Part shown: one piece after another, positions 1-35,576 of the stretch | Layout of the letters: each line of letters begins with the position of its first letter | Position numbering within the stretch: the first letter of the stretch is position 1 | IMG/VR virus record: IMGVR_UViG_3300042540_000307 | Span: 1-35,576 of that record | Source: a virus | Reading direction: 5' to 3' (one strand) | Length of the DNA stretch: 35,576 nt | Made by a program: the position numbers and the translations under genes | Notes under the pieces: model-generated | What the model was told of the DNA's origin: nothing | The model's input: only the letters and a program-made list of their open reading frames with translations | Databases searched by the model: none

Positions 1-8
1 CCCCTAAG

Positions 9-272
9 TCAAAACGGCAGCATGTGGCCGGTCGGCCACGGCCTCGGGTCCACGATCCGCAGCGTGCGGTCGTCCTCGGCCTCAACGACAAGGCGGCTGC
101 CGCTCGACTCGCCGCTGGTGAAGCCCGTCACGCGGCCGGCTTCGTAGCCCTGGCCGAAGCTCGGCAGGCGGTACGTGACGCGGTCGCCGATGGCGTGCGG
201 GCCGTAGCCGTACACGTCAGACATGCCGCATGTCGCGGCGAGGTACTCGTTTTCGTGGGGGCAGGTGCTCAT
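9..272 (-). CDS. Small hypothetical protein (87 aa), first gene after a clear promoter
   Basis: I do not recognise the family. The 87-aa product has an N-terminal Cys/His pair (MSTCPHENEY) and a middle part (IGDRVTYRLPSFGQGYEAG) that reads like a small beta-barrel, compatible with a KOW/SH3-type fold, but that is a guess. The start at 272 is chosen over the in-frame ATG at 311 because CACGAAAGGA lies about 9 nt upstream of 272, and the same AAAGGA leader precedes the genes starting at 5612 and 6940. A good sigma70-type promoter (303-330) lies directly upstream, and 311 is too close to it to be a likely start. The gene ends 8 bases from the window edge. Confidence 0.6.
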   Translation of the reverse strand: MSTCPHENEYLAATCGMSDVYGYGPHAIGDRVTYRLPSFGQGYEAGRVTGFTSGESSGSRLVVEAEDDRTLRIVDPRPWPTGHMLPF

Positions 273-302
273 GGGGGCGTGTCCTTTCGTGGGTGGGGTG
301 CC

Positions 303-330
303 GTTATACATGCGTACACTACATCGTCAA
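303..330 (-). promoter_or_regulatory. Sigma70-type promoter for the gene at 9-272
   Basis: On the minus strand TTGACG (325-330) and TATAAC (303-308) are separated by 16 nt. Transcription would start near 296, leaving a short leader with the AAAGGA ribosome-binding site of the downstream gene. It lies in the 312-441 gap, which holds no gene. Confidence 0.65.
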
Positions 331-409
331 CTCATTTTTTCGTGCGTGGCGCACGGGGAAAACATCGATTAGGGGAGTGGAAGTTTTGTACACGGGTCGG
401 TTCTGCTGG

Positions 410-441
410 CGGTAGTTCGGCTATGGTGTAGCGGTAGTTCG
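410..441. repeat. Tandem pair of GCGGTAGTTCG direct repeats upstream of the promoter
   Basis: GCGGTAGTTCG occurs twice, at about 410-420 and 431-441, so the copies start 21 bases apart, close to two helical turns. The related CGGTAGTTGGG lies at about 2085-2095, also in an early non-coding gap. They could be operator half-sites for a phage regulator. Chance copies of CGGTAGTT also occur inside coding regions, so the assignment is weak. Confidence 0.3.
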
Positions 442-585
442 TCAAAGCGTCAAGGCCCCGGCCAAGCCGGCGAGCAGCTCGAGCAGGTCGTGGACGGCGC
501 GGGCCGCCGGGGAATCTGTGCCGAGTTCCTGGCCGATGCGGATTAGCACTAGGGCGGGAAGCAGGCTGTCGATGGTGCGTTTCAC
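442..585 (-). CDS. Small hypothetical protein (47 aa), coupled to the C5 methyltransferase
   Basis: A 47-aa ORF whose GTG start (585-583) overlaps the stop codon of the methyltransferase in a GTGA arrangement, the same coupling used throughout this genome. The longer in-frame form from 666 would overlap the methyltransferase heavily and has basic, low-complexity sequence typical of a shadow. The product is Leu/Ala-rich (LLPALVLIRIGQELG, then LLELLAGLAGALTL) and could be an amphipathic helical peptide. No family recognised. Confidence 0.45.
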   Translation of the reverse strand: MKRTIDSLLPALVLIRIGQELGTDSPAARAVHDLLELLAGLAGALTL

Positions 586-1469
586 GCCAGCACCTCGCTC
601 TCCATTGCGATGATCGCCCGGCCTATCACTTCGACGACCTGGGGCACGACGGCGTTTCCGAGGCATCGCAGTCGGTCCACCCGAGAGGGAACCCCATGAG
701 CCACTCGACCCACGTCGGGTTCAGTAGCCCACCAGCCATCTGCTTGGCTTCCTCCTGCGATGACGCAGCCGCTGAGAGCATGCGGCGGCCCCTCGACCCG
801 GCATTCATTGCGCTGTTGTTGTGGCCCTGGCACGCCGTCGGCGTCGGCCACATCCGCACCGCAATCCCTAGCGACGGCCCTGGCTTGCCTTTGGTCTTGC
901 CGTCCTTGTGATCCTGAACTCGAGCCAAGTACGCGGACACCGGCTCGTCGTGGTTGCCCCTCAATGCATGGAACACTGTCGGCGTGGGCCACAAGCCAGA
1001 CTCGCTCCCTTCGGTGCGGTGCACCAACGGCGGAAGCGGGGATAACGTGCCATTCGCATACGTACCCGACCGAGGCAAACGCCCGCAGGATTCCGTGGAA
1101 CGTGCGGCCTCCGTCATGGTTGAGAAGGCCGATGGGATTTTCAGCCACAAAGAACCTTGGGCTGAGATCCGCAACAACTCGGAGGGCTTCGCCCCACATC
1201 CATCTGTCATCGTTCGCACCTTTCTGCTTGCCAGCGTGGCTGACCGGCTGGCACGGCACGCCCGCACAGATCAGGTCAACTTGCCAATCAGCCAGATCCG
1301 CCACCGGGAACGTCCGAACGTCGCCCCAGCGGGTGACGCCGGGCCAATGCTTCGCCAGCACGCTGCTCGCATAGGCGTCGATCTCAACCTGCCATCGGCA
1401 CTCCATGCCTGCCCGCTCAAGGCCGAGGTCGAAGCCGCCGATCCCGGCGAAGAGTGATCCAAACGTCAT
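582..1469 (-). CDS. dcm-like: DNA (cytosine-5) methyltransferase
   Basis: C5 cytosine methyltransferase of about 295 aa, likely an orphan phage modification enzyme protecting DNA from host restriction. Motif I (FGSLFAGIGGFDLGLERAG) binds SAM; motif IV GVPCQPVS carries the catalytic Cys; motif VI is ENP; motif VIII is GAPHRRERVWLVA; motif X is LGNAVVPQ. The target-recognition region between VIII and X is short and low in complexity. I start at ATG 1469 because AAGGA sits about 9 nt upstream; the ATG at 1478 would overlap that site. No restriction endonuclease is seen nearby. A second frame inside the gene (626-1267) also carries recognisable methyltransferase-associated sequence, reported separately. 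Confidence 0.9.
   Translation of the reverse strand: MTFGSLFAGIGGFDLGLERAGMECRWQVEIDAYASSVLAKHWPGVTRWGDVRTFPVADLADWQVDLICAGVPCQPVSHAGKQKGANDDRWMWGEALRVVADLSPRFFVAENPIGLLNHDGGRTFHGILRAFASVGYVCEWHVIPASAVGAPHRRERVWLVAHADSVPCIEGQPRRAGVRVLGSSSGSQGRQDQRQARAVARDCGADVADADGVPGPQQQRNECRVEGPPHALSGCVIAGGSQADGWWATEPDVGRVAHGVPSRVDRLRCLGNAVVPQVVEVIGRAIIAMESEVLA
626..1267 (-). other. Alternate (+1) frame ORF inside the C5 methyltransferase gene
   Basis: A 213-codon open frame, shifted +1 relative to the methyltransferase. It contains ESGLWPTPTV, RMWPTPTA and LNPTWVEWLMGFPLGWT. As I recall, these are hallmarks of a group of phage proteins annotated as DNA methyltransferase (pattern: GSGLWPTPTA, then LNPEWVEWLMGWP). 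The overlap is exact: the motif VIII region and VADADG of the main frame read as LWPTPTV and WPTPT one base later, and the GRVAHGVPSRVDRL region reads as WVEWLMGFPLGWTD. Whether the frame is translated is unknown. There is no obvious ribosome-binding site, so it could be a fossil of, or donor to, that protein group. Confidence 0.35.
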
Positions 1470-1499
1470 CGGTCGCATCCTTGCAGGGTGAGCGGTTCG

Positions 1500-1724
1500 T
1501 CAAGCAATCCGGCCGTCGTCGTCGCACTGCACGCCAGCCATGCGGGCGAGATCAATGGCATCGTCATCCGTGACACAGAACCGCCGGCCCGAGCCGAGTT
1601 GGCCGTAGACATCCGACACGACAAAGTGCTGGCCGTCCGCGAACTGGATGCACCAAGCCTTCTTGACGCCGACCGTGGCGGCCAGCCGCTTCGCGTTGGT
1701 CAGGTTGTTGCTGGTGGTGTTCAT
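1500..1724 (-). CDS. Small hypothetical protein (74 aa)
   Basis: A 74-aa acidic-to-neutral soluble protein (MNTTSNNLTNAKRLAATVG, then a stretch around CIQFADGQHFVVSDVYG). No family recognised. The start at 1724 is supported by GGGAGACGAACG immediately before the ATG, nearly identical to the leader of the next upstream gene (1753-2016), suggesting duplicated or co-regulated translation starts. It lies between that gene and the C5 methyltransferase, probably in one early transcript. Confidence 0.6.
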   Translation of the reverse strand: MNTTSNNLTNAKRLAATVGVKKAWCIQFADGQHFVVSDVYGQLGSGRRFCVTDDDAIDLARMAGVQCDDDGRIA

Positions 1725-1752
1725 CGTTCGTCTCCCATTTCGTGATGGTCGA

Positions 1753-2016
1753 TCAACCGATTCCGCATGCGGTCTGGATCATGCCGCGGATCGCGTCGGT
1801 CTTGTAGGCGGCGACGGCAGCCTCAACCGTCGCGAACCGCTTGCCCATGCCACGCCAGGCACGGTTCATCGCGTTCTGGACAACCACCTGCACGTAGTTC
1901 GATGCACCACGGCACACCACAACCAGGGCGGCGTGCTTGCCGCACTGCATCTCAACGTAGACGTACTCGTTGCCGAGGGCGTTCTGGCGGCTGGTGTCGA
2001 TTACGTTGATGTCCAT
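1753..2016 (-). CDS. Small hypothetical protein (87 aa)
   Basis: An 87-aa protein starting MDINVIDTSRQNALG. The ATG at 2016 is preferred because GGGAGACGAAACG precedes it; the in-frame ATG at 2052 lacks such a site. The sequence alternates beta-like (YVYVEMQCGKHAALVVVCRG) and helical (FATVEAAVAAYKTDAIRGM) parts, compatible with a small alpha/beta fold. No family recognised. It is the first gene after the 2017-2151 gap and so may head the operon that runs through the C5 methyltransferase. Confidence 0.6.
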   Translation of the reverse strand: MDINVIDTSRQNALGNEYVYVEMQCGKHAALVVVCRGASNYVQVVVQNAMNRAWRGMGKRFATVEAAVAAYKTDAIRGMIQTACGIG

Positions 2017-2065
2017 CGTTTCGTCTCCCGGTTCGCGTCCGTCAGGTCTCATTTGCCTGACGCCC

Positions 2066-2094
2066 GTAGTGTAGGGTATCGGTAGTTGGGCGTC
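2066..2094 (-). promoter_or_regulatory. Possible promoter for the 2016-to-442 early operon
   Basis: On the minus strand TGGACG and TACACT (four of six consensus matches each) are spaced 17 nt apart about 55 nt upstream of the gene starting at 2016. This is weaker than the promoter at 303-330. The gap 2017-2151 also holds a small inverted repeat around CCACAA/TTGTGG (about 2101-2120) and a GGGAAA/TTTCCC pair near 2135-2153 that might terminate the methyltransferase transcript. Confidence 0.3.
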
Positions 2095-2151
2095 CAGCCC
2101 TCCACAAAAAGATTCTTGTGGGGCGTTTTCGCCGGGGAAAACGGGGTTTCC

Positions 2152-3552
2152 CTAGAAAAGCTGGCCCGGCGGGCTTGAGACAGCCGCGATCCTCGCCTTG
2201 GCGATCTCGACGTATTCCGCCTCGCGTTCGATGCCGACGAACCGGAAGCCTTCGAGGATCGCCGCCTTGCCCGTAGATCCCGAGCCCGTGAACGGGTCGA
2301 GCACGATGCCGCCGGGCGGCGTCACGAGGCGGCAGAGGTAACGCATGAGGTCGGTGGGCTTCACGGTGGGGTGCTTGTTGTCGCTGCCCCGATCCGCCTT
2401 GCTCGCCTTAGCGCAGTAGAAGAAGCGGGCGGCGGAGCCGGAGTCGCCAAAGCCTGGGTCGCGTGACTCCCGCTCGTCACGCCCCTTTCCGTACACGTCG
2501 CCATTCCGAAACGCACCGAGACTCGCCTGCCCACCTGTGCTTTTGCTCTGCGGAAACAGCCCCACCACCTCGTCGCTGCCGTCGTGGATGAGGTTCGCGG
2601 GCCAGCGGCCGAGGCTTGTGGTTCCCGCACACCGTGAGCCGTTGAGCGAGCCGCCGAGAGCGTTTTTTGGTGGAAGGCTTGCCGTGGATTCAATCAGCGG
2701 GCGAACGCCGCCATGCACCCTGCACCCATCCACGTTGATCGCCCCCGTGCCATGCGTCTGCACGTTCTCAGCGACGGTGCCGACGAGCGGCTTGCGGGCC
2801 ACGATGATCGGCTCCCAGGCGGGCTTGAGGGCAGTGCCCCATCCGGACCACTGGCGAGCGGCGTCGGTGTGTGCATGAGACTTCGTGATTTCCCCTCGCC
2901 ACTGCCCAGCGCCGTTATTCATCGTCACGCCGCCGATACCGGTTTCATATCGCTCGTAGACCTGGCGCTCGGCCATGTTGCGGCTCTCAACGCTGCGGAT
3001 ATCGGCTTCGCGCTCCACCCATTCGGGCACATCGCCCAGCAGATGGCGGCACTGCTCTAAGTGCTCCCGCGTCATGATCGCGGGCTGGCTACCGGCGGTC
3101 GTGTAGTGGCCGCCCATGTTGGTGCCAGTGGCCTCGTCGATCTGACGAGATGTGACGCCAGTGGAGCGGACCCAGGTAGTGAAACGGAGGCGGCGGCGCT
3201 CCTGTTCTTCGCTGGCGTCCATCTTGTCAATCGCCTTGCTCACGTCGTGCGACTTCGGAAAGCCGCTGCCGTAAACCCACATCACGCAGTCCCGAATCTC
3301 CCAGCCCGCGTCCTCGATGGCACAGGCGAGCCGGTGATAGGTGCGAGTCCCGCCGAACGCGAGCAGGTGGGCTCCTGGCTTAGCCACGCGGAGGGCTTCG
3401 GTCCAGAACTCCACGCCCGGCACGCCGTGGTCCCAGCCCTTGCCCATGAACGACAAGCCGTAGGGCGGATCGCTCACGATGGCGTCAACGCTCTCGGCGT
3501 CGAGCGTCGCCATGACCTCGCGGCAGTCGCCGTGGTGGATCGTCCATGACAT
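2152..3552 (-). CDS. Site-specific DNA methyltransferase (N4-cytosine/N6-adenine type)
   Basis: A 466-aa amino-methyltransferase with motif order as in the beta class: catalytic DPPYGLSF (motif IV) about 30 residues in, then the C-terminal SAM-binding motif LDPFTGSGSTGKAAI preceded by HPTVKPTDLMRYL. This order is typical of phage DNA methylases (N6_N4_Mtase). The roughly 250-residue middle, including ETGIGGVTMNNGAGQWRGE, is probably the recognition domain. The enzyme would modify phage DNA; with the C5 enzyme it gives two independent orphan methylations. The ATG at 3552 lies directly behind a perfect 7-bp hairpin (3553-3569) and lacks a normal ribosome-binding site, hinting at translational control. 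Confidence 0.93.
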   Translation of the reverse strand: MSWTIHHGDCREVMATLDAESVDAIVSDPPYGLSFMGKGWDHGVPGVEFWTEALRVAKPGAHLLAFGGTRTYHRLACAIEDAGWEIRDCVMWVYGSGFPKSHDVSKAIDKMDASEEQERRRLRFTTWVRSTGVTSRQIDEATGTNMGGHYTTAGSQPAIMTREHLEQCRHLLGDVPEWVEREADIRSVESRNMAERQVYERYETGIGGVTMNNGAGQWRGEITKSHAHTDAARQWSGWGTALKPAWEPIIVARKPLVGTVAENVQTHGTGAINVDGCRVHGGVRPLIESTASLPPKNALGGSLNGSRCAGTTSLGRWPANLIHDGSDEVVGLFPQSKSTGGQASLGAFRNGDVYGKGRDERESRDPGFGDSGSAARFFYCAKASKADRGSDNKHPTVKPTDLMRYLCRLVTPPGGIVLDPFTGSGSTGKAAILEGFRFVGIEREAEYVEIAKARIAAVSSPPGQLF

Positions 3553-3569
3553 GCCGCCAGCGTGGCGGC
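3553..3569 (-). promoter_or_regulatory. Hairpin abutting the methyltransferase start codon
   Basis: GCCGCCA-CGC-TGGCGGC is a perfect 7-bp stem with a 3-nt loop, and its last base touches the ATG at 3552. It replaces the usual Shine-Dalgarno position. It could be a DNA operator (self-control by the enzyme) or an RNA structure restraining initiation; a chance palindrome cannot be excluded. Confidence 0.4.
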
Positions 3570-3587
3570 AACGTCAAGCAAGCTGGC

Positions 3588-3866
3588 CTAGCGACTCCGC
3601 TTGGCGGTCTTCTTCTTGGCACGCTTTGCGGCCGGCCGCTTGGCTAGGTGCTTCTTTCCCACAGCCCTGGTCGTCAGGGCGTCTCGAGCCTCCCTGGCGG
3701 CCTCCACGGGGATTAGCCAGACGCGCTCGCCGATCCGGCGGCCCCGCAGCTTTCCCTCGCGGAGCAGGATGCGGACCCAACCGTCCGTGCAGCCCATGAA
3801 CTCGACGGCCTCCGCGACCGTGAGGTACTCGCCGCCGTCGATTTTCTGCGGTGCCATTGCGACCAT
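3588..3866 (-). CDS. Excisionase-like HTH protein with a Lys/Arg-rich tail
   Basis: A 92-aa protein with an N-terminal MerR/excisionase-type winged helix (EYLTVAEAVEFMGCTDGWVR, then LREGKLRGRRIGERVWLIP), followed by a tail of Lys, Arg and Ala (KKHLAKRPAAKRAKKKTAK) resembling histone H1-type tails. It sits divergent to the integrase, the usual place for a recombination directionality factor, so excisionase or lysogeny control is the best inference. The promoter at 3873-3900 would start transcription at about the A of the ATG at 3866, implying a leaderless message; an internal ATG at 3857 is also possible. Confidence 0.75.
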   Translation of the reverse strand: MVAMAPQKIDGGEYLTVAEAVEFMGCTDGWVRILLREGKLRGRRIGERVWLIPVEAAREARDALTTRAVGKKHLAKRPAAKRAKKKTAKRSR

Positions 3867-3872
3867 GCCCCA

Positions 3873-3900
3873 ATACTAACGGCGATCGTTACTTGGTCAA
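3873..3900 (-). promoter_or_regulatory. Promoter of the HTH gene, predicted leaderless
   Basis: TTGACC (3895-3900) and TAGTAT (3873-3878) are 16 nt apart on the minus strand. Only 6 nt lie between the -10 box and the ATG at 3866-3864, so transcription would begin at the start codon itself. The opposite strand of this gap holds a possible integrase -10 (TATACT, 3987-3992) without a good -35. The attachment site may also lie here but cannot be recognised. Confidence 0.5.
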
Positions 3901-4025
3901 ACTGCCCAACCTTTGCCACCGGCCGGCAGGTCGCCGTACAGTGGTGAACAGAACATCCAGCGGAGGGCATGGCGGTTGTACTTTTGTATACTAGTGGACT
4001 AGAACACACGAAACGGAGGTGGGTC

Positions 4026-4949
4026 ATGGCGATGTCGCTGCGGGAATTGCTGGTCGATCGGTACGCACCGTTGCGTGGGCTGGGCGACAGGTCGGTGGAG
4101 TTGTTTTCTCAGTCTATCGACCGGCTCGAGGAGTTCCTTGGGCGGCCGGCAACGGTGGCGGACTTCACGGATCTGACGATGGCTAAGTTTCTCCGGTGGC
4201 GCTCTACGACGCCCTGTAAGGGCCGTATCCCAGCCCCTGCCACCGTCGGCAAGGACCGGGCCCATTTGGCGAGCCTGGCGAACCTGGCGGCCCGGAAGCG
4301 GATCATCGCCGAGTTCGTGGATTTCCCACGGTTGAAGGTGCCCAAGAAGCCGCCACGCGGGTACACGGTCGAGGAAGTGTCCGCCCTTATCCGACAGGCC
4401 CGCTTCCGCACCGGGAGCGTCGGGCCCGTCCCGGCGGCCTGGCTTTGGATGACGATCGTGCGGGCCGAGTGGGAGACCGGTGAGCGTGTCGGTGCCCTCC
4501 TGCGGCTGCGGTGGCCAGAGGTAGACCTCGACCGGCGGTCGTTCACCCTGCTCGGCGAGACACGGAAGGATCACCTAACCAGCATCGAGAGGTCCATCAG
4601 CGGCGAGCTTGTGGCGTGGCTCAAGCCGCACGCCCAGGCGTCCGGGCTTGTCTGGCCGTGGCTCGAGCACCGCAAGGAGAACAGCTTCTACACGTCGTTC
4701 AGGGGGATGTGCCGCCGGGCCGGCGTCACGCCACGGGGCACGCACGCCATCCGCAAGAGCAGCGGCTCCTATGTCAAGGCCGGCGGCGGCGATGCCACCG
4801 AGCACCTGGGCCACGCCAACCCACGGACGACGCGAGACCACTACTTCGACACCAGGATCACCGGGCGGCAGTCCGCCCTAGACTTCCTGCCGCCGCTCGA
4901 CCTGAACGGGCCGCCGACAAATCCTAGGCAGTTGCCGCCAAGTACCTAG
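4026..4949 (+). CDS. int: Tyrosine recombinase (phage integrase)
   Basis: A 307-aa tyrosine recombinase for integration and excision, and the only plus-strand gene. The first 100 or so residues form a SAM-like core-binding domain (LRELLVDRYAPLRGLGDRSV). The catalytic domain has Arg-I in WETGERVGALLRLRWPEVD, a Lys in ETRKDH, HAIRKS (His and Arg-II), the second His in EHLGHANPRTT and the nucleophile Tyr in DHYFD. The start at 4026 is preferred over 3969 because CGGAGGTG lies 6 nt upstream. Its presence argues for a temperate phage. It converges with the gene ending at 5013. Confidence 0.93.
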   Translation: MAMSLRELLVDRYAPLRGLGDRSVELFSQSIDRLEEFLGRPATVADFTDLTMAKFLRWRSTTPCKGRIPAPATVGKDRAHLASLANLAARKRIIAEFVDFPRLKVPKKPPRGYTVEEVSALIRQARFRTGSVGPVPAAWLWMTIVRAEWETGERVGALLRLRWPEVDLDRRSFTLLGETRKDHLTSIERSISGELVAWLKPHAQASGLVWPWLEHRKENSFYTSFRGMCRRAGVTPRGTHAIRKSSGSYVKAGGGDATEHLGHANPRTTRDHYFDTRITGRQSALDFLPPLDLNGPPTNPRQLPPST

Positions 4950-5012
4950 GAAACGCCAACGAACCGGGCACGGCGCGGAGCTGCTGCGGGGAAAGGATGA
5001 ACCCGCTGCCTC

Positions 5013-5612
5013 TCAACGCGCCGGCCCGGATTGTTCCTCGCGGTGAAGCAGCAGGGCGAGCAGAGAGTAAGACGCCAGGTCGAAGAGGTTGTCCTCGAGG
5101 CTCTCGTTGTCGAGCCGGCCCGTGGCGTTGTACGTCGCGAGCCGCGTCACCTTGTCCGAGAGCCGCACCATCGCGCCCTTCCAATCGGGGATGCCCACGA
5201 ACTGCGCGCCGTTGCGAATATTGGCGAGCGGGTCGTCGCCAGACGGGCAGCCGTAGTCTCGACTCTTACGCCGGTGCATTTCCTTCAAGGCATCGCACAG
5301 GTCAAAGAACGCCTGACTCGTCGGGTGAACGTCGCGAGCCTCCGTTTGCAAGTCCTCGGTACTTGGGTAAAACCTCCGAGGCTCCGGCACCGCGAACCGC
5401 TCGATCACCTCGGCGGCGCTCCAGCCACGCGGAGCCTGTTGCGAAACCTCTGCCACGATGTTTTCGGTCATAGATTCCGTATCAGTCCTTGCGGTGATCG
5501 TGCGCGTCTCGGTGTCCGTAAGTTCGACGTATTCGTCGTAGGTGCCGGTGGCCAGCCTCGCCTCGACGGCCCTGCGAAGTGCGGCGTTGGAGTCCTCGAG
5601 CGTCTGCGTCAT
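5013..5612 (-). CDS. Nmad1/DUF1599-like nucleotide-modification-associated protein
   Basis: A 199-aa protein whose C-terminal half (KSRDYG, then GDDPLANIRNGAQFVGI, VRLSDKVTRL and EDNLFDLASYSLLALLL) matches the pattern I know from the DUF1599/nucleotide modification associated domain 1 family. These are alpha-helical, MazG-like proteins often found near phage DNA modification genes. They may bind or hydrolyse nucleotides, but the biochemical role here is unproven. The N-terminal 60 residues are Thr/Glu-rich and unassigned. The start at 5612 has CACGAAAGGA upstream; an internal ATG at 5471 would give the domain without the extension. Confidence 0.65.
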   Translation of the reverse strand: MTQTLEDSNAALRRAVEARLATGTYDEYVELTDTETRTITARTDTESMTENIVAEVSQQAPRGWSAAEVIERFAVPEPRRFYPSTEDLQTEARDVHPTSQAFFDLCDALKEMHRRKSRDYGCPSGDDPLANIRNGAQFVGIPDWKGAMVRLSDKVTRLATYNATGRLDNESLEDNLFDLASYSLLALLLHREEQSGPAR

Positions 5613-5655
5613 GGCGTTCCTTTCGTGAATGGAAAACCGCAGTCTGCGGCGTCGG

Positions 5656-6657
5656 TCAAGCGGACCGCACGGTGCCGTCGCTCATCACGCGGTAGTTGTT
5701 CACGTCGAACGCACCGCGCTCGTGAACCGTGACCATGGCGAAGCCGTGATTCCAGCGGTTGATGACGCTGTACTCGGGCCGCAGGTCGCACAGGCACCCA
5801 GTGCTCCAGCATCCGGTCTCGTGGTGCCACATATCCGACTCGGCGTGGTTGCTCGTCCGGTGCGAATGGCCGACGAGCACCGTTGAGAGCGTTCGCAAGA
5901 ACGCACCTCGAGCGACGTTGACCGGGGCAGACATGCCCTTCGGCAACTCGTGGCCGTGCAGCACCGGCAGCTTGCCCAGCATCACCGGGCGCTGGTCGTC
6001 CACCAGGGCGACGCCGTGCTTGTCGAGGTCGAGCCACGCACACAGCGACATGCGCGGGTCGTCACTAATTTCGGCGGCGTGCTGCCAGAGCCAATGGACC
6101 CAGCGTTCTTCATGATTTCCGAGTTTGTAAACGATCGGGATCTCTGGGAACTGTTGCCGGAGGTAAGCGATGAAGTCTCGCACCGCCCCGAGCTCAGCTT
6201 TGAAGTCCCGTTGCTTCGGGTCCTTCATGTAGCGACTGATGGCGTAGAAGTCGGCGATGTCACCGTTCAGCAAGAGACCGGCAAGGCTCTGCTGTTTCAG
6301 GTGGCCAACGGCCGCAGCCACGGCGAGCTCGGAGTGATACGGGACATGCACGTCGCTCAGGATGCCGACCGGGCCGAGCACCTTCATCACATGCGGCGTC
6401 CACTCCTGCGCCATGCTTTTGGGCATCGCGAAGACCTCGCCAGCCTTGCGCGGCTTCCGGGGCGACGTGGCCTTCGTCTGCTGGCGATGGTGTTTGCCAT
6501 GCACGCCGAACTGCCGCCTGATTCTGGCGCGTGCCTGCTCCATCGTGATGGCGTTATTGCTCTCTTGCACCAGGCGGCGAGCCAGCGTGCGGGCCGGCGC
6601 GTTAGGGTGCGTGCGGCACAGCCGCTTGGCAGCGTCTGCGATCGGGTCAGTCGGCAT
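5656..6657 (-). CDS. Calcineurin-like metallophosphoesterase with N-terminal helical DNA-binding-like region
   Basis: A 333-aa phosphoesterase. Metal-binding motifs appear in family order: LSDVHVPYH, NGDIADF, LGNHEERW, VLHGHE and VGHSHR, all needed for a dinuclear metal centre. The first 55 residues (AKRLCRTHPNAPARTLARRL, then MEQARARIRRQFGVHG) look like a helix-turn-helix segment often fused to phage metallophosphoesterases. The substrate is unknown; nucleic acid or nucleotide processing is plausible. AAGGAGGAACGCG precedes the ATG at 6657, inside the last codons of the SprT-like gene, so the two are coupled. Confidence 0.88.
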   Translation of the reverse strand: MPTDPIADAAKRLCRTHPNAPARTLARRLVQESNNAITMEQARARIRRQFGVHGKHHRQQTKATSPRKPRKAGEVFAMPKSMAQEWTPHVMKVLGPVGILSDVHVPYHSELAVAAAVGHLKQQSLAGLLLNGDIADFYAISRYMKDPKQRDFKAELGAVRDFIAYLRQQFPEIPIVYKLGNHEERWVHWLWQHAAEISDDPRMSLCAWLDLDKHGVALVDDQRPVMLGKLPVLHGHELPKGMSAPVNVARGAFLRTLSTVLVGHSHRTSNHAESDMWHHETGCWSTGCLCDLRPEYSVINRWNHGFAMVTVHERGAFDVNNYRVMSDGTVRSA

Positions 6658-6940
6658 CGCGTTCCTCCTTGAACTTGAGCGCCGTCAACGTCCTCCGAAT
6701 TACCTTCGCCGTCTCTGTCACGGCGTGCTCGCTAATCGTGGAGCCGAGGCACGCGTGGAGCAGCTCGTGGACGACCGTCTCGAGCTTGGCACCGCCACGC
6801 AGCCGCTCGTCTACCAAGATCCTGCGCGGCTTCGCTGCGTTCTCGAAAAACGTCCACCCGGCGGCGTCGCCCGACAACTTGGTGAACTTCAGCGTCCACC
6901 GGCGACCGTCGATGGTGACGTGGTGCGTGCGTGCCACGGG
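6647..6940 (-). CDS. SprT-like/minimal zinc metallopeptidase-type protein
   Basis: A 97-aa protein with VVHELLHACLG, an HExxH zinc site, followed by ISEHAVTETAK, which may supply the third ligand. The architecture resembles short SprT-like phage proteins. The GTG at 6940 is preferred as start because GCGAAAGGACTGCCC precedes it, matching other AAAGGA leaders here; the 109-aa form from 6976 lacks this. It could be a regulator or protease acting on DNA-bound proteins, by analogy to SprT/Spartan, but it lacks any obvious C-terminal zinc ribbon. It overlaps the metallophosphoesterase start by 11 nt. Confidence 0.65.
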   Translation of the reverse strand, partial: PVARTHHVTIDGRRWTLKFTKLSGDAAGWTFFENAAKPRRILVDERLRGGAKLETVVHELLHACLGSTISEHAVTETAKVIRRTLTALKFKEERDAD

Positions 6941-6972
6941 CAGTCCTTTCGCCCGTGATTGTGGAAAACGTG

Positions 6973-7431
6973 TCAACTCGCGGCGGCACGCTTGGCGTTG
7001 CGAATGGCGCGGCGGACGAGCATGCGCCCGGCGACATCAACAAACGGCAGGCCGCGCTTGGTGGCTTCCTCGCGGAGCCAGCCCACCACGGTGTCGATGT
7101 TGGCCTCCACCCACTCGCAGCCAGCGGCATCCATGCGGGAGGCCCGGCTCTTGCACTTGCAGCCCTTCTCGTCGGCGTTGATGCCGAAGCGTGATAGCAG
7201 TGCCTTGAGCGCCGTGCCGGCGAGGCAGCGCGGGGCACGGGCCGTCTCGTCTTTTGCGACGTAGCCAGGTCGGTACTTGGCCTTAAGGGCTTCGTACTTC
7301 TCTGCCGTGAACGTGACGGCCTGTCCGTCCTCGCTCACTGTGCCGACGCTCAGGCAGTCTTCCAAGTACCCCGGCGGACGCCGCTGGGCAGTTGAATGAA
7401 CGGCCGACAGTGGAAACGTGACAGTCTTCAC
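6973..7431 (-). CDS. Hypothetical protein (152 aa)
   Basis: Family not recognised. The GTG at 7431 overlaps the stop of the Cys-rich gene as GTGA, which fixes the start. The C-terminal part (GINADEKGCKCKSRASRMD, then GCEWVEANIDTVVGWLREEA) resembles helical proteins I associate with planctomycete-type phages, where a CKCKSRA motif could bind metal. The position after the tail-fibre-like genes suggests a virion-associated or late accessory role, without proof. Confidence 0.6.
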   Translation of the reverse strand: MKTVTFPLSAVHSTAQRRPPGYLEDCLSVGTVSEDGQAVTFTAEKYEALKAKYRPGYVAKDETARAPRCLAGTALKALLSRFGINADEKGCKCKSRASRMDAAGCEWVEANIDTVVGWLREEATKRGLPFVDVAGRMLVRRAIRNAKRAAAS

Positions 7432-8225
7432 GGCGGGCAGATGAACTCCGGGTCGTCGTAGAACGTCCCAAACGGCGGCTCGGCTGGCGTCGTGCAAGGG
7501 CCGGTAAGGCCGGGGAGGCCCGTGAACTCGCGGTCAATGTACATCGGCCCATCAACCAGGTCCGCCGTCACGTCCGTCACGTTTCCGTCGCAGTCGGCTT
7601 TGAGTATTTTCCATTGCACTCTGCTGTCTGCGTTGCCGCTGCAATAATTAAAGTCGTCTTCCAATACATGGCACCCGGCGAACAACTGATTTACAACAAT
7701 CGCCCAGCGGCACCCGGCCAAAGCGTCTTCCGCATTGGCTTTCCATGTGTTTCCTGCGGGAAGCCCATTGCTGAATAATGTCTCGCCTCTGAATGGGTCA
7801 AAGATTGTCTGCTGCACCGCAACACCAACGACTCCGGGTGAGCACGGAGACGTGTCGTACGAAGCAGAAGCGACTTCAATCCGATTATCTCCCCAATCGC
7901 AACCAGACAAATCGCAGCACACGCCGTCGCAGCATGTGAAGTTGATCTCGTTGCAGCACACGCCGTTGCAGCATTTGCCTTCCGGGCAGCACTCTTGCCC
8001 GCACAGCACCCATCCTTCCGGGCACGGCTCGCATTCGCCGTCTACACAGTGCTCGTTTTCTCCGCAGCACACGTCGTTGCAGCAGGTCTCATTTTCGCCG
8101 CAACATTCTTCGCCGCAAATCTTGTCTTCTGGGCAACCAGGTGGACTGCAGCAACAATCCAATGAGGATGCGAGATCGCCGTTGTCTCGCTTTATCAAGG
8201 AGTTGCCGTTGAGGATGAGCGGCAT
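7428..8225 (-). CDS. Extreme Cys-rich repeat protein, probable virion surface protein
   Basis: A 265-aa protein. Residues about 24-109 hold 26 cysteines, mostly as CC pairs spaced by three residues (CCNDVCC, CCNGVCC, CCDGVCC) with CGEECCGENETCC and CGQECCPEGKCC in between. The spacing resembles granulin-like or other disulfide-ladder modules. The rest (about 110-265) is an Asp/Gly-rich beta-like domain with scattered Cys. No signal peptide or transmembrane segment is seen. It lies directly after tail/fibre-like genes, so a disulfide-stabilised appendage tip or receptor-binding module is likely but inferred. Metal binding is an alternative. The DNA is locally less GC-rich than its neighbours. 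Confidence 0.75.
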   Translation of the reverse strand: MPLILNGNSLIKRDNGDLASSLDCCCSPPGCPEDKICGEECCGENETCCNDVCCGENEHCVDGECEPCPEGWVLCGQECCPEGKCCNGVCCNEINFTCCDGVCCDLSGCDWGDNRIEVASASYDTSPCSPGVVGVAVQQTIFDPFRGETLFSNGLPAGNTWKANAEDALAGCRWAIVVNQLFAGCHVLEDDFNYCSGNADSRVQWKILKADCDGNVTDVTADLVDGPMYIDREFTGLPGLTGPCTTPAEPPFGTFYDDPEFICPP

Positions 8226-8228
8226 CGA

Positions 8229-8555
8229 TCAGTCGCTCTCGAGGTACGACGCCGTCAGGTGAATGGCGTTCGCCGTGTTGGCGACGACCTTGAGCGTTGC
8301 GCCGGGCCCCAGCGTGACGGCTGCCGCTAGGGGCTGAATCGTAGCTGCTGCCGTAACCTGCGTCACGCGAAAGAGGTACACATCGGCGGCCGTGGTCGGT
8401 GCCATGATCACGTCGCACGACGCCGTGCCAGACGTGTTGGCGTTGCAGATCGTGATGCTTCGCAGAATGGCTGTGGAGTTCGTGCTGAGCGTAAACGCCG
8501 TGAACGTGTTTGTCGTGGTGACGGCGGTTGCAAAAAGTCGGAACACGTCGGCCAT
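8229..8555 (-). CDS. Phage structural-type protein (108 aa)
   Basis: A Thr/Ala-rich beta-type protein (TTTNTFTAFTLSTNSTAIL, then IQPLAAAVTLGPGATLKVV) of the kind found as small tail or capsid-decoration proteins. Repeated TxxT and AAAVTL patterns suggest a beta-sandwich. No specific family. GGGGTG lies 6 nt before the ATG at 8555. It sits between the larger fibre-like protein and the Cys-rich gene, in one transcript. Confidence 0.65.
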   Translation of the reverse strand: MADVFRLFATAVTTTNTFTAFTLSTNSTAILRSITICNANTSGTASCDVIMAPTTAADVYLFRVTQVTAAATIQPLAAAVTLGPGATLKVVANTANAIHLTASYLESD

Positions 8556-8558
8556 TAG

Positions 8559-9050
8559 TCACCCCAAAAAAGTTGATATTTGCGCCGGACTCGCGACTTG
8601 CTTGCACTCCGAAACAGATTCCCACTTCATAAACCCAGCGTCGTCGACCGTGAAAACGCGCATTGATAGGCCTGAGTAGTTCGGCTGCACAGTCAAATCT
8701 GCTTGGGCTAGATACCACGCCGTTCCTTCTTTTGCTATCAGCACGGTACACGCCGTCGTGGGGTTCAAGTTCAGGTATGTGTTAGTCGCCAAAACTGTGT
8801 TTGGCGTGTTTGTTTGGCCCTTAAATGTCAACACCTTCGACGTGTTGATGCTCCACGACCCGGTAAAGGTGCAGACGCGGAAGACCTTGCCGGCCGGGCC
8901 GCCGTCGAGGCGATAGCCCAGCGTCGGGCCATGCGACGATGCAGCATCCGCCTCGACGGCACGCACCGCCTTGGCAATGCGATCCGCAGCCGGCCGCGTG
9001 AACGTGACCCGCTCGACCCGAGCCGCCTTGCCGTCTGGGCGTGGGGGCAC
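8559..9050 (-). CDS. Probable tail/fibre structural protein (163 aa)
   Basis: The start is best placed at GTG 9050: the preceding gene stops at 9052 and CGAGGACTGAC supplies a ribosome-binding site. A TTG at 9077 is possible but would overlap. The N-terminal helix (PADRIAKAVRAVEADA) could join a trimeric fibre; the remainder (VFRVCTFTGSWSINTSKVLTF, then LNLNPTTACTVLIAKEG and WYLAQAD) is beta-rich. No family recognised with certainty. Confidence 0.6.
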   Translation of the reverse strand: MPPRPDGKAARVERVTFTRPAADRIAKAVRAVEADAASSHGPTLGYRLDGGPAGKVFRVCTFTGSWSINTSKVLTFKGQTNTPNTVLATNTYLNLNPTTACTVLIAKEGTAWYLAQADLTVQPNYSGLSMRVFTVDDAGFMKWESVSECKQVASPAQISTFLG

Positions 9051-9051
9051 G

Positions 9052-9423
9052 TCAGTCCTCGTAAATCGTAACGACAAGCCTGGTCGTGCCGGCCACCGCT
9101 GCCTTGGCGGCGTAGTCGCCGGCTGCCAGCCGTAGGACCGCAGCCTCGCCGCCCTTCAGCCGCACCGTCTCGTGTAGCGTGTTGCTCACAACCCGGCCGA
9201 ACGACACCGTGTGGGTCTCTGACGTGGCCAGGTTGCGGGCGAAGCACAGGCCGACCGCGCCGAGGTTGGCCGTGCTGATGGCGGTCGTGTTTGTGCCCAG
9301 CCCCAGCGTCACGCTGATGACGCCGGCCGTAGCCATGTTGGCCGTGATGCCAGACGCGGCGAATGACTGCGACAAGGCACCCTTCGACACCTGGCCGTTA
9401 ATGGTGTAGTTCACGTCTGGCAT
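9052..9423 (-). CDS. Structural protein, small beta-rich (123 aa)
   Basis: A 123-aa protein rich in Thr, Ala and Val (YTINGQVSKGALSQSFAASG, then SVTLGLGTNTTAISTANLGA). AGGAGATTCCC precedes the ATG at 9423. Composition and position downstream of the tape-measure gene suggest a baseplate or fibre component. No enzyme motif is seen. The next gene starts one base after its stop, so translation is coupled. Confidence 0.65.
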   Translation of the reverse strand: MPDVNYTINGQVSKGALSQSFAASGITANMATAGVISVTLGLGTNTTAISTANLGAVGLCFARNLATSETHTVSFGRVVSNTLHETVRLKGGEAAVLRLAAGDYAAKAAVAGTTRLVVTIYED

Positions 9424-9432
9424 GGGAATCTC

Positions 9433-10431
9433 CTAGAACGGCGGCGTGCCGAAGAACTGGTTAAAGTCGATAATTGGATGCACTCGGCGGGCAAGGATGT
9501 CCGGGCTCGAGCCGGCGCTCTTAAGGCTGCCGTCGTTGTTGAGGGCTGCGGGCGTTGGTGAGTTGTGTTTGTCGCCGCCTTCGGGTGCGTAGACCCACGC
9601 ACGTTTTTTGACGCCGCCCGCCTGACGAGCTTTCTTCTGCTTGATCGTCACGCCGGTCTGCCCAACGGCCGTTCCGTTTTGATTGGTCAGCGACAGCGGA
9701 GGGTCAGACGTGTCAGCACCGGCCCCGGTAGAAGTGGCCGTGTCGCTGTTGGCGTCCTGTGCGATGTAGTTGAAACCCACGTCGGGCAAAAACAGCAGGT
9801 GCGTACGTGGGTTGTAGACGAGCTCGGTCGTAAACGACCAATAGCGGATCTCTACGTCGTTCACGACCTCGACTTGGGCCTGCCCACTGATCCCAGCACA
9901 CATCCACGTATATGGCTGGCCTCCCAAGTACTGGCCGCTGTTGAGGCAGTTTGTGATGTTGGCAGCCGTGACGTAGTCAAATGTCGGACGGTTGCCGGTA
10001 ATCGTCGCCCGCAGTTGCGACTCCGTGGTGGTCGCGCCTTCAAACACGTCGCCAGCCGAGTTAACCAGCGGCGCTATGGCAGTCCCGTCGTAGTAAAACA
10101 GCGCCGGAACCTCGACGCCGCTCGTGGCAAAGCTCCACACGTCGGCGCGGGCCAGCGGATTAGGGTCAAGGTTCTCTTGCCTAGGCAGTTCGTAGGAAAA
10201 CGTCGCCTCAACGTGGTGGCGATCCGTCTCGGTGAAACTGCCGTTGAGGCAGCGAAGATACGGATATTCCGGGTGAGCGGACCCGTGGAAGATGCCGATG
10301 GCGTTGATGACGAGCTGCTGTGCGGTCGGCTCGTCCACCGTGACGACGAAGCGACGCTCGGCAGTCGGTGCCTCGCCGAAGCGATGCGAGAACGTGCGAG
10401 GCAGAACCTCGCGGTAGTTGATGACTGCCAT
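9433..10431 (-). CDS. Conserved-looking distal tail protein (332 aa)
   Basis: A 332-aa protein beginning MAVINYREVLPRTFSHRFGE; its stop-start context with the tape-measure gene is TGATG, with GGAGGCGG as the ribosome-binding site. A repeated theme of about 100 residues (RRFVVTVDEPTAQQLVINAI, later ESQLRATITGNRPTFDYVTA and VEIRYWSFTTELVYNPRTHL) suggests tandem beta domains. It follows the tape measure, where distal tail and baseplate hub genes normally lie; the fit is positional. No specific family named. Confidence 0.65.
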   Translation of the reverse strand: MAVINYREVLPRTFSHRFGEAPTAERRFVVTVDEPTAQQLVINAIGIFHGSAHPEYPYLRCLNGSFTETDRHHVEATFSYELPRQENLDPNPLARADVWSFATSGVEVPALFYYDGTAIAPLVNSAGDVFEGATTTESQLRATITGNRPTFDYVTAANITNCLNSGQYLGGQPYTWMCAGISGQAQVEVVNDVEIRYWSFTTELVYNPRTHLLFLPDVGFNYIAQDANSDTATSTGAGADTSDPPLSLTNQNGTAVGQTGVTIKQKKARQAGGVKKRAWVYAPEGGDKHNSPTPAALNNDGSLKSAGSSPDILARRVHPIIDFNQFFGTPPF

Positions 10432-11765
10432 CACCCGCCTCCAGCGATTTCGACGGGTGCGGTGGCTTGCTGCTCGAGCAAGCGATTTGTGCGGCGTTGC
10501 TCGTTGAGCTGGTCCTCTTGCACGACCACGGCTTCCCCGGTCGCTGTCTCGCGTTGCCTTTGAGCGAGCGAGTCCTGGGCGTTGTTGATGGCTGCGTTGA
10601 AGTTGGCTTGTAGCCTGTTGAGTGCGCTGTCTGCCTGTCGGCCTTCAAGGCGGGCCGTCAGGATTTCGATCTGCCGCTGGCGAGCCTGAGCCTCTGGCGT
10701 GTTGGCATTAGGGGCACCGGCGAAACCGCCGGTTGGATCACGCTCGCCAAGCCGGATTTGCTCGTTGCGAAGCTCCTCGATGAGCTTCTCCGTGTCGCTG
10801 CGAATGTCGAGCCCGAGGATCGGTGCGAACTTCTTGACGAATGCTTCAATGAATTTGGCAAGCTCAAAGAATGCGCCGCCCGCAAGCTCAATAAACGACA
10901 GCAGACCTTGCGCGATGTTCTGGGCTAGCTGCTGCGGGCCAGCGGCACGAATGACGCCTAGAAGGTCTTCTGCGATCTGGCCGATAGGCCCGGCAAGTTC
11001 GCCAAGGATTTGATTGGAAAGGTTGGTGACGACCGTTTGGACCCTTCCAAACCTGTCGAACATGTTGTCGATTTCTTTGACGGCGTCTTCCTTGATGATG
11101 CCGCCAAGTGCTTCGGTGTCCCTGCGGATGCTTTCTAGGTAGCCTGGCCCTTGAGTAAACAATTCTCCGAGTTCGATGCCGCCTTTCCCGAAGAACTGCA
11201 CAGCCCTTGCCGCTCGTTCGGTCGGGTCTGCAATTCGAGACAGCGCATCAACAATAGTTTCAAATTGCTTTTCCGGGCTTAAAGCTTTTAAGTCTGAAAA
11301 GACTATGCCGAGATCCTTAAAGCTCTTCTGGGCTTTTTCGTCGAGAGTGGCTTTGCCGATATTCACTGTGAGCTTTTGAATCTGTTTTGCGAACGATTCG
11401 ATCTCGACGCCGTTTTCAGCGGCGGCCCGGCTGTAAGCCTGCAATGCTTCAACGCCCACGCCAGTTCGATTCGCCACGTCGTTGAGCGCGTCGAGCTGCT
11501 TGCCGGCGTTTAGCGCGAAGCTGGCAATCCGAGTGGCCGCGCCAGTTACGGCACCTGCAAGGCTTGTAAAGGCCCCGGTCGCCGCCTGGATGCCATCAAG
11601 AGCCAGCCGCCCGATCTCGATGTTCTTGAGCGTGCCGAGATCCTTGGACGCCTTGACGCCGGCCTGGCCCATCGCGTCGAGCTTCTGGTTCACATCCGCG
11701 ACGGCCTGCGCCAGTTGTGCCGTGTTGGCACTAATCTGCATCGCGAGTCCGAGTGCGGTGCTCAT
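10431..11765 (-). CDS. Tail tape-measure-like protein
   Basis: A 444-aa protein with long amphipathic helices (ISANTAQLAQAVADVNQKLD, then ASKDLGTLKNIEIGRLALDG) and a hydrophobic, Gly/Ala-rich region typical of tape-measure proteins, including VANRTGVGVEALQAYSRAA, a conserved theme in that family. It is short for a tape measure, implying a tail of roughly 65 nm by the usual 0.15 nm per residue rule. It follows the two tail-assembly chaperone frames, as expected. The last 120 residues (LEGRQADSALNRLQANFNAA) are coiled-coil-like. Part of the gene is less GC-rich than its surroundings. Confidence 0.85.
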   Translation of the reverse strand: MSTALGLAMQISANTAQLAQAVADVNQKLDAMGQAGVKASKDLGTLKNIEIGRLALDGIQAATGAFTSLAGAVTGAATRIASFALNAGKQLDALNDVANRTGVGVEALQAYSRAAAENGVEIESFAKQIQKLTVNIGKATLDEKAQKSFKDLGIVFSDLKALSPEKQFETIVDALSRIADPTERAARAVQFFGKGGIELGELFTQGPGYLESIRRDTEALGGIIKEDAVKEIDNMFDRFGRVQTVVTNLSNQILGELAGPIGQIAEDLLGVIRAAGPQQLAQNIAQGLLSFIELAGGAFFELAKFIEAFVKKFAPILGLDIRSDTEKLIEELRNEQIRLGERDPTGGFAGAPNANTPEAQARQRQIEILTARLEGRQADSALNRLQANFNAAINNAQDSLAQRQRETATGEAVVVQEDQLNEQRRTNRLLEQQATAPVEIAGGG

Positions 11766-11769
11766 GGCG

Positions 11770-12078
11770 TCACTTGCCGTCCAAGTCCTGCTTCATCTGG
11801 GCCAGCACGCTCAACATCTGCGATGGATGCTGCGGTGGCCGCTCGGTTGGAATGAAGTCGCTAGGCTTTGGTGCGTGTCCTCTGCGTGCGTGTGGTGCCA
11901 GCGTGACGCTGGCGAGTATTCCTGTCTGGGCCCACGAGTTGTCGAGCGGCTGGAAGAACCGTGCCCACGCTAGCCACTCGGACAACTCTCGCGAGTCCAT
12001 CCGCTGCTCGAGCTCGCCGACCGTCATTTTCAAATGACCGGCCAGCATGAACAGAAACTGCCGCGACGGGCGGGCGCT
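11770..12078 (-). CDS. Tail-assembly chaperone, frameshift extension (lambda GT-like T part)
   Basis: The open frame is +1 relative to the upstream chaperone gene. It carries LAGHLKMTVGELEQRMDSRELSEWLAW, the hallmark of the DUF4035/T-type C-terminal domain that binds the tape measure. Upstream of the ATG at 12048 the frame stays open (SFSARPSRQFLF) back to the end of the upstream gene at 12077, so its natural expression is as a fusion of about 219 aa. Independent initiation at 12048 is possible, but the RQFLF residues before it look like part of the family domain. Confidence 0.85.
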   Translation of the reverse strand, partial: SARPSRQFLFMLAGHLKMTVGELEQRMDSRELSEWLAWARFFQPLDNSWAQTGILASVTLAPHARRGHAPKPSDFIPTERPPQHPSQMLSVLAQMKQDLDGK

Positions 12079-12088
12079 AAAGCTCCCC
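12076..12088 (-). promoter_or_regulatory. Programmed +1 ribosomal frameshift site
   Basis: Read on the minus strand: GGG GAG CTT TAG C. GGGGAG is Shine-Dalgarno-like, CTT is the slippery codon (12080-12082) and TAG (12077-12079) the slow stop. Slipping one base forward gives CTT, then AGC, and enters the T-part frame. The same element order (SD-like purines, CUU, stop, C) governs prfB. Tail chaperones commonly use -1 sites, so +1 here is distinctive. Confidence 0.7.
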
Positions 12089-12430
12089 GGCGAGTTCGAC
12101 TACGTCCGCCTCCGTGAGTTTGTTGTGTTTCTGGGCCACGTCGAACAGTTCGCCCATTACGGCACCGTCCAAGGCTGCCGCCTCGTCCATCTCGTTGTCT
12201 TTCCAGATTCGTTCGCCGTGCTCGTCGCACAACGTCCGCACAAGGTAAAACGCCCGGAAGTTGCGGAACTTCTCGACACCTTTGCTGCGCATGTCTATCC
12301 ACGCGAGCTCCCAATCGTCCCGCTCGCCGACGCTCATGACGCGGACGAACACGTCGAGATTCCACTCCTTGACGTGAACCTTCAGCGGCTTACGAACGCT
12401 GGCGGCTTTGATGCGTTCCTTGAGTCCCAT
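12077..12430 (-). CDS. Tail-assembly chaperone (lambda G-like)
   Basis: A 117-aa acidic protein (KPLKVHVKEWNLDVFVRVMS, then GVEKFRNFRAFYLVRTLCD and AQKHNKLTEADVVEL) matching small tail-tube-associated chaperones of the G type. It overlaps no other gene at its start; the preceding stop is at 12432. It ends with CTT TAG C preceded by GGGGAG, which matches the layout of the prfB (RF2) +1 frameshift site, so it should also give a longer G-T fusion. The ratio of the two products is normally critical for tape-measure chaperoning. Confidence 0.85.
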   Translation of the reverse strand: MGLKERIKAASVRKPLKVHVKEWNLDVFVRVMSVGERDDWELAWIDMRSKGVEKFRNFRAFYLVRTLCDEHGERIWKDNEMDEAAALDGAVMGELFDVAQKHNKLTEADVVELAGEL

Positions 12431-12431
12431 G

Positions 12432-12752
12432 TCAGTTGTCCAAGAGTTTGAGAGTCACGGTGAACCGCGTCACGTCGTTCGCTTGAGACGTGACGGCCAC
12501 CGACTCCCATACTGCATAGTTCGTCAAGGATTGGCCGCCGCCAGTGATGACGAGCTGAGCCCGCGTGCCGTAGTTGCTGATGCCTGTGTTGTTGGCACCG
12601 AGGCACTCGACGGTCACGCTGCCGGCGTCATCGGTCCACGGCACACTGCGGCCCTTTGACGGGCCGCCGCCGTATGTCCACGAGAGACCGACGACTTCTT
12701 GGAACGCTAGAGCGTTCCAGGTCACGGTGATTCCGGTCGCGTAGGTCGCCAC
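12432..12752 (-). CDS. Tail protein, beta-type (106 aa)
   Basis: A GTG start at 12752 with GGAGAC about 7 nt upstream. A 106-aa beta-rich protein (TYATGITVTWNALAFQEVVG, then TRFTVTLKLLDN) just after the tail-tube candidate. It could be a tail-tube or tail-associated immunoglobulin-like protein; the WNALAFQEVVGLSWTYGGG part is reminiscent of small phage tail proteins. No catalytic motif. Its position before the chaperone pair fits a tail-tube or minor-tail role. Confidence 0.65.
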   Translation of the reverse strand: MATYATGITVTWNALAFQEVVGLSWTYGGGPSKGRSVPWTDDAGSVTVECLGANNTGISNYGTRAQLVITGGGQSLTNYAVWESVAVTSQANDVTRFTVTLKLLDN

Positions 12753-12770
12753 GGGTTTGTCTCCGTGCGA

Positions 12771-13148
12771 CTACGGCACCTGGAAGGCTGCGGAACCACG
12801 GACGGCATCGTTGATCGCCAGCGTGACGCTGGAGTTTTTGCACGTCGCGGTGACGCTCAACGTGATGCCGCCGGCAATCGTCAGCGTCCCGGTCTGGCCC
12901 TGGGCGATCGGCGCGCCGCTGTTCGGCATGTACTCGATGCTGACTTCCTTGCCGGTGTCGCCGGCCGAGCCCTTGAGAGGACGTGCCAGTGTCAGCACCG
13001 TTGCCCCGGTGGTCTGCCCCAGGTGGGACACGTCGATCTGGTCCGTGGCGGCGTTGTCGGTGATCGAGTACGTGATGCTCGTCACGGTGAACGTCGTTCC
13101 GCCAAAGGAGAACGTCGTGCCGCTGGAATCATGGGGCGTGTAAGGCAT
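12771..13148 (-). CDS. Tail-tube/major tail protein candidate (125 aa)
   Basis: A 125-aa protein with many Thr/Gly-rich beta strands (GTTFSFGGTTFTVTSITYSI, then VSIEYMPNSG and GTLTIAGGITLSVTATCKN). The pattern FGGTTFTVTSITYS and PLKGSAGDTGKEVSIEYMP fits small tail-tube proteins. Position after the tail terminator and before the chaperones is canonical for the major tail protein. There are two tail-tube-like candidates here (this and 12432-12752); which is the tube cannot be decided. Confidence 0.65.
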   Translation of the reverse strand: MPYTPHDSSGTTFSFGGTTFTVTSITYSITDNAATDQIDVSHLGQTTGATVLTLARPLKGSAGDTGKEVSIEYMPNSGAPIAQGQTGTLTIAGGITLSVTATCKNSSVTLAINDAVRGSAAFQVP

Positions 13149-13151
13149 GTG

Positions 13152-13565
13152 CTATTCGCTCCACCAAACGTCGTAACGCTGCGTCACCCGATACACCGGC
13201 GGAAGATCCGCTCCCGCCAGCGTCACAAAGTCGTCGGATTCGTCCTCGAGCGACGTTTGCTTAACCTCTGTATTGTCCGACGTACCGCCGTATCCATCCA
13301 GAACCGAGCGCACAGCGTCCGCCACGTCGCGGGCCTCGCGGTAGGTGGTGCCGTAGATTTCGTATTCCAGCGACACACGCGGGATTCCGGCCGGCTTGCC
13401 GAGCGTCTGCTCTCGCTCAATCGCAGACCGCCGCCAATGGATGAACGGCAGGGTGGCGGAAGCCGGCGCGAGCTGCGGGTAGACCCGCGTGCCCACCAGC
13501 ATGCAGACGTACGGATCGTCCACAAGGGCGTTACGCAGGACGGTTTCGGGGGATTTAAGTGGCAT
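13152..13565 (-). CDS. Tail terminator/completion protein (DUF3168-like)
   Basis: A 137-aa protein with the family pattern: N-terminal helix (ETVLRNALVDDPYVCMLVGTR), then VYPQLAPASATLPFIHWRR, a helix (REARDVADAVRSVLDGYGG) and the final YRVTQRYDVWW strand. DUF3168/gpU-like proteins cap the tail tube and join it to the head. Position between the gp10-like and tail-tube genes agrees. A ribosome-binding site (GGTAGGTAGAG) precedes the ATG. Confidence 0.8.
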   Translation of the reverse strand: MPLKSPETVLRNALVDDPYVCMLVGTRVYPQLAPASATLPFIHWRRSAIEREQTLGKPAGIPRVSLEYEIYGTTYREARDVADAVRSVLDGYGGTSDNTEVKQTSLEDESDDFVTLAGADLPPVYRVTQRYDVWWSE

Positions 13566-13569
13566 AGCT

Positions 13570-14220
13570 CTACCTACCCCGCGACCTTCGGAACGGACTG
13601 GCCATTTCTTTTAGCGCGTTATTTAAGGCGACAGTCATTTCTTTGTTCATGCCTGCAGAGATTGTCGCGCGAGTCTGTTCAAACGCCGTTTTGATTGGCG
13701 GCTTGCCGCTCTTGCCGCCTATCGGAAACTTCCCCAGGTCAACCGTTTCGCCTTTTCTGACGGCCTTGAAAAATCCCTTGGGCGGTTTTGGTGTTGTCGC
13801 AATTCGGCCAGACCTCTTGGCCACCGAGATTTTGACCGGCCCGCTGCGCGTGAAGCTGCTGGCAATACGGCCTTTCGTGCGCCTGTCTTTCGTGCCGAAC
13901 TCGAGGAATCCTTGGTGTTGGCCTTTTTCGTTGCTCTTGAGCTCTGATGCCTTCCGGCGTGGAGCTGCCGTGTAGCCAACGAGGGCCACGCCCGACCCGG
14001 TTCGCGTGTACCGCTTCGTCTTTTTGCGAATGGCACGCTTGAGGTTGCCTGTCGGACCTCGCGGCGTCAGGACTTTGACGGCACGCAAGCCTGGCTCGAT
14101 GGCTTTTCCAAGCGCTGCAGCCATGTACTTGGCGGCAATGTTTTTGGGCAGGCCGCGAAACGCTGCCCTGATGGCGTCCAGCTCTGGAAACTCAACGGTG
14201 ATGCTCGGCCCGTCCGCCAT
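13570..14220 (-). CDS. HK97 gp10-like neck/tail-completion protein
   Basis: A 216-aa basic protein: MADGPSITVEFPELDAIRAA, then KNIAAKYMAAALGKAIEPGL, TPRGPTGNLKRAIRKKTKRY and GFLEFGTKDRR, which follow the gp10-like order (helical start, RTGNLKxSI-type loop, FLExGT motif). These proteins complete the head-tail neck. The start ATG at 14220 overlaps the previous stop in a TGATG arrangement. The C-terminal half is unusually Lys-rich (KISVAKRSGRIATTPKPPKG). Confidence 0.8.
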   Translation of the reverse strand: MADGPSITVEFPELDAIRAAFRGLPKNIAAKYMAAALGKAIEPGLRAVKVLTPRGPTGNLKRAIRKKTKRYTRTGSGVALVGYTAAPRRKASELKSNEKGQHQGFLEFGTKDRRTKGRIASSFTRSGPVKISVAKRSGRIATTPKPPKGFFKAVRKGETVDLGKFPIGGKSGKPPIKTAFEQTRATISAGMNKEMTVALNNALKEMASPFRRSRGR

Positions 14221-14537
14221 CACGCCACCTCTTCGCAGATGGCGACGTGTTCGCTGCGGTTGCCGTACTCGAGCAGGTTCACGATGTTGAGCGTGCGGTC
14301 ACGCCATGAGAGCCGCATGTTCTGCGTGAGCCCGGTGAGGTAACGCAGCCGCACCCGGTGCGTGATCGTGACTTCCTGCTTGCCGGCCTCTAACGCTTCG
14401 CGAGCAGACACGCCTTCGACGCTGGCCCACACGGTCTGCCAATCGCTCCACGACATGACGGCTTCGCCCAGGCTGTTCCGCGTCTGCGTCGCCTGCTGCA
14501 CCGTCACGCGCTCGCGGAGCTTGCCGGGGTCAATCAT
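14220..14537 (-). CDS. Head-closure protein (head-tail adaptor family)
   Basis: A 105-aa protein with MIDPGKLRERVTVQQATQTR, then WQTVWASVEGVSAREALEAG and THRVRLRYLTGLTQNMRLSW, the classical pattern of the SPP1 gp16-like head closure/stopper family. It fits between the connector and the tail-completion protein. Starts within the preceding stop (ATGA, 14534-14537). Confidence 0.88.
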   Translation of the reverse strand: MIDPGKLRERVTVQQATQTRNSLGEAVMSWSDWQTVWASVEGVSAREALEAGKQEVTITHRVRLRYLTGLTQNMRLSWRDRTLNIVNLLEYGNRSEHVAICEEVA

Positions 14538-14968
14538 GTGCCGTAGAGCACGATGGTGTAGGTGCCTGTGCTGCCGGCACCACCCGCACTTAGGGAAAGC
14601 GAAAACGGCTGGCCAGCAAGGCTACATACGGCAGTTTCGCCAAGACGCGACACAAGCGAAAACTGGTTGCTTCCATCTTCAGTAAGTCGTCGCGATGTGT
14701 TGCCAAATGACGAACCTTGCCACCGAAAAGCTATGCGAGAAAGATCGCTAACGGTAACTAGGTCTCCGCTCGCATTGCGATACAAATCAGACAGGCCGCC
14801 CAGCGAAACCGCTGCCGTCCCGGCCGTCCCGGTGATAATCGCCACCTTGCCCGTCGTGTACTCGGTCGTGTCTCGAAGTGCGATCGTCTTCAGAGATTGC
14901 ACGCCGCTCGACGTAGTGGAGTCGCGGAACTCGACGTTGACCGATATGGAACCCGAGACGTTGCTCAT
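14534..14968 (-). CDS. Unassigned virion-module protein (144 aa)
   Basis: A beta-type protein (SGSISVNVEFRDSTTSSGVQ, then GKVAIITGTAGTAAVSLGGL and STGTYTIVLYGT). It lies between the connector and head-closure genes, where unknown decoration or structural proteins are common, and it is coupled to both by ATGA overlaps. The DNA is less GC-rich than adjacent genes. No family recognised. Confidence 0.65.
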   Translation of the reverse strand: MSNVSGSISVNVEFRDSTTSSGVQSLKTIALRDTTEYTTGKVAIITGTAGTAAVSLGGLSDLYRNASGDLVTVSDLSRIAFRWQGSSFGNTSRRLTEDGSNQFSLVSRLGETAVCSLAGQPFSLSLSAGGAGSTGTYTIVLYGT

Positions 14969-15567
14969 CGGTAGGATCCCCAGCGTTGCGAATCAAGCAG
15001 CGAAGTCACGCCGAAGGGCACGTCTTGCGGAACAGCGCCAGTGGCCACGGTGGCCTGCCGCGTCTCGTACCAATGCCCCACAAGCATCAAGATCGCGTGC
15101 CGAATCGCCACGGGCACGCTCGTGCCGCTTGAGCCGTATCCGGCCCACCACGTCACCGTGACGGCGTTGTAGTCGTCTAAGTTCGCCGGCCACGTCCCGC
15201 TGCGCAGCTGCCGCACCACGCCGGGCGTTGCCTGCCGATCGACGCGGTATGACGCCGTGGAGAGCGTCGTGGTCGAATCGTCACCAAGCGTGTACGTGAG
15301 TGCGACGGCCGTAGTCGTGCCGCCGGTCGCCATCGGCGGGCGGGGCAGCTCGATCTCATAAGGAAACGAGTCGAGCCGCATGACGTACTGCTGATGCACC
15401 AAGGCCCGGTCGAGGTATTCCTCAACCCACTCACGGGCCGCCGTGATGAGCGACGAGATGTAGGTATCGTCCGTGGACGTATCCACGCGGCAGTGCGCCT
15501 TCGCCTCGGCCAGCGTGACTGGCTCAACGGCTGGGGCTGTCTGGCGAGTCAGGCTTCGGTACTGCAC
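14965..15567 (-). CDS. Head-tail connector protein (gp6-like)
   Basis: A 200-aa protein with VEPVTLAEAKAHCRVDTSTD, then DTYISSLITAAREWVEEYLD and a helical C-terminal AIRHAILMLVGHWYETRQA. This is the signature of the phage gp6/DUF-type head-tail connector family (ring of adaptor subunits below the portal). GTG start at 15567 with GAGGACGAC before it. Very confident family assignment from the LAEAKAHxR motif. Confidence 0.9.
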   Translation of the reverse strand: MQYRSLTRQTAPAVEPVTLAEAKAHCRVDTSTDDTYISSLITAAREWVEEYLDRALVHQQYVMRLDSFPYEIELPRPPMATGGTTTAVALTYTLGDDSTTTLSTASYRVDRQATPGVVRQLRSGTWPANLDDYNAVTVTWWAGYGSSGTSVPVAIRHAILMLVGHWYETRQATVATGAVPQDVPFGVTSLLDSQRWGSYR

Positions 15568-15760
15568 GTCGTCCTCGTTTGCGTGGCGTGGCGTCGGCCG
15601 TCTCGGCCTCGTGCTCTATGGCCGCCGTCTCGATCTCGGTCTGTCGGTCCTCGACGGCCAGGCCGCGCTTGATCCAGTCGCGGGCCATGCCGTCGGGCAC
15701 GTCTGGCAACACCTGCCCGCGTCGGTAGACGCGGAACGACTGCACCATTCTTATTTTCAT
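15524..15760 (-). CDS. Small hypothetical protein (78 aa)
   Basis: A 78-aa protein starting MKIRMVQSFRVYRRGQVLPD; DGMARDWIKRGLAVED suggests a short helical adaptor motif common in small phage head genes. The C-terminal half is charged and low in complexity (ETADATPRKRGRRAVPKPDS). The start at 15760 overlaps the previous stop (ATGA, 15757-15760), whereas the longer form from 15859 would run into the preceding gene. Family uncertain, but its placement next to the connector is typical of such short proteins. Confidence 0.65.
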   Translation of the reverse strand: MKIRMVQSFRVYRRGQVLPDVPDGMARDWIKRGLAVEDRQTEIETAAIEHEAETADATPRKRGRRAVPKPDSPDSPSR

Positions 15761-16344
15761 GATTGCGGCACACTCCATGCAGAGTCGGGCTTTTTGCCCG
15801 TGTTGCAGTATTCGGTCGCCCACTGAAAGACGGGCTTTGCCAAGTCCTTGCCGGGCCACGTCACCATGAACTCGCCGTGGCCTAGCACAACGCGAGGCGA
15901 GACGTAAATGCGATTGCCGCCGCCTTCTCGGAAGTTCTTCCAGGCGTAGATGTCGGCATCCAATCTGCCGTCATTCCACGAACCATCGGGGCCGGGTTTG
16001 CCGCAGAACCACGGTTTCGGCGTCCGCCTGAGAGCGGCTGTCGAGATGATGGTGCAGCCGAAGTGGGCCGAGTCCACTTCCTGCACGGGCTCGGCAAACC
16101 ACGACATCGGCAGCGTCGTCTTCTCGTGGGCCTCCGGGTTGCCGAGCGTGCCCTTGAGCGTCAGCATCGGGCGGCCGTCCTCACGCTTGGTCTGGAGCCC
16201 GGTGATGGCGTCGCACTGAAAGGCGAGCGCTAGAGAAAACAGATGCTCTAGGTCTTCCTTGGAAAAGAAGGTGTCGTAATCAATCGTGAGCAGGTACTCG
16301 CACTTGTCGATGAACTGCTCAAAGACCCGCTCCATGCACTGGTC
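15757..16344 (-). CDS. Glycosyltransferase-like protein, 3' segment (residues 52-246 of the joined protein)
   Basis: The C-terminal 195 residues of a GT-A-like protein. The segment begins DQCMERVFEQFI and carries LLTIDYDTFFSKEDLEHLF, whose DYD fits the DxD nucleotide-sugar and metal site, then LDADIYAWKNFREGGG and VVLGHGEF. It continues exactly from the 51-codon segment 16396-16548 after removal of the 51-nt hairpin element (16345-16395): the junction reads TGAFW|DQCMERV, a common theme in this family. Alone, this part would have to start at ATG 16335, lacking the N-terminal beta strand and nucleotide-binding loop. No ribosome-binding site precedes 16335. Substrate unknown. Confidence 0.75.
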   Translation of the reverse strand, partial: DQCMERVFEQFIDKCEYLLTIDYDTFFSKEDLEHLFSLALAFQCDAITGLQTKREDGRPMLTLKGTLGNPEAHEKTTLPMSWFAEPVQEVDSAHFGCTIISTAALRRTPKPWFCGKPGPDGSWNDGRLDADIYAWKNFREGGGNRIYVSPRVVLGHGEFMVTWPGKDLAKPVFQWATEYCNTGKKPDSAWSVPQS

Positions 16345-16395
16345 GCAGTTGGTTCTAGGCTTGAGCCCCCCGGTTATTGGCCGAGGGGCTCAAGC
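16345..16395 (-). mobile_element. 51-nt hairpin intervening element (copy 1), in the glycosyltransferase-like gene
   Basis: On the minus strand: 15-nt arm GCTTGAGCCCCTCGG, 7-nt loop CCAATAA, 15-nt arm CCGGGGGGCTCAAGC, 14-nt tail CTAGAACCAACTGC. The arms pair over all 15 positions with a single G-U wobble at position 12. It interrupts TTC TGG^GAC CAG. The element is 51 nt, in frame, but its second codon is TGA. Exact removal joins TGAFW to DQCMERV. It matches copy 2 (21801-21850) in architecture, in the first four bases, in GCCCCT and in the TCTGG^GAC context. Confidence 0.85.
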
Positions 16396-16548
16396 CCAGA
16401 ATGCGCCGGTCACCTTTGTGGGGCGAATCCCGAGAGGCATGAGGGCCTGAGCCCACGTGAAGAACGCATCGTTAAAACCCAAGCGAGGCATACTAAAAAC
16501 TGCCTCTACTCGGATGTCTACGGACGTGTCGCCAACCTTGACGAGCAT
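16390..16548 (-). CDS. Glycosyltransferase-like protein, 5' segment ending in the hairpin element
   Basis: ATG at 16548 with AGGA 7 nt upstream. Encodes 51 residues starting MLVKVGDTSVDIRVEAVF, then SMPRLGFNDAFFTWAQALMP and PTKVTGAFW, one more Ala, then a TGA inside the hairpin element. VFSMPRLGFND and TGAFW are the usual N-terminal motifs of this GT-A-like family, so the fragment is not a separate gene. Joined to 15757-16344 it gives a 246-aa protein. The gene begins directly behind the terminator (16559-16601). Confidence 0.75.
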   Translation of the reverse strand: MLVKVGDTSVDIRVEAVFSMPRLGFNDAFFTWAQALMPLGIRPTKVTGAFWA

Positions 16549-16558
16549 TGGTAGTTCC

Positions 16559-16601
16559 TAAAAAGGAAACGGCAGGCAGAGCGATGTGCTCTACCTGCCG
16601 T
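16559..16601 (-). terminator. Rho-independent terminator/attenuator after the head-gene cluster
   Basis: A 14-bp stem on the minus strand: ACGGCAGGTAGAGC, loop ACATC, GCTCTGCCTGCCGT, followed by TTCCTTTTTA. The one imperfect position is a G-U pair on the minus-strand transcript but an A-C mismatch on the other, so the orientation is clear. It follows the head protein ending at 16626 and lies directly before the ribosome-binding site of the next gene, so downstream connector and tail genes depend on partial readthrough. Confidence 0.85.
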
Positions 16602-16625
16602 CCAATGTCGTCAGGCTGTCAAGCG

Positions 16626-17066
16626 TCAGCCGGCCGTGTTGACCCGCACGCCCTTCGTGGTGGCGTCGTAGGGGCCTTCCTCGGCGCGAGCCAGCCGAGC
16701 CGCGATCACCACCGTGTTGTCGGTGGACGGGCTGGTGGCGACCGCCAGGTAACGCTTCTTGCCACGGAGATCCACCTCGATCCGGCTCACCGTCATCGTC
16801 GTGGTGACGGTCTGGCCGGCGTAGGCCGCCGGGGCGAGCGTGCCGGTAAACCCGGTCACAGTCTCGGTCACGGCGTTCGACGCATCGCCCTGGCGAAGCG
16901 TCAGCGTCTGGGCCACGCTCGAGGTAGAAACCTGCGAGGCGTAGATCACGTCGATGGACGCATAGTCGAAGCCCAGCGTGTCGAGCGTCAGGGTGTTGGT
17001 CTGGCTGGACGTGTAGACCGAGCTCTTGCCCGACACCACGCTCCGGGTAGCTGCTACTGGAATCAT
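16626..17066 (-). CDS. Head-module structural protein (146 aa)
   Basis: A 146-aa Thr/Val-rich protein directly behind the major capsid gene (MIPVAATRSVVSGKSSVYTS, then RLARAEEGPYDATTKGVRVN). Position suggests a capsid decoration or minor head protein. AGGAGACCCTGACAG precedes the ATG. No family recognised. The strong terminator downstream implies it is the last gene of a highly transcribed head segment. Confidence 0.7.
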   Translation of the reverse strand: MIPVAATRSVVSGKSSVYTSSQTNTLTLDTLGFDYASIDVIYASQVSTSSVAQTLTLRQGDASNAVTETVTGFTGTLAPAAYAGQTVTTTMTVSRIEVDLRGKKRYLAVATSPSTDNTVVIAARLARAEEGPYDATTKGVRVNTAG

Positions 17067-17095
17067 CTGTCAGGGTCTCCTAGAGAGAGTGGTAA

Positions 17096-18421
17096 TCAGG
17101 CGTTTGCAGAGTGTGTACGCAGGGCAACAACCGGGCCAACTTCGCTGGTCGAGCCAAGGCTGTGGAAGTTCGCCGTAGCCCTCACAACACCGGAAACAAG
17201 CGTCTGGTCGAGCTCCACGAACCGCTCCTGGCTCACCCGCAGCTGGTAGCCCTGGCGAAGCCCGAGGGCACCAGCCATGGCGAGATCGCCGAAGAGGCAC
17301 TTGACCTTTGACAAGTCCGAACCCAGCGTGCTGTTCATCGGGTGGACCAGCACGACCGGATACCCGAGGAACGTCAGGCCGAAGCCCTGGGCCACGGACA
17401 CCGAACCGCCCTGGGCCAGGTCAAGCCGCTGCATCGAAGCGTGGTAGCCGGCCGGCGAGATGTACCAGCGGGCGCCCGGCAGGGCGTAGCGGGGCAGCTT
17501 CGCCATGGCCGACAGGAAGTCTTCCTTGTCGAGCGTCTCGAAGGCACCATTGTTGGTGGCCGCCGTGACGAGCGACGCCGAGTAGGCCGCGTCGGTCAGC
17601 TTGACCGTCACGCCGTAGTGGCCGCCGTAGGTGCTGGTCCCGTCGCCGATGAACACCGCTTCGTCAAGAGCCTTGGCGATAGCCAGCGAGTGCTCGGTGG
17701 CGATCAGGTCTGCAACGCCAACGCCATCGGCGAAGAGCTCGTTGGAAACCTTGGTGGCCACGCCGAACTTCTGGGCGACCAGCTGCACCTGCGTGCCCGT
17801 CATGTCGCTGTAAGAAAACTCGGCGTTTTCACCCATCCACGCACCCGAAACGCCGCTGATCCGCTTCGGGATCGACAGCACGTCCGACGACATGTTGAAG
17901 TTCTGAAGGGCCGTCGGAGCCACGCCGTAGGTCTCAACGTTGCGGATGATCGTGCTGGACAGTTCATCCGGCACGCTGAACCCGCCGAGCGAGTTGACGC
18001 CGCCGACCATCGTGCGGGCCTCGACGCCGTGGTCATGGCACCACCGCTTGGCCTCGGAATCGCCGGCAAACGTGGCCTGCAGCCACCGGCCGACGCGGTA
18101 GGCGTCCTCGTGCGAGCGGAACGCCTTCAGCGTCCGGCCGTCACGGACCGCCTCAATGCGGACCGCCTTGGGCTCGTCTGCACGCACCTCGGGGGCCGGG
18201 CTGCAACGCTCGGCGACGCTGCGGAGATTCTTGACGCTCTCGGCCACCTTCGACTCAAAGTCGATGGACGCGGAGAGGGACTTGGCCTTCTCGGTCAGGC
18301 CGGCGAGCTCAAGGTTGCGGGCGTCGATGTCCGCCTTGTTGTCGGTGTCGAGAGCCGTGAGCGCCTCAATGCGAGTCGCGACCTCGGTGGCCTCGTTGCG
18401 GAGCGTGGAAAGCCGGTCCAT
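17096..18421 (-). CDS. Major capsid protein, HK97 fold
   Basis: A 441-aa HK97-type capsid protein. The first about 80 residues are a coiled-coil delta/scaffold domain (RNEATEVATRIEALTALDTD, then LEKAKSL-like helices) that the protease normally removes, followed by the fold itself (VGGVNSLGGFSVPDELSSTI, GTSTYGGHYG, RWYISPAGYHASM and LGYPVVLVHPMN). The ATG at 18421 is preferred over the TTG at 18436 because GGAG lies about 9 nt upstream of 18421. Located after the protease as in HK97. Confidence 0.93.
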   Translation of the reverse strand: MDRLSTLRNEATEVATRIEALTALDTDNKADIDARNLELAGLTEKAKSLSASIDFESKVAESVKNLRSVAERCSPAPEVRADEPKAVRIEAVRDGRTLKAFRSHEDAYRVGRWLQATFAGDSEAKRWCHDHGVEARTMVGGVNSLGGFSVPDELSSTIIRNVETYGVAPTALQNFNMSSDVLSIPKRISGVSGAWMGENAEFSYSDMTGTQVQLVAQKFGVATKVSNELFADGVGVADLIATEHSLAIAKALDEAVFIGDGTSTYGGHYGVTVKLTDAAYSASLVTAATNNGAFETLDKEDFLSAMAKLPRYALPGARWYISPAGYHASMQRLDLAQGGSVSVAQGFGLTFLGYPVVLVHPMNSTLGSDLSKVKCLFGDLAMAGALGLRQGYQLRVSQERFVELDQTLVSGVVRATANFHSLGSTSEVGPVVALRTHSANA

Positions 18422-18466
18422 GCGTGTGATCTCCAAGGCGTGATTGCCGTGGAGTCCACCATCGCA

Positions 18467-18637
18467 TCAGGGCCGTGGTGCCTTGCAGTACCGCACTTCG
18501 GAAACTGTTGTTTTGACAAACGCCACCGCACGAGCACCGCACTTCGGGCAACGCAGATACCGCTGCCGCTCGTCACCGCATGGACGGCTGGAACGGCACC
18601 GGAGTTTTTCGCCGCACGTACAGCGGGGCTCAGACAT
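18467..18637 (-). CDS. Mini zinc-ribbon protein (56 aa) between protease and capsid
   Basis: The ATG at 18637 overlaps the protease end by 8 nt. The 56-aa product has CTCGEKLRC near the N-terminus and YLRCPKCGARAVAF, with PCGDERQR in between, so up to eight cysteines make one or two zinc knuckles. Length and position are those of small head-module proteins, and coding overlap argues it is real, but no family is recognised. Confidence 0.55.
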   Translation of the reverse strand: MSEPRCTCGEKLRCRSSRPCGDERQRYLRCPKCGARAVAFVKTTVSEVRYCKAPRP

Positions 18638-19271
18638 TTCGCATCCGCAGGAGAGCGGCCCAAGCGGCGGCGACGCCCCGCAGAGCCGAACGCGAACAGT
18701 CCGCCTGGGCCGCCGGCTCCTCGGTCTGTGACGCGAGCCACGCTTCGTAGGAACGCATGGCGACGCTGGCGCTGGTCTGCGGGTACGCGGGCACCAGCAC
18801 CGGGCCCACGTCGTAGAGTCCAGACACCTCGCGGATCTGGCGGACGGCCTTGCCGTCCTCGCCCGTGCGGAAGGATTCACCGCTCTTGTCCACGGTGAAC
18901 GCGAACGACGAGCCACGCACGTCACGCCGCTGGATGAGCTCGAGCACGTCGCCACGGCTCACGGGCGGCGTCACCACGTACCGCAGCCCCTTGTCGTCGC
19001 TGGAGAGCTCCAGCGTGCCAGACGATGTGCGGCCCAGCACGATGTTGCTGTCGTGGTTGAAGAGTGCCACCACGTCCTGCCGGCCGCGCTGGCGGCCGAG
19101 AATCTTGTCGAACGCACCGGGCAGAATCTCTTCCTTGAACCCGCCAAGGTCGAGTGACAGCCGGTTGTAGACAGCGGCGTAGCCCACGATGGACGTGCGG
19201 CCGTCTGCACGGGTTTCCACGACTAGGTCGTGGTCATCCTCAAAGGCGAAGTCGCGGCGTTCAATTTCCAT
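18630..19271 (-). CDS. HK97-type prohead protease (U35)
   Basis: A 213-aa serine protease that cleaves capsid delta domains. The N-terminal part IERRDFAFE and VGYAAVYNRLSLDLGGFKEE, then LFNHDSNIVLGR with the catalytic His, and RGSSFAFTV with the Ser, follow the U35 order. The ATG at 19271 is preferred as AGGAGGATTCGACAG precedes it; the 251-aa extension is out of character. Overlaps the portal end by 11 nt. Confidence 0.92.
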   Translation of the reverse strand: MEIERRDFAFEDDHDLVVETRADGRTSIVGYAAVYNRLSLDLGGFKEEILPGAFDKILGRQRGRQDVVALFNHDSNIVLGRTSSGTLELSSDDKGLRYVVTPPVSRGDVLELIQRRDVRGSSFAFTVDKSGESFRTGEDGKAVRQIREVSGLYDVGPVLVPAYPQTSASVAMRSYEAWLASQTEEPAAQADCSRSALRGVAAAWAALLRMRNV

Positions 19272-20784
19272 CTGTCGAATCCTCCTGGGCAGTCGTGCTG
19301 TCTTCGGCATCGTCTTCTGGCGTGCCGTCCATCGGCTCGCCTGGCGAGTCTTGCGGCATCGGCTGTGCATCCGCCGCCACCGCACCGGACACCGTGCCGG
19401 AAATGATTTGATCGACAGACTGCGGGCTCATTGTCGGGAACGCCGACAGGATCACAGCCTTTGCTCCAGACGGCGTCAACAAGCCAGCCGCCAGGTTCTT
19501 GACGATCTCAATGAGCGACGTGACTTGCGCCCCATTGAGTGCCTGTTGTTGCAAGTTCTCCCCAGTGTTGGATGCAGCCATCTTCTCGTCTTCTGTCTGC
19601 ACGACTTTGTCTAGCGTGGTCATGTTGAGCTGCACAAACTGGGCGTCGCCACGCTCTCCAAGCGGATTAAAGTTTTCCAGCTCTCGAATCTCGTTAATGC
19701 TCATCCAGCCGTTCTGGAGAGCGGAAACAAAGTAGGCCGACCGGCTGGCGTGATCGCCACGCAGTAGGCCGCTCACGTTGTGCTCGGCGAAGTACGTCTC
19801 GTCCTCGCCTTCCGCGAGCAGGTCGCGGGAGATGGCGGCCTCCCACCGCTTGAGATGCGGCAGAAGGCAGTACTGAACCATCTCAACGCCCTGCACTTCG
19901 ATATTGCTGTAGGTGCTTCGCGTCAGGTCTTGGATCATGTGCGGCGGCACGCGAAACGCCCGGCAGATTTCGATGACCTGATACTGCCGCGTTTCAAGGA
20001 ACTGGGCCGCCTCGTTGCTCTGCGACAGCTCGTGAGCCTTCACGCCCGCCGGCAACACCGCCGTGCGGTGAGCCCGATCCGGGCCACGGTGCATCCGCTC
20101 CCACGACTCGCGAAGCCGCTCGGCCGCCTCAACTGGCACCGGGTTCTCTGACTCAAGCACGATGCCAGGCCGGGCACCGTTGCCGAAGTAGGTCGCACCG
20201 TGGGCCTCCAGCGCTTGGGCCAGCCCGATGGCGTTGGCGAAGAGCCGATAGCTCGGGATCGGATGAATGCCGTCGTCCGTGGTGAACCGCAGGGCGAAGA
20301 TTTGCTCTTGGCGGTAGACCGTCTGCCGGCCATCCGGCTCACGGTAGATGTACCGCAGACGCCCGTTTTCCAGCCGCTCGACTTCCATGCGGCTCGGATG
20401 CAGCGGCCACAACTCCGACACAGGCCCGCGAGCACCGGCACGAATCTCGGCGTAGCTTGCGCCGTAATGCAGGTAGAGCCCCGTCATCCAATCGCGGAAT
20501 TCCTGCGCCGTCTGCCACGGATTCGGCTGCATGTGCAAGATGCGGTAAAGCGGATGCTCTGGCACCTTGCGCTTGCCGCCGTTGGGCTGCCGCTCATAGA
20601 GATGCAGGGGCAGGCTTGAGACGCTGTCAGAGATGACTCTGATGCACGCCGTGTAGGCCGAGCAGGCCATCGACGTGTCTGCAGTCACCCGCACGCCTGA
20701 CGCAGTGCGACCGCCACCGACGCCGGCCCAATCAATGCCACGCAGCTCGTGCATGCGGAAGTCGGCGGTGGCCGTGTCGCTCAT
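19261..20784 (-). CDS. Portal protein, HK97 family
   Basis: A 507-aa HK97-type portal: SVSSLPLHLYERQPNGGKRK, HPLYRILHMQPNPWQTAQEF, LLPHLKRWEAAISRDLL and the stem/wing pattern EICRAFRVPPHMIQDLTRST. The start ATG at 20784 overlaps the stop of the terminase 3' segment (ATGA, 20781-20784). The last 60 residues are acidic and Gln/Ser-rich. Twelve copies would form the DNA channel and terminase docking ring. Confidence 0.95.
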   Translation of the reverse strand: MSDTATADFRMHELRGIDWAGVGGGRTASGVRVTADTSMACSAYTACIRVISDSVSSLPLHLYERQPNGGKRKVPEHPLYRILHMQPNPWQTAQEFRDWMTGLYLHYGASYAEIRAGARGPVSELWPLHPSRMEVERLENGRLRYIYREPDGRQTVYRQEQIFALRFTTDDGIHPIPSYRLFANAIGLAQALEAHGATYFGNGARPGIVLESENPVPVEAAERLRESWERMHRGPDRAHRTAVLPAGVKAHELSQSNEAAQFLETRQYQVIEICRAFRVPPHMIQDLTRSTYSNIEVQGVEMVQYCLLPHLKRWEAAISRDLLAEGEDETYFAEHNVSGLLRGDHASRSAYFVSALQNGWMSINEIRELENFNPLGERGDAQFVQLNMTTLDKVVQTEDEKMAASNTGENLQQQALNGAQVTSLIEIVKNLAAGLLTPSGAKAVILSAFPTMSPQSVDQIISGTVSGAVAADAQPMPQDSPGEPMDGTPEDDAEDSTTAQEDSTDGN

Positions 20785-21800
20785 AGGGTGATGATGTCCC
20801 AGTTCTGTTCCGGCGGCTTCGCAGTTGCCACGGCGTGCAGGCCGAGAGCCATCACGAGCGAGACGATGCCGTCGATGCGTTCCGTGCTCTTCGCCTTGCT
20901 CGGTTTGATGTTGCCCTGGTGGTCGCTCTGTACTGCCACGTTCGCAGCCATCCAAGACAGAACCGGATGATTCGCATGCCGGATTCGCTCGGACAGCACA
21001 TAATTTTCAAGGGCGCGGCTAGGGCTCGACATTGAGCCGTAGCCCTGTCCAAATCCTGTCACATTCACGCCCTCGCCTTGCAGTTGCGTGGCGAGCTGCG
21101 TCGCGTTCCAGCGGTCGATACCCACCTGCCGAATGTTGAACTTCTGCGAGAGTTCCACGATGTCGCGGCGAATCACGTCGTAGTCGGTGACGTTGCCATC
21201 CGTGGACCGGATGAACCCGTCACGAATCCAGCCGACGTAGTCCACCTTGTCTCGCAGCGTCCGCTCGGCGGCGTTTGCCTGCGGCACCCAGAAGTACGGC
21301 AGCACGTCGAAGGTGCCGTCTTCCGCTTGGCTCACCATCACGAAGGCCGAGAGGTCGAAGGTGCTTGCCAAGTCCAGCCCTGCGTACCACTCACGCTGCT
21401 CGAGGTCGCCGGCCAGCGGCTTGCCGCACTTGGCCCAGTTATCTGGAGACAACCAGCGAACGTCCTGGGTGGTCCAGACATTGAGCCTGTATCGCAAAAA
21501 GCTATTGAGCTTAGACGGTGACTGCTCAGCCTCTCTGGCATCGGCGGCAAATGACTCCACCGTGATCGTCTCGCCCAGCGAAGGGTTGGCTTTGTGCCAC
21601 GTCGCCTCGCTCTTCCAATCGTCCTCGGGCGAGGCGGCGTAGATGCACCCAAAGAAGGCAGGGTCCACCGCTGGATCAGCGATGCACCGCTCGGCGTAAG
21701 CGTGTTGTTCCCAACAGATTGACTTGCGGTCGTAGCCGGCCGTGGTGATCGACAAGAGGAGTGGCGATCGTCTGGCTGCCCCACCGTACCTTAGTGCGTC
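20781..21800 (-). CDS. terL: Terminase large subunit, 3' segment (nuclease domain)
   Basis: 339 residues that continue the ATPase segment after exact removal of the 50-nt element 21801-21850: LW|DALRYGGAARRSPLLLSITTAG. The nuclease part has YAGLDLASTFDLSAFV and VGIDRWNATQLATQL, consistent with RNase H-like metal sites of P27-type phage terminases. It lies in a different frame from the 5' segment because the element is 50 nt. An isolated start (for example at 21755) would lack the ALRYGGAARR motif just after the Walker B region, so it is not a gene of its own. Coupled to portal by ATGA. Confidence 0.88.
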   Translation of the reverse strand, partial: DALRYGGAARRSPLLLSITTAGYDRKSICWEQHAYAERCIADPAVDPAFFGCIYAASPEDDWKSEATWHKANPSLGETITVESFAADAREAEQSPSKLNSFLRYRLNVWTTQDVRWLSPDNWAKCGKPLAGDLEQREWYAGLDLASTFDLSAFVMVSQAEDGTFDVLPYFWVPQANAAERTLRDKVDYVGWIRDGFIRSTDGNVTDYDVIRRDIVELSQKFNIRQVGIDRWNATQLATQLQGEGVNVTGFGQGYGSMSSPSRALENYVLSERIRHANHPVLSWMAANVAVQSDHQGNIKPSKAKSTERIDGIVSLVMALGLHAVATAKPPEQNWDIITL

Positions 21801-21850
21801 GCGTGTTTGTCCGGGCCTCCGCCCCCGGCCTCTCAGCCAGGGGCGAAAGC
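21801..21850 (-). mobile_element. 50-nt hairpin intervening element (copy 2), in the large terminase gene
   Basis: Minus strand: 15-nt arm GCTTTCGCCCCTGGC, 6-nt loop TGAGAG, 15-nt arm GCCGGGGGCGGAGGC, 14-nt tail CCGGACAAACACGC. All 15 pairs form; three (positions 3, 5, 12) are G-U, so the pairing is perfect only in the minus-strand RNA. It sits in CTC TGG^GAC GCA, just past Walker B (LLFDELHAQ). The frame meets TGA inside the element and is shifted after it. The terminase is restored only if all 50 nt are removed or skipped. Confidence 0.88.
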
Positions 21851-22435
21851 CCAGAGGCGGCGGTCCCTTTGTGCGTGGAGTTCATCGAAGAGCAGGGCGT
21901 GGATGTTGAGTCCTTCGGCCCGGAACGCATCAGCCGACAGCACCCGATAGAACGAGTTGCTTGCCTTGTGGACGATGGTCTTCCGCGAGTCGATTACCTC
22001 GAGATGCTTCGACAACGCAGGCGAGGCCCGCACCATCGAGGCCGCTTCGCGGTAGATGATGCCAGCTTGCTCGCGGTCGCAGGCAGCACCGTAGACCTCG
22101 GCACCGGGCTCCGAGTCAAACGCCGTCATGTAGAGCGCGATCCCGGCGAGCGTCGTGCTCTTTCCCTGCTTTTTTGGCAACTCGATGTAACCGACGCGAT
22201 GCCTGCGTAGTCCGTCAGGGTTCAGCCGGCCAAACAACTCACGCAGGACGTGGTGCTGCCACGGCAGGAGCGTGAACGGTTTGCCCGCGTTCTGCCCCTT
22301 GCTGTGGCGCAGGATCTTCTCAAAGAAGTGAACGACGCGCTCGTATTTGGCCTGCCCATCTTTGCAAAGGTCAGGCACCGTGGAGCTTGAAGAAGTCTTC
22401 GACTTCGTCGCTCGGCTTTTCTTCCTTGCCGCCAA
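21833..22435 (-). CDS. terL: Terminase large subunit, 5' segment (ATPase domain), ending in the hairpin element
   Basis: Codons 1-195 of TerL, then five element-encoded codons and a TGA. ELPKKQGKSTTLAGIAL is the Walker A region and IHALLFDELHAQ the Walker B with its acidic residues; PWQHHVLRELFG and CDREQAGIIYREAASMV are ATPase-domain segments. Start at TTG 22435 overlaps the small terminase; GTG 22378 is an alternative. The 5' part alone would lack the nuclease and part of the ATPase coupling motif, so it cannot package DNA. Joined with 20781-21800 it makes about 534 aa, the usual TerL length. Confidence 0.88.
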   Translation of the reverse strand: MAARKKSRATKSKTSSSSTVPDLCKDGQAKYERVVHFFEKILRHSKGQNAGKPFTLLPWQHHVLRELFGRLNPDGLRRHRVGYIELPKKQGKSTTLAGIALYMTAFDSEPGAEVYGAACDREQAGIIYREAASMVRASPALSKHLEVIDSRKTIVHKASNSFYRVLSADAFRAEGLNIHALLFDELHAQRDRRLWAFAPG

Positions 22436-22841
22436 GTCGCACCCTACTGCTCGGAGTCAACCCAAACTCGCCCATTAACGACGCCTGGAGCGCCACTAAA
22501 CTGCGATATAGCGGACCCGCCGGATTGGGTTTCACGCCGCCTAAGTCAGTCCGCATCACCGGGCCGCTGGCCCGCAGCTCGAGTAGGCATCGCTGAGACT
22601 CAACGTACACCTCGCACAAAGTCGCCAGCGCCTCGCCATCCGCAGTCGTCAGCGTGCCAAGGCCGAGCAGGATCGGCACGAGCTCGCCCCACTTCTCAAC
22701 CGCGAGCGGCTCGACCATCAACCGCTTCGGCATCGGCGGCGCGCCGGCCGGTGCCGGCAGGTCGGGCCGGATCGGGCGCTTGCCGGGATTGCCGGCCAGG
22801 CGCTTGACCGACGCCGGAAGTGGCTTGCGACCGCGTGTCAT
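22371..22841 (-). CDS. terS: Terminase small subunit (P27 family)
   Basis: A 156-aa DNA-recognition subunit with the P27 signature: MTRGRKPLPASVKRLAGNPG at the start, MPKRLMVEPLAVEKWGELVP, then TADGEALATLCEVYVESQRC and PNPAGPLYRSLVALQASLMG, SLMGEFGLTPSSRVRLG. It directs TerL to the packaging site. The nearby HNH gene agrees with the usual HNH-TerS-TerL order. No strong ribosome-binding site is seen before 22841. Confidence 0.92.
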   Translation of the reverse strand: MTRGRKPLPASVKRLAGNPGKRPIRPDLPAPAGAPPMPKRLMVEPLAVEKWGELVPILLGLGTLTTADGEALATLCEVYVESQRCLLELRASGPVMRTDLGGVKPNPAGPLYRSLVALQASLMGEFGLTPSSRVRLGGKEEKPSDEVEDFFKLHGA

Positions 22842-23026
22842 TGTGGCAGTCCGAAAAACGGATGAAAAACCTCACGGCAATTTGCGGCCGCGCTCACGGA
22901 GCAGGCGACCGGGGTCTTTATTTGGCGTAGTTGGGGTGATTTCGACCACCCTGCCACGTCGCACAGCGTCGCGTGTGGCGTGCGTTCGCGTGGCTGGCTG
23001 GCTGGTCGCTTCCGTGTCGTCTGCCG

Positions 23027-23371
23027 TTAGCACGCATCGTGGTGCGTCTGCGTGGACGTTTGGCGTTGCTCGCTCATCGTCTTTCGTCCGTGACAACGGA
23101 TGCACAACGTCTGTCCGTTGTTCACGTCGTACCGTTCACCACCTTGAGCGATAGGCACGACGTGGTCCGCCTGGGCCTCGCGGGGGCCCGTACACACGCG
23201 ACCGCACGACCTACACTGCCATGCGTCACGGGTAAGCACTGCCTGTCGCCACGCCTTGTGTGCCTTGTCGCAGTACCCACGGGCTGCCGCGTTGAGCCTT
23301 GCAGTCTCGTCTCGCCTAGGGCGTGACGTTCTCAGACGGGGGGGCCTATGTGCTGGTATGCGTTGCGGCAT
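23027..23371 (-). CDS. HNH endonuclease next to terminase
   Basis: A 114-aa HNH nuclease. Two zinc-binding CxxC pairs (CRSCGRVC, then CIRCHGRK), a catalytic ADHVVPIAQGG (first His) and DVNNGQTLC with the conserved Asn. Typical of the HNH proteins found before phage terminase genes, where they assist cos cleavage in HK97-like systems. The first 25 residues are Arg/Pro-rich. The 185-base gap between this gene and TerS (22842-23026) has no convincing gene; the packaging site may lie there. Confidence 0.85.
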   Translation of the reverse strand: MPQRIPAHRPPRLRTSRPRRDETARLNAAARGYCDKAHKAWRQAVLTRDAWQCRSCGRVCTGPREAQADHVVPIAQGGERYDVNNGQTLCIRCHGRKTMSEQRQTSTQTHHDAC

Positions 23372-23380
23372 GCGGGGGGG

Positions 23381-23737
23381 CTATGACTTGAACATCACGA
23401 CGCCAACCGTCCCAGTGCTGTTCGTCGTTGCCGACACCAGCTTCAAGAACGGCACAGCGAACACCGCATCGGGCAGCGAGTACATGCGGCCATCCGTGCT
23501 CGAGGGGGCCAGCGTGATGTCCGCCGCAGCACCAGCCGCGTCGTACATACGCCGATATGCACCGTCCACCGTGTTGCAGCCCCAGCACTGGAGGCTGTTG
23601 CTGTTGGTGCTCATCGTGGCGAGCGACACGACGCCGCCAGCCATATCGTCCAGCCGCAGCGTGGTGGCCAGTGTCGTGGTCGAGTGCAGCGTGATGCTCA
23701 CCTCACGCTCGTATCGCTTGATCCTGACGTGGGACAT
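23381..23737 (-). CDS. Hypothetical structural-type protein (118 aa)
   Basis: A beta-rich, Thr/Ser-rich protein (MSHVRIKRYEREVSITLHST, then TDGRMYSLPDAVFAVPFLKL and TGTVGVVMFKS). It resembles the small beta proteins in the 8229-9423 segment. It lies between GDP-mannose dehydratase and HNH genes. Family unknown; a fibre-tip or decoration protein is a possibility. The start is taken at ATG 23737 with AGGGAAA 9-10 nt upstream. Confidence 0.65.
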   Translation of the reverse strand: MSHVRIKRYEREVSITLHSTTTLATTLRLDDMAGGVVSLATMSTNSNSLQCWGCNTVDGAYRRMYDAAGAAADITLAPSSTDGRMYSLPDAVFAVPFLKLVSATTNSTGTVGVVMFKS

Positions 23738-23798
23738 GGGTGGGGTTTCCCTGGGGTAGCGCGGGTCGTGGCCCGTCTCGTGGCCTTCTGCGTCTAAC

Positions 23799-24833
23799 TT
23801 ACGCCGACGCGGCCCGTGTCGTGCAGTTCTCCCGCACGAGCGCCTCGCGTCTGGCGAGCTCCAGATCGGCGTCTACCATCATCGCCACGAGATCGGAGAA
23901 CGACGTGCGTGGCTCCCAGCCCAAGATGCGCTTCGCGTTCCCGGCATAGCCAATCAGCACGTCCACCTCGGTCGGCCGTTCGTACCGCTGGTCATGCTCG
24001 ACGAAGTCCCGGTAGTCGAGGTCGAGCCGCCCGAATGCCAGTTCGCAAATCTCCCGCACCGTGTGCGTCTCGCCCGTTGCCACGACGAGGTCTGGCGGGC
24101 TGCCGATGGGATGCTGGAGCATCAGCCACATGGCCTCGACATAGTCGCCCGCGAAGCCCCAATCGCGGCTGGCGTCAAGGTTGCCGAGGTAGAGCTTCGA
24201 CTGCAGCCCGTGCTTGATGCGGCCTGCGGCCCGCGTGATCTTGCGGGTCACGAAGGTCTCGCCGCGCCGCGGGCTTTCGTGATTGAACAGGATGCCGCAC
24301 CGTGCGAACAGCCCATAGGCTTCGCGGTAGTTCACCGTCGTCCAGTGTGCGAAAGCCTTGGCGCACGCATACGGTGAGCGTGGACGAAACGGCGACTCCT
24401 CGCGCAACATCGGCCTGTCGCCAGGGAACAACGCCTGCGGCTCGATGCCGCCATACATCTCGCTGCTCGACGCCTGGTAGAACCGCGCCTGCGGTGCGTG
24501 GTCGCGAATCGCCTCCAGCATCCGCAGAGCGCCGATCCCGGTGGCGTCGGCCGTGTAGACCGGCTGGTCGAACGACACGCGGACGTGGCTTTGTGCCGCG
24601 AGGTTGTAGACCTCGTGCGGCTCGACCTGCCGCACGATGCGAGCCATCGCACCGCCGTCGCACACGTCGCCGTGGTGCAGGTGGACCGCATCGAAGATGT
24701 GGTCCACGCGACCGGTGTTGAACGTCGAAGCCCGGCGAATGATGCCGTGGACTTCGTAGCCTTTGGCGAGCAGGAACTCGGCGAGGTATGAGCCGTCCTG
24801 CCCGGTGATGCCGGTGATGAGGGCGCGGGTCAT
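23799..24833 (-). CDS. gmd: GDP-mannose 4,6-dehydratase
   Basis: A 344-aa short-chain dehydrogenase that turns GDP-mannose into GDP-4-keto-6-deoxy-mannose, precursor of fucose, rhamnose and perosamine sugars. The NAD(P) site [16 protein letters not shown] is at the N-terminus, [15 protein letters not shown] follows, SSSEMYGG carries the catalytic Ser/Glu, and [17 protein letters not shown] the catalytic Yxxx[16 protein letters not shown] and [19 protein letters not shown] are family signatures. Start at ATG 24833. Together with the glycosyltransferase block it suggests modification of surface glycans. Confidence 0.95.
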
Positions 24834-24840
24834 GCGGAAA

Positions 24841-25191
24841 TTATTCCACAACACGCAATTCAACGGTTTCCATGCTGTGTTCCCAACTCCAAGACTGTCC
24901 GATAGGCGATGTGACGTTGGACGCTTGCAGGTCGCCTCCAATGCCATGACGCCAATACATGACCCCAGGAATTGACGGCAACGCATCGGCCATTGCGGCG
25001 ATCATTTCTTGCGTGGCCGCCGTGTACATGGCGAAGTGCGTTGGCGAGCCCGACCCGGTTCGCGATAGCGGGACCGTGAAAGCGTTGCCGTCGTAGTTTG
25101 GTCCGCTTGGGTTGATTTGGCGTGCGGCGGCGTCGGCAGCAGACAACGATGCGGCCGGAACGATGATGGCGAGCCGGTAGTCGAAACTCAC
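24841..25191 (-). CDS. Hypothetical protein next to the lectin gene (116 aa)
   Basis: The GTG at 25191 overlaps the LamG stop as GTGA with GGGG 7 nt upstream, so I prefer it to the ATG at 25203. The product ([20 protein letters not shown], then [20 protein letters not shown]) is soluble. A tail-fibre-associated or chaperone role is possible from its coupling to the lectin-domain gene. No family recognised. Confidence 0.6.
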
Positions 25192-25973
25192 GACACGCCC
25201 CATTTTTTTTGAAGGTAGCCCAACACGGTCGCCTGGTCTGTTGCTGACAGAGAGCGGTTGTATTGCAGGATTTCCATGACCGTGCCTTTGTACGGGCTGG
25301 AGTTTGCCGGGGAACCGCTCAAGAAACGGCTGCTGATGCCAAATCCAGTGCTCTGGTCTGATGCCGTGTATGACGTGTCCGACACGCTGCTCGTCGCGCC
25401 ATTCGCCCGCGTGTAGTGAATAGCGTTATTGGTCGTTGCAAAATTCAAAATGATGACGTTGTTTTGTCCTTCAACCGTTGCTGGCGGGTTCAGTATGAGA
25501 ATGTTTCCGCCAGCGCCGCCCGAGTAAGAGTTAGTGACGTTTAGCACAAGCCCGCCCGTCGTTGTGTCGTCATTTCCGCTTGCCGGGAAAAACGTAAACA
25601 CAACCCGATTGGTGATGTTGCCACGATTGAGAGCGACAAACAGCGTCTGGCCGGTGAGGTTGATCCTGGCCGTTGTGTTGATGATGCCGTCATCCACGCC
25701 GTCAAACGATAACGCGGACTTGCCGGAATAGTGATTCGCCACGAACGACGGCGCTGTTGAATCTGCCGTTGTCCTAATGACGTGAAACCCGTTCCCGCTC
25801 TTGTCGCCCCAATATTTCACAGGGCCGTTGGCCGTGACGGTCCCAACGCCGTCGCTTGTCGGACCAAGCGTTGACGTGTCAGAGGCGTCTAGCCACAACG
25901 ACAGACCGCTGATGCTTTTGGGATTGAACCCACTCGCCCTCGGCCGCATCAGTCGATTGTTCATCGGTGCCAT
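25188..25973 (-). CDS. LamG/concanavalin-type lectin-domain protein
   Basis: A 261-aa protein with the usual LamG-like pattern: ISGLSLWLDASDTSTLG, VKYWGDKSGNGFHV, ALSFDGVDDGI, then GTVMEILQYNRSLSATDQAT and YLQKKWG. Such domains bind glycans, and in phages they serve as receptor-binding tail fibre domains or fibre decorations. MAPMNNRLMRPRASGFNPKS may be the attachment tail. GAGGAGAAG lies upstream of the ATG at 25973. Located away from the main tail cluster, it may be an accessory receptor-binding protein. Confidence 0.85.
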   Translation of the reverse strand: MAPMNNRLMRPRASGFNPKSISGLSLWLDASDTSTLGPTSDGVGTVTANGPVKYWGDKSGNGFHVIRTTADSTAPSFVANHYSGKSALSFDGVDDGIINTTARINLTGQTLFVALNRGNITNRVVFTFFPASGNDDTTTGGLVLNVTNSYSGGAGGNILILNPPATVEGQNNVIILNFATTNNAIHYTRANGATSSVSDTSYTASDQSTGFGISSRFLSGSPANSSPYKGTVMEILQYNRSLSATDQATVLGYLQKKWGVS

Positions 25974-25976
25974 GCG

Positions 25977-26225
25977 TCACTTCTCCTCTGGCTTCTGCCC
26001 GGCTTTCGGTTGTAACGCATAGAGCAAGCGCGTCTGCTCGCTCACCGCCTGGGCGATCTCGACCTGCGTCTGGGCGAGCTTCTCTAGGAACTGCGTGTGC
26101 GCCTTCACAAGCGGTAGCAAAACGTCCTGGCGACCCACGTAGAGGCACGCTAACGCCACCAGAGCTGCGAATCCATGCTCTCGGAGCACGCCGAGTAGCG
26201 TCGTCTGCACCGTCTCGCTCGTCAT
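25977..26225 (-). CDS. Single-TM small membrane protein (82 aa), possible holin-type
   Basis: One N-terminal transmembrane helix (HGFAALVALACLYVGRQDVL) followed by an amphipathic helix with Gln/Glu (HTQFLEKLAQTQVEIAQAV) and a charged tail. Length and layout are compatible with a holin or spanin-like membrane protein, and it is coupled by ATGA to the next membrane gene. Without homologs this stays tentative. Confidence 0.6.
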   Translation of the reverse strand: MTSETVQTTLLGVLREHGFAALVALACLYVGRQDVLLPLVKAHTQFLEKLAQTQVEIAQAVSEQTRLLYALQPKAGQKPEEK

Positions 26226-26569
26226 CGCTGCATCTCCCGCTGCCACCCGGCCAACATGATCCGGTTGAAGTTCCTATCGAGCCACCACTTCACGAGCCAC
26301 TGAATCACCGCGACGAGCACCGCCGTGGCGATGATTGACAGCAGCACGAAGCCGTACTCTTGCCCCGAGCGGCGCGTTTTCACGCGCTCCACAAGAGCCG
26401 ACTCGTAGGCTCTCAGGTCGTCGTCGCTCTGGCTGGTGACGAGTGATTCGTTGTCCCACTCGGCCACGGCGTCCTCGAGCATCTGACGCACGGTGTCACG
26501 GCCCACGAGCCGCTTGCGAAGCGGCGGCAGGTCGGCCCAGCACTGGTCGGTGAGGTCGTCGAAGGTCAT
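26222..26569 (-). CDS. Membrane protein with C-terminal TM helix (115 aa)
   Basis: Soluble N-terminal part (TFDDLTDQCWADLPPLRKRL, then RDTVRQMLEDAVAEWDNESL) and one TM helix near the end (FVLLSIIATAVLVAVIQWLV) with a WWLDRNFNR flank. The start ATG at 26569 overlaps the next gene (ATGA). Together with 25977-26225 and 26566-26865 it makes a membrane cluster next to the cysteine peptidase, so lysis or entry is possible. No family recognised. Confidence 0.6.
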   Translation of the reverse strand: MTFDDLTDQCWADLPPLRKRLVGRDTVRQMLEDAVAEWDNESLVTSQSDDDLRAYESALVERVKTRRSGQEYGFVLLSIIATAVLVAVIQWLVKWWLDRNFNRIMLAGWQREMQR

Positions 26570-26865
26570 CGGTTCACTCCGCAGGTGCCGGTCGTGCAGG
26601 TGGGGGCCGTCTTTGGCTTCTTGCCGGTGCCCTTGCAATCTGGGCACGTAATGCGAATGCCGGCGTTATCGCCGAGAACGCCGCGGCCGTCGCATCGCTC
26701 GCACACGTCGCTGGGGGCGGGCGTTGGCGGCAGCCCTTGGCGGGCCTGCACGATGCACCGGCTGGCTTCGCAAGCCAGGTCGGCCGTAATGGACGTGTCG
26801 CCGCGGGGAAGAGACGCAACGCAGCCAACGAACGCCACGGCGAAACAGACGAGCCAACGGTTCAC
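26566..26865 (-). CDS. Lipoprotein with DnaJ-type zinc finger (99 aa)
   Basis: MNRWLVCFAVAFVGCVASLP looks like a lipoprotein signal (lipobox FVGC). The remainder contains CERCDGRGVLGD and CPDCKGTGKK, the CxxCxGxG repeats of the DnaJ cysteine-rich zinc finger, then CTTGTC. No J domain. An exported zinc-finger lipoprotein is unusual, and its role unknown. It is coupled by ATGA to the cysteine peptidase, suggesting a joint function at the cell envelope. Confidence 0.7.
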   Translation of the reverse strand: MNRWLVCFAVAFVGCVASLPRGDTSITADLACEASRCIVQARQGLPPTPAPSDVCERCDGRGVLGDNAGIRITCPDCKGTGKKPKTAPTCTTGTCGVNR

Positions 26866-27776
26866 AAAACGCCTCCGGTCCAGTTGGGAAGCGTGCGGGG
26901 CTCAAAGCCCGAATAGCCAGACAAGGCAAACGAGTCCTCGCCCGAGAGCATGTCGGTGCAGGTGTCGGCGTCCACCCAGCCGGCCGACTTCTGGAACTGC
27001 GGCGGCAGGGCCGGGTCAACGTCGCCGTCGTAGCAGTCGCCCCACGAATTTGCACAAAGCAACGCCGGGCGTGGCGACCATCGCACCGCACAAAAATTCA
27101 TCGCGTGTGCCCATGTGCCCATCGGCGCGAGATGCCCGCCGTCTCGGAGCGTCATGGAGAAGCCACGCATCGAACACACGGCCACGGGGTATCCGTTCTG
27201 GATCGCTTTGGCGGCATCATCAAACGACGTGACAAGCGCCACGGCGGAAACTTTGTGCTTCGCCGCAAACGGCTCGAGCTCGTCTGGCACGCCGTCGCGG
27301 CCCCATTCCTTCTCGCGGGTGCCACTGTTGTCGGTGAACCGCTGGCCGGCGTAGTCGATGCCGTAGTGCAGCGTGCCGTAGTTGGCGACTGCTTTCGCTG
27401 CAGCCGCTCCATAGGAACCGTCGCCGCCTAAGTTGGGCCGCCCGCGAACCTCAACCCGGCTGAATCCGTAGACGCTGGCTTCGAGGACCCGGCCGCCGTA
27501 GACCTCGTGCTCTGCCCGCAGGTGGATGTCGCATGCCGCGAGGATGTCGCACGAGAGCGCCCAGGCCCAGCCAACGCAGCTACCAATCTTCTGGCTGCCA
27601 CGCTTCCAGCTTGGATCGCACCGCAGAAGGTACTCGCCCAAGAACACGTCGCGTGACGCGTCGAGCTCAAGGTCGGGCCCTGCCGCCGCCAGCGTGGGCT
27701 TCGGCAGCGAGGCTAGAAAACGCTCAGTGCCCTTGCGGTCGGGCACGTACCCCATGAGCGGCAGGAAGTCGGCCAT
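26862..27776 (-). CDS. Papain-like (C1) cysteine peptidase
   Basis: A 304-aa peptidase. QKIGSCVGWAWALSCDIL carries the oxyanion Gln and the catalytic Cys of the papain fold; GTWAHAMNFCAV gives the catalytic His and ALLCANSWGDCYDG the Asn. No signal peptide. It is preceded and followed by membrane and lipoprotein genes, and it could be a lysis enzyme, a virion protease or a host-directed effector. It is relatively short for C1A but complete in its catalytic residues. RBS AGGGTG. Confidence 0.85.
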   Translation of the reverse strand: MADFLPLMGYVPDRKGTERFLASLPKPTLAAAGPDLELDASRDVFLGEYLLRCDPSWKRGSQKIGSCVGWAWALSCDILAACDIHLRAEHEVYGGRVLEASVYGFSRVEVRGRPNLGGDGSYGAAAAKAVANYGTLHYGIDYAGQRFTDNSGTREKEWGRDGVPDELEPFAAKHKVSAVALVTSFDDAAKAIQNGYPVAVCSMRGFSMTLRDGGHLAPMGTWAHAMNFCAVRWSPRPALLCANSWGDCYDGDVDPALPPQFQKSAGWVDADTCTDMLSGEDSFALSGYSGFEPRTLPNWTGGVL

Positions 27777-27779
27777 GCG

Positions 27780-28400
27780 TCACCCTGCGTTGACGCCGGC
27801 CCATGCAATCGCCCGGCACAATTCGGCGTAGCGGGCCCGCAGATCCTTCGTCACGGGAACCTCGCCGGTGCCGAGCACCTGGGCAAACGCGGCCTCAACG
27901 GCTTCACGCAGCCCCGGATAGACGCCAGGGGAGTTGCCGCCGATGCGACGCCAACCGATCTCGACGGCAAGAACGGTAAAAAGCCGCAGCGATCGCGTGT
28001 CGGTAAAAACGACTTCAGTGCTGACGCCGTCGCCAAGAGCGACGATCGCGGCCTTGTTCCACAGTTCCGCCCAGAGCATCCGGTCGCTCATCGACACGGA
28101 CTTCATCGCGGCGGCGACCGGCGTTACAACCCGTTGCATGGCGTCACTCGGCGTAACAACTTCGACGGGCCGAACTGCCGGAACCGACAGCGACGGCATC
28201 GGCACCTTGCCCCACGCCGCCGCCACGATCAGCCCAGCCGCCGCCGTCCGCGTCAGCCCGGCCTTGTGCCGCTGGGCGGCTTCGACGGCGAGCAGGGCGG
28301 CACGGATGGCGGCCTGGGCCGCCACACTGAGGTACGGCGAGCCGACGAGAGCAACTGCTGCGATGACGGCTGCGGTGCGTAGTGCAAATTCGACGCTCAC
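27780..28400 (-). CDS. Hypothetical membrane-associated protein (206 aa)
   Basis: The GTG at 28400 overlaps the previous stop (GTGA, 28397-28400). The N-terminus has two hydrophobic segments (ALRTAAVIAAVALVGSPYL and RTAAAGLIVAAAWGKV). The remainder (MSDRMLWAELWNKAAIVALG, then TDTRSLRLFTVLAVEIGWRR) is helical and Trp-rich. No family recognised; membrane location is inferred. Position before the C1 peptidase suggests a joint role. Confidence 0.6.
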   Translation of the reverse strand: MSVEFALRTAAVIAAVALVGSPYLSVAAQAAIRAALLAVEAAQRHKAGLTRTAAAGLIVAAAWGKVPMPSLSVPAVRPVEVVTPSDAMQRVVTPVAAAMKSVSMSDRMLWAELWNKAAIVALGDGVSTEVVFTDTRSLRLFTVLAVEIGWRRIGGNSPGVYPGLREAVEAAFAQVLGTGEVPVTKDLRARYAELCRAIAWAGVNAG

Positions 28401-28702
28401 CCCTTGAGCCCCTCGACCTTCTGCACGATCCAGCGAACGAACACCTCGCCCTGCTCGGTCTTCAACATCTCGGTCAAATGCTTCACCAGTTCGTCGTCGA
28501 GCGTGGCGTCGGTGCGGGCGGCAAGCCACTCGGCCGCTTCGTACACGACGAGCGACTTCGCGTAGGGATCGCCAACCGAGACGAACCGCTGGGCGAACGT
28601 CAGCACCGGCAGCCAGGACTGCAGGAGCGCGATCTGTTGCCAGATGTTGAGCTTGTTTCCGTACTCGGCCTGCTCGGCCGGCGTCATCTCGAAGGCGGGC
28701 AT
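28397..28702 (-). CDS. Hypothetical protein (101 aa)
   Basis: The start ATG at 28702 is preferred (AGGAG 7 nt upstream) over 28735. Mainly helical (TPAEQAEYGNKLNIWQQIAL, then LVVYEAAEWLAARTDATLDD and ELVKHLTEMLKTEQGEVFVR). Coupled to the next gene by GTGA. No family recognised. Confidence 0.6.
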   Translation of the reverse strand: MPAFEMTPAEQAEYGNKLNIWQQIALLQSWLPVLTFAQRFVSVGDPYAKSLVVYEAAEWLAARTDATLDDELVKHLTEMLKTEQGEVFVRWIVQKVEGLKG

Positions 28703-28762
28703 GGCACTACTCCTGGGGATACTTCGGTGTATCACCCGGCGGGGTAATCCATGCAGTAACGC

Positions 28763-29017
28763 CTACGGCGACTCGTCCTCCGTGTCATCTAGGACGCTGG
28801 GAAAATTGATAGTGTCGTTCAACCAATCGTAGACCATGTGCCAGGTATCTTCCGCCTCTTCGTGCGACTCCTTCCGCTCGATCACGTAAGGCTGTTTGAA
28901 CGATTCCTCGCGCCCTGCAATCAGCTTCCCCGCGCCGTCGGTCATGTAGACGTAGGCGTACTGCCGGCCGAACTCGACCACGATCCGGCGCTCCACGTAG
29001 TCGGGCAGTCTTGGCAT
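28763..29017 (-). CDS. Small acidic hypothetical protein (84 aa)
   Basis: A highly charged protein (RRIVVEFGRQYAYVYMTDGA, then ESHEEAEDTWHMVYDWLNDT) ending in an acidic tail (DDTEDESP). It starts 7 nt after the stop of the preceding gene. No family recognised. Confidence 0.55.
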   Translation of the reverse strand: MPRLPDYVERRIVVEFGRQYAYVYMTDGAGKLIAGREESFKQPYVIERKESHEEAEDTWHMVYDWLNDTINFPSVLDDTEDESP

Positions 29018-29023
29018 CGCCGT

Positions 29024-29425
29024 TCACAGTTCGTCCGCGTCTTCGTCCAGCCCGGCAAGTTCGGCCGTGATCTCAATTCTCGCCAGCGTGAACCCGGTCG
29101 GCTTGTTCGCCTGCCGTTCCGCTCGCGTCACCTCGTCCCACGTCACCTGCACGCACGTCACGCGCTGGGCCACACGCGGGGCGAGGTCGAGGCTGTTCTC
29201 GCTCGCGGCCAACTCGGCCGCGTCGGGGTCCAGCATCCGTTCGTCGCGGCTGGGCTTGTAGCGGAGCCGGCGGTCGTTGCGAGGCGGGAATCCCCAGACC
29301 TCGCGGAGGCGAATCAGTTGGTGGCTCGTGACCGTCCAGTAGGTCGCTATCGCCTGGATCGGCAGATAGGAGTCCCACTGCAGCCGCAGCGTCACGCGGT
29401 CAATGATCGAGGTGTTGCCGGCCAT
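29024..29425 (-). CDS. Hypothetical protein (133 aa), possible HTH
   Basis: The stretch IQAIATYWTVTSHQLIRLRE, with VWGFPPRNDRRLRYKP following, resembles a helix-turn-helix with a recognition helix; an acidic C-terminal end (LAGLDEDADEL) follows. It overlaps the glycosyltransferase end by 26 nt. Possibly a DNA-binding regulator; unproven. Confidence 0.6.
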   Translation of the reverse strand: MAGNTSIIDRVTLRLQWDSYLPIQAIATYWTVTSHQLIRLREVWGFPPRNDRRLRYKPSRDERMLDPDAAELAASENSLDLAPRVAQRVTCVQVTWDEVTRAERQANKPTGFTLARIEITAELAGLDEDADEL

Positions 29426-30284
29426 GTTGCGGGACCCAGAAGCTCACGACCCTGGACGATGGATTGAAACCGAACCGCCCTCTCGTCTCGGGATGCTCGG
29501 CGATCGACCTATGCAGGGTGCAATGCTCGCACGTTTCGCCCGTGTAGACGCCACGCAGATAGGCGTCAGCACGGTACAGAGCGAGCTGCCCGAAGGCCGA
29601 GTTCACCTGCACCGGCGGTGCGCCGACCACCGGCCGCATGAGGTGGAACCAATCGAGCGGCGTGCGATGCCGCCAGCCGAACCACCGGAAAGCGAAGCCG
29701 TCGTAGTGGGCGGGAATAACCGTGCCGTCTGCGGTTCGCATCTCGCACCACGAATAGGAGCCAAGCCCCCACCAATCGCTCCGCTCCATGTGGGCCACGC
29801 TGGTGAGCAGACCGTCAATGCTCCAGCCGCCCCAGCTATCGGAGTCCACGACCGCGACCAAGTCCACCGGCTCGCCGTGTCGCACCCAGGTCTGGCAGGC
29901 AGCGCGGTACTCCGCGAGCGCGACCGTTCGCTCTTGGGAGATCGTGTAGTTGAGATGCGGGCGATCGTAGGTATTGAGACTGACACACCGCTGCCGTTGG
30001 TCAGACCACTCTTTCAGCACCTCCTTCGTGTCATCGACGCTGTCGTTCTCTGCGGCGAACGCGGTCCACGACTTGAAGCACGCGCCAGTTCGCTCGATGA
30101 GATCAAGCGTCTGCCGCAGCCACGGCTGGGAGTTTCTGCAGATCATCACGATGGCGATAGACAGGCCAGCCGCCACCTCGCGCCCATACTTCACCGCTTC
30201 CGCGTAGTCCTCCGCGAACTCGGGATCGGGCGGCAGCAGCACGTCGGGCCGGTGGGCCTCAATCTCGTCAAGCGTGATCTGCAC
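29400..30284 (-). CDS. Glycosyltransferase-like protein (294 aa)
   Basis: A GT-A type enzyme: AAGLSIAIVMICRNSQPWLR with RNSQPW is the usual N-terminal motif of family-2-like transferases, LVAVVDSDSWGGWSIDG holds the DxD (DSD), and SDWWGLGSYSWCEMRTADG and YRADAYLRGVYTGETCEHCT follow. GTG start at 30284 with GGAGGGACGATC before it. Substrate unknown. It is followed by coupled hypothetical genes and preceded by another GT, so likely part of a glycan cassette. Confidence 0.75.
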   Translation of the reverse strand: MQITLDEIEAHRPDVLLPPDPEFAEDYAEAVKYGREVAAGLSIAIVMICRNSQPWLRQTLDLIERTGACFKSWTAFAAENDSVDDTKEVLKEWSDQRQRCVSLNTYDRPHLNYTISQERTVALAEYRAACQTWVRHGEPVDLVAVVDSDSWGGWSIDGLLTSVAHMERSDWWGLGSYSWCEMRTADGTVIPAHYDGFAFRWFGWRHRTPLDWFHLMRPVVGAPPVQVNSAFGQLALYRADAYLRGVYTGETCEHCTLHRSIAEHPETRGRFGFNPSSRVVSFWVPQHGRQHLDH

Positions 30285-30984
30285 GATCGTCCCTCCGCAC
30301 TTCCCGCCACGCCGTCGGCTGTTCCCCGTTGGTGATGTCATCCGCCGTGACCGCCACGCGGTGATTCGCCGTGTGCCACTCGGGACTCGGCACATGCGTG
30401 CCCTTCTCAGCGCCGATGTTCTGGATTCGGCTCACCGTGGGGAATGCTTCGTATCGCCCGGCTCGCAGCGCGTGGTTCACGATCACGTCCCACGAGGTTG
30501 CGTCGTCACGCACCCATCCCATGTGCAGGCCCAGCCATCGGTCCCGCCAGGTGCCCCAGCCCCACGGCGTGAACCACCGACGCAGGCCGCACTCTCCGAG
30601 GCATCCGTTCGACACCCGCTGGTATCCGCTCACGTTCATGACGGCCGGATCGTCGCGGTAGTGGTCTCGCGCCCAGGCGAACCAGCGCAAGGCATCGACG
30701 CACGGCACCGTGTCGTCTTCGAGGTGGAGGTGGAACTCGCTGCCCATCGTCTCGAAGCCGTAGCCGAACGACGAGCGGATCGCCCGGTTGCATCCCGCCC
30801 GCTCCGAGTACGTCACCGAATCGAATTCGTAGCGGTTCGCAATCGCCGCGGACTCGGCGGCATCGTCCGAGGGATCGATCAACACCAGCACGTCGCAGTC
30901 GCGGATGCCGTCGCACGCCCGCAGAGCCGCGAGCGTCTGCGTCAGGTAGGCCGGGCGGTTGTAGGCCGACACCGTGATGTTCAC
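30268..30984 (-). CDS. Glycosyltransferase-like protein (238 aa)
   Basis: Begins MNITVSAYNRPAYLTQTLAA, the GT-A start; FHLHLEDDTVPCVDALRWFA gives an EDD site of the kind seen in GT13-like families, and WGTWRDRWLGLH is similar. GTG start overlaps the radical SAM stop (GTGA, 30981-30984). With the adjacent GTs and radical SAM enzyme it forms a surface-sugar block. Acceptor unknown. Confidence 0.75.
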   Translation of the reverse strand: MNITVSAYNRPAYLTQTLAALRACDGIRDCDVLVLIDPSDDAAESAAIANRYEFDSVTYSERAGCNRAIRSSFGYGFETMGSEFHLHLEDDTVPCVDALRWFAWARDHYRDDPAVMNVSGYQRVSNGCLGECGLRRWFTPWGWGTWRDRWLGLHMGWVRDDATSWDVIVNHALRAGRYEAFPTVSRIQNIGAEKGTHVPSPEWHTANHRVAVTADDITNGEQPTAWREVRRDDRADHA

Positions 30985-33191
30985 GAGTTGCGGAGTTCCT
31001 CGGCCAACTGGGCGAACCGCTTATTGCCGTCGGTGTGCATCTCGGAATCCGCGTCGAGGCTTGCCCCCTCGTAGGCATCGAGGTGCCCTGCGGTGCGGAG
31101 CGTGTGTAGCGGCGTGCCTTCAATCTCTGCCGTGCCCGAAAGCTGATGCGAGTCAAGCGGCAGCGACTCAATGAACCGCACCGTGTCCTGCATCTGCTCG
31201 CGGGTCTCGCCCGGCAGGCCCACGGTGAACGTGCCGTGGACCGTCATGCCGATTCGCTTGAGTTCATGCACGACCTCGCGGGCATACTCCAGATCGAGAT
31301 GCTTGTTGACGATCTTGTCTACGACGTACTGATTGCCGCTCTCGAATCCGAGCTTCACGCCGAAGCAGCCCGACTCCTTCATGAGCGACCACGTTTCCAT
31401 CTTGCTCGTGTCGGCGCGGCACATGGCCGACCACGGCAGGCCGATGCGGCGCATGACTTCGCACATCTTCACGACGTGCGAGTTGCCGAGGTTGAACGTG
31501 TCGTCGTCAAAGTAGATGGAGCGAAACCCGTACTCTCGCACGAGCGACGCGAGGTACGGCTCCATGTACTCGGGCGAGTAGTGGCGGACCTTGCGGACTT
31601 TGGTGCCGTCAGGATCGTTGCCTGTCATCGCGGCGGGCCACACGCAGAAGCAGCAGTTCTTTACGAGCACGTTGTTCGCGTAGAAGACGCCCGTGTCGGG
31701 AACCTCCATGCAGTACGTGTCGTGCAGGCCCGGCAGTTCCTCGACCGCCACGACCTTGTGATTGAACGTGCCGTCGGGAGCGTGGGCATCGTTGCCCAGC
31801 GTGTGGCCGCGAGCTCGCCGCGTGGCGATGCCACGCAACGCCCGTTCGCTCTTTTCCTCAAAGGTCTTTGACGCCTCGCGTCGCAGTGCGGCGAGCCGGT
31901 ACCGCTCGCGAGACTCGGGGCTGCGAACCTTGCCGCGATTGCCGGCGGCGATCTTGGCTACCCACTCAGGCGACAGCCCGCCGGCTGCCGGGTTGTAGAG
32001 CCGCATCCGATCGGCGATCTCGGGGTGGCTGGCGAAGTGCTCAACGGTGTCCCGCATGACCGCGAGGTTGTCGGGGTGCCAGTTGTGTTTGTCGTGGTCG
32101 ATGTGATGCACGACCTCGCCCGGCTCCAGGCGGCGGCCGATCTTCCACTCGGCCACCAGCCGGTGCGTCTTCTCCCGCCCGCGCCGTGCCCACACGGTAT
32201 CGAGGTACTCGCCTGACTTGTACTGACGCAACGCCCGGACGCGGGTGCCAGCCGTCAGGTCTTTCGCCTCGACCAACCACTCCCGCTCGGCGACATATTG
32301 GTTGCCCCACTTGAAGGCAACGAACCGATGGTCGGGAGTGCAGTCGATGTGCGACCCGTCATCGAAGTGAACCCGTACGAGCTTCTGGTTCTCGCCGGTC
32401 TTGGCGATGACTCGGGGCGTCGAGATCTTCGCCCGTTTCGCCTCGCGGTCATACGTGAAGACGCCGACATCGGTGCGGCCCACAAGATCGCGGATCGGCA
32501 CCATGCCTTCGACCGTGTTCACGAGCGTGTCGCCCGCGAGGCACTTGTACGGACATCCCCGACTCGACCACACATGAGCGTGCGGGTACTGCTGCCCGAT
32601 CGGGTTGTAGTCGAAGTAGCGGTGTGCGATCTCCGCGTCCATGTACGGGGGCGGCGCGGCGTTCATCTCGGCGAGCGTGAGCAAATCGAAGTCGATCACG
32701 CCGCTTGCGCCCTCGATCACCTTGACCGCGTTCTTCTCGTACTCGCCACGCAGGCAGGCGTGAACGGGAAGCGACGATAGAATCTCGTCGCTCTTGGTGG
32801 TGGTGATCGGGCCGGCGATCACGATCTTCGTCTGCGGCAAAACCTTGTGGATCATCTGCACGACTTGTGCATCGTGATCCCAACTCGGCGTCGCCGTCTC
32901 GATCACGACAATGTCGGGCCGCTCGGCCCCGAGGTAGTCGGCGTAGCTCTGGTATGTCTCACGCAGTGCGATCGAATCGCGAAACCGCACTTCGGCTTTT
33001 GTGTTCGCCGCCGCGTAGGTCGCCGCGTAGCCCAGGAAGAACGGGTACGGCAGGTAGCCGCCGAACTTGAACTCGCCCGGCGGTGCGTTCGCTGGCATCG
33101 TGAACGGCCACCGCGAGCCGGCCCGCACGCCGCAGCGAAGGTATTCCTCGGACGAGTCCCACCACGGCGGGTTGGAGAAGAGAACTTTCAT
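30981..33191 (-). CDS. B12-binding radical SAM protein containing an intein
   Basis: 736 aa including a 296-aa intein (residues about 217-512). Extein 440 aa. The N-terminal B12-binding-type domain has MKVLFSNPPWWDSSEEYLRC, then IVVIETATPSWDHDAQVVQM. The radical SAM cluster motif is CPYKCCFC (CxxxCxxC), cut between CPYK and CCFC by the intein. RSIYFDDDTFNLGN and MCRADTSKME follow as usual in the family; TFTVGLPGETREQMQDTVRF completes the barrel. AGGAGACATCGC precedes ATG 33191. Substrate unknown; the neighbourhood of GTs and a methyltransferase suggests radical modification of a sugar or lipid carrier. Confidence 0.9.
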   Translation of the reverse strand: MKVLFSNPPWWDSSEEYLRCGVRAGSRWPFTMPANAPPGEFKFGGYLPYPFFLGYAATYAAANTKAEVRFRDSIALRETYQSYADYLGAERPDIVVIETATPSWDHDAQVVQMIHKVLPQTKIVIAGPITTTKSDEILSSLPVHACLRGEYEKNAVKVIEGASGVIDFDLLTLAEMNAAPPPYMDAEIAHRYFDYNPIGQQYPHAHVWSSRGCPYKCLAGDTLVNTVEGMVPIRDLVGRTDVGVFTYDREAKRAKISTPRVIAKTGENQKLVRVHFDDGSHIDCTPDHRFVAFKWGNQYVAEREWLVEAKDLTAGTRVRALRQYKSGEYLDTVWARRGREKTHRLVAEWKIGRRLEPGEVVHHIDHDKHNWHPDNLAVMRDTVEHFASHPEIADRMRLYNPAAGGLSPEWVAKIAAGNRGKVRSPESRERYRLAALRREASKTFEEKSERALRGIATRRARGHTLGNDAHAPDGTFNHKVVAVEELPGLHDTYCMEVPDTGVFYANNVLVKNCCFCVWPAAMTGNDPDGTKVRKVRHYSPEYMEPYLASLVREYGFRSIYFDDDTFNLGNSHVVKMCEVMRRIGLPWSAMCRADTSKMETWSLMKESGCFGVKLGFESGNQYVVDKIVNKHLDLEYAREVVHELKRIGMTVHGTFTVGLPGETREQMQDTVRFIESLPLDSHQLSGTAEIEGTPLHTLRTAGHLDAYEGASLDADSEMHTDGNKRFAQLAEELRNS
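31656..32543 (-). mobile_element. Intein with HNH homing endonuclease
   Basis: Starts at Cys (CLAGDTLVNTVEGMVPIRDL, block A), block B is HFDDGSHIDCTPDHRFVAF with the conserved TxxH, HNH homing nuclease motif VVHHIDHDKHNWHPDNLAVM, block F DTYCMEVPDTGVFYANN and block G VLVKN followed by Cys of the C-extein. 296 aa. The penultimate residue is Lys rather than the usual His. It interrupts the FeS-cluster motif of a radical SAM enzyme, so splicing is needed for activity. Confidence 0.92.
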
Positions 33192-33823
33192 GCGATGTCT
33201 CCTGCCTCTCGCAGCCACACCGGCTCGTCGCGAGAGCCGTCCGCACGCACCGTTGCGAACACCGCCCTCGTGCTCTCGGCCGAGACGCCACGCATCGCCC
33301 ACCCAAGGAACGTCTCGGGGTGGAAGATGCCGCCTGCGTTGATGTATTCATCCAGCCGGTCGAGCCGCGTGAAGTAGCGTCGCATTGCCGTCAACTCGCC
33401 AAACGCGAAGCGATCGTTGCATCCGAACCAGTTGCAGAAGGTCGGCACTCGCCAGCCCGTGCCCTCAAACGGCTCGGGCGGCACGCTGAATGCGAGATCG
33501 GAACGGCACCGCACGACGCAATCGGCTTCGATGCCGCTCGCCTCAAAGACCTGCCAGGCGCGACGCAGCCCCCAGAGTTGCTTGAGTACTCGCTGTACCC
33601 CGTGGCATCCACGCCCGATCTGAGTCGAATACTCCCGCCGCTCCGGCATCTCGAACTGCGGCTCAACCACCGTGACCGAAGGGCGAAACAGGAACGCCTT
33701 GTCGGCGTCTTCGTCAGCGACGGCGTGAACGATGAACGTCGCATCGGGGTAGATGTCGCGGATGCCGGCGGCGCACTTGTCGGCCGTCCGCATCTGACCG
33801 CTGACGAGGACGGCAGTCTTCAT
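33188..33823 (-). CDS. Probable glycosyltransferase-like protein (211 aa)
   Basis: Starts MKTAVLVSGQMRTADKCAAG, typical of small GT-like proteins that begin with the pattern AVLxSGQxRT. DCVVRCRSDLAFSVPPEP carries an RxRxD motif, a pattern seen in WavE-like and related carbohydrate enzymes. Length is short (211). Both ends overlap neighbours by ATGA. Function inferred from family pattern only. Confidence 0.6.
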   Translation of the reverse strand: MKTAVLVSGQMRTADKCAAGIRDIYPDATFIVHAVADEDADKAFLFRPSVTVVEPQFEMPERREYSTQIGRGCHGVQRVLKQLWGLRRAWQVFEASGIEADCVVRCRSDLAFSVPPEPFEGTGWRVPTFCNWFGCNDRFAFGELTAMRRYFTRLDRLDEYINAGGIFHPETFLGWAMRGVSAESTRAVFATVRADGSRDEPVWLREAGDIA

Positions 33824-34437
33824 CCGGTTCGCACCCAAATGCTCGCCCCATTGCGGACGAACGCACTCGACCAGACGCACGACCAGTTCGACCGATACCG
33901 CAGGTCGTCGTGGGCGCGAGCGCACTTGTAGGCGTGAAACACGTCGTCAAGCATCAGCACCCGCACGCGGTCACGGAGCAGGCGGTAGTCATCCCACCCG
34001 GTGAACTCGCCACCGTCGATCAGCGCGGCGTCCCACGTCTCGTCGGTCAGCGTCTCCAGATACCCCGGAGGCGTGTCCGGTTGCTCGCGCCACCACTTCT
34101 CCACGAGGTCACGCGGATACCGCAGGTGGTTGTGCCGCGACTGCCAGACTTGCTCGAACGACCGCGGCGTCATGCCGGCCCGCGAGACGCTGGGCTGGCA
34201 CACCGTTTCGATCCACGGCACATGCGCCGTCCGCTCGACGAGCGCCGCGTGCCGAGCGAAGTCGGACTCGACGCACGTCATGCGGGGCTTCGCGGTCGCC
34301 GCCAGCGCCGAGGCGATCACTCGCGTCGAACCCGTGCCGTCCCATGACCCGATCTCGATCACGCTCTCCACGCCGTACGCCTGGAGCGCTGCGAAGATAG
34401 CGGTCCCGAACTCGTCGTTGATCGTGATCTCGGCCAT
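33820..34437 (-). CDS. SAM-dependent methyltransferase-like protein (205 aa)
   Basis: VIEIGSWDGTGSTRVIASAL is the SAM-binding loop; TCVESDFARHAALVERTAHV the second strand acid; WDAALIDGGEFTGWDDYRLL and RVLMLDDVFHAYK complete a class I methyltransferase. It could methylate a glycan, as it is coupled with GT genes by ATGA. The true start is ATG 34437; the upstream extension in frame lies over another gene. Confidence 0.75.
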   Translation of the reverse strand: MAEITINDEFGTAIFAALQAYGVESVIEIGSWDGTGSTRVIASALAATAKPRMTCVESDFARHAALVERTAHVPWIETVCQPSVSRAGMTPRSFEQVWQSRHNHLRYPRDLVEKWWREQPDTPPGYLETLTDETWDAALIDGGEFTGWDDYRLLRDRVRVLMLDDVFHAYKCARAHDDLRYRSNWSCVWSSAFVRNGASIWVRTG

Positions 34438-34460
34438 GAGACGGCACAGGCTCTCGGTGG

Positions 34461-34790
34461 TCACTCGTAGCGGACGACTGCCACCCACAACCGACGCACG
34501 GGGCAGAACGCGGTGCCGATCTCGCGGACTCGGCGCGTTCCCCAGAAACATGACCGCTTCACGGCATCCGACGCAGACCGAGCCGACATACCGATGCCTT
34601 CCACCAGCCGGCCTCGTCTCGAGCAGTGCCCGAACGAACGGCTGGCGACGAGCGCCTCGGCGTGCTGCTGGGCCGAGATGTAGCCGATCTCCGTGATCGC
34701 AGCCGGCGGCTGCACCATCACGCTGGCGAGTTCCTGACCGCACGCCTGTACGGCGAGCCACGCCACGCACGCGAACAACATGCCACGCAT
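34461..34790 (-). CDS. Small exported protein (109 aa)
   Basis: The start MRGMLFACVAWLAVQACGQE is a signal peptide (a lipobox-like LAVQAC may make it a lipoprotein). The mature part ISAQQHAEALVASRSFGHCS, with Cys residues later, is of unknown function. AGGAGATTTTCCT precedes the ATG at 34790. Its C-terminal part (SDAVKRSCFWGTRRVREIGT) is basic. Confidence 0.65.
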   Translation of the reverse strand: MRGMLFACVAWLAVQACGQELASVMVQPPAAITEIGYISAQQHAEALVASRSFGHCSRRGRLVEGIGMSARSASDAVKRSCFWGTRRVREIGTAFCPVRRLWVAVVRYE

Positions 34791-34859
34791 AGGAAAATCT
34801 CCTGGGTCACAAGTCGCCGCCGATCCATCGGCAGCACGAGACTCACACTACGGGCGGCG

Positions 34860-35261
34860 TCAAGAAATGCGGACGGTGGTCCGTGGCTCGGTGCCCCAGG
34901 ACTTCTCCACGACGAGCCGGCTCACCTGGCTGTCATCCGCCCACGCCACGCCGTTGAGCGAGTCGAGTACGGCTTTCGTCGCGTTGTCGATGTCGAACCG
35001 CGGCAGCTTCGGCGCGTCAGGTTTCACGCCCGACTTCCGCAGATGCGACTTCGGGCGAGCCGCCACGAAATCAATCACGACCTGCACCGGCTCGTCATGG
35101 ACACTGGCCCCGGCATCTCGAGCTGCTGCAGCAATCGCCGCCCGGTAGGCGTGAACCGGATGCTTCGCCGGAACATACGCCCGAGCGAAGCCGCCCCGCG
35201 TGCTCACTCTTGGGCGAGGCTGCGGGACGGGATCGCCGGCGACGGAGAACGCGATGGGCAT
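34860..35261 (-). CDS. rusA: RusA-like Holliday junction resolvase
   Basis: A 133-aa endonuclease. N-terminal FSVAGDPVPQPRPRVST, then PRFDIDNATKAVLDSLNGVA and WADDSQVSRLVVEKSWG give the RusA acidic residues (D-x-D-N, then DD). Resolves branched DNA during replication or packaging. Starts inside the upstream protease gene (58-nt overlap). Confidence 0.93.
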   Translation of the reverse strand: MPIAFSVAGDPVPQPRPRVSTRGGFARAYVPAKHPVHAYRAAIAAAARDAGASVHDEPVQVVIDFVAARPKSHLRKSGVKPDAPKLPRFDIDNATKAVLDSLNGVAWADDSQVSRLVVEKSWGTEPRTTVRIS

Positions 35262-35576
35262 CCCTTGTCTTTACAGATCGAGTCAACGTCCTCGCCCATC
35301 ACGGCGTGAATCCACTCGTGGTACAGCGCCACCCGCGTGTGGGCCGACTCCTCGCCTTCGCGTGACTTGGTCGGCGTGCCGTCGCGGGCCTTCATCGTGA
35401 GGCTATGGATGCCGGCCAGTTCGCCGTTTACGAACAGCGGCCCGCCGCTGTCACCCGGCGCGATGCACATGGGCAGCGGCGATCCGCCACGCCTGGCGGG
35501 CAGCACGATCACGCCAGCCTCGACGCGAGACACCACGCCCGTCCCGGCCCGCAGCTCGCCGTCGTAGGTGTCGTGG
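35204..35576 (-). CDS. Trypsin-like serine peptidase, 5' end outside the window
   Basis: The C-terminal part of an S1 peptidase: VSRVEAGVIVLPARRGGSPL, then CIAPGDSGGPLFVNGELAGI with the catalytic Ser in GDSGGPL, and a C-terminal region (YHEWIHAVMGEDVDSICKDK). The His and Asp lie beyond the window edge; the open frame runs to the edge. Trypsin-like proteases are rare in phages and may be a virion or secreted effector. Confidence 0.85.
   Translation of the reverse strand, partial: HDTYDGELRAGTGVVSRVEAGVIVLPARRGGSPLPMCIAPGDSGGPLFVNGELAGIHSLTMKARDGTPTKSREGEESAHTRVALYHEWIHAVMGEDVDSICKDKGCPSRSPSPAIPSRSLAQE

Follow-up and report, generated by a model that had tools for sequence, protein, structure and literature searches.

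Hairpin elements inserted in a phage terminase gene and in a second phage gene are probably mobile translational bypass elements

How can a phage gene that is broken by a hairpin and an in-frame stop codon still give one protein? This question is raised by a locus in the window analysed here (the whole stretch of 35,576 nt of a viral record). On the minus strand, TTC TGG (16401-16396) is followed by a 51-nt element (16395-16345), after which the same gene, referred to here as the GT gene, goes on with GAC CAG from 16344. Translation across the site reads ...VTGAFW A*APRPITGGLKPRTNC DQCMERV..., with TGA as the second codon of the element, and the upstream piece comprises 51 codons (16548-16396, minus strand). 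A preliminary description had proposed that a hairpin element is inserted between FW and DQ, and that its exact removal gives back the homologous protein; both proposals are borne out by relatives whose empty sites read FWDQ. In the following, the last codon before an element is called the take-off codon, and the triplet directly before the resume codon the landing triplet. The features of the GT gene are:

15757 to 16548, minus strand: interrupted GT gene, function unassigned; ATG at 16548, stop at 15757 (translation, 80 viral relatives and phrog_1574)
16396 to 16398, minus strand: inferred take-off codon TGG (Trp), in frame, inside the hairpin base and corresponding to the invariant W of uninterrupted relatives
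16353 to 16401, minus strand: hairpin TTCTGGGCTTGAGCCCCTCGG-CCAATAA-CCGGGGGGCTCAAGCCTAGAA, 21 bp (folding)
16345 to 16395, minus strand: inserted element of 51 nt, missing from uninterrupted relatives; other alleles at the same site have 50 nt
16345 to 16347, minus strand: presumed landing triplet TGC, directly before the resume codon; TGG in allele L096
16342 to 16344, minus strand: resume codon GAC (Asp) (sequence and relatives)

Folding of the GT element gave a z score of -5.6, with none of 200 shuffles equally stable, and of -7.3 in a second run; the long hairpin includes the TGG codon. Of 80 relatives of the GT gene that were collected, 42 were inspected at the insertion site, and all of them read FWDQ, FWSQ or FWGQ there except L187 and L222, which carry an element. 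The glycosyltransferase-like identity first suggested for this gene could not be confirmed: its protein has no match in Pfam and no relative in PDB, phrog_1574 is a family of unknown function, and the structure model is unusable (pLDDT 32). Just 5' of the gene, a terminator-like hairpin with a T run (16567-16603, minus strand) has counterparts in relatives.

The GT element is not the only one in the window. A search of the whole window for the hairpin pattern returned exactly two matches against 0.00 expected, namely the GT site and 21853-21814 in the terminase gene (TerL). The TerL element, 50 nt long, sits between CTC TGG and GAC GCA, and its omission restores RLW-DALRYGGAARRSPLLLSITTAGYD; the Pfam TerL ATPase domain lies on one side and the nuclease domain on the other. 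Most of 80 TerL relatives are contiguous at precisely this site (site A). The window's nearest TerL, that of L051 (98% amino-acid identity), lacks the element. The nearest cellular TerL is an uninterrupted gene of a Phycisphaerales MAG, with 45% identity and thus too distant to name a host, and the TerLs of cultured phages are below 60% identity. The features of the terminase gene are:

20781 to 22435, minus strand: interrupted TerL, ATPase part and nuclease part (Pfam TerL_ATPase, TerL_nuclease; contiguous in L051)
21851 to 21853, minus strand: site A, inferred take-off codon TGG (sequence and relatives)
21811 to 21854, minus strand: site A hairpin, 20 bp, CTGGGCTTTCGCCCCTGGCT...GGCCGGGGGCGGAGGCCCGG (folding)
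21801 to 21850, minus strand: site A element of 50 nt, RLW^DALRYGG (uninterrupted relatives)
21801 to 21803, minus strand: site A presumed landing triplet CGC, followed by the resume codon GAC; AGA, CGC, CGA or TGA in relatives

Related contigs, from freshwater viruses of bacteria, extend the two cases to a family of 37 distinct elements (41 variants when the first resume codons are included), gathered by the hairpin pattern scan, a second pattern and a tblastn-break scan. They occupy six sites, five in TerL and one in the GT gene:

TerL site A: RLW^DAL, a Trp site with 20 variants
TerL site B: FDEL^HAQ, a Leu site
TerL site C: AEGL^NIHA, a Leu site
TerL site D: IEL^PKKQGKS, a Leu site
TerL site D': PKKN^GKS, an Asn site
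GT-gene site: GAFW^DQ, a Trp site with three alleles

Elements consist of a single hairpin of 17-20 bp with a loop of 4-7 nt, plus a linker of 4-8 nt, and are invariably inserted at codon boundaries and in the sense direction; a phage genome has one or two of them. The gap lengths are 46, 48, 49, 50, 51 and 52 nt, falling in all three frames, with 50 and 51 nt the commonest and 50 nt the mode. A 0-frame stop occurs within nine codons past the take-off codon in 30 of the 41 variants, compared with 12% of shuffles. The 51-nt length and the in-frame TGA, which the preliminary description had pointed out, are thus indeed present in the window, but both are incidental, as sister elements measure 46-52 nt in all three frames. 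In protein-based sampling, elements were found in 21/80, 8/80 and 15/80 TerL loci (44/240 in total) and in 4/80 GT loci. A tblastn-break scan of 17 phage records found elements, among the matches listed, in TerL and the GT gene only; when viral contigs were scanned with a relaxed hairpin pattern, the kept loci had strong hairpins, among the matches listed, at the known sites and in one simple repeat. Two members, at site D (L360/L361, with an unmatched CCG landing triplet) and at site B (L418), have degenerate, mismatched hairpins and are possibly decaying.

On these grounds, we regard it as quite probable that both elements of the window are mobile translational bypass elements that work like the one in T4 gene 60. 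A ribosome would arrive at the take-off codon (TGG in the window; CTG or AAT elsewhere), which is part of the base of a very stable mRNA hairpin of 17-20 bp or directly adjoins it. The peptidyl-tRNA would then release the take-off codon, the hairpin would be neither unwound nor read, and translation would restart just past the short linker 3' of the hairpin. The 46-52 nt gap would be omitted from the protein, and the split genes would yield an intact TerL and an intact second protein. We infer from sequence comparison the skipping during translation, the re-pairing at the landing codon, the efficiency of bypassing, and a tolerance of the Trp sites for partial or no re-pairing. The predicted hairpin energies are -30 to -48 kcal/mol, a stability that may count against efficient bypassing.

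The junctions themselves carry much of the argument. Of the 18 variants at Leu and Asn sites, 17 have a take-off codon and a landing triplet that specify one and the same amino acid, while the adjoining linker varies. The pairs are CTG/CTG or CTG/CTA (L138) at sites B and C, CTG/CTG or CTG/CTT (L378) at site D, and AAT/AAC at site D' (L321, L283, L269); the single Leu variant with an unmatched landing is L360. At the Trp sites the sole match is TGG/TGG in the GT allele L096. The 20 site-A variants have AGA, CGC, CGA or TGA as landing triplet, two of the three GT alleles (window included) have TGC, and only the middle G is constant. Where the landing triplet is not TGG, full re-pairing of tRNA-Trp is impossible; at these sites, either partial pairing would suffice, or the distance set by the hairpin would fix the landing, or site A would add one Arg. 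AGA, CGC and CGA all encode Arg, while the TGA allele speaks against the added residue. This allele (G014; L024/L092/L256) is otherwise a normal site-A element.

The position of the hairpin relative to the junction is not constant. The take-off codon occupies stem nucleotides 1-3 at sites B, C and D and 2-4 at site A and the GT site, and lies just before the stem at D'; the junction is offset from the stem base by 0-3 nt at B, C and D and by 4-5 nt at site A and the window's GT site, and always falls on a codon boundary. Since nothing but the ribosome knows the reading frame, this pattern would favour translational bypassing over the splicing or joining of RNA. If the hairpin were instead a minute intron, which a nuclease excises from the mRNA before the ends are ligated, one would likewise expect exact removal, selection on the hairpin at the RNA level, free choice of frame and mobility. 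We nevertheless consider such splicing unlikely, as the codon boundary is kept despite the varying offset and is invisible to an RNA enzyme, and one fixed cut rule would introduce stop codons or incorrect residues at site A. Splicing also accounts less simply for the CTG/CTA, CTG/CTT and AAT/AAC pairs. The elements are single hairpins of 46-52 nt, the window has no Rfam match, and we know of no splicing RNA of about this size. A self-splicing group I or group II intron was rejected for the same size, single hairpin and lack of a window Rfam match, and for the lack of a catalytic RNA core.

The coding sequence on either side of the elements bears on whether the interrupted genes still function. 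Among 31 distinct terminases interrupted at site A, 30 are free of stops over 181 codons on the upstream side and 330 on the downstream side, the exception (L010) having a site-C element upstream. Between the window and another carrier (L006), pS is 0.46 and pN 0.048 in the downstream exon, and 0.50 and 0.045 in the upstream exon; judged by these values, the exons on both sides of the element are under purifying selection. A rival idea is that the insert disables or regulates its gene, with ribosomes halting in the hairpin and the truncated or split proteins being put to use. The early in-frame stops of many elements would agree with this idea, which we hold to be quite improbable, given the selection on both exons, the finding that the record has no second copy of either the GT gene or TerL, five distinct split points within one ATPase domain and the presence of elements in 44/240 TerL loci from protein searches; a start site for the second half was not noticed at the junction.

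The stem provides evidence on the molecule that is under selection. Over 20 distinct sequences, 98.9% of cells are paired, against at most 61% in slid-register controls, and both sides have changed in 11 of 19 pairs. All elements taken together have 611 Watson-Crick pairs, 110 G-U pairs, no A-C pair and eight others. G-U pairs form solely in the RNA of the coding strand, and a DNA palindrome would show A-C equally often; the count of 110 to 0 argues that the hairpin is under selection as the mRNA of one strand. The same count makes it very improbable that the elements are DNA-level palindromes (a transposon end, a cruciform or a replication structure) or are excised from DNA before expression, and so does their constant sense orientation at codon boundaries, even though such readings would suit the mobile behaviour and the short co-transferred flanks described below. 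Excision from DNA would also suit contig L524, which has a joined site with carrier-like flanks. In that contig, site A is uninterrupted at 5654-5699 between carrier-like codons, and the contig ends beside site B. Its joined junction was also considered as a sign of spliced RNA and rejected, as it is one contig and an allele without the element is simpler.

Readthrough of the stop codon, by which the element would appear in the protein as an additional loop, would be open to the window's 51-nt element and to the 51-nt alleles of site A, which are in frame with one TGA. Most alleles, however, are 50, 52, 49 or 46 nt long and shift the frame at the same sites, and gap lengths in all three frames exclude readthrough as a general mechanism; the 17-residue loop is absent from every GT homolog inspected (n = 42), and we give this reading a negligible probability, in line with the preliminary description. 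A sequencing or assembly artefact, conceivable in that assembly errors can occur at hairpins, is practically excluded: the same elements recur, with compensatory changes, in dozens of contigs that come from many metagenomes. The earlier argument that the terminase case is not a sequencing error thus holds, as it belongs to the same conserved element family.

As regards mobility, the site labels require 36 changes on a tree of 178 TerLs (FastTree), and presence must have changed at least 17 times to account for the starred branches, counts that recombination can blur. Within about 200 nt, the window and L051 (without the element) are 90-100% identical in nucleotides, but only 76% and 70% in the 30 nt flanking the element on each side, where the window and the carrier L056 are 100% and 96% identical. 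The element thus appears to have moved together with short flanks. Carriers at site C share an identical 36-nt block of the upstream exon, even where their TerLs have about 58% identity to that of the window. This block (about 4477-4512 in L089) contains an 8-bp stem-loop, CTGAGTGC-TGAC-GCATTCAG, absent from the non-carriers that were checked. A stem-loop 5' of the take-off codon, as in T4 gene 60, is consistent at site C alone.

A reason for persistence may be found in other inserts of the same gene. In-frame inteins of about 1 kb interrupt TerL at Walker A GK^S (L379 729-1744, L413 842-1845, L410 1689-2692), two codons from site D' and about six from site D. We hypothesize that a hairpin inserted near GK^S would break the homing target, an idea that does not cover sites A, B, C and GT. 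The bypass of T4 gene 60 is likewise thought to be tied to protection from a homing endonuclease (PMC5009743, PMC11194080), and the same shield idea has been put forward for it (PMC5009743). No free-standing homing endonuclease was found among the window proteins searched, the sole HNH domain being inside an intein. That intein splits a radical-SAM/B12-binding protein (30981-33302, minus strand; Pfam Intein_splicing 7.5e-10, HNH_3 4.7e-8). The window also encodes a phage integrase (3969-4949, plus strand) and DNA methylases (582-1478 and 2152-3552, minus strand), which suggest a temperate phage, as well as sugar-modification genes (23799-24986 and 29400-30984, minus strand; GDP-mannose dehydratase, and glycosyltransferase family 2 by weak matches).

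What is known of programmed bypassing comes from a single well-studied phage gene and from the mitochondria of yeasts. The elements described here resemble T4 gene 60 in that a phage gene is concerned, a gap of 50 nt (the modal length here) between the pieces of one protein is skipped, or here would be skipped, and is thereby harmless, the take-off codon is in the base of a hairpin (except at D', where the stem starts just after the codon), and codons match (GGA/GGA in T4; here CTG/CTG and others, mainly at the Leu and Asn sites). They differ in forming a family that moves between phages and occupies six sites of two genes; in the single 17-20 bp hairpin that nearly fills the gap; and in the Trp sites, where the matched landing of T4 is replaced by TGG to TGC and TGG to CGC (in the window). 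T4 also has a nascent-peptide signal, whereas no upstream peptide is common across the present sites. On account of this signal, and because the stop codon adjoins the take-off codon in T4 and lies here at codon 2, 6, 7 or later or is absent, the elements may be said to resemble the gene 60 bypass and are not filed as a strict member.

The byps of the yeast Magnusiomyces capitatus are multiple short inserts at codon boundaries that are skipped in translation, with mismatched codons tolerated. The pattern of insertion is alike here, at six sites; the byps differ in being mitochondrial, numbering 81 per genome and seemingly not depending on mRNA context, whereas the hairpin is conserved here. 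Unmatched codons are known from mitochondrial bypass cases as well (PMC5009743). A terminase gene with bypassing has been suggested before, tied to a UUA codon and not considered an insert (PMC5009743); it is alike in the gene concerned, a comparison made by description only. Inteins of phage terminases also sit at conserved TerL motifs, and differ from the hairpins, which are about 50 nt, non-coding and without protein self-splicing. A mobile family of bypass elements in phages was not reported in the open-access full text searched.

With 37 natural variants spread over six sites, and uninterrupted relatives to serve as controls, the rules of take-off and landing (codon match, hairpin register and gap length) become directly testable. 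For annotation, it would follow that gene callers report an essential and working gene such as TerL to be broken in 10-26% of the sampled TerL loci. It is possible, and we put this forward tentatively, that the elements represent a new, horizontally spreading class of bypassing, in which the ribosome would hop across the base of a folded 20-bp hairpin, geometry rather than codon match would set the landing at Trp sites, and the elements would persist by breaking the targets of homing endonucleases in essential genes.

Follow-up and report, generated by a model that had tools for sequence, protein, structure and literature searches.

Hairpin inserts in terminase and glycosyltransferase-like genes of environmental phages as candidates for recurrent translational bypassing

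How a phage may obtain an intact large terminase protein (TerL) from a gene that is cut in two by a hairpin is the question raised by the window, i.e. the whole stretch of DNA analysed here, an IMG/VR virus record of 35,576 bases with a G+C content of 63%, in which Pfam models identify genes for an integrase, a small terminase, a portal protein, a protease and a capsid protein.

Two interrupted genes in one phage record

The ATPase part of the TerL ends with ...FDELHAQRDRRLW, and the nuclease part restarts at DALRYGG in a different frame. In uninterrupted relatives the junction is FDELHAQRDRRLWDALRYGGAARR (also given as HAQRDRRLWDALRYGG) without a break, and as these relatives read through it, the insert can be delimited exactly (Table 1), with the borders TGG/GCTTTC...CACGC/GAC (slashes mark insertion points here and below). 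Its hairpin starts about ten codons past the Walker B motif LLFDE, and the record contains a single copy of this particular element. The initial annotation, according to which a 50-nt hairpin element splits TerL after Walker B and a TGA inside the element ends the TerL frame, was thus correct on both points.

Table 1. Features of the two interrupted genes of the window
Feature	Position	Strand	Basis or remark
TerL ATPase coding part, including putative take-off codon TGG (21853-21851)	21851..22435	-	PF03354, E 6.5e-17; junction from uninterrupted relatives
21-bp hairpin, GAGA loop, take-off codon within its base	21810..21855	-	folding
Site A element, 50-nt gap, putatively untranslated	21801..21850	-	exact 50-nt indel relative to uninterrupted relatives
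TGA stop of the upstream frame, 6th gap codon	21833..21835	-	
Putative landing triplet CGC, followed by GAC at which decoding would resume; does not match TGG	21801..21803	-	
Downstream coding part of TerL (DALRYGG... and nuclease domain)	20781..21800	-	PF20441, E 9.5e-45; purifying selection
Glycosyltransferase-like gene, part before the element, ends ...TGAFW (TGG, 16398-16396)	16396..16528	-	
Site D element, 51 nt	16345..16395	-	51-nt indel relative to 23-29 relatives
Site D TGA, second gap codon	16392-16390	-	
Site D putative landing triplet TGC	16347-16345	-	
Glycosyltransferase-like gene, part after the element (DQCMERV...)	15757..16344	-	

As minus-strand RNA the site A region (66 nt) folds with -46.0 kcal/mol (z -5.6, 0 of 200 shuffles as low), whereas the plus strand of the element reaches -30.3 (z -0.9). 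The stem is free of mismatches, contains five G-U pairs and extends past the insert boundary into the take-off codon. That the stem is good only as minus-strand RNA had been noted before and stands, but the number of G-U pairs has to be corrected from three to five; the RNA-level role inferred at that time is supported, as covariation maintains base pairs in the Walker A elements (see below).

The record contains a second element, which the initial annotation had overlooked and which interrupts the glycosyltransferase-like gene (site D, Table 1). Between the genes at 16626-17066 and 16528 there is another hairpin (16567-16603), with a 16-bp stem and a T-rich run behind it, which is probably an ordinary terminator.

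Both flanks of the inserts are under purifying selection. At site A the median dN/dS is 0.07 upstream and 0.15 downstream of the insert, with no stop in the 900 nt downstream; at the other sites tested the values are 0.02-0.31 on both flanks, and the downstream stretches examined (120-900 nt, depending on the site) are likewise free of stops. TerLs with identities as low as ~60% share the site A insert, which is represented by 16 distinct sequences. Moreover, the carrier records tested with the TerL ATPase model contain one TerL each, sometimes as two matches split by the element, i.e. the supply of TerL by another gene, which would have refuted the original proposal, is not seen on the records examined, although these may be incomplete, so that another TerL outside them cannot be ruled out entirely. 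The interrupted TerL is neither a dead gene nor an oddity.

A family of inserts at ten sites

Of 80 IMG/VR relatives of the nuclease domain, 60 are uninterrupted and 20 carry an insert at one of three places. This set was enlarged by hairpin-pattern searches and by a search with a more distant TerL; some searches demanded the hairpin core or CTGG, none demanded a reading frame, and loci were assigned to sites by conserved motifs on both flanks. The resulting family comprises 61 distinct elements at ten sites, nine of them in TerL genes and one in the glycosyltransferase-like gene (site D, GAFW/DQ). Four sites lie at Walker A, namely E (IEL/PKK), E2 (EVP/KKNG), F (PKKN/GKS) and G (PKKNG/KS), three around or after Walker B, namely C (AEGL/NIH), B (FDEL/HAQ) and A (RLW/DAL), and one in the nuclease domain, H (FLRYR/LNV). 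The elements thus crowd into the active-site motifs of TerL, the same hot spots as those of inteins. The remaining site, I (FTG/TPK), comes from a phage of 155 kb (L301) whose terminase is GpA-like; its element (380-440) has the same register, GGG as take-off codon, a length of 50 nt and the landing triplet GTA; the match to the GpA ATPase Pfam model is weak and below the cut-off, but on the basis of this locus the family may reach unrelated phages.

Several carriers contain two elements: the window (A and D), L048 (C and D) and L087, where a single TerL (4356-5545) harbours elements at C and A, so that two skips would be needed. When 217 loci were compared all against all, followed by complete or nearly complete related records, indels of the same size seen against many relatives were these hairpins, whereas other 34-75-nt indels lacked long stems and were seen against one or few relatives only. 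At the level of whole genomes, hairpin inserts of this type were found only in TerL and the glycosyltransferase-like gene. An identical inner core, GCCCCTCGGGCTTCGGCTCGGGGGGC, is present at different sites, i.e. at site B in L055 and at site C in L122, which suggests that the elements move between sites and are apparently mobile; the movement is an inference from sequence identity. Matches of element DNA to cultured phages were short and at chance level only, and no earlier description of the elements was found in the literature, with subscription papers and preprints mostly outside the search.

The virus infects bacteria, planctomycetes being the likely hosts as judged from a contig of a Phycisphaerales metagenome-assembled genome with an uninterrupted, 60%-identical TerL (L136) and from relatives of the TerL nuclease in 25 of 392 planctomycete genomes, which is no proof. 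Divergence put most of the retrieved planctomycete TerL loci beyond the reach of the motif search. One planctomycete TerL relative (L360; genome G357, C7:179074-179988) has an open frame of only 349 aa, for which the motifs used gave no cause. The window further encodes, at 582-3552 and 23799-34770, two DNA methyltransferases and a GDP-mannose dehydratase together with glycosyltransferase-like and methyltransferase genes, pointing to possible DNA and surface modification.

Gap geometry and how the gap may be overcome

The gaps are 46-52 nt long, and their lengths leave a remainder of 2, 0 and 1 on division by three in 35, 18 and 8 elements, respectively. An in-frame stop is missing from the gap in 25 of the 61 elements; otherwise the first stop is gap codon 2-9. 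As the gaps occur in all three frames, the whole gap must be skipped, and as many of them lack an in-frame stop, readthrough or simple frameshifting is insufficient. Ribosomal frameshifting and stop readthrough were rejected, since the 46-52-nt gap would remain in every case.

The elements keep a strict codon register. The GCCCC core follows exactly 6 nt past the take-off codon, a whole sense codon, in all 61 elements, and at each of the ten sites the insert is located at a codon boundary in the same codon phase. If phase were irrelevant and the sites are treated as independent insertions, one common phase would be expected with a probability of ~5e-5, with the reservation that at matched sites the repeated codon makes the exact junction ambiguous. 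Moreover, the gap ends with a triplet that encodes the same amino acid as the take-off codon in 42 of 61 elements (identical in 31), these being the majority of elements at seven of the ten sites, whereas at other offsets between -9 and +9 such a match is seen in 0-5 of 61. The matched codons are CTG, TGG, GGC/GGT/GGG, AAT, CCG and CGG, and where landing triplets vary at matched sites, the change is almost always a synonymous one at the third base (CTA, CGA, GGA, GGT, AAC).

The stems have 18-21 bp and include bases of the take-off codon in 59 of 61 elements, starting 1-7 nt upstream of the end of this codon (0 in two outliers), and the landing triplet begins 1-8 nt past the stem. Hence, the folded hairpin brings take-off and landing codons close to each other. 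In the Walker A elements five pairs exhibit two-sided changes, with 17 cells as compared to 2.8 +/- 2.7 in shuffles, and the observed values are reached by 0-2 of 500 shuffles. At site A most changes affect one side of a pair only, without loss of pairing.

Based on these observations we propose, at a probability of roughly three in four, that the insert represents a recurrent form of the programmed translational bypassing known from T4 gene 60; the proposal rests on comparison of sequences, and ribosome, transcript or protein evidence is lacking. The ribosome would translate TerL up to the take-off codon TGG and be stalled by the 18-21-bp hairpin that has this codon in its base. The peptidyl-tRNA would then leave the take-off codon and land on a triplet 1-8 nt past the folded hairpin, i.e. 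46-52 nt downstream, and decoding would restart at the next codon (GAC), yielding full-length TerL. Both the skip itself and the hop across the base of the hairpin are inferred.

The main weakness of this proposal is that the window's own two landing codons, CGC and TGC, are unlike TGG. Take-off TGG at site A faces AGA, CGC, CGA or TGA, and take-off and landing codons of L309 and L301 are also mismatched; at site D, TGG faces TGC in the window and TGG at the same place in L048. Minimal conventional pairing can reportedly suffice for landing, going by the title of one study. Since the gap-end triplet at site A specifies Arg in 15 of 16 distinct elements, it could alternatively be decoded, adding one residue. 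Re-pairing with other upstream codons (AGG, CGC, CTC) was considered for site A and rejected, as conserved residues would be deleted or part of the variants fail. A further point against bypassing is that the two codons of some matched pairs (GGC/GGA) are normally read by distinct glycine tRNAs.

The landing mismatch at site A would be irrelevant if the hairpin were cut from the mRNA and the ends joined, i.e. if it were a tiny intron, and such RNA-level excision would also fit length-tolerant removal and a conserved RNA hairpin. However, excision would put no constraint on codon phase, whereas all ten sites share one phase, and what is repeated is an entire codon that varies synonymously at its third base. 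Neither a splicing protein nor an RNA ligase was recognised among the window's open reading frames scanned with Pfam, and Rfam returned no family at the gathering score over 16200-22100; to our knowledge, the elements are too short for known self-splicing introns. We thus regard RNA excision as unlikely. Still less credit can be given to a mobile DNA hairpin that is precisely excised in part of the population, the codon repeats being 3-bp target duplications, which the CTG and TGG repeats do resemble. The identical inner cores at sites B and C suggest movement, but G-U pairs and RNA covariation, the constant codon phase and the persistence of the insert through divergence, with the gene under selection, argue against this explanation, no transposase is seen linked to an element, and the Walker A family pattern is absent from the 392 planctomycete genomes. 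It is the fixed codon phase at ten sites together with the match of take-off and landing codons that favours bypassing over excision.

Reinitiation is common in phage operons, and TTG and ATG codons exist downstream of the gap, so that ATPase and nuclease parts might be made as two proteins. This would be hard to reconcile with Walker A elements that cut the P-loop itself or with the TerL carrying two elements, and the conserved DALRYGG after the gap would not be part of a second protein initiated at the first start codon listed; a split gene is therefore quite improbable. Finally, the reading frame in the record is indeed broken, as in a dead prophage or an assembly error, but the same and related inserts recur in dozens of metagenome contigs that were assembled independently, with purifying selection acting on the genes, and the chance of either is very small. 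Of the three fates envisaged initially, i.e. bypass, excision or a dead prophage, the first is the one favoured, and the last is not supported.

Known bypass systems and possible roles

Bypassing in T4 gene 60, in which 50 nt are skipped between matched GGA codons with a stem-loop at the take-off site (PMC5009743; PMC11194080), is well proven and essentially alone among phages in the literature examined. The elements described here resemble it in the 50-nt gap, the stem-loop including the take-off codon, the joining of two frames in an essential phage gene and the matched codons, the latter at most sites only and not in the window's own two elements. In contrast to this single instance, the family has ten sites with varied codons and a landing mismatch at site A, it lacks the stop that directly follows the T4 take-off codon, and its gap is almost all hairpin, whereas the T4 gap is mostly unfolded with a small stem-loop. 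A nascent-peptide signal is a known feature of T4 gene 60. The byp elements of Magnusiomyces capitatus mitochondria are likewise numerous short inserts, over which the ribosome skips in that system, several having imperfect landing codons (PMC5009743), but they are mitochondrial and count 81 instances, whereas the elements here reside in phage genes, one or two per genome, with strict hairpin and register. Their recurrence, as compared to that of byp, extends over ten sites and two kinds of gene with cores shared between sites, the movement itself being unseen. The putative bypass of Streptomyces phage Hau3 concerns a phage terminase gene as well, but its gap is reviewed as far shorter and linked to a UUA codon, with no hairpin family described (PMC5009743).

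Mycobacteriophage TerL inteins occupy ATPase motifs, including Walker A and Walker B (PMC5050341), i.e. they crowd as the present elements do, but are translated and spliced as protein, whereas the elements have 46-52 nt and are non-coding. In T4 the gap possibly served as a defence against a homing endonuclease (PMC5009743). Shielding of TerL from homing endonucleases or inteins and limitation of TerL output are, as purposes of the elements, equal guesses and speculation. In the TerL of L351 (~440-1570, minus strand) the P-loop carries an intein-like insertion (GK/ALAIDTPIPTPDGW), preceded at a distance of a few codons by a bypass-like element; it is the only intein-like insertion among the TerLs examined, and one case cannot test shielding. 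The window itself encodes, both on the minus strand, an intein with an HNH domain in a radical-SAM/B12-binding protein (30981-33302; PF14890, PF13392, PF04055) and an HNH endonuclease directly upstream of the small terminase gene (23027-23371), of a type common in packaging modules and also a candidate homing enzyme. Such observations are compatible with shielding without putting it to the test.

It is possible, though we would rather not count on it, that the elements are mobile phage 'translational introns', i.e. portable hairpins that can be placed beside almost any codon of a conserved motif, are hopped by the ribosome across their base and persist in TerL since they destroy the sites recognised by inteins and homing endonucleases. 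If bypassing is true, dozens of natural variants at ten sites, differing in codon, length and loop, would make the rules of ribosome hopping readable by comparison, and gene callers would split essential genes in many environmental phages, while the placement in those TerL motifs that are invaded by inteins hints at why such gaps arise.
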